This document shows, piece after piece, positions 1 through 64,000 of a stretch of DNA of 64,000 nucleotides. The notes under the pieces were generated by a model. It saw nothing but the letters and a program-made list of their open reading frames with translations, did no database searches and was not told where the DNA came from. How positions within the stretch are numbered: position 1 is the stretch's first letter; each line of letters starts with the position of its first letter. Both the position numbers and the translations under genes were made by a program. This stretch comes from Lachnospiraceae bacterium (GTDB lineage Bacteria; Bacillota; Clostridia; Lachnospirales; Lachnospiraceae): positions 62,001-126,000 of the forward strand of contig JAFUPV010000006.1 of the NCBI GenBank assembly GCA_017472605.1, written 5' to 3'.

Positions 1-20
1 AGAGGGGAAGCGGATTACTT

Positions 21-440
21 ATGGTGGAGAAATTCAGAAGGGGAAGAAAAGATAACAGGGGATTTACTCTGGTTGAGATGGTTGTCGTAATGGTGATTAT
101 CGCCATTCTGGCAACGCTGATGATCGGTGCATTAAACGGATATATCGATAAGGCAAAGGAAAAGACAGCAGTTGCAAACTGCCGATCGGTTGTTGTTGCT
201 GCCCAGACACAGCTGTCTGAGGAATATGCGAAGGGGCACGCGTACAGCGGAACCACCTGGGACCGTACCTCCGGATCGGAATACACAATGAAGAAAGTGC
301 TTGAGCTTGCGGACCTTGTTGGAAAGGTAACGGTAGTCAGCCAGTCTGTCAGCGACGGTACGGTGAATTCCATGGATGTGAAAACAGGAGACATTACTGC
401 CAGATATACCGATGATGGCGGAATCGTGATTTTGAACTGA
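21..440 (+). CDS. pilA: Type IV major pilin (prepilin)
   Basis: This 139-residue protein has a classical class III (prepilin) signal: a short basic leader, then the cleavage motif NRG|FTLVE, then a hydrophobic helix up to about residue 36. Glu is at mature position 5, as subunit assembly requires. The rest is a small globular domain, the usual size of a Gram-positive type IV pilin. It would be processed by the prepilin peptidase encoded next and polymerised by PilB/PilC. A GGGG-rich ribosome binding site precedes the ATG. Being first in the visible operon and followed by a hairpin suggests it is the abundant structural subunit; that role is inferred. Confidence 0.88.
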   Translation: MVEKFRRGRKDNRGFTLVEMVVVMVIIAILATLMIGALNGYIDKAKEKTAVANCRSVVVAAQTQLSEEYAKGHAYSGTTWDRTSGSEYTMKKVLELADLVGKVTVVSQSVSDGTVNSMDVKTGDITARYTDDGGIVILN

Positions 441-455
441 AAATAAGAATGTTAT

Positions 456-477
456 AAGGGCAGAGCAATCTGCCCTT
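456..477 (+). terminator. Hairpin between pilin and prepilin peptidase genes
   Basis: A perfect 9-bp stem (AAGGGCAGA / TCTGCCCTT) with a GCAA tetraloop lies between the pilin stop and the peptidase ribosome binding site. Only a weak T-rich stretch follows. It may act as a leaky terminator or an mRNA stabiliser that keeps pilin transcript above that of the assembly genes. Confidence 0.6.
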
Positions 478-499
478 GTTCTGCTAAGGAGGAAGGCAA

Positions 500-1297
500 A
501 TGGATGGACTGGATGTGCTGGCTGTTCTTCTCTGTGTTCTGGTGTTTCTGACAGGAATGGTGGTATTTTCGTTCCTGAACGTAGTGATATACCGGCTTCC
601 GAAGAAGCAGGACTTTGTAAAAGGCAGGTCCTTTTGTCCCTCCTGCGGCTGTCAGCTGAGAGGATATGACATGATCCCGGTTCTCAGCTGGATTCTGCTG
701 CGCGGGCGGTGCAGAAACTGCGGCGGGCGGATTTCGTTTCGTTATCCGCTGATGGAAGTGGCTGGTGGCCTGCTTTGTCTTCTCTGTCTGTACCGATTTG
801 GCCGGTGGAACGGTTTTTTCTATCAGATAAGCGGGGAAATGCTGCTGGCATTTTGTGTGATCAGCGTCCTTGCTGTGATTTTCTGGATCGATTTTGACAC
901 GATGGAGATTCCCAATGGACTGACAGCAGTGCTGATCATTCCTGCCATTCTTTCCCTGGCTGTTATGGACGGGCCCGGGCTGCTTTCCAGAGTAATCGGC
1001 TTTTTTTCGGTCAGCCTGCCCATGCTGCTGCTGACGATGGCAGTCGATCAGGCCTTTGGCGGCGGAGATATCAAGCTGATGGCAGTGATTGGTTTTTTTC
1101 TCGGATGGAAGATGTGCCTGACTGCTTTTTTTCTGGCCATTTTGATTGGCGGTGTGTACGGGATTGCAGTGCTTCTGCTGAAAAGAAAGGGGAGAAAGGA
1201 TCATTTTGCCTTCGGTCCCTGTCTGTGCGTCGGAACGGTGCTTGCAATGATTTGGGGTGAACAGCTGCTTGGCTGGTATTTATCCTTGATTTTATAG
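500..1297 (+). CDS. pilD: Prepilin leader peptidase / N-methyltransferase
   Basis: This 265-residue polytopic membrane protein is the aspartic protease that removes prepilin leaders and N-methylates the new terminus. The N-terminal cytoplasmic loop has the tetracysteine pair CPSC (46-49) and CRNC (71-74). The catalytic aspartates lie in FWIDFD (about 131) and FGGGDIKLM (190), matching the GxGDxK motif of the A24 family. Length fits the family, with seven or eight hydrophobic segments. It sits directly after the pilin gene with an AAGGAGG-type ribosome binding site and is presumably shared by all the prepilins of the operon, including the giant one. Confidence 0.93.
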   Translation: MDGLDVLAVLLCVLVFLTGMVVFSFLNVVIYRLPKKQDFVKGRSFCPSCGCQLRGYDMIPVLSWILLRGRCRNCGGRISFRYPLMEVAGGLLCLLCLYRFGRWNGFFYQISGEMLLAFCVISVLAVIFWIDFDTMEIPNGLTAVLIIPAILSLAVMDGPGLLSRVIGFFSVSLPMLLLTMAVDQAFGGGDIKLMAVIGFFLGWKMCLTAFFLAILIGGVYGIAVLLLKRKGRKDHFAFGPCLCVGTVLAMIWGEQLLGWYLSLIL

Positions 1298-1307
1298 AGG
1301 TGATGGT

Positions 1308-2513
1308 ATGCCGAAATACAGTTATACTGCCAGAGATGAGCAGGGTAAAAAAAGAAAAGGTGAAGTCTACGCGGACAGCGAATCTCAGCTCTATGAGATG
1401 CTGAGAGCGAACAATCAGTTCCTTCTGTCATGTACGGATGCGGAGAAGAACAGAAAACATTACCGCAGAATGCGGACCATGCAGCTTTCTGATTTCTGCA
1501 GACAGCTTGGAACACTGCTGTCTGCCGGCGTTTCCCTGGTCCGTGCGCTGCACATCATGGAGAATGACGAAACAATCAGTGAGGAACAGAAAACCATTCT
1601 TTCCGACATCATGCGTCTTGTTCGCCAGGGAGAATCGTTTTCCGAGGCGCTGGCATCTCAGAACGGCGCCTTCCCGGAGCTGCTGATCAACATGTTTCGC
1701 TCGGCAGAAGAAACAGGAAGTCTTGACCGGACGGCGATGCGGATGGCGGAACACTATCAGAAGGAATATCGGCTCCAGACGAAGATCCGGAGTGCAATGA
1801 TGTATCCGAAGATTCTGGCAGTCGTGATCGCAGCGGTAGTTATGATCATTTTTTCGTTCATCATGCCGCAGCTGACCAGCGTCTTTCAGGACATGGAGCT
1901 GCCGGTGCTGACGCAGGTGATGCTGGCAATTTCAGCGTTTGTGCGGAATTACTGGATGGCTCTTCTGGTGGGAATTGCAATCCTGTTTTTGCTGTGGAAA
2001 CTGGCTGCACGGACTGCTGTTGTCCGTCTGTTTCTGGATAAATGGAAATTGAAACTGCCGGTGATCGGTAAGCTGATGCGCATCATCTACACGGCGCGGT
2101 TTGCGAGAACTCTGTGTTCTCTCTATACAAGCGGAATCCCTATTGTAACCGCGCTGCAGGTGGGAAAAAATACACTTGGAAACCGGTATCTGGAGCTGCA
2201 GTTTGATGAGGCGATCATGCGTGTAAGAAGGGGAGAAACACTGGCCAGCGCAATCGATGGAATTGATGGATTCCACAAAAAGCTTTCCGGAAGCATTGCA
2301 ATCGGAGAAGAAACGGGAAGCCTGGATTCCATGCTGATTTCGATTGCTGATTCCTTTGACTATGATGCGGAAACGGCTTTGACGAAGATGGTTGGATATC
2401 TGGAGCCGGTAATGATCATTCTGATGGCTCTTATTGTCGGTGTGATCATGATTTCAGTTATGATGCCGTTAGTCAATATGTACTCGGAAATTGAGGGCAG
2501 CGGAGCATATTAA
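1308..2513 (+). CDS. pilC: Type IV pilus inner membrane platform protein (PilC/GspF family)
   Basis: This 401-residue protein has the two tandem T2SSF domains of the PilC/GspF/ComGB family (roughly residues 60-185 and 265-390). Each has the LLSAGVSLVRAL- or LYTSGIPIVTAL-like start and an ETGSLD motif (near 130 and again near 335). Three hydrophobic segments are visible, near 165-190, 215-235 and 370-395. It forms the membrane platform that the PilB and PilT motors act on. The N-terminal YTARDEQGKKRKGEV segment is typical. It follows pilD by 10 bp, with its GAGGTG ribosome binding site at the end of pilD. Confidence 0.93.
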   Translation: MPKYSYTARDEQGKKRKGEVYADSESQLYEMLRANNQFLLSCTDAEKNRKHYRRMRTMQLSDFCRQLGTLLSAGVSLVRALHIMENDETISEEQKTILSDIMRLVRQGESFSEALASQNGAFPELLINMFRSAEETGSLDRTAMRMAEHYQKEYRLQTKIRSAMMYPKILAVVIAAVVMIIFSFIMPQLTSVFQDMELPVLTQVMLAISAFVRNYWMALLVGIAILFLLWKLAARTAVVRLFLDKWKLKLPVIGKLMRIIYTARFARTLCSLYTSGIPIVTALQVGKNTLGNRYLELQFDEAIMRVRRGETLASAIDGIDGFHKKLSGSIAIGEETGSLDSMLISIADSFDYDAETALTKMVGYLEPVMIILMALIVGVIMISVMMPLVNMYSEIEGSGAY

Positions 2514-2551
2514 ACAGCTGTCTGGAAATCGTTGGTTTGGGGGAAGAATTG

Positions 2552-3457
2552 ATGGATACATCTGTATATATAACAAATCAGTCACTGTATGTGGTGACTG
2601 GAAGAGGTTCGGGAACAAAGGTAAAGATTAAAAAGGTATATCATCTTCCGATCCCGGAAGGCGTGATGATGAACGGGATCATCACCAATGATTCGCTGTT
2701 GGCGGAAGAGCTTTCCGCTTACTGGAAAACATATCGCCTGCCGAAGAAAAAGATCCGTCTTGTGATTGATTCCGGTAAGTTTCTGACAAAAACAATGGAA
2801 GTTCCCTACCTGAAAGATGAGGAGCTTCTGAAGGTGATTCGCATGGAATTTCAGGATGCGGACCGCGAGGAACTGCTTTTTGACTATTTCCCGCTGGAGA
2901 AAACGGATGAATACAGTCTCAATGAACTGTTCTGTGCAGCTGTGGAAAAACAGGTGCTTGAAAGCTATGTCTCACTGTTCCATGGACTGAAAATATCCCT
3001 TTCCTCGATTAATATTGGATATGCATGTCTGCTGAAAGCTGCATTTGGCACAGGTGCCTTTGCCGGAAAGACAAGCATCCTGATGATGATGGAGGGCGAC
3101 AATGTAATCAGTACGCTGTTTGAAAATGGAAGATACATCTACAGCCGCCGAAACCGTCTGTTTAATGAGCCGGGAAGCACGGCAAGGTGTTCCGAGCTGG
3201 CAAGAATTGTTTCTGATATTCAGCAGTTCCAGGTCAGCCGCCGGAATGAGTTTGTGATCCGTTCCATTGACACGTCGGGTTTTGAACGGGAAAATCTGGA
3301 GGAATTCAGAAATCAGATTGCTTTTCTCGATATTAAAATCGAAGAACTGACCTGGCTGGGTGGAGTCCGGTTCCCGGCGACAAAGATCACAAAAGAGGGA
3401 GAAAAGAAAACGGTTGCCGGAGACCATCTGTATAACATCGGCAATCTGATGCGGTAA
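2552..3457 (+). CDS. pilM: Type IV pilus assembly protein PilM-like
   Basis: This 301-residue protein has an actin/FtsA-like fold signature in its start (TSVYITNQSLYVV) and in segments such as KIRLVIDSGKFLTKTMEVP. Position between pilC and the pilN/pilO-like genes matches the PilMNO alignment module, in which cytoplasmic PilM binds the N-terminal tail of PilN. No transmembrane segment is seen. The ATG at 2552 was chosen because a GGGGGAAG ribosome binding site lies about six bases upstream; a TTG at 2537 in the same frame would place the site inside the gene. Similarity to PilM is by fold pattern and context and was not tested by search. Confidence 0.78.
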   Translation: MDTSVYITNQSLYVVTGRGSGTKVKIKKVYHLPIPEGVMMNGIITNDSLLAEELSAYWKTYRLPKKKIRLVIDSGKFLTKTMEVPYLKDEELLKVIRMEFQDADREELLFDYFPLEKTDEYSLNELFCAAVEKQVLESYVSLFHGLKISLSSINIGYACLLKAAFGTGAFAGKTSILMMMEGDNVISTLFENGRYIYSRRNRLFNEPGSTARCSELARIVSDIQQFQVSRRNEFVIRSIDTSGFERENLEEFRNQIAFLDIKIEELTWLGGVRFPATKITKEGEKKTVAGDHLYNIGNLMR

Positions 3458-3474
3458 GGAAAGAGGAAGGGAAT

Positions 3475-4113
3475 ATGGCACAGGATACCAAACAGACGAA
3501 ACGAAAAAAGATTAAGGCAATCCCTTCACGGCAGATTGACTTTTACAGCCGGCTGCAGCGGACACCGGAAAAAATGGAAGCGAGACGAAAAAAACGTCTG
3601 GCTGTTCTGGCAGCAGTGGCGGTCATGGCGGTGCTGGCCGCTGTTCAGGTGATTTTATATATGCAGGTGACGTCGCTGGAACGGGAAACGGAAAAGCTTC
3701 GTATCTATCTGGCGCAGGAGGAATTACAGGAACGGTCATCGTATGCGGATCAGCTGATTCTGGATGCCGGAGCAACGAAACGAAAGCTGGAAGATGTATC
3801 CAATGCGGCGGAAAATATTAACAGCTATCCAATTGTTACAACAGAGATGATTGAGCTGCTGGAACAGAGCTGCCCGGATCTGGTACAGATTACAATCACC
3901 GGTTATCAGTCGCTGAATGGTCAGCTGCTGTTTGACGCGGTTGCTCCCAAGGAGACGGACATTTCCGACGCCATCGTGATCTGGCGTGATGAACTGGATA
4001 TCTTCGAAGATGTATATTATACTGGTTTTACCGAGAACTATGACAGTGTGACAGAAACAGAAACCTATCAGGTGAAAGTAACCTGTATTCTGAAAGAAGA
4101 AACCGGAAAGTGA
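3475..4113 (+). CDS. pilN: Type IV pilus assembly protein PilN-like
   Basis: This 212-residue bitopic protein has a basic cytoplasmic tail (residues 1-43, rich in Lys/Arg), one transmembrane helix (about 44-63, LAVLAAVAVMAVLAAVQVIL) and an extracellular part that opens with a coiled coil and ends in a small ferredoxin-like region. This is the layout of PilN/fimbrial assembly proteins. The tail would contact PilM and the periplasm-equivalent domain would pair with PilO. The next gene overlaps its stop codon, suggesting translational coupling. The call relies mainly on architecture and gene order. Confidence 0.78.
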   Translation: MAQDTKQTKRKKIKAIPSRQIDFYSRLQRTPEKMEARRKKRLAVLAAVAVMAVLAAVQVILYMQVTSLERETEKLRIYLAQEELQERSSYADQLILDAGATKRKLEDVSNAAENINSYPIVTTEMIELLEQSCPDLVQITITGYQSLNGQLLFDAVAPKETDISDAIVIWRDELDIFEDVYYTGFTENYDSVTETETYQVKVTCILKEETGK

Positions 4114-4790
4114 GGCAGGAGATGAAACTGGAATTAAAAGTGACCAGACGGGATAAGATCCTGCTGGCAGTCATGGGAATTGCTGCATTGCTGGTCGGGT
4201 ATGTTTATTTTGGTGTGATCCGCCCGACCAATCGGATGGAGGAGCTGACAATGGAGCAGGAGCTGCTTGAAATGCAGAAGCAGCAGGTTGATATGAAGCT
4301 GGCACAGATTCCTGTCTATGAGCTTGCTGTTGCAAACGATTCTGCTGCCTATGAAGAGACAATTCAGAGCTTTCATCCAATCATGACAAACGATGAAGTG
4401 GGAGCTTTTGTAACGGATCTGATGGTTGACAAGGGCATGAAAATCCAGGATCTGGAGATTCAGTCGGCAAAGCTCATGGAAATTGCACCGTATCTGTACA
4501 GTGAAAAAGCAAAGGCTCAGGAAACGGAAGAATCCGCTGAGCAGGAATACACAGAAACGAATCCCAATCAGACAGAAATCGTTTACAGCTGTGAGGTTTC
4601 ATGCCGTGCCATCGGTGATCGTTCTCAGGTGCTGGAGGTGCTGGATGTTTTGTCAAAGGAGGAAGGCGTAAGGGTTTCTTCGTTTTCCGTCGGTGACATT
4701 ACAAGGCAGGTCGGACGGGGAGAAAACATCACTTACACAAAGAAAAAGGAACTGGATCTGAAGCTGGTAATCTATATGTGCAGGAAGTAG
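4110..4790 (+). CDS. pilO: Type IV pilus assembly protein PilO-like
   Basis: This 226-residue protein has a short N-terminal cytoplasmic part, one membrane helix (about residues 18-37, ILLAVMGIAALLVGYVYFGV), a coiled coil of Glu/Leu/Gln heptads and a C-terminal domain, as in PilO. It is the expected partner of the PilN-like protein before it. The GTG start overlaps the previous stop; an ATG at 4122 with GGAG directly upstream is an alternative that would shorten the protein by four residues. A Glu/Gln-rich patch near residues 134-152 looks like a linker. Confidence 0.76.
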   Translation: MRQEMKLELKVTRRDKILLAVMGIAALLVGYVYFGVIRPTNRMEELTMEQELLEMQKQQVDMKLAQIPVYELAVANDSAAYEETIQSFHPIMTNDEVGAFVTDLMVDKGMKIQDLEIQSAKLMEIAPYLYSEKAKAQETEESAEQEYTETNPNQTEIVYSCEVSCRAIGDRSQVLEVLDVLSKEEGVRVSSFSVGDITRQVGRGENITYTKKKELDLKLVIYMCRK

Positions 4791-4797
4791 GTCGGAT

Positions 4798-6471
4798 ATG
4801 GCAAATGAGAAGAATATACGAATTGGTGATGTGCTGAAAAGCTATGGCTACATCAATGATATGCAGCTGGAACGTGCTCTGGATTATCAGAAGCAGCATA
4901 AAGGAATGCGAATCGGTGAAGCACTGGTTGAGCTTGGTTTTGTAACAGAAAAACAGAAACTGGAAGCACTTGCCAAGCGAATGGATCTGCTCTATGTGGA
5001 GATTCCGAGGCTGACTGTGCAGATTGAAGCGGTAGAGCTGATTCCCAAGCAGCTTGCCCAGCGCTATCAGATGCTGGCAGTGCAGAAGCAGGAGAATAAC
5101 CTGACGCTTGTTGTGAATGATCCGCTGGATTTCTATGCGATTGAAGATATTCGTCAGATTACCGGAATGAATCTGCGGCTGTGGCTTGCAGAGCCGGCGC
5201 CGCTTCGAAGCGCAATCAATTATTACTACTCAGAAATTGATGCAAGAAAAGCCGCTACCTCAGCAAACCAGATGGCAGAGGAGCAGCTGCAGGAGCTGGA
5301 AGTGGAAGAAGGCGACGGAGATGCGCCGATCATTAAGCTTCTGAACAATCTGATTGCCAGAGGCTATAACATGAACGCTTCCGATATCCATGTGGAGCCA
5401 TTTGAAGAGAAGAGTTCGGTCCGGATTCGTGTGGATGGTCAGCTTCTTGACTATGTAACCCTTCAGAAATCCATTCATCAGAATCTGATTGCCCGCATTA
5501 AAATTCTGTCCGCTCTGAATATTGCGGAAAAACGTCTGCCTCAGGACGGCCATTTCCGATATCGTGTCTTAAATGAAGATATTAACATCCGTGTCTCTGT
5601 GATTCCTACGGTATATGGAGAAAAAGCGGTGCTGCGTCTTCTGACTGCCAATAACCGGATTGAGCGTTCCGAGACGTTTGGAATGACACCGGAGCATTAC
5701 GAAGAATTCAGCAGGATGCTGGACGCGCCAAACGGAATCATCTATCTGACCGGTCCAACCGGTTCCGGAAAGACAACAACACTCTATATGGCACTTTCAA
5801 AGATAAGCAGCCACAAGATTAACATCGCAACAATCGAAGATCCGGTGGAACGCCGTCTGCCCCGTGTGAATCAGAGTCAGGTAAACACGGTTGCAGGAAT
5901 GACGTTTGAACGGGGACTTCGTTCCCTTCTCCGTCAGGATCCGGATGTCATCATGGTCGGTGAGACACGTGACCCGGAGACAGCTTCCATTTCTGTTCGG
6001 GCTGCAATTACAGGACACCTGGTGTTCAGCACGCTTCACACCAATGATGCGGTTACATCGATCATTCGTCTGGTGGACATGGGAGTGGAACCTTATCTGG
6101 TGGCGAACTCACTGATCGGTCTTGTTGCGCAGCGTCTGGTGCGGAAAGTATGCCCGGAATGCGGTGTTTATGAAGAGCCGACAGAGGATGAGCGCGTGCT
6201 GATTGGAAACGGGATTCAAAAAGTGCGCAGGAGCAGGGGATGCAATACCTGTAACCAGACCGGATATCTGGGACGGACTGCAATCCATGAGATACTCAGC
6301 ATCGACCATACGATGCGAAAGATGATCACAGACGGTGCATCCGTGGAAGATCTGCAGGAATATGCGGTAAAGGAAAGAAAGATGTCTACTCTGAAGGAAG
6401 AGGCGCTGAAGCTTGTCCGTGACGGAGTGACAACAGTCGAAGAATTAAAGAAGGTTGCATTTTATCTATAA
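4798..6471 (+). CDS. pilB: Type IV pilus extension ATPase PilB/GspE
   Basis: This 557-residue secretion ATPase powers pilin polymerisation. An N-terminal MshEN-type domain (about residues 1-145), of the kind that can bind cyclic di-GMP in some relatives, is followed by the N2 domain (ASDIHVEP, RVDGQLLD) and the RecA-like core. Walker A is GPTGSGKTT at 319-327. The Asp box lies in ATIEDPVE, Walker B in VIMVGETRD, and the His box in GHLVFSTLHTND. Two CxxC pairs near 452-455 and 485-488 form the zinc site typical of extension rather than retraction ATPases. It follows pilO by 7 bp and precedes pilT. Confidence 0.95.
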   Translation: MANEKNIRIGDVLKSYGYINDMQLERALDYQKQHKGMRIGEALVELGFVTEKQKLEALAKRMDLLYVEIPRLTVQIEAVELIPKQLAQRYQMLAVQKQENNLTLVVNDPLDFYAIEDIRQITGMNLRLWLAEPAPLRSAINYYYSEIDARKAATSANQMAEEQLQELEVEEGDGDAPIIKLLNNLIARGYNMNASDIHVEPFEEKSSVRIRVDGQLLDYVTLQKSIHQNLIARIKILSALNIAEKRLPQDGHFRYRVLNEDINIRVSVIPTVYGEKAVLRLLTANNRIERSETFGMTPEHYEEFSRMLDAPNGIIYLTGPTGSGKTTTLYMALSKISSHKINIATIEDPVERRLPRVNQSQVNTVAGMTFERGLRSLLRQDPDVIMVGETRDPETASISVRAAITGHLVFSTLHTNDAVTSIIRLVDMGVEPYLVANSLIGLVAQRLVRKVCPECGVYEEPTEDERVLIGNGIQKVRRSRGCNTCNQTGYLGRTAIHEILSIDHTMRKMITDGASVEDLQEYAVKERKMSTLKEEALKLVRDGVTTVEELKKVAFYL

Positions 6472-6499
6472 AAGAAGCAGCTTGGGAAAGGGGATCCGA

Positions 6500-7555
6500 A
6501 TGAAAACAGACCGAATTGTGAAAGAAGCAAGAATGCTTGGTGCTTCCGATATCCATATCAGCGTTGGATCTGCGCTGCGCTTCCGGATCAATGGACAGCT
6601 GAAGGCATGCGAATACCTGTTTTCTGACGAAGAGACGGAAGAAATGATTCGATCCATGGCAGATGAAGAGCAGATCGCGCAAGTACTTGCCGGTACCGAT
6701 TTGGATTTTGCAATGGAAACGTCAGATGGAATGCGTCAGCGAGTGAACGTGTTCAGACAGCAGGGAAAGCTGGCTGCAGTGATCCGGCTGCTGCAGGATA
6801 GGATTCCTTCTCTGGAACAATTGAAGCTGCCGCCTGTTCTGAAAAAACTGGCAGATGAGCCAAGAGGACTGATTCTGGTAACAGGCCCAACCGGTTCCGG
6901 AAAGTCTACGACGCTGGCGGCGATGATTGACTACATCAACCACAGCCGGGCAGATCACATTCTGACGATAGAAGATCCAATTGAATATGTTTACAAACAG
7001 GATCGGGCAGCGATCCATCAGCGCGAGGTCGGCAGGGATGTTCCAACGTTTGCTGCGGCACTGCGTTCGGCGCTGCGCGAAGATCCGGATGTCATCCTTG
7101 TCGGAGAGATGAGAGACTATGAAACGATTTCTGCTGCAGTGACGGCAGCGGAGACCGGTCATCTGGTATTGTCTACCTTACATACAACAGGAGCAGCCCA
7201 GACGATTGACCGGATTATCGATGTCTGTCCGGGTGAGACACAGAATCAGATCCGAACACAGCTTGCAGGCGTCTTAAAAGGTGTAGTAACACAGGCGCTG
7301 GTTCCTACAGCTGACCAAAGAGGACGTGTTGCTGCTACGGAGATTCTGACAGGTACGGATGCGGTTCTGAATCTGGTGCGTGAGAATAAGTGTCACCAGC
7401 TGAACGCGGTAATGCAGTCCGGTGCAGCAGCAGGTATGCATACACTGAACAGCGATCTGGCAAGGCTTGTCAGCTGCGGATACATTACAAAAGAAGCCGC
7501 AATGAAATATGCAGCTGATAAGCGGGATCTGCAGCAGTATCTGACCGGTCTGTAA
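6500..7555 (+). CDS. pilT: Type IV pilus retraction ATPase PilT
   Basis: This 351-residue hexameric ATPase depolymerises pili (twitching, DNA uptake). It has the PilT N-terminal ASDIHI segment, Walker A GPTGSGKST at about 129-137, IEDPIEY, Walker B VILVGEMRD and the His box ETGHLVLSTLHTTGAA. It lacks the zinc cysteines of PilB, which supports the retraction assignment. The ATG at 6500 was chosen: an AAAGGGGA ribosome binding site sits just upstream and the protein then starts like other PilT proteins. An in-frame ATG at 6455 would overlap pilB and has no such site. Its presence implies dynamic pili. Confidence 0.94.
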   Translation: MKTDRIVKEARMLGASDIHISVGSALRFRINGQLKACEYLFSDEETEEMIRSMADEEQIAQVLAGTDLDFAMETSDGMRQRVNVFRQQGKLAAVIRLLQDRIPSLEQLKLPPVLKKLADEPRGLILVTGPTGSGKSTTLAAMIDYINHSRADHILTIEDPIEYVYKQDRAAIHQREVGRDVPTFAAALRSALREDPDVILVGEMRDYETISAAVTAAETGHLVLSTLHTTGAAQTIDRIIDVCPGETQNQIRTQLAGVLKGVVTQALVPTADQRGRVAATEILTGTDAVLNLVRENKCHQLNAVMQSGAAAGMHTLNSDLARLVSCGYITKEAAMKYAADKRDLQQYLTGL

Positions 7556-7633
7556 AAGGAGAAAGTCAGGAAATGCAGCCTGCAAACAATTGATGAATGG
7601 AGTAATGAAACAATGTTACAAAGAGGTGATGGC

Positions 7634-10600
7634 ATGATAAAAGAATGCTTTATACAGTGCAGAAGACGGCTGGGGACCATTCGAACCGGCGGTTTTACGC
7701 TGACGGAACTGATGGCAGTTCTGGCGATTCTTTCTGTCCTGCTGACTGTTTCTGTCGGAGGGATTGCTGCTTACCAGAAATGGGCGGGATTTCGCAGACA
7801 GAATGAATATGCCCAGACATTGTTTACTGCTGCCCAGTCCGGACTGACCAGATACAGCGTAAGCGGGCAGAACAAAGAACTGCAAAACATTGTTTCGAAA
7901 GAACAGACGTCAGCCGGCGGCGCACTTTATGAGGATGGCCGATGGAAGATTGCCCAGAATCTGCGGTCCGATTATTCCGGCACCGAGCAGGCAATTACCG
8001 CTGAGATGATCTGGAATATCAGTGCAGGGCAGTTTGATGCATATTATCGCTATGGGGCCATTTACTATCTGATCGGAACACCGGCTGACTATCAGAACTA
8101 TCGGAACAAAACGGCAGGTGATGCGCATCAGGCGCTTTATGATCTGTTTGAGCACTATCTTTATGATAAATCAATTCTGGCCTCCGGTGTGATTGCAGTT
8201 GAATTTGATCCGGCGGAAGGTCTGGTGTATTCTGCGTTTTACAGTGATTCTGTTTCTTCGTTTACCTACACGGGTGGCTCCGAAAAGGGACGCAGCTTTA
8301 ATCTGTCGGATCGAACCTATTCGGTACGCGAACAGTATCAGGTAGGATACTATGGCGTGGATACGCTGTCACGGTCCACATCATCCCTGCCGATGCCGGT
8401 TGTAAGCAGCGTGTCGCTGAATAACGGGGAAACATTGAATCTCACCTGGTCTCTGTCAAAAGAGGAACAGGCGCTGATGGAACTGACTTACGTTGTAACA
8501 TTGTTTGATTCTTTAACTGGCGATGCTGTTCTCGGGATTACAGTGAACCGCAGCAGAATTGAAGGCGGACTTGGATATTACCGTCTTCCTGTTTTGAATG
8601 AAGAGGAGTCAGAAGACGATGTACAGCTGATTTTCTGCGACGTAGTCCGCTATACGGACCAGGGAGCTGTTTCGCTTGGTGAGTATCCGTTTCTCGGATA
8701 TGTGGGAACTGATGATGATCAGCATGCAGAGATTACTCTTGTTCTGGATGCGGTAGATCTGGCTGCAACCGAGCAGGCCTATCAGCGTTACCGGGAAAGT
8801 CTTCGGGAGGACGGCAGTTTTGCGGCTTCCGTTTCGTTCCTTGATCAGAGTGAGTCAAATGATATCAGCTGTACACTGAGCCTTCATCGGTTTGGCCTGG
8901 AGGCTTATGGTGTGGAAGAGATATACTGCAGTGTGCAGGGATATGCGGTAAACTATAAACTGACAGCTGCAAGACAGAGTAATCAGGAAAACATGTATTT
9001 TGGATCGGAAAAAAATCTGTCCGGGGCAGATTCGGGAGAAGAAACATCCTCTGAGAATCAATCCCAAGCGGTATATTCCATTGAGAATGCACGTCATCTG
9101 AATAACATCCGCTATGCGGAGCTGATGAAAGACGAAAGTCTGAAAACAAACATAATATTGTTTGATGAGAAGGAATTAAGGCCGTCAGCCTATGAAATAA
9201 CGGATTCCTTCGCATGGGGCTATCCAGTTGGAGAGCAGAGTGAGCTGACAAGTGGAGAGCAGAGTGCGCTGGCAAGTGAAGAGCAGAGTGCGCTGGCAAG
9301 TGAAGAGCAGTCCTGGAGCAGTTCATCAATCCTCTATCAGAAGTGTGTGTTCCGGAATGGAAGCCCTGTTCTGGAAGAAGAAGATGGATCGCTGGCTGCT
9401 TTCCCTTCGATTTCCTATCTCAGAGCATCTTCCAGTCTGTATTCTGTGGAGACGGAAGATGGCAAGACGGAAACGATTGATTATCTGATCATCAATGATG
9501 AGGGAAATGATGGCTGTATTCTGGCAAATGCTGCGGAAAGCAGTGAGGAAAGCTCCCTGACAGGAGCCGCTCTGATCATTGATAATGAAGGTGTGATAAA
9601 AAATCTGAAACTGGATCATGTCCAGGTTGAGGGTTACAGCCGTGTGGCTGCATTCTGTGCCAATAATAAGGGAACGCTGTACAATCTGGAGACGGTTGGC
9701 GGAACCATTTCGGGTGTTGAGTTTGTGGGAGGTGTTTTTGCGTCACACAACGATCCGTTTGCTGCGGCTGCTGCAGATTACCGTGATCTGGTAAATTGTG
9801 CGGATGTTTCCGGAGTGATTTATGTGGGAGGAATCAGCGGTCAGCTGGTCAGCGGAATGTCGTTTTCCTTTTCCGACGATGTGTGGACGGAAAGCACCGG
9901 TGCCATTTTAATGGAAAACTGCAGGAACTATGGTGTTGTATCTGCAGTCATCCCTGACAGCAAAGAAGAATTGTCTGAAGAACTGGAACCGGCATATTTC
10001 GGCGGTATTGTCGGTGAGGCATGGAACCAGACGGAAGATGCCGATGCGCTGATTATCCGTGACTGCGAAAGCAGCCCGGATTATGAGGAAATTCTGGAAG
10101 AGGCGCAGGATGTGGATTATCTGTGCAGGGGGAACTATGTGGGAGGAATTGCCGGAAGCCTGGAAGGAGCGAAACTGGTAAACTGTTCCATTGGTCAGTC
10201 AGTGTCCCAGTCTGCATTGAATGAACTTCTGCTTAATGAGACGGACGATACTGCGCTCTGGGTATTCGGTGAGAATTTTGTAGGAGGAATTGCCGGATAT
10301 AATAATGGAACGATTCTGTACGAAGAGGAAACATGCTGTACGATTCATGTGAAAGGCATGGATCTGGTCGGCGGAATTGTCGGCTATAATGATGTCAATG
10401 GTGTTGTGGATGGGGTCCGGATTGCTGACAGCAGCATTTCCGGAAGAAATCTGGTTGGTGGATTTTATGGCCTGAATGCGTCTGCCGGCCTGTTTGCGTC
10501 TGCGCTGTTTGAAGGCAGTAATCTGAGCGTTTCCGGAACGCACATGACAGGCGGTGTGATTGGCGGAAATGTGGTGCCGTCTGATGAAGACCTGACGGTA

Positions 10601-13600
10601 CGGTTTGATTCAGCCGGATATCAGGTACAGGTTGCTTCGGATGGTGCGTATGCGGGCGGTCTGATTGGCTATCACATGATGCTGGCTGCAGAGGAAAAGG
10701 ATACGGAAACACTTTCCGGTGAGATCCGTCAGCTGATTACAGCGCTGTTAGGGGATGAAGAGCAGGGAATGGCTGCCATGACAGCTTCTGATATGGAGAC
10801 ACTGGAAATGCTGGTCTCTTTTGTGGAGGATGGCATGACAGCAACTGCTTCAGATGCCGTGCTGGCAGTGGAAGGCGGATGGGATGGATTGGATGACGGC
10901 AGCAGTGAAATGCCGGAACTGGATCCGGAACATCCGGATGGGGAGAATTCTGATTCAGAAAAACAGGATGACGAGGTGCTTCTGACGAATCTTCTGGCCG
11001 ATGCGTCTGCAGAGGAATCCGGTAGCAATTCTGTTTCCGGACAGATTTATGTCGGCGGAGTGATTGGTGGCTGCCAGGAAGAGGCTGTGCTGATGATCCG
11101 CCAGGTGAAAAATATGCTTTCTGTTGAAGCAGGGAATGCGGTTTTGGGAAGAGAGTTGGGGGACGGAGATCCCTATCTGTACTCCTATGCAGGAGGAATT
11201 ATTGGAAAGCTGCCGGCAGATGGTATCCTTGTGTCCAGCTGCAATGCGGAAGATATTGTGGTACAGGCGGCAGGAACAATAACTGGCGGTCTGACGGAAG
11301 TAAACAGCGGAATAATCGAACAATGTTTTGTAAATTCTCTCGGCAATGAAACAACCGGTTCCGTTGGCGGTATTGCAGGTATTAATCTTCCTTCTGCAAC
11401 GGTAGAAAACTGCGAACTGACAGGAACGATTACCGGATGGGGCCGCGTGGGAGGAATTGTCTGTGAAAACTATGGTTTCATGGTTGACTGCGGTGTAAAA
11501 ACAGGAAAACTGAATGTAATGGGCGAACGCGAACAGACAGATTCACCGGATGACGCGGCAGTGGTTGATTCGGTGTCAATGAGTTCGGAAACAATGGATC
11601 CTGCAGCGGGAGGCCTTGCTGCATATGCGGCAAGAGGAAGTGTTACTTCATTTACTCAGGATCAGGACTTGACCATTTCCATTGAAGGAGATGGTGTACA
11701 TGTGGGCGGTCTTCTTGGTATTGCAGCCGGAGCTGTTGAGCTTGCAGAAGAATGTGTGCTGACTCTGACAAAGGAAAGCTCGATTGCGGGTGCCTGCGCG
11801 GTTGGAGGAATGATTGGTGTGCTGGATGCGGATCCAGAAAACGGAATCCGCATCAGTGGGCTGCGCAATCTGGCGTCTGTCACTGCAAAGGAGGAATATG
11901 CAGGCGGCATTGCTGCTGTTGTTTCTCTGTCACAGAATGCAAAAACAGAAGTTTCTTCAGAAGCATCCGAAGAAACAACGGTGATTTCTCCAATGATTTT
12001 GCTGGAGGATCTGGTAAATGCAGGAACAATCAGTGCGTCGGGACAGACAGGCGGTCTGATTGCGGCAATTGAGAACACGGGTGGTGTCGATTCGAACAGT
12101 CATGCAGGTGTGCGCCTGGAGCAGTGTGAGAATCATGGCCTGATTCTTTCCGAAAAGGAAGGAAATGCCGCTGGTGTGATTGCATTTGCGTCAGCTGATC
12201 AGCTGGAACTGGTCAACTGTGTGAACACCGGACTGATCCAGGGAAATGAAAACAGTGCCGGTATTGCAGCCGACATGACGCTGGCAAAGCAGTTGATGAT
12301 TGATCACTGCCGCAATTATGGCTATGCTTATCAGGATATGGAAGCGGTATTTTCGGGAATTCTCGGATGTTCGGCAAAAACAGGTGCCGAAATCAACAGC
12401 AGCTATGGGGTATCTGCGCCGATGTATCCGATTACGGATTCGGATGCGGATACCGTCAACTCCTACTGCATAAATACCGAAAAGGAAGATCATCCGTCAT
12501 TTGGCGCAGTAACCATTACCAATTCGCGTCGGCTCTATGGCGGGAAAGCGGTTTTGTTTGCAGACTGGCTGACGGGCGAAAATGACCTTTCTGCGCTGGT
12601 TGACAAAGAAGCTGGACATTCAGAGAATGCAGCTGTTTATCCGGCGAATGAGGAAGAAATCTGGTCTGATTATATCTTTCTGCTGAATCAGCCCATTGAC
12701 CTGCAGGAAATTGCGGTTTTCTGGTATCGGGAGGATTCGAATCAGGCGATAACTGATTATGTAATTGAATACAGCACGCTTTCTGATCCGGGATTTACCG
12801 GCTGGATTCCGCTGTTTCTGGCAGAGGAAACGGATGACCGCAGAATTGGAGAGCAGGGAGAAGAAATCTTTTCTCTGGAAGAGCCTGTCGAGCATGTTCT
12901 GGCAGTACGTGTAAAGATCAGAGGAATGAAAACCGTTCATGGAGTGGATGAAATCTGTTTCCGTGGATATCTGAATGAATGTGCATATGACAGTTCTCTG
13001 GAACAGAATCTGATTCAGTGGGAAGCGGATGAGGAAGCCGTTGACATTGGCGGATTCTGTTATCCGGCACAGATGCCTGCAGAAATGTCGGCAGAAGTGA
13101 ATGGAAAAGGAATTCTGCTGAATCCGGTTTATGATGCGGAGCAATCCATGTACCAGCTGCGTGACCGCTGGGATCGTCTTGTCATTGACCAGCTGCCTCT
13201 TGATCCGGGCAAAGAAGAATATGCGGATTCGCTGGACAACCGTCTGCTTATCAGCGGAAGCGAAGCAGATAACAGCCGTTACCAGCTGTACCTCATGGAT
13301 GACCCATGGCTGATTCCGGTGGAAGCGGAAGAGACAGCTGAACTGGAAGCACCGACAGATCCGGTGATCACAGACTGTGGTTCCTGGTTCCTTGTAAGCT
13401 GGACACCGGCTGATCAGGTGACTGAATATGAGGTTGTGATCACGCTCTATGATGAGGCAGGAGAGGTGATTGGAACAGAACCGCCGGTACGGACAAAACA
13501 GACATGGATACCGGTGATCCGGAATCAGGATGGAACGGAGCCATTTGTTTCATTCCAGGCAGAGATTTACAGCGTGAGGGATGAGGAATTGTCGGCATTC

Positions 13601-16600
13601 GGTGTTCAGACAGAGCGTTATCAGGCTGCAGTGCAGCTTCCGGAGCCGGTGATTCACGTGAATTACGACGGTGAGACCGGGGAAGACGGCGATCTGAATC
13701 TGGATGAGTTCCATATCACCTGGGATCAGCCGGAATATCTGGAACCGGATTCTAAGGAGGCTTATCTGGATGCCAGATATTCCTGGCAGATCAGCGGAAT
13801 CTATGAAGACGGAACGGAAGAAATGATTGCGGAAATGGAGGATTCGGATGCCAGAGAGCTGCTGCTTGATGCAGAGGACTGGGAATACGAATTCATCCGT
13901 GTCCGGATCGAACGGATTAACAACAAAAATGGCGGCGCATATGGACTGTCTGCGGTGAGCGAACCGGAACTGTATCACCGGAAGCTGTATCTGAGCAGAA
14001 CGGCAGCACCGCAGATCAGACTGGCTGATGGAGCAGAAGGAACACCTCTGCGCTATCACCATGTATATGAAATCAGCTGGGATGCAGTTCCTGCCGCACA
14101 GCGAACGGAAGTGGATCATTACCAGATTACTGTCTGCAGACCGGGTCAGACAGAGGATGCGATTCCGCCGGAAACAGAAATGGAATCGGCAGCAGACCAG
14201 GAAACGGAGTCTGGTTCGGATGCCTCCGGTGAGTCGGAGAATGAGGAAACGGAAGGTAATCTGGGGGAGGATGCGGAGCCTGCAGCTGACGCTGTCTTTG
14301 AGATTTCCGCGACCGGAGAAGACAGACAGACGGCGCAGATTGATCTGAATTCGTTTGCATTCGGTGAAACAGTAACAATATCTGTTCAGGCGATTGCAAA
14401 GCAGGAGTCAGAGCGGTATCGTGATGCAAGAACCGGTGAGAGTACAGAACTGATTCTTCCGGCAATCCCTTATCCTCCGGAAATGAATGGCCATCTGTCT
14501 CTCGGACCGGTAAAGGCGGAAGCGACAGATTCGTTGACTGTCGAAGAATTTGAGCAATACGGATTCCGGTTAACAATGACTGATCCGAACGAATCAATGT
14601 TTACTCAGAATACCGGTCATTATGAAACAATCCTTCAGCTGTATGATTCTGTTAATGGAACATTGTTGTATGAAATTTCGGATACGCATCAATCAGGAAC
14701 TGCGGATCCGTCCGGAGCAATTCATTCGGATACGAATGTTCTGGCAATGTCCGGCAATCTGGCTGAAAGCAGTCTGGAGATTCAGGGGATTTCTGCAGAT
14801 TATGCCGGTACCTGGCTGAAAGTGATCCTGCGGTCTGTAACAGAAAAGGGAACGTCTGTCTGGACAGATGACTATGCAGGTGATTCCAATCTCTCTGCTG
14901 TTACCGCAGAGAAATGGTATCAGCTTCCGGCAGTTCGGATCGATCTTCCGGAAATAACGGAAACGGAAGAGGAAGTTGTTTATTCGCCATGGTATCATGG
15001 AGAGGAAGACACCAGTGAAGAACGGCAGCAGACGGTGCTGCAGAACAGCTATGTGTTTGGTGAGACCGAATATGCGGACGGCTATGTGATTTTTCTTGTG
15101 AGAAAAGCAGGCCTGACGGATATGGGAACCAGATCATGGGATTGTGATTGGTACAGTACCAGTTCCGATACCGTTGTGATACACAGAGATGGCACGGATC
15201 TGGATGGAATGCCGCTGTATCAGGTTGATTTTCAGTCCTCGGATCCACTGACAGCAGACGGAACTTCTTCTGATCTGTGGACATCGGATCAGGAACGTTG
15301 GCTGACACATCTGGTGCCGGAAATTACAGAATCGGAGGATGAGACAGAAACGACTCTCCTTTATCAGCTTCCGGGCCCGATTGAAATAAAAGAAACAGAG
15401 GAAACGGAAGAGGCAGGATGTCTGCTGGTATCTTCCTGGCTGAAGATCATTTGCACAAAGGAAACGGAAGCGGACGGAAGCGTCACATGGAAAACAGAGT
15501 TTGCGATAACTGTACCGGATAACGATCAGCAGGAATCCCTCATTTTCGATGAAAAGACAGAAATACGCAGTCTGCAGTTGGTTCAGATCTGTGCATATGA
15601 AAAAGCATTTGATAAAACGGAACAGGAAGCCAGCGGACTTCCCTATCGTGACTCCAGGATCTATTCCTGGTACCGGGCAGAGGAGAATGGGCAGAATACG
15701 GTGAAAACGGTGATTCTGGATGAATCGGATGAAAAGCCGGTTATGGAATACGTTCCGCTGGAAAATTCCGATGAGAATCTGATTGCCTATGAACTTTCAC
15801 CATACGGGGATGCAGTTTATGAAATGCACCTGCTGATCCGTGATGCGCAGGGAAACCTTGTTGCAGAAGAGATTCGCAGCGTTTCCTGGAAAATGGAAGA
15901 ACAGAAACGGACTTCGATGATTTATCTGCCGGATCTGGCAGACTGCAGCGAAGCTCTGGTAATCAGCCCAATCGGATATTCTGCATATGCGCAGAACTGC
16001 TGCGATCCGCAGCAGCCGGTGAATGTCACAGTGAGACTGCGCACCGTCGATGAGGTGACAGGTCTTTCCAGGTGGAGTGAGGAACTTGCGCTGTGGAATT
16101 ATGTTGAAAATCAGTGGATGCCAACCGGACAGGGCTCACTTCCGGAATTGAAACTGGATGATTTGACGAGAAATCAGTATCGTCTGGAAGCAGCTGCGAT
16201 TGAAGTAACCGTTGAAAAGACCATTCATGAAACAGATGATGAGGAATCACCGGAGGAAACTGCTCCATCAGATACAGCGGCGGATGGAGAAACGGAAACC
16301 GTGCCGGAGCAGGAAACTACGCCGGGACAGGAAACTGTGTCGGGACAGACTGACGCGTCGGATACCGCATCCGGAACGACATCAGAAACCGGTTCGGCAG
16401 ACGAAACAACTGGCGAATCCGATTCACAGACTACAATTGTTCTCAATGCGTCGGAATCGGTAATCAGCTGGGAGTGGCTGGAAACCGAAGCGAAAGTGCA
16501 GGCGTTCCAGATCAGCGTTCATCCATCAGGAGCTGCCGCTGAAGATGTGATTCTTCTCGATATCCCAACACAGCTTGAAGATGAAAATCCTCAGGAGCAG

Positions 16601-17821
16601 TCACCATACATGCTGTTCACGAAAGAATTCGGAGAGGAAATGCCGGAAGAAGGAACTTCGGAGGAAGAAACCACAGAGGAGAAGACCACAGAGGAGGAAA
16701 CCTCGGAGGAAGAAACCACAGAGGATGAAACCTTGGAGGAAGAGACTTCGGAGGAGGAAACCACAGTAGAGGAAACCTCGGAGGAAGAGACTACGGAGGA
16801 AGAAACCACAGAAGAGGAAACCTCGGAGGAAGAGACTACGGAGGAAGAAACCACAGAAGAGGAAACCTCGGAGGAAGAGACTACGATAGAGGAAACTTCG
16901 AAGGAGGAGACCACAGAGGAAGAATCTTCTGAGGAAGTAACCACAGTAGAGGAAACTTCAGAGGAAGAAGTCACAGAAGCGGAAACCTCTGCAGAGGAAA
17001 CAACAGCGGAGTCGGCCACAGCCGAACCGGCAACCACAGCCGAGCCGGCAACCACAGCTGAGCCAGAAACCACAGCCGAATCGGCAACAACAGTTGCACC
17101 GGCAACCACAGCCGAGCCAGAAACCACAGCCGAATCGGCAACAACAGTTGCACCAGCAACCACAGCCGAACCGGCAACCACAGCCGAATCGGCAACCACA
17201 GCTGAGCCGGCAACCACAGCCGAATCGGCAACAACAGTTGCACCGGCAACCACAGCTGAACAGGCAACCACAGCTGAGCCGGCAACCACAGCCGAATCGG
17301 CAACCACAGCTGAGCCGGCAACCACAGTTGCACCAGCAACCACAGTCGCGCCAGTAACCACAGCCGAGCCGGCAACCACAGTCGCTCCAGCAACCACAGC
17401 TGAGCTGACAACAGCCGCTGAACCGTCATCAACACTGGAGCCGATAACGGCACCGGAACCGCTGACAGCGGAAGAACCAGCAGCAGAGGAAACGGCGGGG
17501 ACGGTTTCAGCCAGCGTGAAACCGGTTGTATTCTATCTGAGAATGCAGGCTCTGATCGCGGAGGAGCCGGATTACCGATATTCCCTGACCTGCATGCTGG
17601 AAGTGGAAGCGTTCACCAACGAGGATGGTATTGACGGCTATCGATTCCGGCTTCATATACCCAATGTTACATGGACCGATGAGTCGGAGGATGCAGAGCA
17701 TCTTCAGCCGGTCATGCTGGTTGATGAGGTGAAAATAACAAAGATTGCATCGGAGCTGGTTCGCGACACGGTTTATAAGGATGTAGTGTATACGGTTGAT
17801 TTCACAGAAACACAGGAATAG
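7634..17821 (+). CDS. Giant modular prepilin, putative pilus-borne adhesin
   Basis: This 3395-residue protein starts with a genuine prepilin signal: basic leader, cleavage site GG|FTLTE at 20/21, Glu at mature position 5, hydrophobic helix to about 45. A pilin-like region to about 240 follows, then Ig/fibronectin-like segments (about 250-470). A long array of GLUG-like units with recurring VGGIAG/VGGIVG-type motifs spans about 665-1600. A discoidin-like segment lies near 1675-1785, and several more fibronectin-like modules run from about 1900 to 2860. A Thr/Glu-rich repeat covers about 3000-3125 and a Thr/Ala/Glu/Pro repeat about 3126-3260. A unique 100-residue C-terminal domain closes the protein. 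No LPXTG motif is present, so anchoring must be through the pilin helix. The ATG at 7634 has an AGAGGTG site six bases upstream. An adhesin or tip role is inferred; domain borders are approximate. Confidence 0.85.
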   Translation: MIKECFIQCRRRLGTIRTGGFTLTELMAVLAILSVLLTVSVGGIAAYQKWAGFRRQNEYAQTLFTAAQSGLTRYSVSGQNKELQNIVSKEQTSAGGALYEDGRWKIAQNLRSDYSGTEQAITAEMIWNISAGQFDAYYRYGAIYYLIGTPADYQNYRNKTAGDAHQALYDLFEHYLYDKSILASGVIAVEFDPAEGLVYSAFYSDSVSSFTYTGGSEKGRSFNLSDRTYSVREQYQVGYYGVDTLSRSTSSLPMPVVSSVSLNNGETLNLTWSLSKEEQALMELTYVVTLFDSLTGDAVLGITVNRSRIEGGLGYYRLPVLNEEESEDDVQLIFCDVVRYTDQGAVSLGEYPFLGYVGTDDDQHAEITLVLDAVDLAATEQAYQRYRESLREDGSFAASVSFLDQSESNDISCTLSLHRFGLEAYGVEEIYCSVQGYAVNYKLTAARQSNQENMYFGSEKNLSGADSGEETSSENQSQAVYSIENARHLNNIRYAELMKDESLKTNIILFDEKELRPSAYEITDSFAWGYPVGEQSELTSGEQSALASEEQSALASEEQSWSSSSILYQKCVFRNGSPVLEEEDGSLAAFPSISYLRASSSLYSVETEDGKTETIDYLIINDEGNDGCILANAAESSEESSLTGAALIIDNEGVIKNLKLDHVQVEGYSRVAAFCANNKGTLYNLETVGGTISGVEFVGGVFASHNDPFAAAAADYRDLVNCADVSGVIYVGGISGQLVSGMSFSFSDDVWTESTGAILMENCRNYGVVSAVIPDSKEELSEELEPAYFGGIVGEAWNQTEDADALIIRDCESSPDYEEILEEAQDVDYLCRGNYVGGIAGSLEGAKLVNCSIGQSVSQSALNELLLNETDDTALWVFGENFVGGIAGYNNGTILYEEETCCTIHVKGMDLVGGIVGYNDVNGVVDGVRIADSSISGRNLVGGFYGLNASAGLFASALFEGSNLSVSGTHMTGGVIGGNVVPSDEDLTVRFDSAGYQVQVASDGAYAGGLIGYHMMLAAEEKDTETLSGEIRQLITALLGDEEQGMAAMTASDMETLEMLVSFVEDGMTATASDAVLAVEGGWDGLDDGSSEMPELDPEHPDGENSDSEKQDDEVLLTNLLADASAEESGSNSVSGQIYVGGVIGGCQEEAVLMIRQVKNMLSVEAGNAVLGRELGDGDPYLYSYAGGIIGKLPADGILVSSCNAEDIVVQAAGTITGGLTEVNSGIIEQCFVNSLGNETTGSVGGIAGINLPSATVENCELTGTITGWGRVGGIVCENYGFMVDCGVKTGKLNVMGEREQTDSPDDAAVVDSVSMSSETMDPAAGGLAAYAARGSVTSFTQDQDLTISIEGDGVHVGGLLGIAAGAVELAEECVLTLTKESSIAGACAVGGMIGVLDADPENGIRISGLRNLASVTAKEEYAGGIAAVVSLSQNAKTEVSSEASEETTVISPMILLEDLVNAGTISASGQTGGLIAAIENTGGVDSNSHAGVRLEQCENHGLILSEKEGNAAGVIAFASADQLELVNCVNTGLIQGNENSAGIAADMTLAKQLMIDHCRNYGYAYQDMEAVFSGILGCSAKTGAEINSSYGVSAPMYPITDSDADTVNSYCINTEKEDHPSFGAVTITNSRRLYGGKAVLFADWLTGENDLSALVDKEAGHSENAAVYPANEEEIWSDYIFLLNQPIDLQEIAVFWYREDSNQAITDYVIEYSTLSDPGFTGWIPLFLAEETDDRRIGEQGEEIFSLEEPVEHVLAVRVKIRGMKTVHGVDEICFRGYLNECAYDSSLEQNLIQWEADEEAVDIGGFCYPAQMPAEMSAEVNGKGILLNPVYDAEQSMYQLRDRWDRLVIDQLPLDPGKEEYADSLDNRLLISGSEADNSRYQLYLMDDPWLIPVEAEETAELEAPTDPVITDCGSWFLVSWTPADQVTEYEVVITLYDEAGEVIGTEPPVRTKQTWIPVIRNQDGTEPFVSFQAEIYSVRDEELSAFGVQTERYQAAVQLPEPVIHVNYDGETGEDGDLNLDEFHITWDQPEYLEPDSKEAYLDARYSWQISGIYEDGTEEMIAEMEDSDARELLLDAEDWEYEFIRVRIERINNKNGGAYGLSAVSEPELYHRKLYLSRTAAPQIRLADGAEGTPLRYHHVYEISWDAVPAAQRTEVDHYQITVCRPGQTEDAIPPETEMESAADQETESGSDASGESENEETEGNLGEDAEPAADAVFEISATGEDRQTAQIDLNSFAFGETVTISVQAIAKQESERYRDARTGESTELILPAIPYPPEMNGHLSLGPVKAEATDSLTVEEFEQYGFRLTMTDPNESMFTQNTGHYETILQLYDSVNGTLLYEISDTHQSGTADPSGAIHSDTNVLAMSGNLAESSLEIQGISADYAGTWLKVILRSVTEKGTSVWTDDYAGDSNLSAVTAEKWYQLPAVRIDLPEITETEEEVVYSPWYHGEEDTSEERQQTVLQNSYVFGETEYADGYVIFLVRKAGLTDMGTRSWDCDWYSTSSDTVVIHRDGTDLDGMPLYQVDFQSSDPLTADGTSSDLWTSDQERWLTHLVPEITESEDETETTLLYQLPGPIEIKETEETEEAGCLLVSSWLKIICTKETEADGSVTWKTEFAITVPDNDQQESLIFDEKTEIRSLQLVQICAYEKAFDKTEQEASGLPYRDSRIYSWYRAEENGQNTVKTVILDESDEKPVMEYVPLENSDENLIAYELSPYGDAVYEMHLLIRDAQGNLVAEEIRSVSWKMEEQKRTSMIYLPDLADCSEALVISPIGYSAYAQNCCDPQQPVNVTVRLRTVDEVTGLSRWSEELALWNYVENQWMPTGQGSLPELKLDDLTRNQYRLEAAAIEVTVEKTIHETDDEESPEETAPSDTAADGETETVPEQETTPGQETVSGQTDASDTASGTTSETGSADETTGESDSQTTIVLNASESVISWEWLETEAKVQAFQISVHPSGAAAEDVILLDIPTQLEDENPQEQSPYMLFTKEFGEEMPEEGTSEEETTEEKTTEEETSEEETTEDETLEEETSEEETTVEETSEEETTEEETTEEETSEEETTEEETTEEETSEEETTIEETSKEETTEEESSEEVTTVEETSEEEVTEAETSAEETTAESATAEPATTAEPATTAEPETTAESATTVAPATTAEPETTAESATTVAPATTAEPATTAESATTAEPATTAESATTVAPATTAEQATTAEPATTAESATTAEPATTVAPATTVAPVTTAEPATTVAPATTAELTTAAEPSSTLEPITAPEPLTAEEPAAEETAGTVSASVKPVVFYLRMQALIAEEPDYRYSLTCMLEVEAFTNEDGIDGYRFRLHIPNVTWTDESEDAEHLQPVMLVDEVKITKIASELVRDTVYKDVVYTVDFTETQE
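9233..9310 (+). repeat. 24-bp tandem repeat inside the giant prepilin gene
   Basis: Three 24-bp units beginning GAGCAGAGTG plus a six-base remnant, the last two full units identical, encode an eight-residue EQSALASE-like repeat. In-frame, so copy-number change would only lengthen or shorten the protein. Confidence 0.85.
16633..17007 (+). repeat. Thr/Glu/Ser-rich coding repeat
   Basis: About 125 codons of TSEEETTEEE-type sequence. It includes a perfect 45-bp tandem unit present 2.6 times at 16769-16885 (unit starts at 16769, 16814 and 16859). All units are multiples of three bases, so slippage keeps the frame. Probably an extended, negatively charged stalk or linker. Confidence 0.85.
17011..17410 (+). 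repeat. Thr/Ala/Glu/Pro-rich coding repeat (18-bp unit)
   Basis: About 22 degenerate copies of an 18-bp unit encoding TTAEPA, TTAESA or TTVAPA hexapeptides. Longer blocks of several units are also duplicated. The composition resembles mucin-like or wall-spanning stalks and offers many possible O-glycosylation sites; that use is speculative. Confidence 0.85.
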
Positions 17822-17843
17822 GAAAAAGAGAGGAGGTGCAGCT

Positions 17844-18449
17844 ATGGAACAGATGAAAAAAAATCAAAAGGGAATGGCAATGATCATTGTTGTCTGCATC
17901 ATGGCAGTACTGATGGCTTTGTCACTGGCTCTGCTGGCTGCGTCTTCTCTTCTGATCGGAAATGCGCAGAATACGGCGGATGAAGAACAGGTTCGCAGCT
18001 TTACTGTATCTGTCAACCGAAGGATTGAGGAAGAGCTGACCGGTACGGCAGATGAGATTCGTCGGAACGGATCACCGGCAATCCGAAGCTGGATCAATGA
18101 AAAAATGTCCGGCGGGATGTGGACGGAATATGATCCGGCTCTGGAATCGTCCGCGCAGACATCAGCAATTCAACAATTGTCCATGGAGCAGACAGAGGCA
18201 GTTGGAGAAGGAAAACTGATCCGTTCCTGCGAGCTGAAGCTGTTCTGGGAATGCCTGGAAGAACGAAAAGTCGAAGAAAAACTGGCTGACGGAACGGTTT
18301 TCGAAGGAATCGAGTCAGAACTGCAGCTGACGGCAGAGATTACCTGTACAACAAGAAGTGGGAACCGCTATACAGCGGCAACAATTTTCGGCTGTAAAAA
18401 GCGGAGTGACGAGGATGAGTATTACTGGTATATCAGTGGAAGGGAGTAA
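17844..18449 (+). CDS. PilX-like minor pilin, no Glu5
   Basis: This 201-residue protein has a basic leader ending KNQKG, then a hydrophobic helix (about residues 11-34: MAMIIVVCIMAVLMALSLAL), then a soluble domain. This is the pattern of PilX N-terminal/GspK-like minor pilins. The Glu usually found at mature position 5 is absent, as in pseudopilins that sit at the filament tip. The ATG at 17844 has an excellent AGGAGGTG site; the frame opens further upstream but inside the giant gene. It lies 22 bp after the giant gene and 2 bp before the next pilin-like gene. Function is inferred from architecture and context. Confidence 0.72.
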   Translation: MEQMKKNQKGMAMIIVVCIMAVLMALSLALLAASSLLIGNAQNTADEEQVRSFTVSVNRRIEEELTGTADEIRRNGSPAIRSWINEKMSGGMWTEYDPALESSAQTSAIQQLSMEQTEAVGEGKLIRSCELKLFWECLEERKVEEKLADGTVFEGIESELQLTAEITCTTRSGNRYTAATIFGCKKRSDEDEYYWYISGRE

Positions 18450-18451
18450 GG

Positions 18452-18769
18452 GTGAAACGAATTATAAAGAATTCCAGAGGAACCAGTCTGGTAAGTGTTA
18501 TGATCGCCTTTCTGGTTCTGATGATCATCATGACCATCTTTCTTCAGGCTGTCAGACTCTCAGGCAACATGGTGATCCGTGCAACTCAGATTCGGGAATC
18601 CGCCCAGACGCTTGCCCAGGGCTATTATACCGATCAGCAGGCCGCCGCAGCTGTCAGTGAAACTCCGGCTGTTTTTTACCAGGGAGCAGGGGAGTGTTTT
18701 CGCATGGAAATTACATTGAAGTGCTATACCGATCCGGTCCATGGGGGACAATACTATTTCTTTGACTGA
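18452..18769 (+). CDS. Small pilin-like protein with degenerate class III signal
   Basis: This 105-residue protein starts at GTG with an AGGGAGTAAGG site overlapping the previous stop. The N-terminus NSRG|TSLVSVMIAFLVL looks like a prepilin cleavage site followed by a hydrophobic helix, but Ser replaces Glu at mature position 5. The remainder is only about 70 residues. It is likely a minor pilin (GspI/PilV-like) of a tip complex with its neighbours. I do not recognise a closer family. Confidence 0.68.
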   Translation: MKRIIKNSRGTSLVSVMIAFLVLMIIMTIFLQAVRLSGNMVIRATQIRESAQTLAQGYYTDQQAAAAVSETPAVFYQGAGECFRMEITLKCYTDPVHGGQYYFFD

Positions 18770-18779
18770 GAGGGATGCT

Positions 18780-19364
18780 ATGAAACGGATAAAAAACAGG
18801 CGGGGAACCACGTTAGTTGAACTGATGGTAACGCTTGCGCTGATCGGAATCTTTCTGGTTGTTTCCGCGGCAGCCGTAACAAACGGTCTTCGGGTGTTTG
18901 TCCAGGTAAAAACGACAGCCAACGCAATTGTCGTCAGTGATACGATTCTTGATAAAATTTCCGGTGAGCTGACAGCAGCCAGAAAACGGGCAGCAGTCAG
19001 TGAATCACAGGATGCAGTTGCTTTTTACACGAGAACAGGAAGTCTGGTCTCCATCCGGGCAAAAGACGGAAGGATGAACATGCACTATTATCCGGTTACC
19101 GGCAGCAATGGAAACGGAGCCGTTGTGTACGAGGCGGCGGACTGGCAGTTTGACCAGAAAATGTATCAGGGACTGACACTGGAATCCCTTCGGTTTGCTG
19201 TACAGTCAGGAAGCTCATCCAATGTGATCCAGGTTGCAATCCAGCTGAGAAAAGGTGATTTTGTATACACAGACAGCCGATGGGTGGAATGTACCGATCC
19301 GGACATGAAAGCAATTGCAGTCGTTCCGTCAATCACAGATGATCCGAATTCCGTGTTTCCCTGA
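18780..19364 (+). CDS. Minor prepilin (GspJ/PilW-like)
   Basis: This 194-residue protein has a canonical prepilin signal: RRG|TTLVELMVTLALIGI, with Glu at mature position 5 and a hydrophobic helix to about residue 33. The globular domain that follows has beta-rich stretches such as DAVAFYTRTGSLVSI. The ATG at 18780 was chosen because a GAGGGATG site precedes it and the leader then has normal length; 13 upstream codons overlap the previous gene. It is the last gene of the pilus operon and is followed by an intrinsic terminator. Confidence 0.8.
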   Translation: MKRIKNRRGTTLVELMVTLALIGIFLVVSAAAVTNGLRVFVQVKTTANAIVVSDTILDKISGELTAARKRAAVSESQDAVAFYTRTGSLVSIRAKDGRMNMHYYPVTGSNGNGAVVYEAADWQFDQKMYQGLTLESLRFAVQSGSSSNVIQVAIQLRKGDFVYTDSRWVECTDPDMKAIAVVPSITDDPNSVFP

Positions 19365-19431
19365 TGGAAAGCAGGTTTCACATGAGAGAGGCTCATGCGG
19401 ACAGAATATAGTAAAAACAAAATTGGAGGAA

Positions 19432-19457
19432 AGCGTCGCGTCAGCGGCGCTTTTTTT
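19432..19457 (+). terminator. Terminator of the pilus operon
   Basis: Stem AGCGTCGC / GCGGCGCT (one G-T pair), GTCA loop, then seven T residues: a textbook intrinsic terminator after the last pilin gene. Confidence 0.88.
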
Positions 19458-19485
19458 GCATATTTTCCATGCCTGTACATATATT
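19458..19485 (+). promoter_or_regulatory. Candidate sigma-E promoter of spoIIIA operon
   Basis: GCATATT (19458-19464), a 13-base spacer and CATATATT (19478-19485) closely match the mother-cell sigma-E consensus (-35 ending ATATT, -10 CATACANT). The spoIIIA operon is sigma-E controlled in Bacillus subtilis. It lies immediately behind the pilus terminator and 46 bp before the spoIIIAA start. Confidence 0.65.
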
Positions 19486-19530
19486 GTGATAAACGAGAAC
19501 GCAAATGGATGGATCAAGGAGGTGAAACGG

Positions 19531-20457
19531 ATGGGTGCAGCTGAAACGCTATTCCCTCTTCTTCCATCGGAGATAAAAAAACGGCTGGAAGGCTGGGAGA
19601 AAGAACTGGATCATCTGGAGGAGATTCGTTTTCGCGTTGGAAGAGAACTGACCTTCTGCGGAAACGGTTCCATTCGGTGGCTTTCACAGAAAGGCGGTTT
19701 TCAACCGGTCAGACAGGGAAGCTACCGCGTAACCGGAAAGGATCTGGAACTGTTTCTGGCAGCCTGCAGTGAATATTCGCTTTATGCCTATCAGGATCAG
19801 ATTGCTTCCGGCTTTCTGACAATCCGCGGCGGTCACCGGATTGGATTTGCCGGATCGCTGCTGATGGAAAACGGAAGAATCAATGGCTTTTCTGATTTCG
19901 GAAGCATCAATCTGAGAATTGCGCATGAAGTCACTGGATGCGCAGTTCCTGTTTTCCGAAAACTGTTTGACCGGGAGCGGTTCTGCAATACGCTGATCCT
20001 GTCTCCGCCAGGACGGGGGAAAACAACATTGATGCGTGATCTGATCCGTCTTCTGTCCGGAGGAAGTGAATTCCGTTCCGGCTGCGCAGTATCCGTTTCC
20101 GACGAAAGAGGAGAACTTGCAGCATGTTACCGCGGCATTCCGCAGATGGATCTGGGATGGAATACCGATGTGCTCGATGGAGGCAGAAAAGATCAGAATC
20201 TGTGGCTTCTGATCCGCACCATGAATCCGGAGATTCTGGCCATGGATGAAATCGGAGGCGAAACGGAAATGCAGCTGCTGGAAACGGCATCCACCTGGGG
20301 AATCGGCCTTCTGGCAACCATGCACGGAACCTTTCAGACGCTGACCAGGAGCCAGGGAACATGGATGGGACTGTTTGAGCGGTTTGTGGAACCGGTTCCC
20401 GTGTCGGGAAGCTGGAACTATCGCGTGTACAGCAGGGAGGGAAATGAATGCCTCTGA
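19531..20457 (+). CDS. spoIIIAA: Stage III sporulation protein AA (ATPase)
   Basis: This 308-residue protein is the secretion-type ATPase of the SpoIIIA-SpoIIQ feeding tube, acting on the mother-cell face of the outer forespore membrane. Walker A is PPGRGKTT near 159-166. Walker B-like EILAMDEIGGE and an ATMHG motif follow, as in secretion ATPases. The ATG at 19531 follows AAGGAGGTG with ideal spacing and is the first gene after the sigma-E promoter candidate. The end overlaps spoIIIAB by 10 bp. Confidence 0.95.
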   Translation: MGAAETLFPLLPSEIKKRLEGWEKELDHLEEIRFRVGRELTFCGNGSIRWLSQKGGFQPVRQGSYRVTGKDLELFLAACSEYSLYAYQDQIASGFLTIRGGHRIGFAGSLLMENGRINGFSDFGSINLRIAHEVTGCAVPVFRKLFDRERFCNTLILSPPGRGKTTLMRDLIRLLSGGSEFRSGCAVSVSDERGELAACYRGIPQMDLGWNTDVLDGGRKDQNLWLLIRTMNPEILAMDEIGGETEMQLLETASTWGIGLLATMHGTFQTLTRSQGTWMGLFERFVEPVPVSGSWNYRVYSREGNECL

Positions 20458-20966
20458 AAACAGCAGGAATCATCTGCATTGCGTTGGGAATCCTGCTTTG
20501 CGGAAAAGAAGTGGAAGAAAGGACGGCGAAGCGATTGAAAGAACTGGAAGAATTCCACCGGTTCCTCGGATTTCTGGAACAGGAGATTACCTGCAGGCAG
20601 ACCGTTTTTTCTTCTGTTCTGGAAAAAGCACATCCGCTTGGCAGCGGATGTCTGAGAACGTTTATCGCTCGTCTCAAGGATGTCCCGGAATATGGGCATA
20701 GGCCGATGAATGAACTCTGGGACCAGGCAGTCCGGCAGACATACGGACCGGTTGGTCTGAAACAGGAGGAACTGCAGATCATGAGACAGACAGGCACTGC
20801 ATTCCTCTGCATGCAGAGAGGGATGATCGGAAACCGTCTGAGAACCGATCGGGAACAGCTTGGGCATCTGATCGAAGCGCGCAGAGACTGCCAGCAGAAA
20901 GACAGCCATCTCTATCGCAGTCTGAGTATCATGGCCAGTCTGCTTGCCGTTCTGATTCTGATATGA
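20448..20966 (+). CDS. spoIIIAB: Stage III sporulation protein AB
   Basis: This 172-residue protein has a hydrophobic N-terminus (KTAGIICIALGILLCG), a helical body and a C-terminal hydrophobic anchor (SIMASLLAVLILI). That is the GspF-like layout of SpoIIIAB. It keeps the ELEEFHRFLGFLEQEI segment typical of the family. The overlap with spoIIIAA suggests coupled translation. Assignment is reinforced by the complete AA-AH order. Confidence 0.92.
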   Translation: MPLKTAGIICIALGILLCGKEVEERTAKRLKELEEFHRFLGFLEQEITCRQTVFSSVLEKAHPLGSGCLRTFIARLKDVPEYGHRPMNELWDQAVRQTYGPVGLKQEELQIMRQTGTAFLCMQRGMIGNRLRTDREQLGHLIEARRDCQQKDSHLYRSLSIMASLLAVLILI

Positions 20967-20980
20967 CAGGGAGGGGAATT

Positions 20981-21175
20981 GTGGATGTTAATCTGATTTT
21001 TAAAATTGCCGCGGTTGGCATACTCGTATCGGTTGTATCTCAGGTGCTGAAACAAAGCGGCAGAGAAGAGCAGGCCTACCTTGCAACCCTTGCCGGCCTG
21101 ATCCTTGTTCTGTTCTGGCTGATTCCCTGTATCAGTGACCTCTTTGACTCCATACGCAGTCTGTTTGCGCTGTGA
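20981..21175 (+). CDS. spoIIIAC: Stage III sporulation protein AC
   Basis: This 64-residue membrane protein has two hydrophobic helices (IFKIAAVGILVSVVSQVL and TLAGLILVLFWLIPCI) joined by a KQSGREEQA loop, the hallmark of SpoIIIAC. The GTG at 20981 gives the family length and is preceded by GGGAGGGG. An ATG at 20963 overlapping the spoIIIAB stop would add six residues and is the alternative. It forms part of the membrane channel complex of the spoIIIA machinery. Confidence 0.9.
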   Translation: MDVNLIFKIAAVGILVSVVSQVLKQSGREEQAYLATLAGLILVLFWLIPCISDLFDSIRSLFAL

Positions 21176-21202
21176 GAAGCTGCGGGAAAGAAGGTGGAAC
21201 CG

Positions 21203-21586
21203 TTGGATATGTTCAAGATTGCTCTGTGCGGCGTTGTGACCGCTTTGCTGGCGACTCATCTTCGTGCAGTAAAAGAAGAATACCGTCTGTTCGTCATCCT
21301 GGCAGCCGGACTTGTGTTTACTTTCTGGATTCTGGACAAGATGACCTGGTTTGTAGACAGTCTGAAACAGATACAGGAATACACCTCCATTGATCCCATT
21401 TATATGAACTGTATTCTGCGTATGATCGGAATCACATGCATCTGTGAATTTTCCGCAAATCTTTGCCGGGACAGTGGACATGAAACACTGGCGGAACAGA
21501 TATCCATGCTGGCCAGACTGGTGATTCTCAGCTTCAGCGTTCCCATCGTCCTTGCAATTCTGGAATCCATTCACGGCATGCTATGA
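21203..21586 (+). CDS. spoIIIAD: Stage III sporulation protein AD
   Basis: This is a roughly 127-residue protein with several hydrophobic helices (MFKIALCGVVTALLA, LFVILAAGLVFTFWIL, MLARLVILSFSVPIVLAIL) as in SpoIIIAD, paralogous in part to SpoIIIAC. The TTG at 21203 is placed five bases after AAGGTGG. ATG at 21209 and GTG at 21194 are in-frame alternatives. It lies 27 bp after spoIIIAC and 5 bp before spoIIIAE. Confidence 0.9.
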   Translation: MDMFKIALCGVVTALLATHLRAVKEEYRLFVILAAGLVFTFWILDKMTWFVDSLKQIQEYTSIDPIYMNCILRMIGITCICEFSANLCRDSGHETLAEQISMLARLVILSFSVPIVLAILESIHGML

Positions 21587-21591
21587 GGTAG

Positions 21592-22743
21592 ATGATGAAA
21601 CATATCCTGATTCTGCTTCTTGTCTCCATTCTTCTGGGAACAGGCACAGAAGCAGCAGAAAACGACGGCCGTCTTCCGGAGACAGAGGAATCGGTCTGGT
21701 CGCTGGAAGACTATGATTTTGGAGAACTGCAGGCATTTCTCAATCAGAATTTTGACGAGGAAGTGCCTGAATTCGAAGAACTGGCCCAAAGTCTGATAAA
21801 CGGAGATTTCTCTTCATTTCTGGAAACAATCGGACGGTTTCTGAGGGAACTGCTGGTGGGGGAGATTCAGAAAAACCGGCTGGCGTTAGTGCGCGTCCTG
21901 CTTCTTGCGATCAGTGCCGCGCTGTTCTCCAACATTGCCTCCGTGTTCCGCGACAACCAGATTTCCCAGAATGCCTGGTTTGTGATTTATCTGATGCTGT
22001 CCCAGACACTGCTTTCCGTATTCGGGAGCTGCTATGAAACCTGTCTGCTTTATCTGGACAGGCTTCTGACCTTTGTGAAGCTTCTCATACCAGCCTTCTC
22101 CATTGCCTTATCCTGTGTCTGCGGAGCAGCAGCCATGAGCATCTGGTATCAGCTGACTTTTTTGCTGATCACGCTGATTGACTGGGTCTTTCTCTATCTG
22201 CTTCTGCCCGGGATCAAAATCTATGTCTGTCTTTCTCTGCTCAATGAACTGACCATGGAAGACTATCTTTCCGGTTTTCTGGAATTGCTGCGCATGCTGG
22301 CGGAGTGGATTCTGAAAACAATAACAGGTATTGTAGTAGGCATGCAGGTCATTCAGGGACTGATTTTGCCGGCAGCCAGTCAGAGTGCGGGAACGCTGAT
22401 CAATAAACTGATCCAGGCAGTTCCAGGGATCGGAAGCGGGATACGCAGCGCGTCTGAGCTGATGATCGGGACAGGAGTTCTGATCAAAAACGGGATCGGT
22501 GCTGCCGGTGTGCTGGTTATTGCCGTAATCTGTCTGATTCCTGTGACCCAGTTCTGCGTAATCGTTGTCATGTATTACGGCGCCGGCGCAATCATTCAGC
22601 CGGTTGCGGATGAACGGATCAAAAACTGCATGACGCAGACGGCATATGGGATCCGGATGCTGATGAAGGTAATTGCGATCGCCGCATTTCTGTTTGCCGT
22701 ATCCGTTGCACTGATCTGCGTCTTTACCAGCCGTGTCTTTTAG
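21592..22743 (+). CDS. spoIIIAE: Stage III sporulation protein AE
   Basis: This 383-residue polytopic protein starts with a signal peptide (KHILILLLVSILLGTGTEA), has an acidic extracellular segment (about 20-95) and then multiple membrane helices from about residue 98 to the end. Length and topology fit SpoIIIAE, the largest channel component. Motifs such as GIGSGIRSASELMIGTGVLIKNGIGAAG are cut here to GIGSGIRSASELMIGTGVL for brevity and match the family pattern I know. Ribosome binding site GAGGTAG. A second ATG at 21595 is possible. Confidence 0.93.
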   Translation: MMKHILILLLVSILLGTGTEAAENDGRLPETEESVWSLEDYDFGELQAFLNQNFDEEVPEFEELAQSLINGDFSSFLETIGRFLRELLVGEIQKNRLALVRVLLLAISAALFSNIASVFRDNQISQNAWFVIYLMLSQTLLSVFGSCYETCLLYLDRLLTFVKLLIPAFSIALSCVCGAAAMSIWYQLTFLLITLIDWVFLYLLLPGIKIYVCLSLLNELTMEDYLSGFLELLRMLAEWILKTITGIVVGMQVIQGLILPAASQSAGTLINKLIQAVPGIGSGIRSASELMIGTGVLIKNGIGAAGVLVIAVICLIPVTQFCVIVVMYYGAGAIIQPVADERIKNCMTQTAYGIRMLMKVIAIAAFLFAVSVALICVFTSRVF

Positions 22744-22805
22744 CTGATTCAGACAATGGGCCAGACCGCTGTCAAAACGGTACAGCAGGGAAAGGAGGTA
22801 TTTTA

Positions 22806-23348
22806 TTGGACATCATGCTGTGGATCCGTCAGATCTGCGGATTTCTGATTCTTTCTTCGCTTCTCCGGTATCTGCTGCCGGAAAAATATTATCAGACCTA
22901 TGTGAAGCTGTTTCTGAATCTGCTCCTGGTTCTTCTTCTGGCCAGACCGCTGCTGAGCTTTGACCGGGAGCAGATGAATCAGGTGTGGCAGGAAGCGTCA
23001 GTCAGAATTGCGGATGAGAACTGGAAACAGCAGTTGAATCGTCTGGTTCTGACTGCCCAGTCCAGAGAACAGCTGGAACCGCTTCTGCAGAATGAACTGG
23101 ATGAGAGGCTGGCAGAACGTGGCTATGAAGCAGATGATGTCACACTGATAACGGACGAACGGACCGGGAATATCACAGAAATTCAGCTGGATGTAAAGCA
23201 GCGAAATGACAGCATAACCGTTCCGGCAATCCGTACGCAGGGAGGTGTCTGGCGCCTGAATGAGGAAGAGGTGCAGCTGGAGCAGTATCTGCAGCAGGAG
23301 CTTTCTCTTTCTTCAGAGGTCGGACTTTCCGTAACAATCGTTTTCTGA
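22806..23348 (+). CDS. spoIIIAF: Stage III sporulation protein AF
   Basis: This 180-residue protein has two N-terminal membrane helices (ICGFLILSSLLRYLLP; LFLNLLLVLLLARPLL) and a soluble C-terminal domain, as in SpoIIIAF. Translation probably starts at TTG (22806), seven bases after a perfect AAAGGAGG. The 62-bp gap before it is the largest in the operon and holds no visible terminator. Confidence 0.9.
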   Translation: MDIMLWIRQICGFLILSSLLRYLLPEKYYQTYVKLFLNLLLVLLLARPLLSFDREQMNQVWQEASVRIADENWKQQLNRLVLTAQSREQLEPLLQNELDERLAERGYEADDVTLITDERTGNITEIQLDVKQRNDSITVPAIRTQGGVWRLNEEEVQLEQYLQQELSLSSEVGLSVTIVF

Positions 23349-23366
23349 TAAATCAGGAGGAGCCTT

Positions 23367-23948
23367 GTGATCAGATCAATAACAGATGCAGTGAAAAAAA
23401 TCGGAATTCTGCGGATTCTGCTGATGATGCTTGCCGGAGTCGTTCTGATTCTCTGTTCCATTCCTGTGACGAATGAAGACAGGGGAGAATCGATGGTCAA
23501 CGAAACAGAGAGCAGAATCGAGCCGGAAATGGAGCGGACATATGAGGAAGCGCTGGAGAACCGGCTGAAAAACATGCTGGAGCAGATGGAAGGTGTCCGA
23601 TCAGCGGATGTCATGATCACGCTGGCGGCGGGGAGCCGGAAAATCATCAGCAGAGATGAAGTCATACAGGAAGAACTGGAGTCCGACGCGTCAGCAGACG
23701 GCATGGTTCAGAATCACCGTGTCAGCAGAAGCGAATCGACTGCCGTTTTGACGGAACAGACGGACGGGAGCAGACAGCCATATGTACTGCAGGAAATCTG
23801 CCCGGAAATTCTGGGAATTCTGGTTCTGGCAGATGCGGATCTGACGCCGTCGATGAAGGAAGAAATAAACGGCGCGGTACAGGCATTATTTCAGGTGGAA
23901 GCGCATAGAATCAGAGTATTAGAGAAAAAATCATCATCGGAGGGTTAA
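23367..23948 (+). CDS. spoIIIAG: Stage III sporulation protein AG
   Basis: This 193-residue bitopic protein has one N-terminal membrane helix (ILLMMLAGVVLILCSI) and a ring-building-motif domain that contains LEQMEGVRSADVMITLAAG. It forms the large oligomeric ring of the feeding tube between mother cell and forespore. GTG start with a CAGGAGG site. An Arg/Glu-rich variable stretch (about 45-70) precedes the ring domain. Confidence 0.93.
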   Translation: MIRSITDAVKKIGILRILLMMLAGVVLILCSIPVTNEDRGESMVNETESRIEPEMERTYEEALENRLKNMLEQMEGVRSADVMITLAAGSRKIISRDEVIQEELESDASADGMVQNHRVSRSESTAVLTEQTDGSRQPYVLQEICPEILGILVLADADLTPSMKEEINGAVQALFQVEAHRIRVLEKKSSSEG

Positions 23949-23951
23949 TCA

Positions 23952-24773
23952 TTGAGACGAATCATGAAACGGAATCAGGTAGTGATCACCGCCCTGGCAG
24001 TGATGCTGGCAGTTGCCGGATATCTTACCTATGCGGGAAAGCAGGATCTGAACCGGTTGAATCAGGCACAGACTGCAGTTCTCCCATCGAAAGCCTACGA
24101 TACATATGTAGCGGGAACCGGGACGGATGAAGGACAGGAGCTGGCGGATGAGGATTCGTTAACCGGTTCGGGGGAGGGCGCCGCAGCGGATGCAGAGAAT
24201 ACCGGCGCAGGAAGTGCCGTCCCGGCAGGCGGCGACCGTGTGGTATCATCCGGTACAGAAGATGCAGCGGCCGATGCAGCGGGTGAGGACGGAAACCAGG
24301 CACCGGAGGCATCGGCCACGCTTTCCGCGGATCAGAGCAATCTGACAGAGATTGACAGTCTGGACTATGACATTGTAAATCCAGGCGAAGCTGTTTTGAC
24401 CAACGGACTGACAGTCAGTGATTATCTGGCATCGGCGCGTCTGTCAAGAGAACAGGTAAGGGGAAAGAACAGGGAAGACCTGCTGAAGGTCATCGATGAT
24501 GACGGAACGGATACAGCAATGCGGCAGGCGGCTGTTGATAAAATGGTAGAGCTGACCGACAACAGTGACAAGGAGTGTGCGGCGGAAACACTGCTGTGCG
24601 CAAAAGGCTTTGACAACTCCATTGTCAGCATAACAGACGGGAAAGTTGATGTTGTGATCTGCAGAGCGCAGCTGACAGACGCGGAGCTGGCTCAGATCGA
24701 AGATATCGTGAAGCGAAAAACCGATGTTTCCGCAGCAGATATCGTTATTTCACTGATGGATGTCACTCAATAG
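23952..24773 (+). CDS. spoIIIAH: Stage III sporulation protein AH
   Basis: This 273-residue protein has one membrane helix (VVITALAVMLAVAGYLTYAG), a long Ala/Gly/Asp-rich linker (about 40-130) and a C-terminal EscJ/FliF-like ring domain (SREQVRGKNREDLLKVIDD onward) that binds SpoIIQ. TTG at 23952 fits a GGAGGG site. ATG at 23964 is an alternative. The linker is longer and more low-complexity than in Bacillus. Last gene of the spoIIIA operon. Confidence 0.93.
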   Translation: MRRIMKRNQVVITALAVMLAVAGYLTYAGKQDLNRLNQAQTAVLPSKAYDTYVAGTGTDEGQELADEDSLTGSGEGAAADAENTGAGSAVPAGGDRVVSSGTEDAAADAAGEDGNQAPEASATLSADQSNLTEIDSLDYDIVNPGEAVLTNGLTVSDYLASARLSREQVRGKNREDLLKVIDDDGTDTAMRQAAVDKMVELTDNSDKECAAETLLCAKGFDNSIVSITDGKVDVVICRAQLTDAELAQIEDIVKRKTDVSAADIVISLMDVTQ

Positions 24774-24793
24774 ATGAAATTTATAAAAAAGGT

Positions 24794-24821
24794 TTGCAAA
24801 CAGATGAAAATTTGATATAAT
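24794..24821 (+). promoter_or_regulatory. Sigma-A promoter upstream of Asp23 gene
   Basis: TTGCAA, 16-base spacer, perfect TATAAT, placed 30 bp before the coding start. Confidence 0.75.
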
Positions 24822-24851
24822 GCTTTTCAGAAGCATAGAGGAGGTACAGCT

Positions 24852-25223
24852 ATGTCTAAGGAATATAAATCCGAATCCGTTACACTTCAGGGTGAGTGCA
24901 GCGGTGAGTTAAAGATCGCGAATGAAGTCGTTGCCATCATTGCCGCACTGGCAGCAACGGAAGTCGACGGCGTTGTTTCCCTGGTCGGAAACATGACCCA
25001 TGAGCTGATCGCAAAGCTTGGAATGAAAAATCTTTCCAAAGGAATCAGCGTAACTGTGGAGGACGGAATCGTTCATACACAGGTATCTCTTGTGATCCAG
25101 TACGGATACAGCGTTCCGGAAGTGTCCGCAAAAGTACAGGATAAGATCAAGACAGCAATCGAAAACATGACAGGACTCCAGGTAGAATCCGTCCGTGTAA
25201 CGATTGCAGGCGTCAATATGTAA
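24852..25223 (+). CDS. Asp23/Gls24 family envelope stress protein (YqhY-like)
   Basis: This 123-residue protein has the Asp23/Gls24 (DUF322) pattern: KIANEVVAIIAALAATEVDG, then GVVSLVG, and a C-terminal half with VSLVIQYGYSVPEVSAKVQ and VESVRVTIAGVNM. In Bacillus the homologue YqhY lies between acc genes and nusB and is linked to control of fatty acid synthesis; the location before nusB here matches. Own promoter and terminator make it monocistronic. A second paralogue occurs at 54464. Confidence 0.9.
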   Translation: MSKEYKSESVTLQGECSGELKIANEVVAIIAALAATEVDGVVSLVGNMTHELIAKLGMKNLSKGISVTVEDGIVHTQVSLVIQYGYSVPEVSAKVQDKIKTAIENMTGLQVESVRVTIAGVNM

Positions 25224-25239
25224 CGCAAAGGCAGCAAAA

Positions 25240-25268
25240 ATGGGTGCCATGACCGGCACCCATCTTTT
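25240..25268 (+). terminator. Terminator after Asp23 gene
   Basis: Nine-base stem ATGGGTGCC / GGCACCCAT with a six-base loop, followed by CTTTT. Confidence 0.82.
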
Positions 25269-25295
25269 GGGTCAGGTAGAAAAGCACAGGATACT
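25267..25295 (+). promoter_or_regulatory. Weak candidate promoter for nusB operon
   Basis: TTGGGT, 17-base spacer, GATACT, just behind the terminator. It is a weak match, proposed because a promoter is needed here for the long nusB-recN gene run. Confidence 0.3.
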
Positions 25296-25333
25296 GCAGG
25301 GGATAGTTGGTTGCAGATCGGACAAGGAGAACC

Positions 25334-25780
25334 ATGAATCGCAGACAGTTAAGAGATTACACATTTAAATTATTATTCCATGTAACATTTTACGAAAACG
25401 GAGAGCTGGAGGAGCAACTGGAAACCTATCTCAATGAGTGCATGTTTCCGGAGGAAGGACAGCTTCTTTTGATCGAATCCGAGAAGGAAGAACTGAAAAC
25501 CCGCTTCCACGCAATCGTTGAAAAGCTGCCGCAGATCAATGAGCGGATCGGTCAGTCTTCCGAAGGCTGGAAGCCGGAGCGAATGAACCGTGTGGATCTG
25601 TCGATCCTTCGTCTTGCCTGCTATGAGATGGATTACGACGCGGAAGTTCCTCAGAAGGTAGCCATCAACGAAGCGGTTGAACTGGCAAAGAAATATGGCG
25701 GTGATGAGTCTCCGCGTTTTGTGAATGGAATTTTGTCCAAGCTTGTCAGAGCAGAAGAAACGCCGTACCTGACCGAATAA
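25334..25780 (+). CDS. nusB: Transcription antitermination factor NusB
   Basis: This 148-residue all-helical protein supports rRNA antitermination with NusE/S10 and boxA RNA. It has the family start (NRRQLRDYTFKLLFHVTF) and the C-terminal signature VPQKVAINEAVELAKKYG followed by FVNGILSKL. The ATG at 25334 with AAGGAGAA upstream was chosen over an upstream in-frame ATG at 25307. First gene of the conserved nusB-xse-isp-dxs-recN run. Confidence 0.95.
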   Translation: MNRRQLRDYTFKLLFHVTFYENGELEEQLETYLNECMFPEEGQLLLIESEKEELKTRFHAIVEKLPQINERIGQSSEGWKPERMNRVDLSILRLACYEMDYDAEVPQKVAINEAVELAKKYGGDESPRFVNGILSKLVRAEETPYLTE

Positions 25781-25810
25781 TCAGTCGGCAGGTGCGCGAA
25801 AGGAAACAGG

Positions 25811-27073
25811 ATGGCAAGTGTTTATACCGTTGCGCAGATCACTGCGTATATTAAACATATGTTTGAGCAGGATTTTGCATTAAATCGTGTCTCAGTTAAA
25901 GGCGAGGTGTCAAACTGTAAGTATCATTCCAGTGGGCATCTCTATTTCACATTGAAGGATTCTGCCGGAGCCATCAGCTGCATCATGTTTGCCGGCTCCC
26001 GAAAACCGGGTGATATCCGGCTTCGGGACGGAATTCAGGTGATTGCAAAAGGCAGTGTCCGTGTTTACGAACGGGACGGAAAATACAGTCTCCATGTGAC
26101 AGAGCTGAAGGAAGACGGAATCGGCGATCTGTACCGGATGTTTGAAGCGAGGCGTCGTGAGCTGGAAGAAATGGGAATGTTTGCTTCCGAGTACAAGAAG
26201 CCGATTCCACGCTTTTGCGCGACCGTTGGGATCGTGACAGCGGAAACAGGAGCAGCCATACGCGACATCATTAACATTGCTTCCAGAAGAAACCCCTATG
26301 TCCAGCTGATTCTCTGTCCGGCACAGGTTCAGGGAGCCGGTGCCGCGTCCAGCATTGTCCATGCAATTGAAACACTGGATGAGCTGGGGCTGGACTGCAT
26401 GATTGTGGGACGAGGCGGCGGATCCATCGAAGACCTCTGGGCTTTCAATGAAGAATCGGTTGCCAGAGCGATTTTTTCCTGTGATACGCCTGTCATTTCC
26501 GCAGTCGGCCATGAAACGGACTTTACCATTGCCGATTTTGTTGCTGATCTTCGCGCACCGACGCCTTCTGCAGCGGCAGAGCTGGCGGTCTATGACTATG
26601 AAGCGCTGATGAGCCGCCTTCTGGATGCACAGACAAGACTGGATCAGGCTATGGGGCGCCGGCTGGAAGAGACAAACGCCAGGGTGGAGAAATGCCTGCT
26701 GAAACTTCAGCTTCTCCATCCGGAATCCAGGATTCAGAAAAAGAAAGAACAGCTGCAGGCAATGGAAGCGCAGCTGTTTGCCCGCATGGCGGATGAAATC
26801 CGCAGATACCGCTACCAGCTCGGAATGAAAGCACAGAAGCTGGATGCCATTTCACCGCTGAAACGGCTTTCCGGCGGCTATGCGCTGATCACGGACGAAA
26901 CGGAGCAGCCGCTTGAGGGAATCGGAAATCTGGCAATCGGGCAGCCAGTGCGGATTCACATGAAGGATGGAATTGCTGCTGCAGCAATTACGGAGATTCA
27001 GAAGCGAACGATCACGGATCCGGGAACGTGCGAGACGGGAAGCATTCGCTCAGGAAAGGAAGAGCAGCTATGA
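25811..27073 (+). CDS. xseA: Exodeoxyribonuclease VII large subunit
   Basis: This 420-residue protein is the catalytic subunit of ExoVII, which degrades single-stranded DNA. An N-terminal OB-fold (VKGEVSNCKYHSSGHLYFTL, about 24-100) precedes the nuclease domain with TAETGAAIRDIINIASRRNP, GRGGGSIEDLWAFNEE and ISAVGHETDFTIADFVAD, then a helical coiled-coil stretch. The stop overlaps the start of xseB, which fits the stoichiometric need for the small subunit. Confidence 0.96.
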   Translation: MASVYTVAQITAYIKHMFEQDFALNRVSVKGEVSNCKYHSSGHLYFTLKDSAGAISCIMFAGSRKPGDIRLRDGIQVIAKGSVRVYERDGKYSLHVTELKEDGIGDLYRMFEARRRELEEMGMFASEYKKPIPRFCATVGIVTAETGAAIRDIINIASRRNPYVQLILCPAQVQGAGAASSIVHAIETLDELGLDCMIVGRGGGSIEDLWAFNEESVARAIFSCDTPVISAVGHETDFTIADFVADLRAPTPSAAAELAVYDYEALMSRLLDAQTRLDQAMGRRLEETNARVEKCLLKLQLLHPESRIQKKKEQLQAMEAQLFARMADEIRRYRYQLGMKAQKLDAISPLKRLSGGYALITDETEQPLEGIGNLAIGQPVRIHMKDGIAAAAITEIQKRTITDPGTCETGSIRSGKEEQL

Positions 27074-27261
27074 CAATTGATGAAAATCTGAATCAGTTAA
27101 ACGAGATCATGGCATCCATGGAGCAGGACAGCCTGACTCTGGAGCAGTCTCTGGCGAAATTCGAGGAAGGAATCCGTCTGGTAAACGAATGCCGGAAAAT
27201 GATTGACGCAGTGGAAAAACGAATTCAGGTAATAGAAAATAACAGGGAATTTGAATCATAA
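27070..27261 (+). CDS. xseB: Exodeoxyribonuclease VII small subunit
   Basis: This 63-residue helical hairpin protein has the family pattern LNEIMASMEQDSLTLEQSL followed by FEEGIRLVNECRKMI. It wraps around the XseA coiled coil. The ATG at 27070 overlaps the xseA stop by 4 bp. In-frame codons upstream within xseA are unlikely to be used. Confidence 0.95.
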   Translation: MTIDENLNQLNEIMASMEQDSLTLEQSLAKFEEGIRLVNECRKMIDAVEKRIQVIENNREFES

Positions 27262-27276
27262 AAACAGAGGCGCAGT

Positions 27277-28167
27277 ATGAAAACGTTTGAAGAAAGATTA
27301 CAGGAAAAAACCAGGGCAGCGGAGGCTGCTGTGAGAAATTATCTGCCAGAGGAGAGCGGATTCCAGAAAAATCTGATTGAAGCTTCCAATTACAGTGTGC
27401 TGGCAGGCGGGAAACGCCTGCGTCCCCTGATCATGCAGGCGGTCTATGAAGCCTTCGGCGGAATCGGTGCAGGCGTGGAACCCTTTATGGCAGGTCTGGA
27501 GATGATCCATTCCTCCTCCCTTGTCCACGATGATCTGCCGTGCATGGACAACGACGAATACCGCAGAGGAAAGCTGACCACCTGGAAGAAATACGGCTAT
27601 GACATGGCTGTTCTTGCAGGAGACGATCTGCTGGTAGAGGCATTTGCGGCAGCTTCCCATGCGATGGAGCTGGGAATCCGTCCGGAGCTGGTTGTAAAGG
27701 GCATGCGTGTTCTTGCACAGAAAGCGGGAATTTTCGGAATGATTGGCGGTCAGAGCGTGGATGTGGAGCTGACCGGAAAAGAGGTGCTGCCGGATCAGCT
27801 TGACTTTATCAACCGGCTGAAAACAGGCGCTCTGCTGGAAGCTGCCATGATGATTGGCTGCATTCTGGCAGGCGGAAGTGAAGAGGAAGTAAAGGAAATG
27901 GAAATCATTGCATCGCGCATCGGTGTTGCGTTCCAGATCCGTGATGATATTCTTGATGTGACATCAACAACAGAAATTCTTGGAAAACCGGTCAACAGCG
28001 ATGAGAAAAACCAGAAAAATACCTATGTATTTCTTCATGGTATTCAGGAAGCAGAACAGAAGGTGGAAGAATATTCCGGCGAAGCAAGAGAACGTCTGGC
28101 AAAGGTTCTCCCCAATGATACGTTCCTGATCCAGCTGGTCGAATGGCTGATCCACAGAGAAAAGTAA
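27277..28167 (+). CDS. ispA: Polyprenyl (farnesyl/geranyl) diphosphate synthase
   Basis: This 296-residue trans-isoprenyl diphosphate synthase condenses IPP with DMAPP/GPP. It has GGKRLRPLIMQAV near 47-59, the first aspartate-rich motif DDLPCMDND near 85, and the second DDILD near 228. Length matches IspA. The position between xseB and dxs is the classic arrangement and supplies prenyl chains for undecaprenyl phosphate and quinones. Chain length cannot be fixed by eye. Confidence 0.94.
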   Translation: MKTFEERLQEKTRAAEAAVRNYLPEESGFQKNLIEASNYSVLAGGKRLRPLIMQAVYEAFGGIGAGVEPFMAGLEMIHSSSLVHDDLPCMDNDEYRRGKLTTWKKYGYDMAVLAGDDLLVEAFAAASHAMELGIRPELVVKGMRVLAQKAGIFGMIGGQSVDVELTGKEVLPDQLDFINRLKTGALLEAAMMIGCILAGGSEEEVKEMEIIASRIGVAFQIRDDILDVTSTTEILGKPVNSDEKNQKNTYVFLHGIQEAEQKVEEYSGEARERLAKVLPNDTFLIQLVEWLIHREK

Positions 28168-28204
28168 GAAATTCAATTCGACACGAAAGAGTGGGAGACA
28201 TGCG

Positions 28205-30067
28205 ATGGTACTAGAAAAGATACACCAGTGCAATGACATCAAACGGATTCCGATGGAGGAACTGCCGATTCTGGCTTCCGAAATCCGTGAATTCCTGATC
28301 GACAGCGTCAGCGAATGCGGCGGACATCTGGCTTCAAATCTTGGTACGGTAGAGCTGACACTTGCGCTTCACCGGTGTCTGGATCTGCCAACCGATAAAA
28401 TAATCTGGGATGTGGGTCATCAGGCATACACCCATAAAATTCTGACAGGCCGTGCCGAGCAGTTTCAAACGCTCAGGAAGCACAATGGACTCAGCGGCTT
28501 CCCCAAGCGGTCGGAAAGTGACTGCGATGTGTTCGATACCGGTCACAGCTCAACCTCTATTTCTGCAGGTCTCGGCATGGTATGCGCCCGTGAGCTGGAT
28601 GATGACAGCTATCATGTGGTATCTGTCATCGGAGACGGCTCCCTGACCGGAGGAATGGCATATGAAGCGCTGAACAATGCGGCGTCCGTACACAGCAATT
28701 TCATTATCATATTAAATGATAATAACATGTCCATCTCCAGGAATGTAGGAGGCATGTCCCGATATCTGGCGGGAATCCGCACGTACCGCGGCTACAATAA
28801 TCTGAAGGAAAATGTGGCGGCTACGCTGAACCGGATCCCGGGAATCGGCAGCGGGCTTGTTCAGAACATTTCCAAAACAAAAAACGGCATCAAGCAGCTG
28901 ATGCTGAACGGCATGCTGTTTGAGAACATGGGAATCACCTATCTTGGCCCGGTAGACGGTCATGATATCAATGCGCTGATTCAGGTGATCAACGACGCGA
29001 AAAATCTGGACCGCGCTGTTTTGATCCATGTAAATACTCAGAAGGGAAGAGGCTATGATCCGGCTGTTTCCCGTCCCGATAAATTCCATGGAGTTTCTCC
29101 GTTCAATAAAGAAACGGGAGAAGCAAAAACAAAGAAAACAAAGAAAACCTATACCGATGTGTTCTCGTCCGCGCTCTGCAAACTGGCAGAAAGCCATCCG
29201 AAACTGGTTGCGATCACGGCAGCCATGACCGACGGAACGGGAATGGCGGAATTTGCAAAGCAGTATCCAAAGCGGTTCTTTGATGTGGGAATTGCGGAGG
29301 AGCATGCGGTGACCTTTGCAGCAGGAATGGCGGCACGTGGCTATCATCCGATTGTTGCTGTCTATTCTTCCTTCATGCAGAGAGCCTATGATCAGATTCT
29401 CCATGATGTCTGTCTTCAGAATCTTCCGGTCACCTTCTGTCTGGACCGTGCCGGTCTTGTCGGGGATGACGGAGAGACGCATCAGGGTGTATTCGATATC
29501 TCCTATCTGAAAATGATTCCGAACATGGTTGTTCTTGCTCCCAAGGATGGAGAAGAGCTGGAGCAGATGCTGGAATTTGCCGCCTCCTATAACGGTCCGA
29601 CCGCGATCCGCTACCCGAAGACGGCAGCCGGTGCAATCCGAACAGAGGAAAGACTGCCCATTGTTCCTGGAAAGAGCGAGGTTCTGGAACGGGGAAAGAA
29701 GGTTGCACTTCTGGCCTATGGTTCGATGACGGAAACGGCGCTGGAGACGGCACAGATCCTGAAAAGCAGGGGAATCTGTCCGACGGTGGTGAACCTTCGG
29801 TTTGCAAAACCGCTGGATCTTGCAGTTCTTGGCGAGCTGACCGCAGATCATGAGCTGTTTGTTTCCATGGAAGAGAATGTAATTTCCGGTGGAATCGGAG
29901 AAGAAATCGGCAGCTTTCTGGCATCGGCAGGCAGCCAGGCAAATTTGCTTGCGATCGGAATTCCCGACCGGTTCATTCCTCACGGAACCATTGATGAGCT
30001 GAAACAGGAGCTCCAGCTGGATGCCGGCGGAATTGCCGCACAGATCCTTTCGCTGTATGAAAAATAG
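28205..30067 (+). CDS. dxs: 1-deoxy-D-xylulose-5-phosphate synthase
   Basis: This 620-residue thiamine diphosphate enzyme joins pyruvate and glyceraldehyde 3-phosphate in the first step of the MEP isoprenoid pathway. It has WDVGHQAYTHKILTGR, the ThDP-binding GDGSLTGGMAYEALNNA with the NDNNMSIS end, the catalytic-Glu region VGIAEEHAVTFAAGMA, and DRAGLVGDDGETHQG in the transketolase central domain. Full length. Directly after ispA, so precursor supply and chain elongation are co-expressed. Confidence 0.97.
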   Translation: MVLEKIHQCNDIKRIPMEELPILASEIREFLIDSVSECGGHLASNLGTVELTLALHRCLDLPTDKIIWDVGHQAYTHKILTGRAEQFQTLRKHNGLSGFPKRSESDCDVFDTGHSSTSISAGLGMVCARELDDDSYHVVSVIGDGSLTGGMAYEALNNAASVHSNFIIILNDNNMSISRNVGGMSRYLAGIRTYRGYNNLKENVAATLNRIPGIGSGLVQNISKTKNGIKQLMLNGMLFENMGITYLGPVDGHDINALIQVINDAKNLDRAVLIHVNTQKGRGYDPAVSRPDKFHGVSPFNKETGEAKTKKTKKTYTDVFSSALCKLAESHPKLVAITAAMTDGTGMAEFAKQYPKRFFDVGIAEEHAVTFAAGMAARGYHPIVAVYSSFMQRAYDQILHDVCLQNLPVTFCLDRAGLVGDDGETHQGVFDISYLKMIPNMVVLAPKDGEELEQMLEFAASYNGPTAIRYPKTAAGAIRTEERLPIVPGKSEVLERGKKVALLAYGSMTETALETAQILKSRGICPTVVNLRFAKPLDLAVLGELTADHELFVSMEENVISGGIGEEIGSFLASAGSQANLLAIGIPDRFIPHGTIDELKQELQLDAGGIAAQILSLYEK

Positions 30068-30078
30068 GGAGGCATGAC

Positions 30079-30900
30079 ATGAAAGAACGTCTGGATGTGC
30101 TGCTTGTTAACATGGGCTATGCACCTTCACGTGAAAAGGCAAAAGCAATCATCATGTCCGGCAATGTCTATGTAAACGGACAGAAAGAAGACAAAGCCGG
30201 ATCAATGTTTGATCCGTACGCACCGATTGAAGTGCGCGGAAATGAATTAAAATATGTAAGCAGAGGCGGACTGAAGCTGGAAAAAGCCATGCAGCAGTTC
30301 CCAATCTGTCTGGAAGGCCGCGTCTGCATGGATGTTGGCGCGTCGACCGGTGGATTTACAGACTGCATGCTGCAGAACGGCGCCTGCAAGGTCTATGCAG
30401 TGGATGTGGGACATGGGCAGCTGGCGTGGAAGCTTCGTCAGAATCCTGCCGTGGTATGCATGGAAAAAACGAACATCCGCTATGTGACGCCGGAGGATAT
30501 TGAAGAAAAGGCTGATTTCGTATCGATTGACGTCTCCTTTATCTCACTGACCAAGGTTCTTGGTCCGGTGAAAGAGCTGATGAGCGACCGTGCTTCCATG
30601 GTCTGCCTGATTAAACCGCAGTTTGAAGCAGGCAGAGAAAAGGTTGGAAAAAAAGGCGTGGTCAGAGAACGGGAGACTCACATCGAAGTCGTAGAGACCG
30701 TGATCGCCTTTGCAAAAGAGCTGGGATTTGGGATCATGGGACTTGAGTTTTCACCGATCAAGGGACCGGAGGGAAACATCGAATACCTTCTCTACCTGCA
30801 GAAAAACCCGACAACGGAGGAAACGGCTGTTTCGGCGCCGGATGTGACTGCGCTGGTTGACCAGTCTCATGAACTTTTATCTGCAAAAGCGGAGAAGTGA
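30079..30900 (+). CDS. tlyA: TlyA family rRNA methyltransferase / YqxC
   Basis: This 273-residue protein has an N-terminal S4 RNA-binding domain (RLDVLLVNMGYAPSREKAKA), a linker with YVSRGGLKLEKA, and an FtsJ-like SAM methyltransferase domain (DVGASTGGFTDCMLQNGA; DVSFISLTKVL). The family methylates 2'-OH of rRNA in some bacteria; in Firmicutes it is the conserved YqxC between dxs and argR. Target here unproven. The last about 25 residues are variable. Confidence 0.93.
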   Translation: MKERLDVLLVNMGYAPSREKAKAIIMSGNVYVNGQKEDKAGSMFDPYAPIEVRGNELKYVSRGGLKLEKAMQQFPICLEGRVCMDVGASTGGFTDCMLQNGACKVYAVDVGHGQLAWKLRQNPAVVCMEKTNIRYVTPEDIEEKADFVSIDVSFISLTKVLGPVKELMSDRASMVCLIKPQFEAGREKVGKKGVVRERETHIEVVETVIAFAKELGFGIMGLEFSPIKGPEGNIEYLLYLQKNPTTEETAVSAPDVTALVDQSHELLSAKAEK

Positions 30901-30907
30901 GGCGGTT

Positions 30908-31768
30908 ATGAAGCATTTTTATGTAATTCCCAATTACTCAAAGGAACGCACCTATCCCTGCGCCTGCAGAATCCGCAGCTTTCTGGTGGAGCGCGGGGCT
31001 TCCTGCGAGATCAGCCCCCAGCTTTCGGGCTCCTGCGGGGAATTCCTCTACACTGACGCGGACCGGATTCCGATGGAGACCCAGTGCGTCATTGTTCTTG
31101 GCGGTGACGGCACACTGATCCAGGCGGTTCATGATCTGAAAAACCGCGATATTCCGATCATCGGAGTGAATCTTGGAAACATCGGCTATCTGGCGGAGAT
31201 TGACGAAGAATCGCTTTACCGGACGCTGGAGCGTCTTCTTGCGGATGAATATTTTCTGGAAGAACGGATGACACTGGAAGGAGAGATCATCCGTGAAGGT
31301 GAAATGATCTATCGTGATGTGGCGTTTAATGACATCATTCTGTCCAGAAGCTCCGGCTTGAAAATGTGCTACTTTTCCCTCTATGTAAACGGACAGTTTC
31401 TGTCACACTATGCGGCAGACGGCATGATTGCTGCGACGCCGACCGGTTCGACGGCCTACAGTCTCTCCGCAGGAGGTCCAATCATGATGCCGTCTTCCGA
31501 GCTGTTTGTTCTGACACCGATCTGTCCCCACACCGTTGCAAATGCGCGAAGCATCGTCCTTCCAGGGGATGCGGTGATCGAACTGGAGGTGGAAGGGAAA
31601 GCGGAAGATACAGCGTCTATCCCCTGTGCATATTTTGATGCGCATACGTCCATTGAACTGAAACCGCAGGATCGGATTCGCGTTGTCTGCGGTGCAAAAC
31701 CGGTCCGTATGATCCGTATGAACCGGACCAGCTTTTTCGAGACGCTGCGCAAAAAGCTGAATCAATAG
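30908..31768 (+). CDS. nadK: NAD kinase
   Basis: This 286-residue protein phosphorylates NAD to NADP. It shows the ATP/NAD kinase motif LGGDGTLIQAVH (GGDGT at 65-69), GVNLGNIGYLAEID, VAFNDIIL, and the glycine-rich TPTGSTAYSLSAGGP. The ATG at 30908 follows GTGAGGCGG and gives a normal N-terminus; in-frame codons upstream overlap tlyA. Gene order tlyA-nadK-argR-recN is typical of Clostridia. Confidence 0.95.
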   Translation: MKHFYVIPNYSKERTYPCACRIRSFLVERGASCEISPQLSGSCGEFLYTDADRIPMETQCVIVLGGDGTLIQAVHDLKNRDIPIIGVNLGNIGYLAEIDEESLYRTLERLLADEYFLEERMTLEGEIIREGEMIYRDVAFNDIILSRSSGLKMCYFSLYVNGQFLSHYAADGMIAATPTGSTAYSLSAGGPIMMPSSELFVLTPICPHTVANARSIVLPGDAVIELEVEGKAEDTASIPCAYFDAHTSIELKPQDRIRVVCGAKPVRMIRMNRTSFFETLRKKLNQ

Positions 31769-31816
31769 TAGAATCCGGTCCGCGCGAACCGGAAGAAAGC
31801 CAAGAGGAGAATGGTT

Positions 31817-32266
31817 GTGAAGTCGATACGACAGCAGAAAATACTGGAAATTATCGAACAGTATGAAATAGAGACACAAGAAGAGCTTGCTCTGCGTCTG
31901 AAAGAGCAGGGAATGAGTGTAACTCAGGCGACAGTTTCCCGCGATATCAGAGAACTGAAGCTGAAAAAGCGCCCCGGTTCATCGGGATCGCCGGTATATG
32001 CTGTCCGCACGGAGCCGAAGCACATGCCGGAAGACAAGTACATACGTGTCCTGAAAGACAGTTTTGTCAGCATGGATGCCGCAATGAACATTCTTGTGAT
32101 CAAAACGGTGTCCGGAATGGCAATGGCAGCTGCAGCGGCGCTGGATGCCTGCGCGTTCTACGAGATACTTGGCTGCATTGCCGGTGATGATACGATCATG
32201 TGCGCGGTTCGTTCCGTGCAGGATACCGTTGTGGTAAAAAAGAAGATTGAAGCGATTCTTGACTGA
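31817..32266 (+). CDS. argR: Arginine repressor ArgR/AhrC
   Basis: This roughly 149-residue arginine-responsive regulator has an N-terminal winged helix (RQQKILEIIEQYEIETQEEL; VTQATVSRDIRELKL) and a C-terminal hexamerisation/arginine-binding domain with GCIAGDDTIMCAVRSV. GTG at 31817 lies seven bases after AGAGGAG and is preferred to ATG at 31811, which is too close to the site. A GGTCCGCGCGAACC-type hairpin lies between nadK and this gene. Confidence 0.94.
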   Translation: MKSIRQQKILEIIEQYEIETQEELALRLKEQGMSVTQATVSRDIRELKLKKRPGSSGSPVYAVRTEPKHMPEDKYIRVLKDSFVSMDAAMNILVIKTVSGMAMAAAAALDACAFYEILGCIAGDDTIMCAVRSVQDTVVVKKKIEAILD

Positions 32267-32282
32267 AAAGATGAGGTAACAG

Positions 32283-33977
32283 ATGCTTGAAAGCCTTTAT
32301 GTAAAAAATCTTGCACTGATTGATAAAACGGAGATCTGTTTTACTCCGGGACTGAACATACTAAGCGGTGAGACAGGTGCCGGTAAATCGATCCTGATCG
32401 GATCGGTGATGATCGCGCTTGGATCTAAAGTACCGAAGGACATGATCCGCAACCATGAAAAGGAAGCCTATATCGAGCTTGTTTTTTCCGTTCATGGAGA
32501 AGGACTGCTGGAGAAGCTGGAGCAGATGGACATTGTACCGGAGGAAGGACAGCTGATCATTTCCAGACGGATCCGTGAAAACAGGAGCATCTGTAAGATC
32601 AACGGAGAGACGGTGACAGCCGCCCGTGTAAGAGAAGCGGCCGCTCTTTTGCTGGATGTCCATGGGCAGCATGAGCATCAGAAGCTTCTCATGCCCATGC
32701 GGCAGCTGGAGATTGTGGACCGGTTTGGTCAGTCTTCTGGAATTCTGACAGTTCGTCAGGAAGTCGCCCGGCTCTATCACCAGCTTCAGGAATGTCAGAA
32801 GGAACTGGAAAAGAGCTGTGTGGATGAGGCAGTCCGGATCCGGACAGTTGACATTCTCAATTTCGAAATCGAGGAGATTGAGCAGGCACAGATCCGTCCG
32901 GGAGAAGAACAGGAACTGGAGCAGGAATGGAAGAAGCTGCGCAGCCAGGAAGTGATCAAGCGTGGACTTCGCCAGATTGAGGTGTTTGTGTCGGCGGAGG
33001 AAGGAAGCGCTGCGGATCAGATTTCAAAGGCGGTGGTCAGCGCTGCGGAACTGACGGAATATGATCCCGAGCTGAAGCAGCTCCACAGCCAGCTTATGGA
33101 TGCGGAATCGATTCTTTCCGACTGCAGTCACGCGGTCAGCCGCCTTCTGGACCAGGAAGAAGACAGCCAGGAACGGTTTCTGGAAGTCGGCGGTCGGCTG
33201 GATGAGATCCGACATCTTCTTCAGAAGTATAACTGCGATGAGGAAGGACTTCTGTTTCTTCTGGATGAGAAAAAGAAGGAACTGGAGACCTATCTGAATC
33301 TGGAAGAAATCAAAAAGAAGCTGGAACGTCAGGTGAACCGGATTCAAAAAAAGCTGGAGCAGGCGTCAGAGGATCTGTCTGCCCGCCGCAGAGAAGCGGC
33401 GGCCATTCTGGAGAAATCGCTGATTGCGGCGCTGATCGATCTGAATTTTCTGGATATCCGCTTTGAGATCCGTTTCGATCGGACGGCGCAGATCGGTGTA
33501 CACGGAATGGACGATGTGCAGTTTTACCTTGCAACGAATCCTGGTGAACCGGTAAAACCGCTGTCGATGGTTGCTTCCGGCGGTGAGCTTTCGCGTATTA
33601 TGCTTGCGATTAAGTCGGTTCTGGCGGAAAAGGAAGAGACAGAAACGCTGATTTTCGATGAGATCGATGCCGGAATCAGCGGACGAACTGCCCAGAAGGT
33701 AGCAGTAAGGCTGAATGTGACTGCCAGAGGCTGCCAGGTCATCTGCATCAGCCATCTTCCGCAGATCGTTTCCATGGCAGACACTCATTTTCTAATCGAA
33801 AAAACGGTGGAAAATCAGGTGACAACCACTCACATCCGTCCGCTTGAACAGGAGGAGAGTGTTCTTGAACTGGCCCGCCTGCTTGGCGGAACAGAGATCA
33901 CGGAGCGTGTCGTTGAAAATGCCAGAGAGATGAAGGATATGGCAGACCGGGCAAAAGAATACCAGAGTACAAATTAG
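32283..33977 (+). CDS. recN: DNA repair protein RecN
   Basis: This 564-residue SMC-like ATPase acts in double-strand break repair. Walker A is SGETGAGKSILIGS near residues 30-43. A long coiled-coil middle follows (about 150-390). The signature MVASGGELSRIMLAIK and Walker B LIFDEIDAGISG are in the C-terminal part, followed by CISHLPQI. Full length for the family. Position between argR and spoIVB is the standard one. Confidence 0.96.
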   Translation: MLESLYVKNLALIDKTEICFTPGLNILSGETGAGKSILIGSVMIALGSKVPKDMIRNHEKEAYIELVFSVHGEGLLEKLEQMDIVPEEGQLIISRRIRENRSICKINGETVTAARVREAAALLLDVHGQHEHQKLLMPMRQLEIVDRFGQSSGILTVRQEVARLYHQLQECQKELEKSCVDEAVRIRTVDILNFEIEEIEQAQIRPGEEQELEQEWKKLRSQEVIKRGLRQIEVFVSAEEGSAADQISKAVVSAAELTEYDPELKQLHSQLMDAESILSDCSHAVSRLLDQEEDSQERFLEVGGRLDEIRHLLQKYNCDEEGLLFLLDEKKKELETYLNLEEIKKKLERQVNRIQKKLEQASEDLSARRREAAAILEKSLIAALIDLNFLDIRFEIRFDRTAQIGVHGMDDVQFYLATNPGEPVKPLSMVASGGELSRIMLAIKSVLAEKEETETLIFDEIDAGISGRTAQKVAVRLNVTARGCQVICISHLPQIVSMADTHFLIEKTVENQVTTTHIRPLEQEESVLELARLLGGTEITERVVENAREMKDMADRAKEYQSTN

Positions 33978-33993
33978 GAAATGCCGCATACTA
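33964..33993 (+). promoter_or_regulatory. Candidate sigma-G promoter of spoIVB
   Basis: AGAGTA (33964-33969), 17-base spacer, and a perfect CATACTA -10 element (33987-33993), starting inside the end of recN. spoIVB is transcribed in the forespore in Bacillus, late by sigma-G. The same AGAGTA/17 arrangement precedes the SASP gene at 58876-58905. Confidence 0.55.
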
Positions 33994-34031
33994 TCACTGT
34001 GATTTGATTCTGCAGTTGGCAGAAGGAAAGG

Positions 34032-35141
34032 ATGTCAGATAGTATGCAAAAGAGAAAAAACAAGTTCGTCTTAGCCGTTCTTGTCGGTATATTAGGAATC
34101 AATCTGTGGAGTTTTGGACTGCATAAGGAGTCTGTGGTAAGTCCTGCCTTTCTGTCTGTCCATGCGCAGGCAGCTTTGAGCAGCCAGACAGAAGACGGGA
34201 TGAATGAACAGGAGATGCCTTCTGTCTATCCCTGCGGCTATCCCATCGGCATCTATCTGCAGACGGATGGGATTCTTGTGATTGGTACCGCGAAGGTAAC
34301 CGATGAAAACGGAAACCTGGCAGAACCGGCAGCCGGCTGCCTGACATCCGGAGATTATATCATGGCGATCAATGGGGAACCGGTTCAGACGAAAGAAGGA
34401 TTTCAGGAAGCGCTGAACCGGTTTGGAGCCAATCCGGTAACACTGACAAGAAAGAGGGACGGGGAACTGACTGACTGTTCGCTTTCTCCGGTCCGCGCCG
34501 AGGATGGAAGCTTTTGTCTTGGTGTATGGGTAAAGGATGATGCGCAGGGGATCGGAACCATGACCTATCTGACGAAAGACGGGCGATTTGCTGCCCTTGG
34601 CCATCCGATCAGTGATACTGATACCGGAAAAATGGTGCTTGCGAAAACAGGCGGTCTCTATGAAGCTCAGGTTCGCATGATTATCCGTGGAAGCGAAGGC
34701 TCACCTGGATCCTATTCCGGAATCATCTGCTATGATGCATCTACACGTTTGGGTACCATTGAAAAGAATCAGACAAACGGAATTTTCGGTTATATCCGTC
34801 CGGAAGCAGCGGCAAAATTGAATCAATCGGAAATTTGCCAGACAGCAAGAAGAGAAGAAGTTACCTGTTCTCAGGCATTGTTACGCTGTGCGCTTGGCAA
34901 CGAAGCGAAGGATTACCGCATCATGATTCTGAATACAGATGCAGGAGCGAAACATGAAAATGAGTTCTTGTTTCAGGTGATCGATCAGGAATTGCTGGAT
35001 GAGACCGGAGGGATTGTGCAGGGGATGAGCGGCAGCCCGATTATTCAGGATGGGAAACTGGTGGGAGCAGTGACGCATGTGCTGGTGAATGATCCGACAC
35101 GTGGATATGGGATTTTTATAGAGAATATGCTGGAGCGTTGA
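34032..35141 (+). CDS. spoIVB: SpoIVB serine peptidase
   Basis: This 369-residue forespore protease signals to the mother cell by cleaving SpoIVFA and so triggers sigma-K activation. It has an N-terminal signal anchor (FVLAVLVGILGINLWSFGL), a PDZ domain (about 95-165, GDYIMAINGEPVQTKEGFQ) and a C-terminal S55 peptidase domain with the histidine in AALGHPISDTDTG and the serine in GMSGSPIIQDGKLVGAVTH. Followed by a strong terminator. In most relatives spo0A comes next; here about 6.5 kb of accessory sequence intervenes. Confidence 0.95.
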   Translation: MSDSMQKRKNKFVLAVLVGILGINLWSFGLHKESVVSPAFLSVHAQAALSSQTEDGMNEQEMPSVYPCGYPIGIYLQTDGILVIGTAKVTDENGNLAEPAAGCLTSGDYIMAINGEPVQTKEGFQEALNRFGANPVTLTRKRDGELTDCSLSPVRAEDGSFCLGVWVKDDAQGIGTMTYLTKDGRFAALGHPISDTDTGKMVLAKTGGLYEAQVRMIIRGSEGSPGSYSGIICYDASTRLGTIEKNQTNGIFGYIRPEAAAKLNQSEICQTARREEVTCSQALLRCALGNEAKDYRIMILNTDAGAKHENEFLFQVIDQELLDETGGIVQGMSGSPIIQDGKLVGAVTHVLVNDPTRGYGIFIENMLER

Positions 35142-35149
35142 GTCCAGGA

Positions 35150-35194
35150 AGAAATAGCAGCCAGCGTGATCCGGCTGCTATTTCTGCTTTTTAT
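35150..35194 (+). terminator. Terminator after spoIVB
   Basis: A perfect 13-bp stem (AGAAATAGCAGCC with its complement), ten-base loop, then GCTTTTTATTT. Confidence 0.9.
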
Positions 35195-35758
35195 TTGGTG
35201 ATGGCGTTTCTATTTTTATTAGCTGTGATCCAATACCAGGTAATACTGATCAATACGGAAATAATGAGAACAAGCAAAGGAAAAAGCCAGGGAGAACATG
35301 ACACATTGTACTTTTGCATCATAGAATTTAGTATATCTCGAACTCCGCAGTGAATAATAAAAATGCTGACTGAGCAATGCTGCAAGCAGTCAATGATTGA
35401 GCGATTTTTGATGACGAGCGTGCCGGATATTGAAGTATGTGCCGATCCATTCATAGGGAGGGTAACCTGATACGACAGATTTTATTGAATTCATGATACA
35501 ATATGCTATAGTAACAGTTCCTAATAACTTAAGTGTATCAAAGAATTTTTTTCTCAAGCGACTAAGCAATGTATCCTTATTGGGATGATAGGAAAACCAT
35601 CCGGATACAATCAGGAAGAATGGAACACCGAAACGTCCCAGGTTAATGCAATATTGTCCGAATGTGCCCGGGAAGGGACAATGAATAAATACTATTAATA
35701 TACTTGTTATAAAGCGTATCATATCAATGGTATTATTTCTGGTTGTCTTGTCTTGCAT
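35191..35758 (-). pseudogene. Acyltransferase 3 family protein, internally deleted
   Basis: The N-terminal part (35758 to about 35390) reads NNTIDMIRFITSILIVFIHC, then FGVPFFLIVSGWF, then a third hydrophobic helix: the start of a membrane O-acyltransferase (OafA/acyltransferase 3 type). A second part in another frame (about 35430 to 35191) reads IIDCLQHCSVSIFIIHC and a last membrane helix, matching the C-terminal end of the same family. The middle (roughly 150 residues of a 330-350 residue protein) is missing and the frames do not join. The original start has a GGAGG site at about 35770. Non-functional unless the deletion created something new. Confidence 0.72.
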
Positions 35759-35849
35759 TTCACTGTTCCTCCAGGAATCATCTAATCCAGTATAGCAGAA
35801 GCATTTTAACAATCAAAGGTTGCTCATCATGACAATCACTCGTGTCGGA

Positions 35850-36295
35850 CTATTCTCCCCGGAGCGCTTTGCGAACTTCCCGAAATTCCTCCGGGAGCTC
35901 GTCCAAAGTCATGCTGCGGGGAACGGATGTTGTTCCTGCTTCCTTTGCCGTTTGGTAATACCATTCCTTGAACTCAAGGGTTTTAAGCGTTTGGCTTAAA
36001 TCATCGATCTGAGTCTTCACTGCCTCTTTTTGCCTGATGATAAGAGTAAGCCGCTCGTCAATCGTATCGTCGCCCTGCATTGACATTTCAATAAAATGTT
36101 TAACATCCATAAGGCTCATCCCGGTTTTCTTCAGGCATTCAATCACCTGCAGCCATTCAAAGTCTGCATCTTTGAACATTCGGATACCGCCGCTGGAACG
36201 TTCAACAAATGGGAGCAAACCTTCTTTATCGTAATATCTGAGCGTAGAGGGGCTATCCCTAAGCGTTTTGCCATTTCACCGACCGTATAGAGCAT
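35850..36295 (-). pseudogene. MerR family regulator with a one-base frameshift
   Basis: Reading from ATG at 36295 (GGAGGT site upstream) gives MLYTVGEMAKRLGIAP, the first MerR helix-turn-helix. One base further along, the other frame continues STLRYYDKEGLLPFVERSSG and a full effector/coiled-coil part to the stop at 35850. The shift falls in a run of four G on the plus strand (36249-36252), consistent with loss of one base. Repaired, the protein would be about 148 residues, similar to MerR regulators that sit beside aldo/keto reductases. It could be a real mutation or a sequencing error. It is divergent from the reductase gene it should control. Confidence 0.82.
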
Positions 36296-36336
36296 TGTGT
36301 ACCTCCAAAGAAATTGTGAATTTTTAGAAAATGGTC

Positions 36337-36367
36337 TTGACTTAAAGATAACTTTAACTTGTATAAT
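36337..36367 (+). promoter_or_regulatory. MerR-type promoter/operator before aldo/keto reductase
   Basis: TTGACT and TATAAT are separated by 19 bases, the over-long spacing typical of MerR-activated promoters. Within it lies the inverted repeat TTAAAG-ATAA-CTTTAA (36342-36357). Confidence 0.8.
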
Positions 36368-36420
36368 AAACTTAAACTCATTATATATGAATATTTCTTA
36401 ACCGTCAAGGAGGTGCTGTT

Positions 36421-37308
36421 ATGGAATATGTAACTTTACCAAATGGTGTCAGGATGCCGATGCTTGGCTACGGCGTGTATCAGGTGACAAAAGATGAGTG
36501 CGAACGTTGTGTGCTGGATGCGCTGAAGGTTGGCTATCGATCCATTGATACTGCACAGTCCTACTTTAATGAGGAAGAAGTCGGCAATGCGATTGCAAAA
36601 AGCGGGATTCCCCGTGAAGAAATATTCCTTACCACAAAGGTCTGGATCGAGCACTATGGTTATGAGGAAGCAAAGGCTTCGGTGTTAGAGTCTATGAGAA
36701 AATTGCAGGCAGACTATCTTGACCTCTGCCTGCTTCATCAGCCTTTTGGAGATGTGTATGGTGCATATTGTGCATTAGAAGATCTGTACGGAGAAGGCAA
36801 GATCCGTGCGATTGGTATTTCTAATTTTTACGCGGATCGTATGATCGATATTGCCGCATTTTCCCGAATCAAGCCTATGGTCAATCAGATTGAGGTACAC
36901 CCTCATCATCAGCAGAACGAAAGCAAACAGTGGCACGACAAATACGGCGTTCAGGTGGAAGCGTGGGCACCTTTTGGCGAAGGCAGAGGCGGAATGTTTG
37001 AACTGCCAGAGCTGAAAGCAATCGGTGAAAAATACAAAAAGACAGTCGCTCAGGTCATTCTGCGCTGGCATTTGCAGAGAGGTATTGTAGTGATTCCGAA
37101 ATCTACACATATCGAGCGTATGGAAGAAAACTTCCATGTATTTGACTTTGAACTGACGGCAGAAGATATGGCGGTTATTGGAGCGCTGGATAAAAAGCAA
37201 TCCTCCTTCTTTTCTCATACGGATCCCGGCATGGTCGAATGGTTTGTCAAAATGGTGGAGGAGCGTAAAAAGAAGCATGACTGCACCAAAGAGGAGAAGA
37301 ACTGGTGA
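36421..37308 (+). CDS. Aldo/keto reductase
   Basis: This 295-residue NADPH-dependent oxidoreductase has a TIM-barrel AKR pattern. It contains VGYRSIDTAQSYFNEEEVG with catalytic Asp and Tyr, TTKVW with Lys, LCLLHQP with His, and a C-terminal IPKSTHIERMEENF cofactor motif. An excellent AAGGAGG site precedes the ATG. It belongs to the group often annotated as 2,5-diketogluconate or methylglyoxal reductase; the substrate cannot be told. The divergent MerR gene and the 19-bp-spacer promoter imply induction by reactive aldehydes or similar stress. Confidence 0.93.
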   Translation: MEYVTLPNGVRMPMLGYGVYQVTKDECERCVLDALKVGYRSIDTAQSYFNEEEVGNAIAKSGIPREEIFLTTKVWIEHYGYEEAKASVLESMRKLQADYLDLCLLHQPFGDVYGAYCALEDLYGEGKIRAIGISNFYADRMIDIAAFSRIKPMVNQIEVHPHHQQNESKQWHDKYGVQVEAWAPFGEGRGGMFELPELKAIGEKYKKTVAQVILRWHLQRGIVVIPKSTHIERMEENFHVFDFELTAEDMAVIGALDKKQSSFFSHTDPGMVEWFVKMVEERKKKHDCTKEEKNW

Positions 37309-37358
37309 TGAAACGGCTTCGAAGCCGGAAATACAAATTATAATTGGAGGTAATTACA

Positions 37359-37916
37359 ATGAGAAAGAATTTTGGAGCAAAACCGATTTTATATCCCCAG
37401 CCGGTGTTTATTATCGGCAGCTATGATGAGAACGGCACACCCGATGCAATGAATGCGGCGTGGGGCGGCATCAGCGAAGCAAATCAGATTTCTATGTGCC
37501 TGAGCGCAGGACACAAGACAGTTAAGAATATCCTCGTGCGTGGTGCTTTTACTGTAAGTATGGCAACTGCCGAGCAGTTGGTTGCCTGTGACTATGTTGG
37601 TCTTGTGTCTGCGAACGATGTACCGAACAAAATGGAAAAAGCCGGTTTTCATACCGTAAAGAGCGAGAATGTGGATGCACCGTTGATTGAAGAACTGCCA
37701 TTGGCTGTGGAATGCAAGTTGATAAGCTATGATGAAGAAACCTGCCGTATGGTTGGCGAAATTATCAATGTCTGTGCAGATGAAAGCATATTGACTGATG
37801 GTGCGATTGATCCTGTGAAGCTTCGCCCGATTACTTATGACGGAATGAACCACGCGTATTATGTGCTGGGAGAAAAAGTCGGTGACGCTTTCAAAGACGG
37901 TGCAGCTCTGAAATAA
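37359..37916 (+). CDS. Flavin reductase-like FMN-binding protein
   Basis: This 185-residue protein resembles the flavin reductase/flavoredoxin family: PILYPQPVFIIGSYDENG, NAAWGGISEANQISMCLSAG, and TVKNILVRGAFTVSMATAEQ. These split-barrel proteins bind FMN and pass electrons from NAD(P)H. The ATG at 37359 has a TTGGAGG site; five in-frame codons upstream are unlikely to be used. It lies 50 bp after the aldo/keto reductase, probably in the same transcript, and may share its stress role. Confidence 0.9.
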   Translation: MRKNFGAKPILYPQPVFIIGSYDENGTPDAMNAAWGGISEANQISMCLSAGHKTVKNILVRGAFTVSMATAEQLVACDYVGLVSANDVPNKMEKAGFHTVKSENVDAPLIEELPLAVECKLISYDEETCRMVGEIINVCADESILTDGAIDPVKLRPITYDGMNHAYYVLGEKVGDAFKDGAALK

Positions 37917-38001
37917 ATGTCTTTGAGAACGTATTTATACCGCTTGTATTAGCCATAATCCATGAATTCAGGATTGGTTTGTCGCAAAATAAAAAACATA
38001 G

Positions 38002-38030
38002 TTGACAGGAAGTTTGTACTGTTATATAAC
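38002..38030 (+). promoter_or_regulatory. Promoter upstream of degraded regulator
   Basis: TTGACA, 17-base spacer, TATAAC. A good consensus match now driving only a remnant gene. Confidence 0.6.
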
Positions 38031-38054
38031 AAAACCACCGTTTCGGTGGTTTTG
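38030..38054. terminator. Perfect inverted repeat at transcription start
   Basis: An 11-bp perfect stem (CAAAACCACCG with its complement) and a three-base TTT loop, followed by TTAATTT. It may terminate the aldo/keto reductase transcript. It also covers the expected start site of the promoter just upstream, so an operator for the degraded regulator is an alternative. Confidence 0.65.
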
Positions 38055-38081
38055 TTAATTTACGCAAGGTGAGGTTACATA

Positions 38082-38410
38082 ATGTCAGAAACAAGAGAAG
38101 AATTAAAAGTACAGATGGATAAATTAAAGAGATACGTGCAGATTTGGGATTAAGCAGAAAAGCATTTTCTGAATACATGGGAATTCCTCTTCGGAATCTG
38201 GAAGAATGGGAAGCCGGAAGGCGGAATCGGAATCAGATGACTGAACTGTTTGTCAGAGATGTCAAAACAATTGGTAAACATATTAATAATGCGTTGAAAG
38301 AGGAGTTTCGCAGCGCAGATGCCGCAAAACTCCTCTTCAAAAATAATTTCGCTTTTATCAAAGATGATTTGTTGGTGTGCCGTCTTCTTTGGCGTTCATT
38401 ACATAGCTGA
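38082..38410 (+). pseudogene. Remnant: XRE-type regulator start fused to RhuM-like fragment
   Basis: From ATG 38082 the frame gives MSETREELKVQMDKLK and stops at TAA after 23 codons. One base later the other frame continues EIRADLGLSRKAFSEYMGIP and LRNLEEWEAGRR, a small helix-turn-helix protein type common in Lachnospiraceae. The shift lies in an A run near 38120. After GRR the sequence changes to NQMTELFVRDVKTIGKHINN and ALKEEF, which resembles the N-terminal part of RhuM/virulence-type proteins from memory. The end of the open frame runs into a hairpin and unrelated sequence. This looks like a decayed chimera, not a working gene. Confidence 0.6.
38298..38337. terminator. Inverted repeat between remnant and LURP-one-like gene
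   Basis: An 11-bp stem AAGAGGAGTTT / AAACTCCTCTT with an 18-base loop. No good T tract on either side, so termination is only possible. Confidence 0.4.
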
Positions 38411-38849
38411 TGGTTGTGACAACGCCAAGAGCCAGAAGTTCATCCGTAGATTCCGCGGTCTTCAAAACAGGGCGGTCACCCCAGGCTGTTACATCGATGT
38501 GGAACGAAAGAACTTCCTTTCCATTTTGGAGCATTTCATATTCATGCAGCATTACACCATGCATCTGCCAGTCAAGTCCCTCGATGGTGTACTTCGGGAT
38601 CACGGATATCTCTTTCGTAATGGAAGCCATTTTCTCGCCATTAATGAAAATGTGATATTTCTTCTTCAGTAAGCTCTTTGGATCGTTTTTTATGACAACA
38701 AGTGCCTTTTTGTCAAGACTGCAGATTTCCCACTTTCTGTTCCACAGCATAACACTGTTCCTGACCCAATACTTGCGCTGATCGTTGTCGTCCAGTATGT
38801 AGAACGTGTCGCCCCAACTGTACTGTTTTTCTTTAAAATGCAGATTCAT
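38358..38849 (-). CDS. LURP-one-related (tubby-like) protein
   Basis: This 163-residue protein starts MNLHFKEKQYSWGDTFYILD and carries the LURP-one/YxjI-type pattern of a beta-barrel: VRNSVMLWNRKWEICS, KKKYHIFINGEKMASITKE and DWQMHGVMLHEYEMLQNGK. These soluble proteins resemble the tubby phospholipid-binding domain; bacterial function is unknown. A strong AAAGGAGG site and a well-formed promoter (38900-38928) indicate an active gene. No partner gene is obvious. The family call is by pattern and not confirmed. Confidence 0.75.
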   Translation of the reverse strand: MNLHFKEKQYSWGDTFYILDDNDQRKYWVRNSVMLWNRKWEICSLDKKALVVIKNDPKSLLKKKYHIFINGEKMASITKEISVIPKYTIEGLDWQMHGVMLHEYEMLQNGKEVLSFHIDVTAWGDRPVLKTAESTDELLALGVVTTISYVMNAKEDGTPTNHL

Positions 38850-38899
38850 CTGAAATCCTCCTTTATCAGAGTGCCTGTTTGCACATGTATTCTGCTTAA

Positions 38900-38928
38900 A
38901 TAGTACATGATAATCGCTTGAAAATCAA
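38900..38928 (-). promoter_or_regulatory. Promoter of LURP-one-like gene
   Basis: On the minus strand, TTGATT, 17-base spacer, TACTAT, about 50 bp before the start codon. Confidence 0.6.
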
Positions 38929-38962
38929 GATTTTTTTTCTTTTATTACCATATTCAATCCGG

Positions 38963-39298
38963 TCAGATTTGCTTCCTGGCAGTCAGCAGAATCTGAGCAA
39001 TTCCCATCCAGCTTGCATATATTTCGCCCAGGTGTTTTGTATGAAGCTCATCAACGGCATTCTGGAATGCCGTAAAGTAATCCGCGCGAACCAAAAGGTG
39101 ATTTCCCATCCCAAGATCGACATGATGCCAGCCGTCCGGAATGCCGCTTGCCTCGCCGGAGAACCCGCAGCTGAATGTTTCCAGTGGGGGATAGATGGAG
39201 CAGAGATCCTCAAATCGGTCGGTCATGGTGTTAAAGCAGTACCAATGAATCACTTTGTCCTCCTTTGTCGCGACAAGGACTTCGCCGGGACATCTCAT
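38963..39298 (-). CDS. Hypothetical protein, 111 residues
   Basis: I do not recognise this protein. It is soluble, rich in aromatic residues and His (VIHWYCFNTMTDRFEDLC; GWHHVDLGMGNHLLVRADYF), with no signal peptide or membrane helix. It ends AQILLTARKQI. The codon pattern looks like its neighbours, GAGGG precedes the ATG and an extended -10 promoter sits about 40 bp upstream, so it is probably a real gene. It is oriented like the LURP-one-like gene, 113 bp away, but that gene has its own promoter. Confidence 0.6.
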   Translation of the reverse strand: MRCPGEVLVATKEDKVIHWYCFNTMTDRFEDLCSIYPPLETFSCGFSGEASGIPDGWHHVDLGMGNHLLVRADYFTAFQNAVDELHTKHLGEIYASWMGIAQILLTARKQI

Positions 39299-39336
39299 GG
39301 CACCGCCCTCTGCGAGAGAGAAATTTCTTGAATCGA

Positions 39337-39365
39337 ATTATAGCATGAAACGTTCCGAGTTTTAA
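39337..39365 (-). promoter_or_regulatory. Promoter of hypothetical gene (extended -10)
   Basis: On the minus strand, TTAAAA, 17-base spacer, TATAAT preceded by TGC. Confidence 0.5.
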
Positions 39366-39450
39366 GAGAAATGATTATTTAAGGTATCGGATCGCTGTCG
39401 AAAAGCTGCGGAAAGCAGAAGACTGAATTGACGACAGGGATGTTTAGTGC

Positions 39451-39479
39451 TGGCTTTTCCTGGAGATTTATGCTAGAAT
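39451..39479 (+). promoter_or_regulatory. Promoter of small membrane protein gene
   Basis: TGGCTT, 17-base spacer, TAGAAT preceded by TGC (extended -10). Confidence 0.45.
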
Positions 39480-39506
39480 TTATGCATCGATAAATGGAGG
39501 GATTGA

Positions 39507-39842
39507 ATGAAAAAGAAATTAAGGATTTCATCGTTCGTATTGCAAGGTATATACACGGTATTTTGTATTTTGGATATCATGATTTGCCTGTTGTATTATT
39601 TTAACTTCGATCATTCCCTGGGAAGACAATGCGCTGATTTTGTTTTGGATTTGACTGGAAACCTGTTTTTGATAGCGATGCCTGTGGGAATTCTCTTAAA
39701 CCTGTTGGCTAGGCCTCCAAAGCAGCCGGATAAAACACCGCGAAGACGTTGGATACTTTGGACGATAATTTCTTCCTGTATTTATTTGATATTTGGTCTT
39801 GCAGCACTTTTGATTTTTGTTGTGACAACAGGCGGGGTATAG
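39507..39842 (+). CDS. Small membrane protein, 111 residues
   Basis: A hypothetical protein with three hydrophobic helices (about residues 8-32, 47-67 and 81-107) and a basic, Pro-rich loop (ARPPKQPDKTPRRR) between the second and third. No family recognised. TGGAGGG ribosome binding site. Slightly lower GC than the core genes around it, which fits acquired DNA. Confidence 0.65.
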   Translation: MKKKLRISSFVLQGIYTVFCILDIMICLLYYFNFDHSLGRQCADFVLDLTGNLFLIAMPVGILLNLLARPPKQPDKTPRRRWILWTIISSCIYLIFGLAALLIFVVTTGGV

Positions 39843-40254
39843 TATCTTTTTCAAGTTGATAAAAAGAAGTGGTTACTTTATATTCCGTTGAATTTTTTGA
39901 GTCTCGTGGTATAATACAAAGTAAGGGGAATTTTACGAGCTGTGGAGTACATGTCTGTCGGTTAACTCCTGGAAACTTATGTTTAACAGAGAGATGCAAA
40001 AAAGCGATATTTGTTCGATTAGACCGCGCTTCTGATAAAATGGCAGTAGAATAATATCGAGACTGATGTTTCACGAACAGAGAAAACAATCTGCCTTGCC
40101 GTTTCTCCTTCTCTGAAATCTTACGGTATTTCCGGTCGTGCCAGACTGTTTGAAAGCGAACCGTAATCTGACAGCAGGAAGGAGAACCGGAAGGCCTGAA
40201 TCGGTAAATGGACAATTGAATTTAGAAAGTATAAGAAATGGAAAGGAGAATAAA
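39843..40254. other. Intergenic region with a promoter and long leader
   Basis: About 410 bp without a convincing gene. A good promoter (39888-39915) lies at its left end, which would give the following glycosidase gene a leader of some 330 bases. Short open frames occur on both strands but lack ribosome binding sites. I see no riboswitch that I can name. Confidence 0.55.
39888..39915 (+). promoter_or_regulatory. Candidate sigma-A promoter
   Basis: TTGAAT, 16-base spacer, perfect TATAAT. The next downstream gene on this strand is the glycosidase. Confidence 0.55.
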
Positions 40255-41511
40255 ATGGAACACTACATTCAGATTTTACGAGACTACATGAAACGCGACT
40301 ATCGCCAGATGTACCGGGAAAAAGGTGGAATCTTCCCCTATGGCTTCCTGACACCGGGATCGGAATGCTATGCCGATGTTCTGTGGGACTGGGATTCCTA
40401 TTTTTCCAATGTTGCATTGAAACAGATCATCCGCGAGACAGGAGACGATCCGAAGGAAGCAGAGGAATATGAGCGAGGCTGTATTCTGAACTATCTTCAT
40501 TTTACCGGAACCGACGGCTACATGCCGATTGCGGTTGACCGGAAAAAGCGGGATATCAAAAGGCCGGAGAATATCTACACGGAAAACATGCATAAGCCGA
40601 TCCTTGCCCAGCATGCCGCGTTTCTGGTGAAAAACGGGGATGGTGACGTGGAATGGCTCCGCCAGGGATTTGAAAAGCTGCAGTACCACATCAACAACTA
40701 TCTGACCCATCATCGCCACAAGGCAACCGGTCTGTTCTACTGGCAGACCGACAAAATGATTGGTGTGGACAATGATCCGGCCACCTTCTACCGTCCGGAT
40801 GGTTCTTCCGGATCCATTTACCTGAACTGTTTCATGGTAAAGGAACTGGAAGCGATGGAATATCTCTGCAATGCCCTTGGAATGCCGCAGGCTGGAGAGA
40901 TTTATGGAAAAGAACGGAAAAAGCTGGTGGAGGCAATCCGGGAGCACTGCTACGATGAAAGAGACGGATTTTTCTATAATGTGGATCTGAACCTGAGGGA
41001 GATTGATTTTGTAAAGGAACCGTTTTACCACAAGGGAATGCCCCGTCACTGGGACTGCCTGATCCAGCGGATCGATGTCTGGTCCGGATTTCTTGCGCTC
41101 TGGGCAGGTGCAGCGACAAAAGAGCAGGCAGCCCGGGTGGTGGAACGGTACCGGGATACCGGCTCCTTTAATTGCGCAGCCGGAGTCCGCACGCTGTCGC
41201 CTAAGGAAAAGATGTATCGGATCGTGGCATCCAACAATCCATCCTGCTGGCTTGGACCGGTATGGGGAATCTCCAACTATCTGACCTTCCGCGGTCTGGT
41301 GAACTATGGCTATGAGGCGGAGGCAAGAGAGCTCTGCGAAAAGACGATTCGTCTGTTCGGCCGTGATGTGGAACGGTTTGGTTCCATGCACGAATACTAT
41401 TCGCCGGATGACGGAGAGCCGGTGATCAATCCCAACTTCCAGAACTGGAACATGCTGGTTCTGAACATGATCAACTGGTATGAAGGGAAAGAAGCAGTAA
41501 CGGAATTTTAA
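40255..41511 (+). CDS. Trehalase/GH63-like (alpha/alpha)6-barrel glycosidase
   Basis: This 418-residue cytoplasmic protein (no signal peptide) has motifs of the six-hairpin glycosidase group that contains trehalases and mannosyl-oligosaccharide glucosidases (MGH1-like). These include VLWDWDSYFSNVALKQI, ILAQHAAFLVKNGDG, LFYWQTDKMIGVDNDP, WLGPVWGISNYLTFRG and NPNFQNWNMLVLNMI. It likely hydrolyses or phosphorolyses a small alpha-glucoside; substrate unknown. The ATG at 40255 has an AAAGGAG site; the frame stays open 39 codons upstream without a start signal. Followed by a strong hairpin before spo0A. Confidence 0.8.
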   Translation: MEHYIQILRDYMKRDYRQMYREKGGIFPYGFLTPGSECYADVLWDWDSYFSNVALKQIIRETGDDPKEAEEYERGCILNYLHFTGTDGYMPIAVDRKKRDIKRPENIYTENMHKPILAQHAAFLVKNGDGDVEWLRQGFEKLQYHINNYLTHHRHKATGLFYWQTDKMIGVDNDPATFYRPDGSSGSIYLNCFMVKELEAMEYLCNALGMPQAGEIYGKERKKLVEAIREHCYDERDGFFYNVDLNLREIDFVKEPFYHKGMPRHWDCLIQRIDVWSGFLALWAGAATKEQAARVVERYRDTGSFNCAAGVRTLSPKEKMYRIVASNNPSCWLGPVWGISNYLTFRGLVNYGYEAEARELCEKTIRLFGRDVERFGSMHEYYSPDDGEPVINPNFQNWNMLVLNMINWYEGKEAVTEF

Positions 41512-41527
41512 TGATAAAGCGTGGAAC

Positions 41528-41565
41528 AGCAGATTGGGTCGTCGATATGGGCGACCCAATCTGCT
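41528..41565 (+). terminator. Hairpin after glycosidase gene
   Basis: A perfect 14-bp stem starting AGCAGATTGGG with a ten-base loop; the tail TGTTG is only partly T-rich. Confidence 0.7.
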
Positions 41566-41593
41566 TGTTGAAATCCGCAATTTTGTTTATAGT
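41565..41593 (+). promoter_or_regulatory. Candidate promoter of spo0A
   Basis: TTGTTG, 17-base spacer, TATAGT, overlapping the tail of the preceding hairpin. Possibly the vegetative promoter. A sigma-H type promoter was not clear to me. Confidence 0.45.
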
Positions 41594-41598
41594 AGCGT

Positions 41599-41605
41599 TG
41601 TCGAT
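41599..41605 (+). promoter_or_regulatory. Possible Spo0A box
   Basis: TGTCGAT matches six of seven bases of the 0A box TGTCGAA and lies near the expected transcription start, where it could mediate autoregulation. Confidence 0.35.
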
Positions 41606-41653
41606 TGAGAGAGTCGCCTGTCAATAACAGGCACGGAAAGGTATGGTGAAAAT

Positions 41654-42490
41654 ATGACAAAGCTGAACGTAGCGATTGCGGATGATAATGAGAAGGTTTT
41701 GACAACACTGGAGGAATTACTGACGAACGACGGGGAGATCAATGTGGTAGGAAAGGCGCGAAACGGAGAACAGGCCTGTGAAATGATTTATACAACCAAT
41801 CCGGATGTGGTTCTTCTGGATCTTGTCATGCCGGGCATTGACGGACTTGGTGTCATGGATCGCGTTTACGCAGAAAATCCGACCGGAAACATTCCGTCCT
41901 TCATCATTCTGTCTGCGATACATAATGATTCGGTGGCAGAAAATGCAATGATGTCCGGCGCTACCTATTACATGATGAAGCCCTTTGACAATCAGACGGT
42001 AATCCGACGGATCAAGCAGCTTGGAAGAAGCAAGGGGAGCAATCAGGGAGCTTCTGCTCAGAACGCAGGCGTTTACCAGAGTGCGCAGCCAATGCGTGTT
42101 GCGGAGCCAAAAGCACCGGTAATCCCGCCGAAGAACCTGGAACAGTATGTAACCAACGTGATCCATGAGATCGGTGTGCCGGCACATATTAAGGGATATC
42201 AGTATCTGCGCGATGCGATCATCCTCTGCGTCAACAACATGGAATTGCTCAACTCGATTACCAAGGTTCTGTATCCGGAAATTGCAATGAAATATGAAAC
42301 GACGCCAAGCCGTGTGGAACGCGCGCTTCGCCATGCCATTGAAGTAGCCTGGAACCGCGGCAAGATGGACACCATCTATGCGCTGTTTGGATATACCATC
42401 AACCATGGAAAAGGAAAACCGACCAACTCGGAATTTGTGGCTCTGATCGCAGATAAGATCCGTCTGGAACTGAATTTGACACAGCGGTGA
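41654..42490 (+). CDS. spo0A: Sporulation master regulator Spo0A
   Basis: This 278-residue response regulator has a receiver domain (1-125) with acidic pocket D10/D11, phosphoacceptor D56 (VVLLDLVMP), S87 and K109 (MMKPFD). A variable linker (about 125-160) and the Spo0A-specific DNA-binding domain follow. The latter has the highly conserved [40 protein letters not shown] and [16 protein letters not shown]. It commits the cell to sporulation. A GGAAAGG site and a small leader hairpin (41616-41632) precede the ATG. Intact despite the accessory DNA between it and spoIVB. Confidence 0.97.
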
Positions 42491-42539
42491 TAAAACGGCA
42501 TCGTTTTCGAATATTATTTGCAAATTGACGAAAAAGAGC

Positions 42540-42568
42540 TTTCTTTCTTCCTGCTTTTCGTGTATAAT
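42540..42568 (+). promoter_or_regulatory. Candidate promoter of glgA
   Basis: TTTCTT, 17-base spacer, perfect TATAAT, 45 bp before the start. The -35 is weak. Confidence 0.45.
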
Positions 42569-42612
42569 GTTTTTATAAAACCGTAATTCAATACCTATGC
42601 AGGAGGTTACTC

Positions 42613-44286
42613 ATGAAAAAGATTTTGTTTGCCGCATCCGAGTGCGTGCCGTTTATTAAAACGGGAGGACTGGCTGATGTTGTCGGTTCCCTTCCGAAGT
42701 ACTTTAACAAAGAAGAATATGATGTACGTGTGGTTCTGCCAAAGTATTTATGCATTAAAGAATCCTTCCGTTCCAAAATGAAGTATGTCACTCACTTCTA
42801 CACCGATTTCTGCTGGCGCAATCAGTATGTCGGAGTCATGGAGATGGAATACGAAGGCGTTCACTTCTATTTTATCGACAGCGAATTCTACTTCGGCGGA
42901 CCATGGCCCTACGGAAACATGTACGAAGATATCGAGAAGTTCTGCTTCTTCTCCAAGGCAGTTCTTTCCATTCTTCCGCTGATTAACTTCAAACCGGACA
43001 TTATCCACTGTCACGACTGGCAGACCGGCCTGATCCCGGTATATTTAAACGACAGCTTCCAGGCAGATCCGTTCTTCTGGGGAATCAAGACCATCTTTAC
43101 CATCCACAACCTGAAATTCCAGGGTACCTGGAATGTGGAGACAATGAAGAACTTCACCGGTCTGTCCGATTACTACTTCACCAGCGATAAACTGGAAGCC
43201 TACGGCAACGGAAACATGCTCAAGGGCGGACTTGTTTACGCAGACCGGATCACAACCGTCAGCAAGAGCTATGCGGAAGAAATCAAGATGCCTTTCTACG
43301 GCGAAGGCCTGGACGGACTGCTCCGTGCGAAATCCGCGGATCTGCTGGGCATTGTGAACGGTATTGACTACGAATTCTATGATCCGTCAAAGGACAAGGA
43401 TATTGCAGTCAACTATACCATCGACAACGTGATCGAGAGCAAGGCTGTGCTGAAGGAAAAGCTGCAGGAAGAGCTTGGCCTGGAAAAGAATCCGAAGGCA
43501 TTCATGATTGGTGTTGTTTCCCGTCTGACTGACCAGAAGGGATTTGATCTGGTTGAGTGCGTTCTGGATCAGATCTGTGCGGAAGATGTTCAGCTGGTTG
43601 TTCTTGGTACCGGTGAAAGCAAGTACCAGGATCTGTTCCGTTACTACGCAGAAAAGTACCCGAACCGTGTATCCGCAAGCATTTTCTATTCCGAGGCGCT
43701 TTCTCACCGGATCTATGCGGGCTGTGATGCGTTCCTGATGCCGTCTCTCTTTGAGCCGTGCGGACTGAGTCAGCTGATGAGTCTTCGTTACGGAACGCTG
43801 CCGATCGTTCGTGAGACAGGCGGTCTGAGAGATACCGTTGCTTCCTATAATGAAGTGGACGGAACGGGAACCGGCTTCTCCTTTGCAAACTACAATGCTC
43901 ATGAGATGCTTAACGTGATCCGCTATGCAAAGAAGGTATTCAAAGAATCCCGCTATGCATGGGATGCAATGGTGAAGCGTGCCATGGCTCAGGATTTCTC
44001 CTGGGATGCATCTGCCAGAAAATATGAGGCAATGTATGATCAGCTGATTGCGGAGGAAGAGATCCGTGTGCAGCTGGCAAAAGAGATGCAGGAGAATGAA
44101 CGCCTGAAGAAAGAGCAGGAAGAAAAGGAACGCCAGATTCTGGAGCTGAAGGAAAAAGAAAAGGAACTGAAGAAGCAGAAGGAAGCAAAGGCAAATGAGG
44201 AAGAAAATTCCGCTGAACCGGCGCAGGCAGCTGAAAAAGAGGACTCTGTGAAGGAAGAGACAAAGGCTGCAGAAGAAGTGAAATAA
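42613..44286 (+). CDS. glgA: Glycogen synthase with C-terminal charged coiled coil
   Basis: This 557-residue GT5 enzyme transfers glucose from ADP-glucose to glycogen. The N-terminal KTGGLADVVGSLP loop (16-28) binds ADP-glucose. HCHDWQTGLIPVYL, IHNLKFQG, RLTDQKGFDL and the C-terminal PSLFEPCGLSQLMSLRYG are all present. The catalytic part ends near residue 480. About 75 extra residues follow, almost only Glu, Lys, Gln, Ala and Leu (ENERLKKEQEEKERQILELK and onward), predicted to form a coiled coil then a disordered tail. Ordinary GlgA is about 477-490 residues. AGGAGG site. It stands alone here, without other glg genes. Confidence 0.94.
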   Translation: MKKILFAASECVPFIKTGGLADVVGSLPKYFNKEEYDVRVVLPKYLCIKESFRSKMKYVTHFYTDFCWRNQYVGVMEMEYEGVHFYFIDSEFYFGGPWPYGNMYEDIEKFCFFSKAVLSILPLINFKPDIIHCHDWQTGLIPVYLNDSFQADPFFWGIKTIFTIHNLKFQGTWNVETMKNFTGLSDYYFTSDKLEAYGNGNMLKGGLVYADRITTVSKSYAEEIKMPFYGEGLDGLLRAKSADLLGIVNGIDYEFYDPSKDKDIAVNYTIDNVIESKAVLKEKLQEELGLEKNPKAFMIGVVSRLTDQKGFDLVECVLDQICAEDVQLVVLGTGESKYQDLFRYYAEKYPNRVSASIFYSEALSHRIYAGCDAFLMPSLFEPCGLSQLMSLRYGTLPIVRETGGLRDTVASYNEVDGTGTGFSFANYNAHEMLNVIRYAKKVFKESRYAWDAMVKRAMAQDFSWDASARKYEAMYDQLIAEEEIRVQLAKEMQENERLKKEQEEKERQILELKEKEKELKKQKEAKANEEENSAEPAQAAEKEDSVKEETKAAEEVK

Positions 44287-44330
44287 AATCAGGAAAGCTG
44301 TCCGATAAAAAGTTGGAGCAGCGTTGATAG

Positions 44331-44369
44331 CAAAACGAGACCGCAGGGAAAAGCTGCGGTCTCGTTTTG
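44331..44369. terminator. Bidirectional terminator between glgA and rqcH
   Basis: A perfect 16-bp stem beginning CAAAACGAGACC with a seven-base loop; A and T rich arms suit termination of both convergent genes. Confidence 0.9.
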
Positions 44370-44445
44370 TTGTACGTTTGGGCGGGTGTGTCAGCGACAC
44401 GTTGGTCAAAGCTGCGCGTCAGCGAGTTTCGTCTTGTTACAGCAG

Positions 44446-46188
44446 TTAACGGACAAGAGTTACATAAGCCAGCGTCGGCTCTGCCATCAGGGAGTAGTTG
44501 GTGTGATAAATTACAAATCCCGGTTTTCCGCCGGCAGGTTTCTTGACATGTTTCTTCTCAATGTAGTCAATCTCAACCTTCGGTGCCTGTCTGGACTGGG
44601 AATACCAGGCTGCAAGGGATCCTGCTTCTTCATAGGTCCGGTCCGGAACTTCTTTTCCGTTTGTCCGGATGATGACGTGGGAACCATGTGCTTTCTTGGC
44701 ATGCATCCAGATGTCGTTTCCCTGAGCAAATTTAAAGGTAAGCTCATCGTTCTGGAAATTGTTTTTTCCGACGTAGATATCAAAGCCGTCAGAGGAACGA
44801 TAGTGATAAGGTACGCTTTTCTGGCGGTTATCCTTCTTTCCCCGGGGAATTCCGGAGGCGTGGATGTATCCGCAGGAAGCAAGTTCACGTTTGATCTCAT
44901 CCAGATCGGCATCGTTTTCTGCAATATCAATGGAGGCGGAAACCGATTCCAGATGCTCCAGCTCATCTTTTGTCTCTTGGATCAGTTCACCAAGGGCTTC
45001 AAAGGTTCTCTTCAGCTTGTTATACCGCTCATAAAACTTCTGCGCATTCTCCGCAGCAGACAGCGTCGGATCCAGCGGAATAGTCAGCGGTTCATTGGTA
45101 TAGTAGTTAATGACTTCAAAGGATTTCGCTTCCGGCGGACATTCGTAACCAAAGGTATTCAGCATTTCTCCATAGATCCGGTATTTTTCCCGCTTTTCCG
45201 TGTCCTTCAGCTGGTTTAACTGGAGGTCATATTTCTTGGAACTGCGTTCGATGCTGTTCTGAACCAGCTTACGAAGCTGGGCGGATTTCTGGTGCATCCG
45301 TGTCAGGCGGCTTTTTGTCGCATAGTAGGTTTCCAGTACCTCACTGACAGACAGATAAGTTCGCACCTGGCAGTCGGAAAAACCGGTCAGGAGAATCGAA
45401 GCAAATTCGACCGGTTCTTCCCCGCGGTACGCGATACAGGGAGTAAACGCTCCGCTGCGGATCTGATCCATTGTCCGGCAGAATTCGTCTGCAATTGCCA
45501 GACGCACGTTGGCAGGCAGCTCACAGGCAATAAGGTCCGGATCTGCCTGGCTGCGTTCGACCAGTTCGATCGCTGTCGCGCGGCTGATGCCGGTAAAATG
45601 CTTCAGAAGGGAAGAAGGAGCGTCCTGATTTCCGGTCAGTGCGGCGAGAACATCGTCGACGGAGGCAGTCAGCGGATTCTGCTTCTGCATGGTATTGGGA
45701 ATAAAATAGGGACGTCCGGGAAGAACTTCACGGACGGAACTGACCATCAGACTGACATGCTTGATGCTGTCAACAATGGTATCATTTTCATCGCAGAAGA
45801 TAATGTTGCTGTGCTTTCCCATGATCTCCACGTTGAGAGATTTTCTGCGCAGATCGCCCATTTCGTCCAGATGCTCCAGTTCCATCCGGATCACTCGTTC
45901 CAGACCGGGCTGAGTAATGTCCAGAATTCTTGCATTTCCGATATGTTTGCGAAGAAGCATGCAGAAATTGGGAGCTGTCATGGGACTCAGCGGATTGGTT
46001 TCGGTCAGGTACACCAGAGGAAGACTGGCATTTGCTGACAGGCGAAGACGGCAGGTTTCTTTCTGATTTTTAATCGTCAGTATGATTTCGTCGGCTTCCG
46101 GCTGTGCGATCTTTGAAACACGGCCGCCGACAAGTGCCTGTTTCAGTTCATGTACGATATTTGCTACAACAATTCCATCAAAAGCCAT
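44446..46188 (-). CDS. rqcH: Rqc2/RqcH (NFACT, fibronectin-binding-like) protein
   Basis: This 580-residue protein of ribosome-associated quality control recruits tRNA-Ala to stalled 50S subunits and adds Ala tails. It has an NFACT-N domain from MAFDGIVVANIVHEL with NPLSPMTAPNFCMLLRKHIG, a central helix-hairpin and long coiled coil (about 290-440), and NFACT-R at the end with YVGKNNFQNDELTFKFA, DIWMHAKKAHGSHVI and HTNYSLMAEP. The ATG at 46188 gives the family start; the in-frame ATG at 46221 lacks a ribosome binding site. Also annotated as fibronectin-binding protein A in related genomes. Confidence 0.93.
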   Translation of the reverse strand: MAFDGIVVANIVHELKQALVGGRVSKIAQPEADEIILTIKNQKETCRLRLSANASLPLVYLTETNPLSPMTAPNFCMLLRKHIGNARILDITQPGLERVIRMELEHLDEMGDLRRKSLNVEIMGKHSNIIFCDENDTIVDSIKHVSLMVSSVREVLPGRPYFIPNTMQKQNPLTASVDDVLAALTGNQDAPSSLLKHFTGISRATAIELVERSQADPDLIACELPANVRLAIADEFCRTMDQIRSGAFTPCIAYRGEEPVEFASILLTGFSDCQVRTYLSVSEVLETYYATKSRLTRMHQKSAQLRKLVQNSIERSSKKYDLQLNQLKDTEKREKYRIYGEMLNTFGYECPPEAKSFEVINYYTNEPLTIPLDPTLSAAENAQKFYERYNKLKRTFEALGELIQETKDELEHLESVSASIDIAENDADLDEIKRELASCGYIHASGIPRGKKDNRQKSVPYHYRSSDGFDIYVGKNNFQNDELTFKFAQGNDIWMHAKKAHGSHVIIRTNGKEVPDRTYEEAGSLAAWYSQSRQAPKVEIDYIEKKHVKKPAGGKPGFVIYHTNYSLMAEPTLAYVTLVR

Positions 46189-46224
46189 TTTTTCATCCAG
46201 CCTTTCTTTTCTGATATCCATAAC

Positions 46225-46253
46225 AGTTTATCATAATCTATGGAACAGTGCAA
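46225..46253 (-). promoter_or_regulatory. Candidate promoter of rqcH
   Basis: On the minus strand, TTGCAC, 17-base spacer, TAAACT. Confidence 0.45.
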
Positions 46254-46285
46254 ACAAATCTTGTGTTCTTTTTTTCGATTGTCCG

Positions 46286-46314
46286 TTGACGCAACCAGCC
46301 TTTTGACGTATAAT
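46286..46314 (+). promoter_or_regulatory. Promoter of yicC-remA-gmk operon
   Basis: TTGACG, 17-base spacer, perfect TATAAT, 71 bp before yicC. Confidence 0.82.
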
Positions 46315-46384
46315 GGATAAGACGTACTATGCATAAATGGCTGGATGGATCGATTTTCATGTCCAACGGGCCAGGAGGTAAATC

Positions 46385-47263
46385 ATGATGAAAAGTATGA
46401 CTGGATTTGGCAGGTATGAATTGACGGAACAGAACTTTAAACTGACCGTCGAGATGAAATCTGTCAATCACAGATATCTTGATCTGACGATTAAGATGCC
46501 GAAGCGGTTCAACTGTTTTGAGTCGGCGATCCGGAATCAGATAAAGGAAGATGTGCAGCGCGGAAAGGTTGACATGTACATCACCTTCGAAGATTATTCC
46601 GAAGATCGGGTTGAACTGAAATACAATCGCTCACTGGCTGCAGAGTATATGAAGTACTTTGCCGAGATGAGCCTTGAATTTGATATAAAAAAGGATGTCA
46701 CCGTCTCCATGCTGGCGAAATGTCCGGAAGTGTTCTCCATGGAACAGGCGGACTCGGATGAGGAAGAGCTGTGGCAGGTATTGTCGGACGCAATCCGCAA
46801 AGCGACGGAGAATTTTGTGAAAGCAAGAGAAACAGAGGGAGAACAGCTTCGTGCGGATCTGCAAAGCAAGCTGGATTACCTTGGCGAACTGGTAAAAAAG
46901 GTGGAAGAGCGTTCCCCGCAGGTTGTTGCCGAATACCGCGCAAAGCTGTATGAAAAGCTGAAGGAAGTGCTTGAGAATTCCTCCATTGATGAAAACCGGA
47001 TTCTGACAGAGGCGGCTGTTTTTGCCGATAAGGTCTGTGTGGATGAAGAAATGGTCCGCCTCAAAACTCACATCAGCCACATGCGTGATGCGCTGACAGC
47101 AGGAAGCGGAATCGGAAGAAAACTGGATTTCCTCGCTCAGGAGATGAACCGTGAAGCAAACACCACGCTTTCCAAAGCCAATGATGTTGCGCTTGCGGAC
47201 ATTGCCATCGATATGAAGACCGAGATTGAAAAAATCAGAGAGCAGGTTCAGAACATCGAGTAA
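46385..47263 (+). CDS. yicC: YicC family endoribonuclease
   Basis: This 292-residue protein has the family N-terminus SMTGFGRYE followed by VEMKSVNHRYLDLTIKMP, and the C-terminal DUF1732 part SGIGRKLDFLAQEMNREANT with a final VKxEIEKIREQVQN-like helix. YicC proteins are hexameric RNases linked to small-RNA turnover in Escherichia coli. The order yicC-remA-gmk-rpoZ is conserved in Firmicutes. ATG at 46388 is an alternative start; the AGGAGG site suits either. Confidence 0.94.
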   Translation: MMKSMTGFGRYELTEQNFKLTVEMKSVNHRYLDLTIKMPKRFNCFESAIRNQIKEDVQRGKVDMYITFEDYSEDRVELKYNRSLAAEYMKYFAEMSLEFDIKKDVTVSMLAKCPEVFSMEQADSDEEELWQVLSDAIRKATENFVKARETEGEQLRADLQSKLDYLGELVKKVEERSPQVVAEYRAKLYEKLKEVLENSSIDENRILTEAAVFADKVCVDEEMVRLKTHISHMRDALTAGSGIGRKLDFLAQEMNREANTTLSKANDVALADIAIDMKTEIEKIREQVQNIE

Positions 47264-47272
47264 AGGAGAACT

Positions 47273-47551
47273 ATGTTTGTAAATATCGGATTTGGAAATT
47301 ACATCAACTCGGCGCAGGTCGTATCTGTCAGCAGAGCCGATTCGGCACCGATGAAACGGCTGATCGGATCCGCAAGAGAGCAGGGAATCCTGGTTGATGT
47401 GACGCAGGGAAGAAAAACGAAGTCCGTGATAACTGCAATGAATGGCCAGGTGATTCTGTCTGCCTTAATGCCGGAGACGATCACAGACCGCTGCAGGGCA
47501 GATCACAGTGAAAAAATTCAGGAAAAGCCGGAGGAGACTGAAGATGAGTAA
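47273..47551 (+). CDS. remA: RemA-like extracellular matrix regulator
   Basis: This 92-residue DUF370 protein is a DNA-binding activator of biofilm and osmoprotection genes in Bacillus. It has the family segment FVNIGFGNYINSAQVVSVSR and the later VDVTQGRKTKSVITAMNGQV. The last about 15 residues are Glu-rich. Its stop lies inside gmk (8-bp overlap), suggesting coupled translation. Confidence 0.93.
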   Translation: MFVNIGFGNYINSAQVVSVSRADSAPMKRLIGSAREQGILVDVTQGRKTKSVITAMNGQVILSALMPETITDRCRADHSEKIQEKPEETEDE

Positions 47552-48191
47552 AACAAGAGGAAACCTGTTTGTTGTTTCCGGATTTTCCGGATCGGGAAAG
47601 GGAACCATCATGGAATGGTTCAAGAAGCAGGAGCGCTATGCCCTGTCTGTTTCCTGCACAAGCCGCACACCGCGGACCGGTGAGACGGATGGTGTGCAGT
47701 ACTATTTCATCAGTCATGAGGAATTTTTAAAACGTGCATCGGAACATTATTTTCTGGAGCATGCCATTTATGTAGACAAGGGCTACGGAACACCGGCCGG
47801 GTTTGTAGAAGAGAATCTGCAGGCCGGAAAAGATGTTCTTCTTGAGATTGAAATGCAGGGCGCGCTGCAGGTTCGGGAAAAATATCCGGATACGACCCTG
47901 ATTTTCATCACACCGCCGTCCGCTGCTGAGCTTCGGCGCCGTCTGACCGGAAGAAACACGGAAACGGCAGAGCAGATCGAGAAGCGGCTCAAACGTGCCG
48001 TTGAAGAAGGACGCTACATGGAAGAATATGACTACATCGTTGTCAACGACGATCTGGATGTCTGCATCCGTACGCTGGACGAGCTGATGAGAAGTAAACG
48101 GGATCCGGAATCGGGTGCGTTTGAAGAACTTCGTGTTGCCAATAATCTGGAGATGATCCAGTTAATTAAGAAGGATCTGCAGACATTATAA
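47544..48191 (+). CDS. gmk: Guanylate kinase
   Basis: This 215-residue enzyme makes GDP from GMP. P-loop GFSGSGKGT at 13-21, the GMP-binding SVSCTSRTPRTGETDGVQYYF with its two Arg residues, and the lid RRRLTGRNTETAEQIEKR. The ATG at 47544 follows GGAGGAG and gives the normal N-terminus; in-frame codons upstream fall within remA. Confidence 0.96.
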   Translation: MSKTRGNLFVVSGFSGSGKGTIMEWFKKQERYALSVSCTSRTPRTGETDGVQYYFISHEEFLKRASEHYFLEHAIYVDKGYGTPAGFVEENLQAGKDVLLEIEMQGALQVREKYPDTTLIFITPPSAAELRRRLTGRNTETAEQIEKRLKRAVEEGRYMEEYDYIVVNDDLDVCIRTLDELMRSKRDPESGAFEELRVANNLEMIQLIKKDLQTL

Positions 48192-48221
48192 TCACTGCAG
48201 TGCTGAAAGGAGAAAATAAAA

Positions 48222-48626
48222 ATGTTACATCCATCTTATGACGAATTAATCGATATCATCAATGAGGGAAATGAGGAAGGGCTGAATCCGGAGATCAACA
48301 GCCGTTATTCCATCGTGATGGCAGCTGCAAGAAGAGCGCGCCAGATCATCGACGGCGAGCAGCCGTTAGTTGGAAAGGCTCCGAACAATAAGCCGCTTAC
48401 CGTTGCTGTGGAGGAAATCCGCAAGGGAAAGATCAAGATCACCGAAGAAGGTGTGGATGACTATCAGTTCCATTTAAGAAATGATAACGCAACCAGCGAC
48501 CTTGTTTACAATGATGAAGAAGGCGACTCTGTTGATCCGGATGAGGAATCCGAAGAGGACGATGAGCTGGATGACGATCTGGATGATCTGAACGAGGACG
48601 ATTCTGAGGATGACGATGAAGAATAA
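48222..48626 (+). CDS. rpoZ: RNA polymerase omega subunit with acidic tail
   Basis: This 134-residue protein has the omega signature INSRYSIVMAAARRARQI and KPLTVAVEEIRKGKIKI. Omega assists assembly of the beta-prime subunit. About 45 residues at the C-terminus are almost all Asp and Glu (DPDEESEEDDELDDDLDD), longer than the core fold of about 70-90 residues. It follows gmk as usual and overlaps the rimO start. Confidence 0.92.
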   Translation: MLHPSYDELIDIINEGNEEGLNPEINSRYSIVMAAARRARQIIDGEQPLVGKAPNNKPLTVAVEEIRKGKIKITEEGVDDYQFHLRNDNATSDLVYNDEEGDSVDPDEESEEDDELDDDLDDLNEDDSEDDDEE

Positions 48627-49974
48627 AAATGTTTTGTTCGTATCTCTTGGATGCGATAAGAATCTGGTAGATACCGAGAAAATGCTTGGAATTCTTGGAA
48701 AAAGCGGCTATTCCTTTACTGATGAGGAAGAAAACGCGGAAGTGATCATCATCAATTCCTGCTGCTTCATCGGAGATGCCAAAGAAGAAAGCATTCAGAC
48801 GATTCTGGAAATGGCACGTTATCGGGAAAACGGAAAACTGGAAGCCCTGATCGTGACCGGATGTCTGGCAGAGCGCTATCGCGATGAGGTGTTGTCCGAG
48901 CTGCCGGAAGTTGATGCGGTAGTCGGAATTTCCGCCTGGCATACCATCGCTGATGTGATTGGTGAAGTGCTTGAAAGAAAGGGAGAGAAGACAGAGAGTT
49001 TCCTTCCCAACGATACCTTTTACGAATCGGAAACGGACCGGATGCTGACGACAGGCGGTCACTATGCCCACCTGAAGATTGCGGAAGGATGCAATAAGCA
49101 CTGCACGTACTGCATCATTCCTTCCATTCGCGGACCCTATCGCAGTGTTCCGATGGAACAGCTGGTAGAAGAAGCGAAGAAGCTGGCTCAGAAAGGTGTT
49201 CGCGAACTGATTCTGGTTGCCCAGGAGACGACGGTATATGGCGTCGATCTCTACGGAAAGAAAATGCTCCCGGAGCTTCTTCGGCAGCTGTGCCGGATTT
49301 CCGGTCTGGCCTGGATCCGGATCCTTTACTGCTATCCGGAGGAAATCACGCAGGAACTGATCGATGTGATGAAGGAAGAGAAGAAAATCTGCCATTATCT
49401 GGACATGCCGATCCAGCATGCGTCCGATCATGTACTGAAACGGATGGGTCGCCGGACAACTCAGGAAGAGCTTCGTCAGATCATTTCCCACCTGCGTGCG
49501 GAAATTCCGGACATCGTGCTGAGAACAACTCTGATCACCGGTTTTCCGGGAGAGACGCAGGAGGATTTCCAGCAGCTGAAACAGTTTGTGGATGAAATGG
49601 AGTTTGAACGCCTTGGTGTTTTCCCCTATTCCATGGAGGAAAATACGCCGGCTGCACAAATGGAAGATCAGATTGACGATGCGGTCAAACAGGCGCGGCG
49701 CGACGAAATCATGGAGCTGCAGCAGGAAATTTCCTTTGCGGTGGAAGAGAACTGCGTAGACTGTGTGTTTACCGTAATGATCGAAGGAAAACTGTCTGAT
49801 GAAAATGCCTATGTAGGAAGAACATACATGGATGCGCCGGGAATTGACGGATACATCTTTGTACAGTCTGAGGAAGAACTGGTTTCCGGTACCTTTGTAC
49901 CGGTCCTTGTTACCGGTTCCGATGAATATGATTTGATAGGAGAAATCTATTATGGAGAAGAAATCACTGAATGA
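48616..49974 (+). CDS. rimO: Ribosomal protein S12 methylthiotransferase RimO
   Basis: This 452-residue radical SAM enzyme adds a methylthio group to S12 Asp. The N-terminal UPF0004 domain has SLGCDKNLVDTE and INSCCFIGDAKEES and a GCLAERY motif for the auxiliary 4Fe-4S cluster. Radical SAM CNKHCTYCIIP follows, and a C-terminal TRAM domain ends the protein. The DKN in the first motif favours RimO over MiaB. The ATG at 48616 lies six bases after GAGG; ATG 48610 is the alternative. Overlaps rpoZ by 11 bp and pgsA by 23 bp. Confidence 0.95.
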   Translation: MKNKNVLFVSLGCDKNLVDTEKMLGILGKSGYSFTDEEENAEVIIINSCCFIGDAKEESIQTILEMARYRENGKLEALIVTGCLAERYRDEVLSELPEVDAVVGISAWHTIADVIGEVLERKGEKTESFLPNDTFYESETDRMLTTGGHYAHLKIAEGCNKHCTYCIIPSIRGPYRSVPMEQLVEEAKKLAQKGVRELILVAQETTVYGVDLYGKKMLPELLRQLCRISGLAWIRILYCYPEEITQELIDVMKEEKKICHYLDMPIQHASDHVLKRMGRRTTQEELRQIISHLRAEIPDIVLRTTLITGFPGETQEDFQQLKQFVDEMEFERLGVFPYSMEENTPAAQMEDQIDDAVKQARRDEIMELQQEISFAVEENCVDCVFTVMIEGKLSDENAYVGRTYMDAPGIDGYIFVQSEEELVSGTFVPVLVTGSDEYDLIGEIYYGEEITE

Positions 49975-50533
49975 GCTTCCGGTAATCAAAATGTTTAACG
50001 GGATGAACCTGCCCAATAAGCTGACTGTCATCCGGGTACTGATGATCCCGTTTTATGTCTTTTTTGCGCTGGTATTTCCCAATCAGGAATGGGCCAAATG
50101 GATCTCTTTTGTCATCTTTGTTGCAGCGTCGCTGACAGACAAAGCGGACGGATACATTGCGCGCAAATATAACCTTGTTACTAACTTCGGAAAATTTATG
50201 GATCCTCTGGCGGACAAGCTTCTTGTCTGCTCCGCGCTGATCTGTTTTGTTGCCAATGGAAAGATCCCTGCCTGGGTCGTAATTGTTATTGTGGCGAGAG
50301 AGTTTATCATCAGCGGTTTTCGTCTGATCGCGGCAGAAGGCGGTAAAGTCATTGCAGCCGGAAGCTGGGGAAAAGCGAAGACAGTCGTTCAGATGGTCAT
50401 GGTAATTGTTCTCATTGCAGATCTTCCCGGATTTGCAGTTGTGAACAACATTCTGATCTATGCTGCACTGATTCTGACTGTAATCTCTCTGGCAGATTAC
50501 TTAATTAATAATAAAGAGGTTCTGCTCGGTTAA
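49952..50533 (+). CDS. pgsA: CDP-diacylglycerol-glycerol-3-phosphate 3-phosphatidyltransferase
   Basis: This 193-residue membrane enzyme makes phosphatidylglycerol phosphate. The CDP-alcohol phosphotransferase motif D-x2-DG-x2-AR-x8-G-x3-D-x3-D is visible in DKADGYIARKYNLVTNFGKF followed by MDPLADK. Four or five membrane helices. The start overlaps rimO. Confidence 0.95.
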   Translation: MEKKSLNELPVIKMFNGMNLPNKLTVIRVLMIPFYVFFALVFPNQEWAKWISFVIFVAASLTDKADGYIARKYNLVTNFGKFMDPLADKLLVCSALICFVANGKIPAWVVIVIVAREFIISGFRLIAAEGGKVIAAGSWGKAKTVVQMVMVIVLIADLPGFAVVNNILIYAALILTVISLADYLINNKEVLLG

Positions 50534-50568
50534 GAAGCAGTTCCCAAACGCATACTAGGAGGTATCAG

Positions 50569-51978
50569 GTGAAAAAAGATAATCAGATGATCCGTTCTCT
50601 GGAACGTGGTCGAAGAGACAGGGACAGCCTGATGAATTTTACTGTCCAGACAAAGCAGGAAGCAAAGAGACTGTCAGCAGTTCTGCTTGCTCTGAATCTT
50701 TCCTCTTACCTGGATTTATTTTATGATAACGACCAGGAGATCAAACCGCATCCGCTGGTGAAAGAGACGACGGAAGGTCTTGTTCAGGTGATGGAAGAGA
50801 TTCTTCCTGCCCTGAAGAAAAGAGAAAGCATTTCCAGAGACCATTCCTGCAGTGTGATTGCAATGCGTGATGCCAACATCCGCCACATGCATCTGCTCAG
50901 TGCCTATGCTGACCGTTTTACCATTTTTGAATATGTATTGAACCGTCTGGAACATCGGTTCAGCGGAAAGACACTGCCGGCTGGTTATGATGATTCTGAA
51001 ATGGCTGACAGCATTCTTTCCCGTCTGTCCTCCATGCAGGATCAGGCGGCAAGGCAGAGCACCATAGTTCAGCTGATCGAGCAGCTGCCGATGCGAATGA
51101 CAAAGAAACGCTTCTTCCAGATCGTGTCCGATGGTCTGGATGTGTATACCGGATCCGAAAAGAAGACGGTCGAGGATCTTCTTTTCATGGTCTGCACAGC
51201 TGCGCTTTTGGACGAGCCGGAGGGAATGGCAAATGACTATGCGGCTTTGTATCAGATTGCAGACCAGCTGATGAAAGAAGATTATACCTCTCTGGATGAA
51301 ATGGGTTATGAAAGACTGTTCCAGATCGTGAAGGCTGGAATGGAAGAGCTGAACCGCCAGATGGATCTGGTAATGCTTCTCCAGGACATTCTGAATGAAC
51401 TGGCTGTTCTGGTCTATACATCGGACAGCAGCATGGAAGATCCGGCGTTTGATACCTGTCTCTCCATGGCAGAACAGGTTCTCTCTTCTGCAAAAGATGG
51501 CGCTGCGGTTGACTACAGCGGTTTTGAACAGTTGGAAGGAATTCAGGAGAATTCTTCTTCCCGATTTATGGAGCTTTCAGCGGACAGCGAAGAGTTTGCC
51601 CAGGCTTACAGCGGTGAGATTCAGTCAGCTGGTCTGGAAGGGGAATTTGTAACGCTTGCACGTCTTGGCCGTCTTCTCTCCAGCAGCCGTTTTGCTGTGC
51701 TGACGATGGAGGAGGAAGAAGGAGAACTGGCAGATGAAGCGTGGATTCAGTCGGTGACAGCAGAGCTGCAGACTGCACTGAAAAATCAGCTTTCTGCGCT
51801 TCCACGTGTGATGAGCCGTGCGGTCATGGCAAAGGTGATCACCATGTTCCCGCTGTTTATCCGGGAATATCAGGAACTTGAGGATTATGTGAAAAGCAGC
51901 CTGGCATCCTGTTCCGATGAAGCGGAAAAGGTAGCCTGCCTGGAAATTCTGGATGAATTGCTGGGTACTCTGGGCTGA
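50569..51978 (+). CDS. Uncharacterised helical protein, 469 residues
   Basis: I do not recognise this family. It starts at GTG after TAGGAGGTA. The sequence is almost entirely helical, soluble and acidic, with no signal peptide or membrane helix. Features include a basic N-terminus (SLERGRRDRDSLMNF), then a His/Met-containing segment (RDANIRHMHLLSAYADRF) and regular Leu spacing throughout. It stands between pgsA and three genes leading to gerW, all co-directional, so a role in envelope or spore maturation is possible but unproven. Confidence 0.8.
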   Translation: MKKDNQMIRSLERGRRDRDSLMNFTVQTKQEAKRLSAVLLALNLSSYLDLFYDNDQEIKPHPLVKETTEGLVQVMEEILPALKKRESISRDHSCSVIAMRDANIRHMHLLSAYADRFTIFEYVLNRLEHRFSGKTLPAGYDDSEMADSILSRLSSMQDQAARQSTIVQLIEQLPMRMTKKRFFQIVSDGLDVYTGSEKKTVEDLLFMVCTAALLDEPEGMANDYAALYQIADQLMKEDYTSLDEMGYERLFQIVKAGMEELNRQMDLVMLLQDILNELAVLVYTSDSSMEDPAFDTCLSMAEQVLSSAKDGAAVDYSGFEQLEGIQENSSSRFMELSADSEEFAQAYSGEIQSAGLEGEFVTLARLGRLLSSSRFAVLTMEEEEGELADEAWIQSVTAELQTALKNQLSALPRVMSRAVMAKVITMFPLFIREYQELEDYVKSSLASCSDEAEKVACLEILDELLGTLG

Positions 51979-51995
51979 TCGGTAAGGAGAGCCAA

Positions 51996-52307
51996 GTGAA
52001 ACTTCATTCGCAAATGTTTTGGAGTGAGACGACAGAAAACCATCCGTTTGAGTATTCCTGGAAGCTGAAACACGGAAAATTGTCAAATGATTTCTATGTT
52101 GTGGTCCTGCCTGCGCAAGGGAGCTCGAATCTGTTGGAGCTTCTGCAGGTAAAGGAAGCGATGAAAGCTGAAAAACGGGGCGAAGAGCTGGTAGTTGTCG
52201 GAATTGCAGCAGGAAAAGAGGAAGCAATGGAAATTGCCGGCCGGATTGTTGATACGGTGTATCAGCAGACAGGAGATCTGAAGGTAAAGGATTATTTTGA
52301 CAGGTAA
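51996..52307 (+). CDS. Uncharacterised protein, 103 residues
   Basis: A GTG start follows AAGGAGAG. The protein is soluble and mixed alpha/beta, with FWSETTENHPFEYSWKLKHG at the start and a helix LLELLQVKEAMKAEKRGEEL, then a strand VVVGIAAGKEEAMEIAGRIV. No family recognised. It lies 17 bp after the 469-residue unknown and 14 bp before the DUF2953 gene, so it is probably in one transcript with them. Confidence 0.75.
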   Translation: MKLHSQMFWSETTENHPFEYSWKLKHGKLSNDFYVVVLPAQGSSNLLELLQVKEAMKAEKRGEELVVVGIAAGKEEAMEIAGRIVDTVYQQTGDLKVKDYFDR

Positions 52308-52321
52308 AGGAATGACGGGAT

Positions 52322-53368
52322 ATGGTTGGTGTTTTGCTGTTCATATTAAAACTGATAGGGATCCTTCTTCTGATTGTGCTTGGAGTCCTTCTGTTTCTGC
52401 TGCTTGTTGTTCTTCTTGTTCCGATCCGGTATCGTGCCGGGATTTCTGTCGCTGATAAACGGGCCGTCGGGCAGGTCTGTGTTCACTGGCTGCTTCATCT
52501 GATCCACGTGAGGCTTGATTTTGAGAATGCGAAAACAAATCTGACAATCCGTCTTGCCGGATGGAAGCTGTCCGGCGGAAAAAAGAAGAAAAAGAAGGCG
52601 GCGTCCGTTGAAGCATCCTCAGAACGGTCTGCTAAGACGCAGGAAACGGTCGGGGAAGTACCGGAACCGGACGCAGAGACGAAGCAGCAGAAAAAGGACA
52701 GAGAACTGCTTGAGGAAGCGGTAAAAGATCCGAACCAGCAGGAACCATTGCAGCAGTCGCAGCAGAAGCCGGCAGAGGAGAAAGTTCTGCAGCCGGAGCA
52801 GAAACTGACAAATGAGACGGTACCGCAGCCGGAGCAAAAACCGACAGAAGAAACGGTACCGCAGCCGGAGCAGAAACCGACAGAAGAGAAGGTACCGCAG
52901 TCGGAACAGAAACCGTTAAAAGAGAAGGCTCCGCTGACAGAAAAAATAAATTCTGTGATCGATGGACTGAAAGAGAAGTGGGAGAAGCTTCAGGCAAAGA
53001 AAAACAGGATCACCTCTCTGATCAATGAGCTGAAAAGCGACCGGATGCGCCCTTCGCTGGAACTTGTTCTGGATTCACTGAAGAAAATCCTGATCCATGT
53101 TCTTCCCAACGATGGAACGGTGGAACTGAAGCTGGGCTTTGAGAATCCGGCTTTAACGGGACAGGTTCTTGGTATTCTGGCAGTGCTGTACGCGAAAATG
53201 GGAGATCGGCTGTCCGTCACTCCCTATTTCGACCGGGCAATTCTGGAAGGAACGGTTTCTGTAAAGGGACGAATAAGAATCGGAACCTTGCTAATACTAA
53301 TAATCAGAGTAATTCTGGATAAAAATATCCGTGCTTTTATCAAAAAAGTAAAAAAAGGAGGAAAGTAA
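52322..53368 (+). CDS. DUF2953 domain membrane protein (YtfI-like)
   Basis: This 348-residue protein begins with one long hydrophobic helix (about residues 3-30), then the DUF2953-like segment VHWLLHLIHVRLDFENAKTN and later LPNDGTVELKLGFENPALTG with a C-terminal hydrophobic end. In Bacillus the counterpart ytfI is next to ytfJ (gerW), exactly as here. A low-complexity insert (about 90-215), rich in Glu, Gln, Pro and Lys, carries a 12-residue tandem repeat and is unlike the core of the family. Confidence 0.82.
   Translation: MVGVLLFILKLIGILLLIVLGVLLFLLLVVLLVPIRYRAGISVADKRAVGQVCVHWLLHLIHVRLDFENAKTNLTIRLAGWKLSGGKKKKKKAASVEASSERSAKTQETVGEVPEPDAETKQQKKDRELLEEAVKDPNQQEPLQQSQQKPAEEKVLQPEQKLTNETVPQPEQKPTEETVPQPEQKPTEEKVPQSEQKPLKEKAPLTEKINSVIDGLKEKWEKLQAKKNRITSLINELKSDRMRPSLELVLDSLKKILIHVLPNDGTVELKLGFENPALTGQVLGILAVLYAKMGDRLSVTPYFDRAILEGTVSVKGRIRIGTLLILIIRVILDKNIRAFIKKVKKGGK
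52790..52933 (+). repeat. 36-bp tandem repeat in DUF2953 gene
   Basis: Four in-frame copies of a 36-bp unit encoding QPEQKPTEETVP-like dodecapeptides; the middle two are nearly identical. Confidence 0.88.
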
Positions 53369-53371
53369 GAG

Positions 53372-53782
53372 ATGGAGAAGAATGGAAATGACTTTAATTC
53401 ATCGGTAAGTGCGCTTCTGAAAGGTCTGGAAGCATTTGTCTGTACAAAGACAGTTGTCGGTGAACCGATGAAGGTTAATGATGCGATCATTCTGCCGCTT
53501 GTTGACATGAAATTCGGAATTGGTGCAGGAGCATTCGAAGGAGAAAAGAAAAACAACGCCGGCGGCGGTCTTGGTGCAACCATCAACCCGTGTGCTGTCC
53601 TTGTGATCCAGGATGGAACCACAAAGATGGTAAGTGTGAAGAATCAGGATGTGACATCAAAGATTGTTGACATGGTTCCCGGAATCATCAACCGCTTTAC
53701 CTCCAAAGGTAAGGAACAGACCGATCCGGAAGTAGAAGAAGCTGTTTCCGATATTCTTGAGAACGGAAGGAACGTGGAATAA
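53372..53782 (+). CDS. gerW: GerW family sporulation protein (YtfJ)
   Basis: This 136-residue protein has the family pattern VCTKTVVGEPMKVNDAIILP, KFGIGAGAFEGEKKN, GGLGATINPCAVLVIQDG and a Gly-rich middle. In Bacillus YtfJ/GerW is needed for proper spore germination. It follows the DUF2953 gene by 3 bp. Followed by the inverted repeat at 53795-53869. Confidence 0.93.
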   Translation: MEKNGNDFNSSVSALLKGLEAFVCTKTVVGEPMKVNDAIILPLVDMKFGIGAGAFEGEKKNNAGGGLGATINPCAVLVIQDGTTKMVSVKNQDVTSKIVDMVPGIINRFTSKGKEQTDPEVEEAVSDILENGRNVE

Positions 53783-53794
53783 ATCGTCATAAAA

Positions 53795-53869
53795 AAAATA
53801 AGTCCGCATACCTTATATAGTGAATAACCGGGTGGGAATCGCTATGAAAAGAGTATGCGGACTTATTTT
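53795..53869 (+). terminator. 17-bp inverted repeat with small-gene start in its loop
   Basis: Arms 53795-53811 (AAAATAAGTCCGCATAC) and 53853-53869 are perfect complements, separated by 41 bases and followed by ATTTT. It looks like a terminator for the gerW transcript, but the start codon and ribosome binding region of the next small gene lie inside its loop. Confidence 0.65.
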
Positions 53870-53987
53870 ATTTTCCATTGGGATCGGCATGGCGATCATG
53901 ATCTGCCTGCCGACAACGTTCTGTACGGTTTTTATTGCAGTAGCAGTGATGATTCTTGGATATAATCTGTTTTGCATGGGAAAATAA
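53844..53987 (+). CDS. Small membrane protein, 47 residues
   Basis: ATG at 53844 opens a 47-codon frame: MKRVCGLILFSIGIGMAIMI, a CLPTTFC turn with two cysteines, then a second helix (VFIAVAVMILGYNLFCM) and GK. Two membrane helices with a short loop make a plausible hairpin membrane protein. GGGTGGGA upstream is a modest ribosome binding site. The regular hydrophobic pattern and lack of stops argue it is real; no family name is offered. Confidence 0.6.
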   Translation: MKRVCGLILFSIGIGMAIMICLPTTFCTVFIAVAVMILGYNLFCMGK

Positions 53988-53994
53988 AAACTAA

Positions 53995-54017
53995 CAGCCA
54001 CCGGAATTCGGTGGCTG
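53995..54017 (-). terminator. Terminator of rpmB
   Basis: Nine-bp stem CAGCCACCG / CGGTGGCTG; on the minus strand it is followed by TTAGTTTTTA. Confidence 0.85.
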
Positions 54018-54033
54018 CGTCTTACGCTCTTAT

Positions 54034-54219
54034 TTACGCTCTTTCAACTAAACCGGAACGCAGGCAGGAAGTACAAACATACATCCTCTTGTTGGCTCCA
54101 TTCTCTTTTACTCTAACAGACTTAACGTTAGACTTCCAAACCGCATTGGTCTTTCTATTGGAATGGCTCACATTATGACCAAAATGAGCACCTTTCTGAC
54201 AGATTTCACACTTTGCCAT
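54034..54219 (-). CDS. rpmB: 50S ribosomal protein L28
   Basis: This 61-residue protein is the zinc-type L28: MAKCEICQKGAHFGHNVSHS with CxxC at the start, then VRVKENGANKRMYVCTSCLR with the second CxxC. A perfect AAGGAGGTG site and strong promoter precede it. It is divergent from the Asp23-fakA-recG genes, the arrangement seen in many Firmicutes. Confidence 0.97.
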   Translation of the reverse strand: MAKCEICQKGAHFGHNVSHSNRKTNAVWKSNVKSVRVKENGANKRMYVCTSCLRSGLVERA

Positions 54220-54272
54220 TTCATCGCACCTCCTTAATGCATATTAAGCCGGTCAAGGCTCACAACGAGACT

Positions 54273-54301
54273 ATAATAGCAGATATTAATCAATTTTGCA
54301 A
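54273..54301 (-). promoter_or_regulatory. Promoter of rpmB
   Basis: On the minus strand, TTGCAA, 17-base spacer, TATTAT preceded by TGC (extended -10). Confidence 0.78.
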
Positions 54302-54330
54302 GAGCTTTTTGAAAAAAATATGAGAAAACA

Positions 54331-54359
54331 TTGACAGGAACCTTGATGTTCAATATAAT
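54331..54359 (+). promoter_or_regulatory. Consensus sigma-A promoter for Asp23-fakA operon
   Basis: TTGACA, 17-base spacer, TATAAT: a full consensus match, about 100 bp before the start. Another TATAAT at 54426-54431 with a poor -35 may be a second start. Confidence 0.9.
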
Positions 54360-54463
54360 AAAGCGAAGACCCGAAAAAATATGCAGGATTCCGAAATTGC
54401 TATTTTCTTTTTGACCAAAATCGGTTATAATCAAAGTAGCTATATCTATCTGGAGGTAAAAGT

Positions 54464-54820
54464 ATGAAGGGACGTTTATCGAATCCGATTGGTGATGTTC
54501 TGATCAACACAGACGTCATTTCCAAATATGCAGGATCAATGGCAGTTGAGTGCTTCGGTATTGTCGGCATGGCACGTATCAGCATGAAAGACGGTCTGGT
54601 TCATCTGCTGAAGAAGGACAGCCTGACAAAGGGTGTGAATGTTGTTCTGGAAGACAACAAACTCTATATTGACTTCCATGTAATCGTATCGTACGGTGTC
54701 AGCATCCTTGCTGTGTACCGCAACCTGACAGAAAATGTGAAATACCATGTAGAAGAACTGACCGGCATTGAGGTTGCAAAGATCGACATGTATGTGGAAG
54801 GCGTCAGAGTAATTGACTAA
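54464..54820 (+). CDS. Asp23/Gls24 family protein (YloU-like)
   Basis: This 118-residue protein has the DUF322/Asp23 pattern: VLINTDVISKYAGSMAVECF, GIVGMA, LYIDFHVIVSYGVSILAVYR and the end VAKIDMYVEGVRVID. It is the counterpart of Bacillus yloU, which precedes the DAK-type kinase gene yloV as here. Second Asp23 paralogue in the window. TGGAGGT site. Confidence 0.92.
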   Translation: MKGRLSNPIGDVLINTDVISKYAGSMAVECFGIVGMARISMKDGLVHLLKKDSLTKGVNVVLEDNKLYIDFHVIVSYGVSILAVYRNLTENVKYHVEELTGIEVAKIDMYVEGVRVID

Positions 54821-54851
54821 CGGAAACGTTTGTTTAAGGAGGAACAAAACT

Positions 54852-56528
54852 GTGGCAGAACAGGTAATTAGCGCTGCTTTACTGAAAAAAATGTTTCTTG
54901 CTGGTGTGACCAGTCTGGATACAAAAAAAGAATGGATTAATGAACTGAATGTATTCCCGGTTCCGGATGGCGATACCGGTACAAATATGACTCTGACGAT
55001 CATGTCAGCTGCAAAAGAAGTCATGGCTCTGCCGATGGAGCCTGCGATGGAGGCGCTGGCGAAAGCAATTTCTTCCGGTTCCCTTCGCGGCGCGAGAGGA
55101 AACTCCGGTGTTATTCTTTCTCAGCTGTTCCGCGGCTTCACAAAGGAAATCAGACAGTGTGAGGAAATCGATGTTCCGAGACTGGCTGCTGCTCTCCAGA
55201 GAGCAGCGGAAACTGCCTACAAGGCGGTTATGAAGCCGAAGGAAGGAACCATTCTGACGGTAGCAAGGGGGATTGCAGAAAAAGCAATCGAAATCGCAGC
55301 AACAGAAACGGACATGGATCACTTTATTCAGGAACTGTTAAAGGAAGGTGACTATGTTCTCAGCCAGACACCGGAAATGCTTCCTGTGCTGAAGCAGGCT
55401 GGCGTTGTGGACTCTGGCGGACAGGGTCTGATGGTTGTTCTGAAAGGCTGCTATGAAGGATATCTTGGCAAAGAAGTGGCAGTTGACTTTGAGAAGCCGG
55501 CAGCTGCACCGTCGGAAGGTACTTCCCTGAGCAAAGCGGAGATTGACACGGCAGACATCAAATTCGGATACTGTACCGAGTTCATCATCATGACAGAGCG
55601 CACATTCACAATGGACGATGAGATTTCCTTCAAGGAGTATCTGTCTTCCATCGGTGATTCCATTGTCTGTGTTGCAGATGATGAAATTGTAAAGGTACAT
55701 GTTCATACCAATGATCCCGGTCTTGCAATCCAGCGTGCTCTGACCTACGGCCAGCTGACACGGATGAAGATCGATAACATGCGCGAAGAGCATCAGGAGC
55801 GCGTAATCAAGGATGCGGAAAAGCTTGCTGCCGAGCAGGCTGCAAAGGCAGAAGCGCCGGTTGAACTGAAGGAATACGGATTCATCAGTGTTTCTGCCGG
55901 TTCCGGTTTAAGTGAAATCTTCCGTGGACTCGGTGTGGACTATGTCATTGAAGGCGGACAGACCATGAACCCCAGCACGGAGGATATGCTGAACGCAGTT
56001 GCCAATGTACATGCAAAGAATATCTTCATCCTTCCCAATAACTCCAACATCATCCTCGCTGCAAACCAGGCAAAGAATCTTGTAGAAGACAAGGAAATCT
56101 TTGTTATTCCGACAAAGACAGTTCCGCAGGGAATTACTGCGATGATCAACTTTACACCGGATAAGTCAATGGAAGAAAATGCCCAGGACATGATCGAGGA
56201 AATCCGTCACGTCAAGACCGGCCAGGTTACCTATGCCGTGCGTGATACGGTGATCGACGGAATCGAGATCCACAAGGACGATATCATCGGTCTTGGTGAC
56301 AAGACAATTCTTGCAGATGGAAAAGAGATTACCGAGGTAACGTTTGAGACAATCAAGGCGATGGTAGATGAGGATTCCGAACTGGTAGGTATCTACTATG
56401 GAGCCGGTATTACGGAGGAACAGGCAGAGGAGCTGGCAGAGCGTCTCAGTGAAGAATTCCCGTCTGTTGATGTGGAGATCAATGAAGGCGGTCAGCCCAT
56501 CTACTACTACATTTTATCCGTTGAATAA
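54852..56528 (+). CDS. fakA: DAK domain fatty acid kinase subunit, FakA-like (YloV)
   Basis: This 558-residue protein has an N-terminal DhaL domain (LNVFPVPDGDTGTNMTLT binds ATP-Mg; SLRGARGNSGVILSQLFRGF) and a C-terminal DegV-like partner-binding half (FGYCTEFIIMTERTF; FVIPTKTVPQGITAMINF). FakA phosphorylates fatty acids held by FakB/DegV proteins so exogenous fatty acids enter phospholipids. GTG at 54852 follows AAGGAGG and is preferred to an upstream frame opening at 54813 that overlaps the previous gene. Confidence 0.92.
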   Translation: MAEQVISAALLKKMFLAGVTSLDTKKEWINELNVFPVPDGDTGTNMTLTIMSAAKEVMALPMEPAMEALAKAISSGSLRGARGNSGVILSQLFRGFTKEIRQCEEIDVPRLAAALQRAAETAYKAVMKPKEGTILTVARGIAEKAIEIAATETDMDHFIQELLKEGDYVLSQTPEMLPVLKQAGVVDSGGQGLMVVLKGCYEGYLGKEVAVDFEKPAAAPSEGTSLSKAEIDTADIKFGYCTEFIIMTERTFTMDDEISFKEYLSSIGDSIVCVADDEIVKVHVHTNDPGLAIQRALTYGQLTRMKIDNMREEHQERVIKDAEKLAAEQAAKAEAPVELKEYGFISVSAGSGLSEIFRGLGVDYVIEGGQTMNPSTEDMLNAVANVHAKNIFILPNNSNIILAANQAKNLVEDKEIFVIPTKTVPQGITAMINFTPDKSMEENAQDMIEEIRHVKTGQVTYAVRDTVIDGIEIHKDDIIGLGDKTILADGKEITEVTFETIKAMVDEDSELVGIYYGAGITEEQAEELAERLSEEFPSVDVEINEGGQPIYYYILSVE

Positions 56529-56537
56529 GGAGGAACG

Positions 56538-58520
56538 ATGCAGGCAGAAGATTCGATTCTGAAAATCAAAGGAATCGGTGAAAAAACTGCGCTGCTGTAT
56601 CAGAAGCTGGGAATCCATACAGTGGGCGAACTGCTCCGCTATTATCCCAGATCCTATGAACGATTTGAAGAACCTGTGACGATCCGGGAGACTGCAAGCA
56701 TGGATTTTGCAGCCATCCGGGTCGTTATTGTTTCTGTGCCGTCGGTCCATTCGGTTAAACGGCTGCAGATCGTTTCCACAGCAGTAGCCGATGAAGAAGG
56801 CAGTAAAATCCGCGTTACCTGGTATCAGATGCCGTTTCTGCGAAGTACGCTGAAACCGGGAGCAAGATATGTATTCCGTGGAAAAATCAAAGGAACCGGA
56901 AAATCACGTGTTCTGGAACAGCCGCAGATCTTTACACATGGCGCCTATGAAAAGAAGCAGATTTCTCTGCAGCCTGTCTATGGGCTGACTGCCGGGCTGA
57001 CCAGTCAGGCAATCTCAAAAGCGGTCGGTCTTGTTTTTGAGAGCGGAATTCAGCTGGAGGAGACACTGCCGGATGAAGTACTTCGTGATTATCGTCTGAT
57101 GGAACTTGGACAGGCTGTCCGTCTGATGCATTTTCCGGAGAATGAGCAGGAATTCAGGCAGGCAAGACGGCGGATCGCTTTTGAAGAGTTTTACCGGTTT
57201 CTGATCGCGGTCAGCCAGATGAAGGCAAAGCTGGAGCAGGAAAAGAATCATTTCGCAATCACAGAACGGCTGGAGGTGCGGAATCTGATCGAGCGGCTAC
57301 CTTACCGTCTGACCGGCGCGCAGATGCGGACATACCGGGAAATCTCGGACGATCTGACAGGACATCACATGATGTACCGGATGGTTCAGGGAGACGTTGG
57401 TTCCGGCAAAACAATCGTTGCGTTTCTTGCCATGTACCAGGCTGCGCTCTGTCATTATCAAAGCGCGCTGATGGCACCGACGGAAGTGCTGGCTTCGCAG
57501 CATTATAAGAACTTTGTAAAAATGGCAGAAGAGTATCAGCTTCCGCTGCGGATCGTGCTTCTGACCGGTTCCATGACTGCGGCACAAAAAAAAGAGGCAT
57601 ACCGACAGATCCGGGAACATGAAGCGGATCTGATCATCGGAACCCATGCGCTGATCCAGGAGAAGGTACAGTATAACGATCTGGCGCTTGTCATTACGGA
57701 TGAACAGCATCGTTTTGGTGTTCGTCAGAGGGATAAACTCAGTGAGAAGGGCCATACACCGCATGTTCTCGTCATGAGTGCAACTCCAATTCCGCGTTCT
57801 CTCGCAATCATTCTTTACGGAGATCTGGACATTTCGGTTATGGATGAGCTTCCGGCAGCAAGACTGCCGATTAAAAACTGTGTCGTTGATATCAATTACC
57901 GACCCAATGCCTGGAAATTTATCAGAGGTCAGGTGGAGGCAGGAAGGCAGGCCTATGTGATCTGCCCGATGGTGGAAGAGAGCGAACAGGTGTCTGGAGA
58001 GGATGTTGTCAGCTATTGCAGAAAGCTGAGAGAGGCATTTTCAGGAGAAATCTGCGTGGAGTTTCTTCATGGAAAAATGCCGGATCGGACAAAAGAAGAA
58101 CTGATGGGCAGATTTGCGTCAAATGAGATTCAGGTGCTTGTATCTACGACTGTGATTGAGGTTGGTATTGATGTGCCAAATGCAACGGTTATTGTGATCG
58201 AGAATGCGGAGAAATTCGGACTTGCCCAGCTTCATCAGCTGCGCGGACGTGTGGGAAGAGGACAGTGGCAGTCCTACTGCATCATGATCGACACATCAGG
58301 AAAAGAGGAAGCAAGAAAACGCCTGGATATTCTGAACCATTCCAATGACGGATTCCATATTGCCTCAGAGGATCTGAAACTCAGAGGCCCCGGTGATTTC
58401 TTTGGCGTCCGCCAGAGCGGCGACATGACGTTTTCCGTTGCTGATGTTTATGCCGATGCAGCGGTTCTGAAAGAGGCGGCAGAAGCGGCAAAGCGGTTTG
58501 GAGCTGCTTATGTAAATTAA
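56538..58520 (+). CDS. recG: ATP-dependent DNA helicase RecG
   Basis: This 660-residue branch-migration helicase has an N-terminal wedge/OB domain (LKIKGIGEKTALLYQKLGIH; YPRSYERFE). Helicase motifs follow: Walker A QGDVGSGKTIVAF, APTEVLASQH, DEQHRFGVRQR (DEQH in motif II), SATPIPRSLAI, then VIEVGIDVPNATVIVIENAE and QLRGRVGRG. Full length. Follows fakA by 9 bp with AAGGAGG, part of the same operon. Confidence 0.97.
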   Translation: MQAEDSILKIKGIGEKTALLYQKLGIHTVGELLRYYPRSYERFEEPVTIRETASMDFAAIRVVIVSVPSVHSVKRLQIVSTAVADEEGSKIRVTWYQMPFLRSTLKPGARYVFRGKIKGTGKSRVLEQPQIFTHGAYEKKQISLQPVYGLTAGLTSQAISKAVGLVFESGIQLEETLPDEVLRDYRLMELGQAVRLMHFPENEQEFRQARRRIAFEEFYRFLIAVSQMKAKLEQEKNHFAITERLEVRNLIERLPYRLTGAQMRTYREISDDLTGHHMMYRMVQGDVGSGKTIVAFLAMYQAALCHYQSALMAPTEVLASQHYKNFVKMAEEYQLPLRIVLLTGSMTAAQKKEAYRQIREHEADLIIGTHALIQEKVQYNDLALVITDEQHRFGVRQRDKLSEKGHTPHVLVMSATPIPRSLAIILYGDLDISVMDELPAARLPIKNCVVDINYRPNAWKFIRGQVEAGRQAYVICPMVEESEQVSGEDVVSYCRKLREAFSGEICVEFLHGKMPDRTKEELMGRFASNEIQVLVSTTVIEVGIDVPNATVIVIENAEKFGLAQLHQLRGRVGRGQWQSYCIMIDTSGKEEARKRLDILNHSNDGFHIASEDLKLRGPGDFFGVRQSGDMTFSVADVYADAAVLKEAAEAAKRFGAAYVN

Positions 58521-58523
58521 AAA

Positions 58524-58561
58524 GACTGATAAGCTTTGTAGGAATGCAAAGCTTATCAGTC
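58524..58561. terminator. Bidirectional terminator between recG and SASP gene
   Basis: A perfect 15-bp stem (GACTGATAAGCTTTG and complement), eight-base loop. T-rich on the minus side (TTTTTAATTT), so it suits the SASP transcript best. Confidence 0.88.
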
Positions 58562-58601
58562 TGTAAATCATAGCGGAAATCAGCTGATGATTGGAACCGG
58601 A

Positions 58602-58808
58602 TTACTTACCGGACATCTGCTTTTCCTGGTTTTCGATCATTTTCTTGACCATATAACCACCAACGCTTCCGTTCTGGTAAGAGGTCAGATTTCCGTTGTA
58701 ACCCTGAGTTAACGGAACACCGATTTCATCGGCAACCTCCATCTTAAACTTGTCCAGCGCTTCCTTTGCCTCCGGTACTGCAACTCTGTTACTGTTTGAA
58801 CCAGCCAT
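58602..58808 (-). CDS. Alpha/beta-type small acid-soluble spore protein
   Basis: This 68-residue protein coats and protects DNA in the forespore. The family signature is clear: ALDKFKMEVADEIGVPLTQG with the germination protease site region, then YNGNLTSYQNGSVGGYMVKK. AAAGGAGG site. A sigma-G type promoter candidate is upstream, as expected for forespore expression. Confidence 0.96.
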   Translation of the reverse strand: MAGSNSNRVAVPEAKEALDKFKMEVADEIGVPLTQGYNGNLTSYQNGSVGGYMVKKMIENQEKQMSGK

Positions 58809-58875
58809 TGTTATTGTCCTCCTTTGTTTTCAGTGTAACGGTTTCATCAAAGCTTTGTTGTTTTTGTTACAGCAA

Positions 58876-58905
58876 TAGTATATGCCGTCTTGCAAAGAAT
58901 ACTCT
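58876..58905 (-). promoter_or_regulatory. Candidate sigma-G promoter of SASP gene
   Basis: On the minus strand, AGAGTA, 17-base spacer, TATACTA (consensus CATACTA). Same -35 and spacing as the spoIVB candidate. Confidence 0.55.
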
Positions 58906-58938
58906 GGTAAGTTGTGCGGATTTTGGCAAAAAATGGGC

Positions 58939-58967
58939 TTGTCAGGAACGAAAATCCATACTATAAT
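58939..58967 (+). promoter_or_regulatory. Promoter of rsmD-coaD genes
   Basis: TTGTCA, 17-base spacer, perfect TATAAT, about 45 bp before rsmD. Confidence 0.82.
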
Positions 58968-59012
58968 ACTAATGATATCGTGTTAATCATACGGTTCAGA
59001 AAGGAACATAAA

Positions 59013-59573
59013 ATGAGAGTCATAGCAGGAACCGCAAGAAGACTTCTTTTGAAAGCTCCGGTCGGAATGGATACCAGACCGACAACGGACCGGATCAAGG
59101 AAACGTTGTTTAATATGCTCCAGAACGATATTTACGGAAGCCGTTTTCTGGATCTGTTCAGCGGAAGCGGAGCCATCGGCATTGAAGCGTTAAGCCGCGG
59201 CGCACAAAGCGCTGTTTTTGTGGAAAATCAGAGAGAAGCCCTTTCCTGGATCCGTGAGAATCTGGCGGTTACAAAACTGGCTGATCGGGCAGAGGTGATG
59301 GCAGAGGACTGTCTTCTGGCACTGAACCGTCTTGCCGCCAGAGGGGAGACGTTCGATATTATTTACCTGGATCCGCCTTATCGTGCCGATCTGGAATATG
59401 AGATCCTGAGAGCACTTCGCAAAACGTCCCTTGTCCACGAGGATACCATGGTGATCATCGAGGCGGTGATGGAAAAAAAACTGCCGGATGCCGAAGACTG
59501 CGGTTTTACCATCGACCGTATTAAAACATATAAAACGAATAAACATTTCTTTTTATCTCCCATGGAGAGATAA
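59013..59573 (+). CDS. rsmD: 16S rRNA (guanine-966-N2)-methyltransferase
   Basis: This 186-residue protein has MRVIAGTARRLLLKAP and TRPTTDRIKETLFNML at the N-terminus, SAM motif FLDLFSGSGAIGIEALSRGA and the catalytic IIYLDPPY. Methylates G966 of 16S rRNA. The ATG at 59013 follows AAAGGAA; the in-frame codons upstream cover the promoter and are not coding. rsmD-coaD pairing is widespread. Confidence 0.95.
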   Translation: MRVIAGTARRLLLKAPVGMDTRPTTDRIKETLFNMLQNDIYGSRFLDLFSGSGAIGIEALSRGAQSAVFVENQREALSWIRENLAVTKLADRAEVMAEDCLLALNRLAARGETFDIIYLDPPYRADLEYEILRALRKTSLVHEDTMVIIEAVMEKKLPDAEDCGFTIDRIKTYKTNKHFFLSPMER

Positions 59574-59639
59574 CGGGCTGCAAGCCTGACATCTTCCGGA
59601 CGGATTCGGCCGGAAATGCAAAGAGCGAATGGAGACATC

Positions 59640-60131
59640 ATGACTAGAGCAATTTATCCGGGCAGCTTTGACCCGGTTACAAGAGGACATCTTGATATCA
59701 TTGAACGTGCAGGAAGAACCATGGAGCATCTGACCGTTGCTGTACTGGTGAACAGTGTGAAGAATCCGCTGTTTACCGTAGAAGAGCGTGTTGAGCTGCT
59801 TCGCAGAGAGACGGCCCACCTGCCTAACGTGGAAGTCACTTCCTTTAATGGTCTTCTGGTTGATTTTGCCAGAGAATCCGGCGCAAAAGTAATCATTCGA
59901 GGACTTCGTGCTGTTACGGATTTCGAATATGAACTTCAGATGGCCCAGACAAACAGAAAAATTGCACCCGAAGTTGATACCCTGTTCTTAACGACAAGCC
60001 TGGAATACGCATATTTAAGTTCCAGCATTGTAAAAGAAGTGGCGCTGTATGACGGCGACATTTCCGCTTTCGTAACCCCTGAGGTAGAACATGCGGTAAA
60101 AGAAAAAATGAAACAGAAACAAAACCGGTAA
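59640..60131 (+). CDS. coaD: Phosphopantetheine adenylyltransferase
   Basis: This 163-residue enzyme makes dephospho-CoA, the penultimate step of CoA synthesis. It has [20 protein letters not shown] with the nucleotidyltransferase HxGH-type motif, [20 protein letters not shown], and the end motif [18 protein letters not shown]. The ATG at 59640 gives the standard length. Confidence 0.96.
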
Positions 60132-60162
60132 CAAGTATATTACCTGAAGGAGAAGAAAGACT

Positions 60163-60768
60163 ATGAGCAGAATTGAGCAGCTGATTGGTGAGATTGAAGA
60201 GTTTATTGATGGTTGTAAGCTTCAGCCGTTTTCCAGCACAAAGATTGTTGTGGACAAGGCACAGCTGGAAGAATTGCTTGTTGAACTTCGTCATCGTACC
60301 CCGGATGAAATCAAGAAGTATCAGAAGATTCTGAATAATAAGGAAGCGATTATTAATGATGCAAAGGCGCAGGCTGAGGCAATCATTACCGCTGCAAACA
60401 TTCAGACCAACGAAATGGTAAATGAACATGAAATCACGCAGCGCGCCTACGCAAAGGCAAATGAAGTGGTAACCGAAGCAACTGAGAAAGCAGAAGAGAT
60501 CATGAACAAGGCCATCGAAGATGCCAATACCCTTCGCTCAAGTGCGGTTGCCTATACCGACGAGATGCTGAGTACCGCTCAGAACATCATCAGTGCCGGC
60601 ATGGACGGAATCCGCGAGAAATATGAAGCAATGATGGAAATGCTGCAGTCCAGCTATGAAGTTCTTGTTGAGAACAGAAAAGAGCTGTATCCCCAGGAAG
60701 TGGCGCAGGAAGAGACAAATGCTCCGGCGTTCGATTCCTTTGATCTGAAAGCGGACGAAGAACAGTAA
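60163..60768 (+). CDS. Coiled-coil protein (DivIVA-like / V-ATPase subunit H-like annotation)
   Basis: This 201-residue soluble protein is dominated by long amphipathic helices (about residues 55-175), rich in Ala, Glu and Lys (NDAKAQAEAIITAANIQTNE; ANEVVTEATEKAEEIMNKAI). Such proteins after coaD in Clostridia are often labelled ATPase or vacuolar-type ATPase subunit H purely for coiled-coil similarity. No nucleotide-binding motif is present. A scaffold role is possible. AAGGAGAA site. Ends at a large hairpin. Confidence 0.8.
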   Translation: MSRIEQLIGEIEEFIDGCKLQPFSSTKIVVDKAQLEELLVELRHRTPDEIKKYQKILNNKEAIINDAKAQAEAIITAANIQTNEMVNEHEITQRAYAKANEVVTEATEKAEEIMNKAIEDANTLRSSAVAYTDEMLSTAQNIISAGMDGIREKYEAMMEMLQSSYEVLVENRKELYPQEVAQEETNAPAFDSFDLKADEEQ

Positions 60769-60797
60769 CTTTGTCCAGATTGACGGTGACGCAGAAG

Positions 60798-60866
60798 CCC
60801 TGCGGTCTCTTTGGTTCGCAGTTTTGCGTTTTCAAACCATAAGGTTTGACCAAGGCAGACGCAGGG
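60798..60866. terminator. Long imperfect hairpin between convergent genes
   Basis: Outer arms CCCTGCG...GCAGGG extend imperfectly over about 18 bases each, with an inner AAACC/GGTTT hairpin, followed by TTTTCC. Lies between the coiled-coil gene and ylbJ. Confidence 0.65.
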
Positions 60867-60871
60867 TTTTC

Positions 60872-61777
60872 CTATTTGTATGACAGGAAGAAATAGATGA
60901 CAGTGGAAGATGCGGCATGAAGAATGCGGTGGAGCAGATAGGGACGGATGCGAAACAGATCCTTTCCGAGCGCGTCCCGCACCTGCAGCAGTGTGGAAAT
61001 GCCGCCGAATCCAAGGACGAAGACTGCGATCAGTTCTTTTGTCAGAACCGGAACCGGGAGGTGCGCGAGGGAACGGATTCCCCAGGTCATTTCCAGAAGA
61101 CCGCCAAGAATGGTAATTGTCGTGGAGAAAGCCGGCAGACTTTGCGTCAGGAGCCGGTTCAGAATGGTGAAGAACATCAGATAGCATGCAATGCGGATGA
61201 TGATGCGGAGACTTTTGTTGTATACTTCATCGAAAAGTTCCATGGAAAAACAGATGGACTGCTTTGTTTTGTCTGAGGAGGAAGATGCTGTTTTCGAGAG
61301 CAGAGGCCAGGAAAACAGGACAGAAAGACCAATCGGAAGATAAATGGCAGGCAAAAGATGTTCTGTTCGGATGGAAGGCAGGCAGACAGAAGAAACAAAG
61401 CCGATCAGAAACATCGGACTGGGGCAGTGGACGTACCGATTTAAAATGCCGACTTCATCCGGACTCAGCTGCCCGATTCGATAAAGGTCCGCGCAGGTCT
61501 TCGCCCCCATCGGGTAACCGCAGATCATTCCGGAGATGACGGGAAGAAGACGGGAAAACGGAATGGAGGAAATGTGGGGCAGCCTGGAAAACAGCGCGAA
61601 AAAGAGATTGGTGCTGACAAGGAAGGAGGTCAGAATCATCGAAGGGAACAGCGACGGGACGACCTGACTGTACCAGATGGTAAGGCCTTCGGATGCGGCA
61701 GCGATGCTGACGGAGGGATTTGACAGCAGCAGTAGAAAAAAAGCAAAGACAAAAAGAGGAGGGAACAGAGTGCGCAT
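60872..61777 (-). CDS. ylbJ: Sporulation integral membrane protein YlbJ
   Basis: This 301-residue polytopic protein of the nucleoside-recognition/Gate family is needed for spore cortex formation in Bacillus. It shows the YlbJ pattern VVPSLFPSMILTSFLVSTNL, ICGYPMGAKTCADLYRIGQL and NRYVHCPSPMFLIGFV. It starts at ATG 61777 after AGGAAAGGA; codons upstream in frame lack a start signal. It is about 100 residues shorter than Bacillus YlbJ (recalled length). The coaD-ylbJ neighbourhood is conserved. Confidence 0.88.
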   Translation of the reverse strand: MRTLFPPLFVFAFFLLLLSNPSVSIAAASEGLTIWYSQVVPSLFPSMILTSFLVSTNLFFALFSRLPHISSIPFSRLLPVISGMICGYPMGAKTCADLYRIGQLSPDEVGILNRYVHCPSPMFLIGFVSSVCLPSIRTEHLLPAIYLPIGLSVLFSWPLLSKTASSSSDKTKQSICFSMELFDEVYNKSLRIIIRIACYLMFFTILNRLLTQSLPAFSTTITILGGLLEMTWGIRSLAHLPVPVLTKELIAVFVLGFGGISTLLQVRDALGKDLFRIRPYLLHRILHAASSTVIYFFLSYK

Positions 61778-61915
61778 GCGGTTCCTTTCCTGAGTCACAC
61801 AGGGATTTTGCACGGCAGTGGATGAGAAGAGAAATGCCGGCAGAGAACCATGTGATTCTTTTTTTCTATATATATGCAGTGGTTGTAACAGAAAATGAAA
61901 AACAGGAGGCAGATT

Positions 61916-63370
61916 ATGAATCGTTTGGCAGGTCTGGAACCAGCACAGGTATTTACCTATTTTGAAGAAATCAGCAGGATCCCGCACGGATCCGGTGACA
62001 CGGAGCGGATCAGCAGCTATGTGGAATCCGTTTTAAAAGCAAATCATCTTCGATATGTCAGGGATGAGGCAAATAACATCATCGCATGGAAGGATGCTGC
62101 TGCCGGCTATGAAAATGCACCGGTTGTGATGCTTCAGGGACATCTGGACATGGTCAATGAAAAGACAACGCAGAGTACCCATGATTTCAGCAGAGATCCG
62201 CTGGAACTTTTTGTGGATGGCGATGAAATTGGTGCAAAGGACACAACACTGGGCGGCGATGACGGAATTGCTGTTGCGTATATGCTGGCGATTCTGACGG
62301 ATCCGTCTCTTGCCCACCCGGCGCTGGAGTGTGTGTTTACCGTAGACGAGGAAATCGGACTTCTTGGTGCAAATGTACTGGACCTTTCTTCCTGTCAGGC
62401 GAAGTATCTGATTAATCTGGATTCCGAAGACGAGGGGATTTTCCTCTGCGGCTGTGCGGGAGGAATCCGTGAGGATCTGATGCTTCCGATCCGGAAAGAG
62501 GAGATGGAGGCGGATTTCTGGAAAATTACCATTGATAACTGCCATGGAGGCCATTCCGGCATGGATATTGGAAAAGGCCGCTGCAATGCTCTGCTGATGG
62601 CAGGCAGACTTCTCTTTGATCTGGAAGAATCCGGAATTTCCTATCGTCTTGCAGTCTGCGAGGGCGGCCAGAAGGACAATGCGATTCCGAGATCTTCCAT
62701 GCTCATTGTTGCAACGGAAAAGGATTCTGAAGACAGCACCTTGATTGCGGATAATGTGAGATACCTGTTTGACGGATATAAAAAAGAATATCTGGTGTCC
62801 GATCCGGACATGACAGTGACAGTGGAGGAGACAGATGCAGTTCCGGTCATGGATCTTGTTTCTCAGATCAAGGTTCTGTTTTTGCTTCGCATGCTTCCGG
62901 CCGGTGTACAGGCAATGAGCCAGAACATCCCTGGTCTGGTTGAAACGTCCTTAAATACAGGAATCATGAAGACAAATGAGGACTGCTTTACCGTCAGCCA
63001 GTCAATCCGCAGCAATGTGAACGCCAGAAAATATGAGCTGGTCAATAAGCTGGCATTTCTTGTGGAGTATCTGGGCGGCGAAGCAGGAACAAGAGGCGAC
63101 TATCCGGGATGGGAATTCAATCCGGATTCCACCCTTCGTGTGCTGATGGCAGAGACCTGGAAGGAAATGACAGGAAAAGACGCGGCGATTGAAGCGATTC
63201 ATGCCGGTCTGGAATGCGGCATTATCTCAGAAAAGATGCCTGGCATTGACATCGTTTCCATGGGTCCGGACATGAAGGACATCCACACCCCGACAGAGCG
63301 CCTTGGAATTTCATCGACAAGACGCTGCTATGAATTCCTTCTGGAAGTGCTGAAGCGGATTCAGAATTAA
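61916..63370 (+). CDS. pepD: Aminoacyl-histidine dipeptidase (PepD, M20 family)
   Basis: This 484-residue zinc dipeptidase has EISRIPHGSGDTERISSYVE near the N-terminus, first metal motif LQGHLDMVNEK, DTTLGGDDGIAVAYMLAIL, the catalytic VFTVDEEIGLLGA and a dimerisation domain with DNCHGGHSGMDIGKGR. The C-terminal HAGLECGIISEKMPGID segment and a final metal-binding HTPTERL complete the M20C pattern. It cleaves Xaa-His dipeptides such as carnosine. The ATG at 61916 follows CAGGAGG. Confidence 0.95.
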   Translation: MNRLAGLEPAQVFTYFEEISRIPHGSGDTERISSYVESVLKANHLRYVRDEANNIIAWKDAAAGYENAPVVMLQGHLDMVNEKTTQSTHDFSRDPLELFVDGDEIGAKDTTLGGDDGIAVAYMLAILTDPSLAHPALECVFTVDEEIGLLGANVLDLSSCQAKYLINLDSEDEGIFLCGCAGGIREDLMLPIRKEEMEADFWKITIDNCHGGHSGMDIGKGRCNALLMAGRLLFDLEESGISYRLAVCEGGQKDNAIPRSSMLIVATEKDSEDSTLIADNVRYLFDGYKKEYLVSDPDMTVTVEETDAVPVMDLVSQIKVLFLLRMLPAGVQAMSQNIPGLVETSLNTGIMKTNEDCFTVSQSIRSNVNARKYELVNKLAFLVEYLGGEAGTRGDYPGWEFNPDSTLRVLMAETWKEMTGKDAAIEAIHAGLECGIISEKMPGIDIVSMGPDMKDIHTPTERLGISSTRRCYEFLLEVLKRIQN

Positions 63371-63399
63371 CTGAAATGTGAGAGAAAGGAATCATCCCA

Positions 63400-64000
63400 A
63401 TGGAATTACCGGTTCAGTTTCTTGAAAATATGAAAGAATTGCTTTCGCCGGAGGAATATCAGGCATATCTTGACAGCTATCAGGAAGAACGTGTCTATGG
63501 CCTGCGTGTGAATACCAATAAAATCACTCCGGAAGAATTCGAAACAATCTGTCCGTTTCCGATCAAACGGATTCCCTGGATCCCCAATGGTTATTACTAC
63601 GAGGGCAGTTCCAAACCGGCAAAGGATCCCTACTATTTTGCCGGCCTGTACTACCTGCAGGAGCCGTCAGCCATGACACCGGCCTGGGAGCTTCCCATTG
63701 AGCCGGGTGACCGTGTACTGGATCTCTGTGCAGCTCCGGGAGGCAAAAGCACGGAGCTGGTGGCAAAGCTGAAAGGAAAAGGAATTCTGGTCAGCAATGA
63801 CATCAGCAATTCCCGTGCCAAAGCGCTTCTGAAGAATCTGGAACTGTTCGGAATTCCCAATGCGCTGATCACCAGTGAAGCGCCCTATAAGCTGGCAGAA
63901 CGGTTTCAGGGATATTTCGATAAGATTCTGATCGATGCGCCCTGTTCCGGAGAAGGCATGTTCCGCAAGGATCAGGCAGTGATCAGAAGCTGGATTGAGC
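63400..64000 (+). CDS. rRNA cytosine-C5-methyltransferase (RsmF-like), partial
   Basis: An ATG at 63400 after GAGAAAGGA opens a frame that runs off the window (200 codons seen). It shows the NSUN/RsmB-F pattern: RVYGLRVNTNKITPEEFE, LYYLQEPSAMTPAWELPIEP, SAM motif VLDLCAAPGGKSTELVAKL, and catalytic DAPCSGEGMFRK. It methylates cytosine C5 of rRNA; the C-terminal half, including any PUA-like domain, lies beyond the end. Start and family are clear. Confidence 0.93.
   Translation, partial: MELPVQFLENMKELLSPEEYQAYLDSYQEERVYGLRVNTNKITPEEFETICPFPIKRIPWIPNGYYYEGSSKPAKDPYYFAGLYYLQEPSAMTPAWELPIEPGDRVLDLCAAPGGKSTELVAKLKGKGILVSNDISNSRAKALLKNLELFGIPNALITSEAPYKLAERFQGYFDKILIDAPCSGEGMFRKDQAVIRSWIE

Follow-up and report, generated by a model that had tools for sequence, protein, structure and literature searches.

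A giant prepilin-type protein in a type IV pilus operon of a Lachnospiraceae bacterium, and the family of giants to which it belongs

RESULTS

A 10.2-kb gene in a type IV pilus operon encodes a giant prepilin

A type IV pilus (T4P) operon of a Lachnospiraceae bacterium carries one gene for a prepilin-type protein of 3395 residues, about 20 times the size of an ordinary pilin, which is a member of a family of giant prepilins. The gene lies in the 64,000-nucleotide stretch of DNA analyzed here, hereafter called the window. We place the probability at roughly 60% that this protein is a minor pilin of the tip complex whose 366-kDa chain is used as an adhesin.

7634–17821, + strand: giant prepilin gene, 3395 aa (open frame, coding bias, prepilin signal)

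The frame is open for 3402 codons from position 7613 and for 3395 codons from the ATG at 7634, in both cases to 17821 on the + strand, and an AGAGGTG motif stands a few bases 5′ of that ATG. At the local base composition, the probability of meeting no stop in 3395 codons is about 10^-80. Synonymous codon usage in this frame agrees with that of six neighboring genes (+0.126 log-odds per codon), the only frame of the region that fits (−0.079 to +0.009 for the other five), and the agreement recurs in every one of the six blocks of 500 codons that make up residues 1 to 3000. The predicted mature protein has 3375 residues, a mass of 366.5 kDa, and a pI of 4.05. Assembly can be misled by long tandem repeats such as those toward the 3′ end, but the coding bias across residues 1 to 3000 and the single frames of similar size found in relatives make an artefact of assembly or annotation, or a decayed gene, extremely improbable. 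The preliminary description had reported a single unbroken 10.2-kb frame with a prepilin signal, located between pilT and three small prepilin-like genes, and both the coding bias and the TIGR02532 match agree with it. Two in-frame repeat arrays were also observed at window positions 16633–17400 (45 bp × 7.5 copies and 18 bp × 21.4 copies), the length of which could differ among strains.

The gene is surrounded, on the same strand, by the following T4P genes:

21–440, + strand: ordinary pilin, likely the major pilin (N_methyl, 41 bits)
500–1297, + strand: PilD prepilin peptidase (A24_N_bact, Peptidase_A24)
1308–2513, + strand: PilC/GspF platform protein (T2SSF, E 2.4e-52)
2537–3457, + strand: PilM (PilM_2, 27.1 bits, cut-off 27)
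3475–4113, + strand: PilN-like (by position alone; no Pfam match)
4110–4790, + strand: PilO/GspM-like (T2SSM, 25.8 bits, below the cut-off of 27.8)
4798–6471, + strand: PilB extension ATPase with MshEN domain (profile matches)
6455–7555, + strand: PilT retraction ATPase (TIGR01420, 445 bits, cut-off 319)
17844–18449, + strand: PilX/K-like small prepilin, mature start MAMII, no Glu5 (homologues 3′ of the giant in relatives)
18452–18769, + strand: PilV/I-like small prepilin, mature start TSLVS, no Glu5
18780–19364, + strand: PilW/J-like small prepilin, mature start TTLVE, Glu5 (N_methyl, 26.2 bits)

A second ordinary pilin (L019) is encoded upstream of the window. The three small downstream genes are prepilin-like, as previously proposed, with the correction that Glu5 occurs only in the third, which is also the only one to pass the N_methyl cut-off. 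Their PilX/K-, PilV/I-, and PilW/J-like labels are given by gene order and Glu5 pattern alone, and a Pfam scan placed the PilX- and PilV-like genes in no specific family above cut-off. Relatives of the PilV/I-like protein in L020 and L021 do possess Glu5, unlike the window copy. PilB carries, besides its MshEN domain, the NCBIfam c-di-GMP motif above cut-off, and pilus extension may thus answer to c-di-GMP. The T4P operon runs on, on the same strand, into an apparent spoIIIA sporulation operon (window 19364–24773), the genes 3′ of the small prepilins being those that we take to be spoIIIAA onward, nusB, and xseA; no spoIIIA-like frame was labeled in the flanks examined at other loci.

The giant begins with a prepilin leader and a pilin module

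The start of the protein can be divided into two parts:

7634–7693, + strand: basic leader of 20 residues ending in GG, with cleavage expected before FTLTE (sequence, RTGG|FTLTE)
7694–8371, + strand: pilin module, residues 21 to about 246 (predicted helix and strands; alignment to pilins of 198 to 213 aa; PDB profile match)

The standard prepilin signal with Glu5 noted earlier is borne out by TIGR02532, which the giant passes (21.8 bits, cut-off 16.3). Pfam N_methyl passed its cut-off in the genome search (25.4 bits) and fell just below it in the protein scan (20.4 bits, cut-off 21.2). Residues G20, F21, T22, and E25 are invariant in all 8 rows of an alignment of N-termini (A1) and in all 9 rows of another (A3); A1 also shows invariant E190, G238, R487-H488-L489, and N491, among others. 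The giant thereby presents the sequence features of a class III prepilin, namely, a basic leader up to Gly, a hydrophobic residue at +1, Glu at +5, and one hydrophobic segment, which lies within residues 18 to 48. Neither an LPxTG or relaxed motif nor a C-terminal hydrophobic segment was found, which sets the protein apart from sortase-anchored adhesins. Structure prediction gave a helix at residues 23–76 followed by strands at 186–192 and 197–204, with block pLDDT values of about 69 to 87 there, and the predicted model thus has the α1 helix and β sheet of a type IV pilin. A PDB profile search matched the module to pilins, its best row spanning the helix only, and the fold-comparison rows are scarcely a test of this module.

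Giant prepilins form a family in Lachnospiraceae

Searches with the first 489 residues gave matches in 9 of 61 genomes, and the seven other long frames that were translated measure 2271 to 4537 aa. No relative emerged when GTDB contigs were scanned with the whole protein. Since A1 was too diverse to serve as a profile, a three-row alignment (A2) was used for the scan of GTDB loci, which returned 18 of them; seven (L072 to L078) match at the pilin start only, in frames of 113 to 451 aa, and the other 11 (L061 to L071), all titled Lachnospiraceae, are family loci. We also built a 14-row profile (A4) from residues behind the pilin helix so as to exclude that common helix. At E ≤ 1e-5, it matched 32 of 392 genomes of the order, a lower bound because at most five candidates were scored per genome, and at least 4 of these 32 had supplied A4 rows. 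Among the 32, 27 have open frames of 1177 to 4121 aa, two frames (561 and 966 aa) reach contig ends, judging by their coordinates, and three are short (200 aa, 226 aa with a stop inside, and 428 aa). In a phylum-wide sample, A4 matched 3 of 398 genomes, two of them from the same family and one of these being the genome of the window itself.

N_methyl matches tell a similar story, as the preliminary description had proposed to check. In a sample of 60 genomes of the family, 29 gave 144 such matches; nine matches, in nine of the 29, lie in frames of 2276 to 4540 aa, and no other match is in a frame longer than 867 aa. In a phylum sample of 61 genomes, the longest N_methyl frame among the matches listed was 516 aa, those matches reaching only to about E 1.5e-6, a level below which the window giant itself scores and at which weak-scoring giants elsewhere would be hidden. 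The proposal of a prepilin-type protein of giant size in a T4P operon is supported, and the window giant is one member of a family of such proteins.

Giants occupy a recurrent slot beside minor pilin genes

Other pilus or prepilin-like genes adjoin all 10 giants for which long flanks were examined (the window and nine relatives), and machinery genes adjoin eight of them, G004 and G826 having only pilX/V/W-like genes. Among the 11 named loci, such neighbors were seen at eight, including L071, which encodes a short pilin and not a giant; L064 and L068 are contigs of less than 7 kb, and L063 holds two giants in tandem. The full giant-pilX-pilV-pilW order occurs in the window and in G014, G017, G004, L065, L066, L067, L069, L082, and L083, the last of which repeats the window order (PilM-PilO-PilB-PilT-giant-X-V-W, with a giant of 3735 aa). 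The order stops after pilV in L061 and L062, lacks a labeled pilV in G029 and G058, and shows no pilX/V in G028. In G006, it reads X-V-W-giant, and L041 and L042 have V-W upstream of the giant. PilV-like genes 3′ of giants are enlarged at two loci (L024, 17164–18903, 579 aa; L083, 16330–17346, 338 aa), so that grafts may also be present on further minor pilins.

In three relatives, a short pilin occupies the slot ahead of pilX-V-W (198 aa in L057, 213 aa in L049, and 200 aa in L071). The alignment of the giant with the L057 and L071 pilins extends to just past the GYYG strand at residues 238–241; the L049 pilin ends earlier, the profile match there crossing a stop, and could be a truncated copy. 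A small version of the graft occurs in L081 (1033–2124), which comes from another family of the phylum and encodes the same pilin module with a short tail, 363 aa in all; its tail is weakly F5/8 type C-like (16.1 bits, below cut-off). The ends of the L057 and L071 alignments, together with the L081 module, place the module boundary near residue 246. Because the short pilins align with its start, the giant resembles, on sequence grounds, a minor pilin onto which an arm has been grafted, the arm comprising an Ig-like domain, a GLUG-type β-helix, FN3-like domains, and an acidic repeat linker. A tree of the module was built from 42 sequences, with cut frames omitted (L045, the first copy of L063, L064, and L070, among others), of which a motif filter demanding Glu5 removed L056 to leave 41; the presence of Glu5 in all 41 is therefore circular and carries no weight. 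On this tree, the label marking the five rows of short or intermediate size requires five changes, which does not improve on shuffled labels, and most of these rows are surrounded by weak branches, such that the tree gives no direction for the gain or loss of the arm.

These observations bear on a different reading, in which a cell-surface adhesin has borrowed a pilin N-terminus as an anchor and is exported, perhaps cut, and held in the membrane, never polymerizing. A single hydrophobic segment can anchor a giant, and the arm far exceeds known pilins, at least those in the available part of the literature. However, the pilin module is kept beyond the signal, short pilins fill the same slot in three relatives, the giant adjoins minor pilins and machinery, and the four signal residues are invariant in both alignments. 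We therefore consider this reading unlikely.

The arm is long and predicted to be rich in β structure

Beyond the pilin module, the following segments were delineated:

8381–9013, + strand: Ig-like domain, residues about 250–460
9071–12553, + strand: putative GLUG-type β-helix, residues about 480–1640, edges approximate, RHLNNIRY near its start
12641–12925, + strand: possible F5/8 type C (discoidin-like) domain, residues about 1670–1764 (weak: 15.1 bits, E 0.026, under the Pfam cut-off)
13634–14476, + strand: two FN3-like domains, residues about 2001–2281
16655–17497, + strand: Glu/Thr-rich and then Thr/Ala/Pro-rich repeats, residues 3008–3288 (tandem repeats, composition)
17498–17818, + strand: C-terminal segment, residues 3289–3395 (sequence)

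A composition of pilin module plus long β-rich arm is thus supported. Pfam Glug scores 16.3 bits on the window giant, below its cut-off of 20.5, and the count of GLUG motifs in this protein is 19, against a mean of 0.35 and a maximum of 3 in shuffled controls. In relatives, Glug scores 38.9 (L061), 71.4 (L062), and 40.8 bits (L063), all above cut-off, and 18.8 bits in L021, below it. The arms of three relatives hence join a complete pilin module to a domain that is not T4P specific, which is what defines a modular pilin. The giant itself has no second recognized domain above Pfam cut-offs, and known ligand-binding domains appear in it below threshold only, the F5/8 type C match being the case in point. 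Alpha-amylase_C (P0002) and CBM_5_12 (P0007) also scored below threshold and were set aside.

The predicted model of the giant has a moderate mean pLDDT of 60.9, which falls to a low 43.1 for residues 1600–2560, and a Foldseek search of this model against the PDB gave no match at E ≤ 0.001. A phmmer search of P0001 against the PDB returned a single row, in the repeat region (E 0.019), and with residues 268–755 the best match reached only E 0.16. PF05567, the C-terminal β-propeller of PilC/PilY1, had no match in the giant at E ≤ 1, and none in a genome search in which the search control was likewise silent.

Some operons carry two giants

In 5 of the 11 family loci (L064, L065, L066, L067, and L069), a second prepilin of 1129 to 2082 aa is encoded upstream of the β-helix giant, directly so in four; in L064, one pilin-like frame intervenes. 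These second giants lie as follows:

L064, 849–4619: second giant prepilin
L065, 3641–9889: second giant prepilin
L066, 6147–9932: second giant prepilin
L067, 6565–9954: second giant prepilin
L069, 3759–9992: second giant prepilin

All four that were scanned (L065, L066, L067, and L069) have N_methyl and DUF285 above cut-off, and two of them BspA-type LRR_5 as well. Some operons thus encode a pair of giant prepilins whose arms, DUF285/BspA and β-helix, are unrelated. A separate arrangement was observed in L063, where two β-helix giant prepilins stand in tandem (3–9548 and 9989–12945), each truncated at an end of the sequence examined there.

DISCUSSION

A proposed role at the pilus tip

In the reading that we favor, PilD would cut the leader at GG|F and the next 225 or so residues would fold as a pilin. 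The giant would then join the PilX-, PilV-, and PilW-like minor pilins in a complex that starts the filament, and its arm, some 3100 residues long, would be displayed beyond the wall, on the pilus tip or immediately beneath it. The arm could act as a long fiber that adheres to mucus, plant fiber, other cells, or a comparable surface, after which PilT would pull on the bound target. In the available text on T4P minor pilins, those of the HIJK type occupy the tip and initiate assembly, with a Glu5-less subunit as their cap (PMC10191384). The window offers four genes, including a PilX-like protein without Glu5; its PilV-like protein also lacks Glu5, which the HIJK pattern does not predict, and no specific Pfam family was assigned. 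We count this against the favored reading, along with the sub-cut-off scores of the giant for N_methyl (20.4 bits) and Glug (16.3 bits), the moderate to low confidence of its predicted model, the lack of a Foldseek match at E ≤ 0.001, and the sub-threshold level of its ligand-binding domain matches.

Two further arrangements of the same parts were considered. Glu5 is typical of shaft pilins, and the giant possesses it, which would suit a shaft subunit present in several copies along the filament. Its slot adjoins three presumptive tip pilins, however, and packing many 366-kDa subunits would be costly; these points are not tests, and we regard the shaft position as very improbable. A pseudopilus is also conceivable, in which a piston akin to type II secretion drives the giant itself, or a cargo that it binds, across the wall. 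Type II secretion systems and T4P have parts in common, and the best-scoring models for the platform protein and the extension ATPase are GspF (336 bits, cut-off 424) and GspE (544 bits, cut-off 630), respectively, both under their cut-offs. The presence of PilT above cut-off and of two ordinary pilins beside the operon points instead to retractile pili, making such a piston quite improbable.

If the tip-adhesin reading is true, T4P machines handle subunits of about 130 to 490 kDa (1177 to 4537 aa, at 110 Da per residue), unforeseen by assembly models based on small pilins, and a set of uncharacterized Lachnospiraceae surface proteins gains a location and a likely role. A bolder and rather doubtful extension is that, in gut and rumen Lachnospirales, the T4P tip is a giant pilin-borne fiber (two in some species, β-helix and BspA-repeat) that is long enough to cross the wall unaided, such that its outer end would remain exposed even at full pilus retraction, that fills the position of PilY1 in diderms, and that sets the surface gripped by each species.

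Comparison with known systems

Open-access full text contained, among the matches listed, no description of pilins of such size, which is weak evidence of novelty given that subscription papers and preprints lie outside it. What appears to be new, no description having been found, is the family of giants, its size, and the presence of two giants per operon in some relatives. Surveys would need changing to find such proteins: as given in the available portions of the respective papers, PilFind was trained on pilins of up to 333 aa and searches proteins of less than 350 aa (PMC3244431), and the InterPro census requires a second recognized domain (PMC8179133), which the giant lacks above Pfam cut-offs. 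That census, from 2021, lists over 1200 modular pilins in 264 architectures, the extreme being 860 residues in all with 12 repeats (PMC8179133, text available in part).

Several known proteins resemble the giant in one respect each. A Bacteroides ovatus protein (BACOVA_03286, PDB 3n6z) shares 15% identity and is titled "putative immunoglobulin A1 protease," a title that names no pilin. PilC/PilY1 of diderm T4P is a large modular tip protein (PMC10191384, PMC8179133), but, as far as these partial texts go, PilY1 is a non-pilin with a C-terminal β-propeller, whereas the giant is a prepilin with no PF05567 match. EtpA of E. coli is a β-helix adhesin at a filament tip, binding the tips of flagella; the part of the source available presents it as a separate secreted protein and no filament subunit (PMC10284417), in contrast to the prepilin studied here. 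The Kil/Tad tips of Myxococcus are interchangeable minor-pilin tips with variable domains, built, according to the accessible text, by a Tad-type machine with large pilins of the TadG/KilN type, unlike the window operon (PMC12075869).

A likeness in strategy exists with the modular pilins PilB (vWA) and PilC (lectin) of Streptococcus sanguinis, in which a functional domain is grafted onto a pilin module within a T4P (PMC8179133, in the sections available). Domain grafting onto a pilin is hence already a known strategy, and the "undescribed system" of the preliminary description overstated the case. The PilB graft mediates adhesion, which shows that a domain grafted onto a minor pilin can serve as an adhesin (PMC8179133, same sections). 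The two differ in scale and content, the graft of the giant comprising about 3100 residues with a β-helix and FN3-like domains where those of S. sanguinis are a vWA or a lectin domain.
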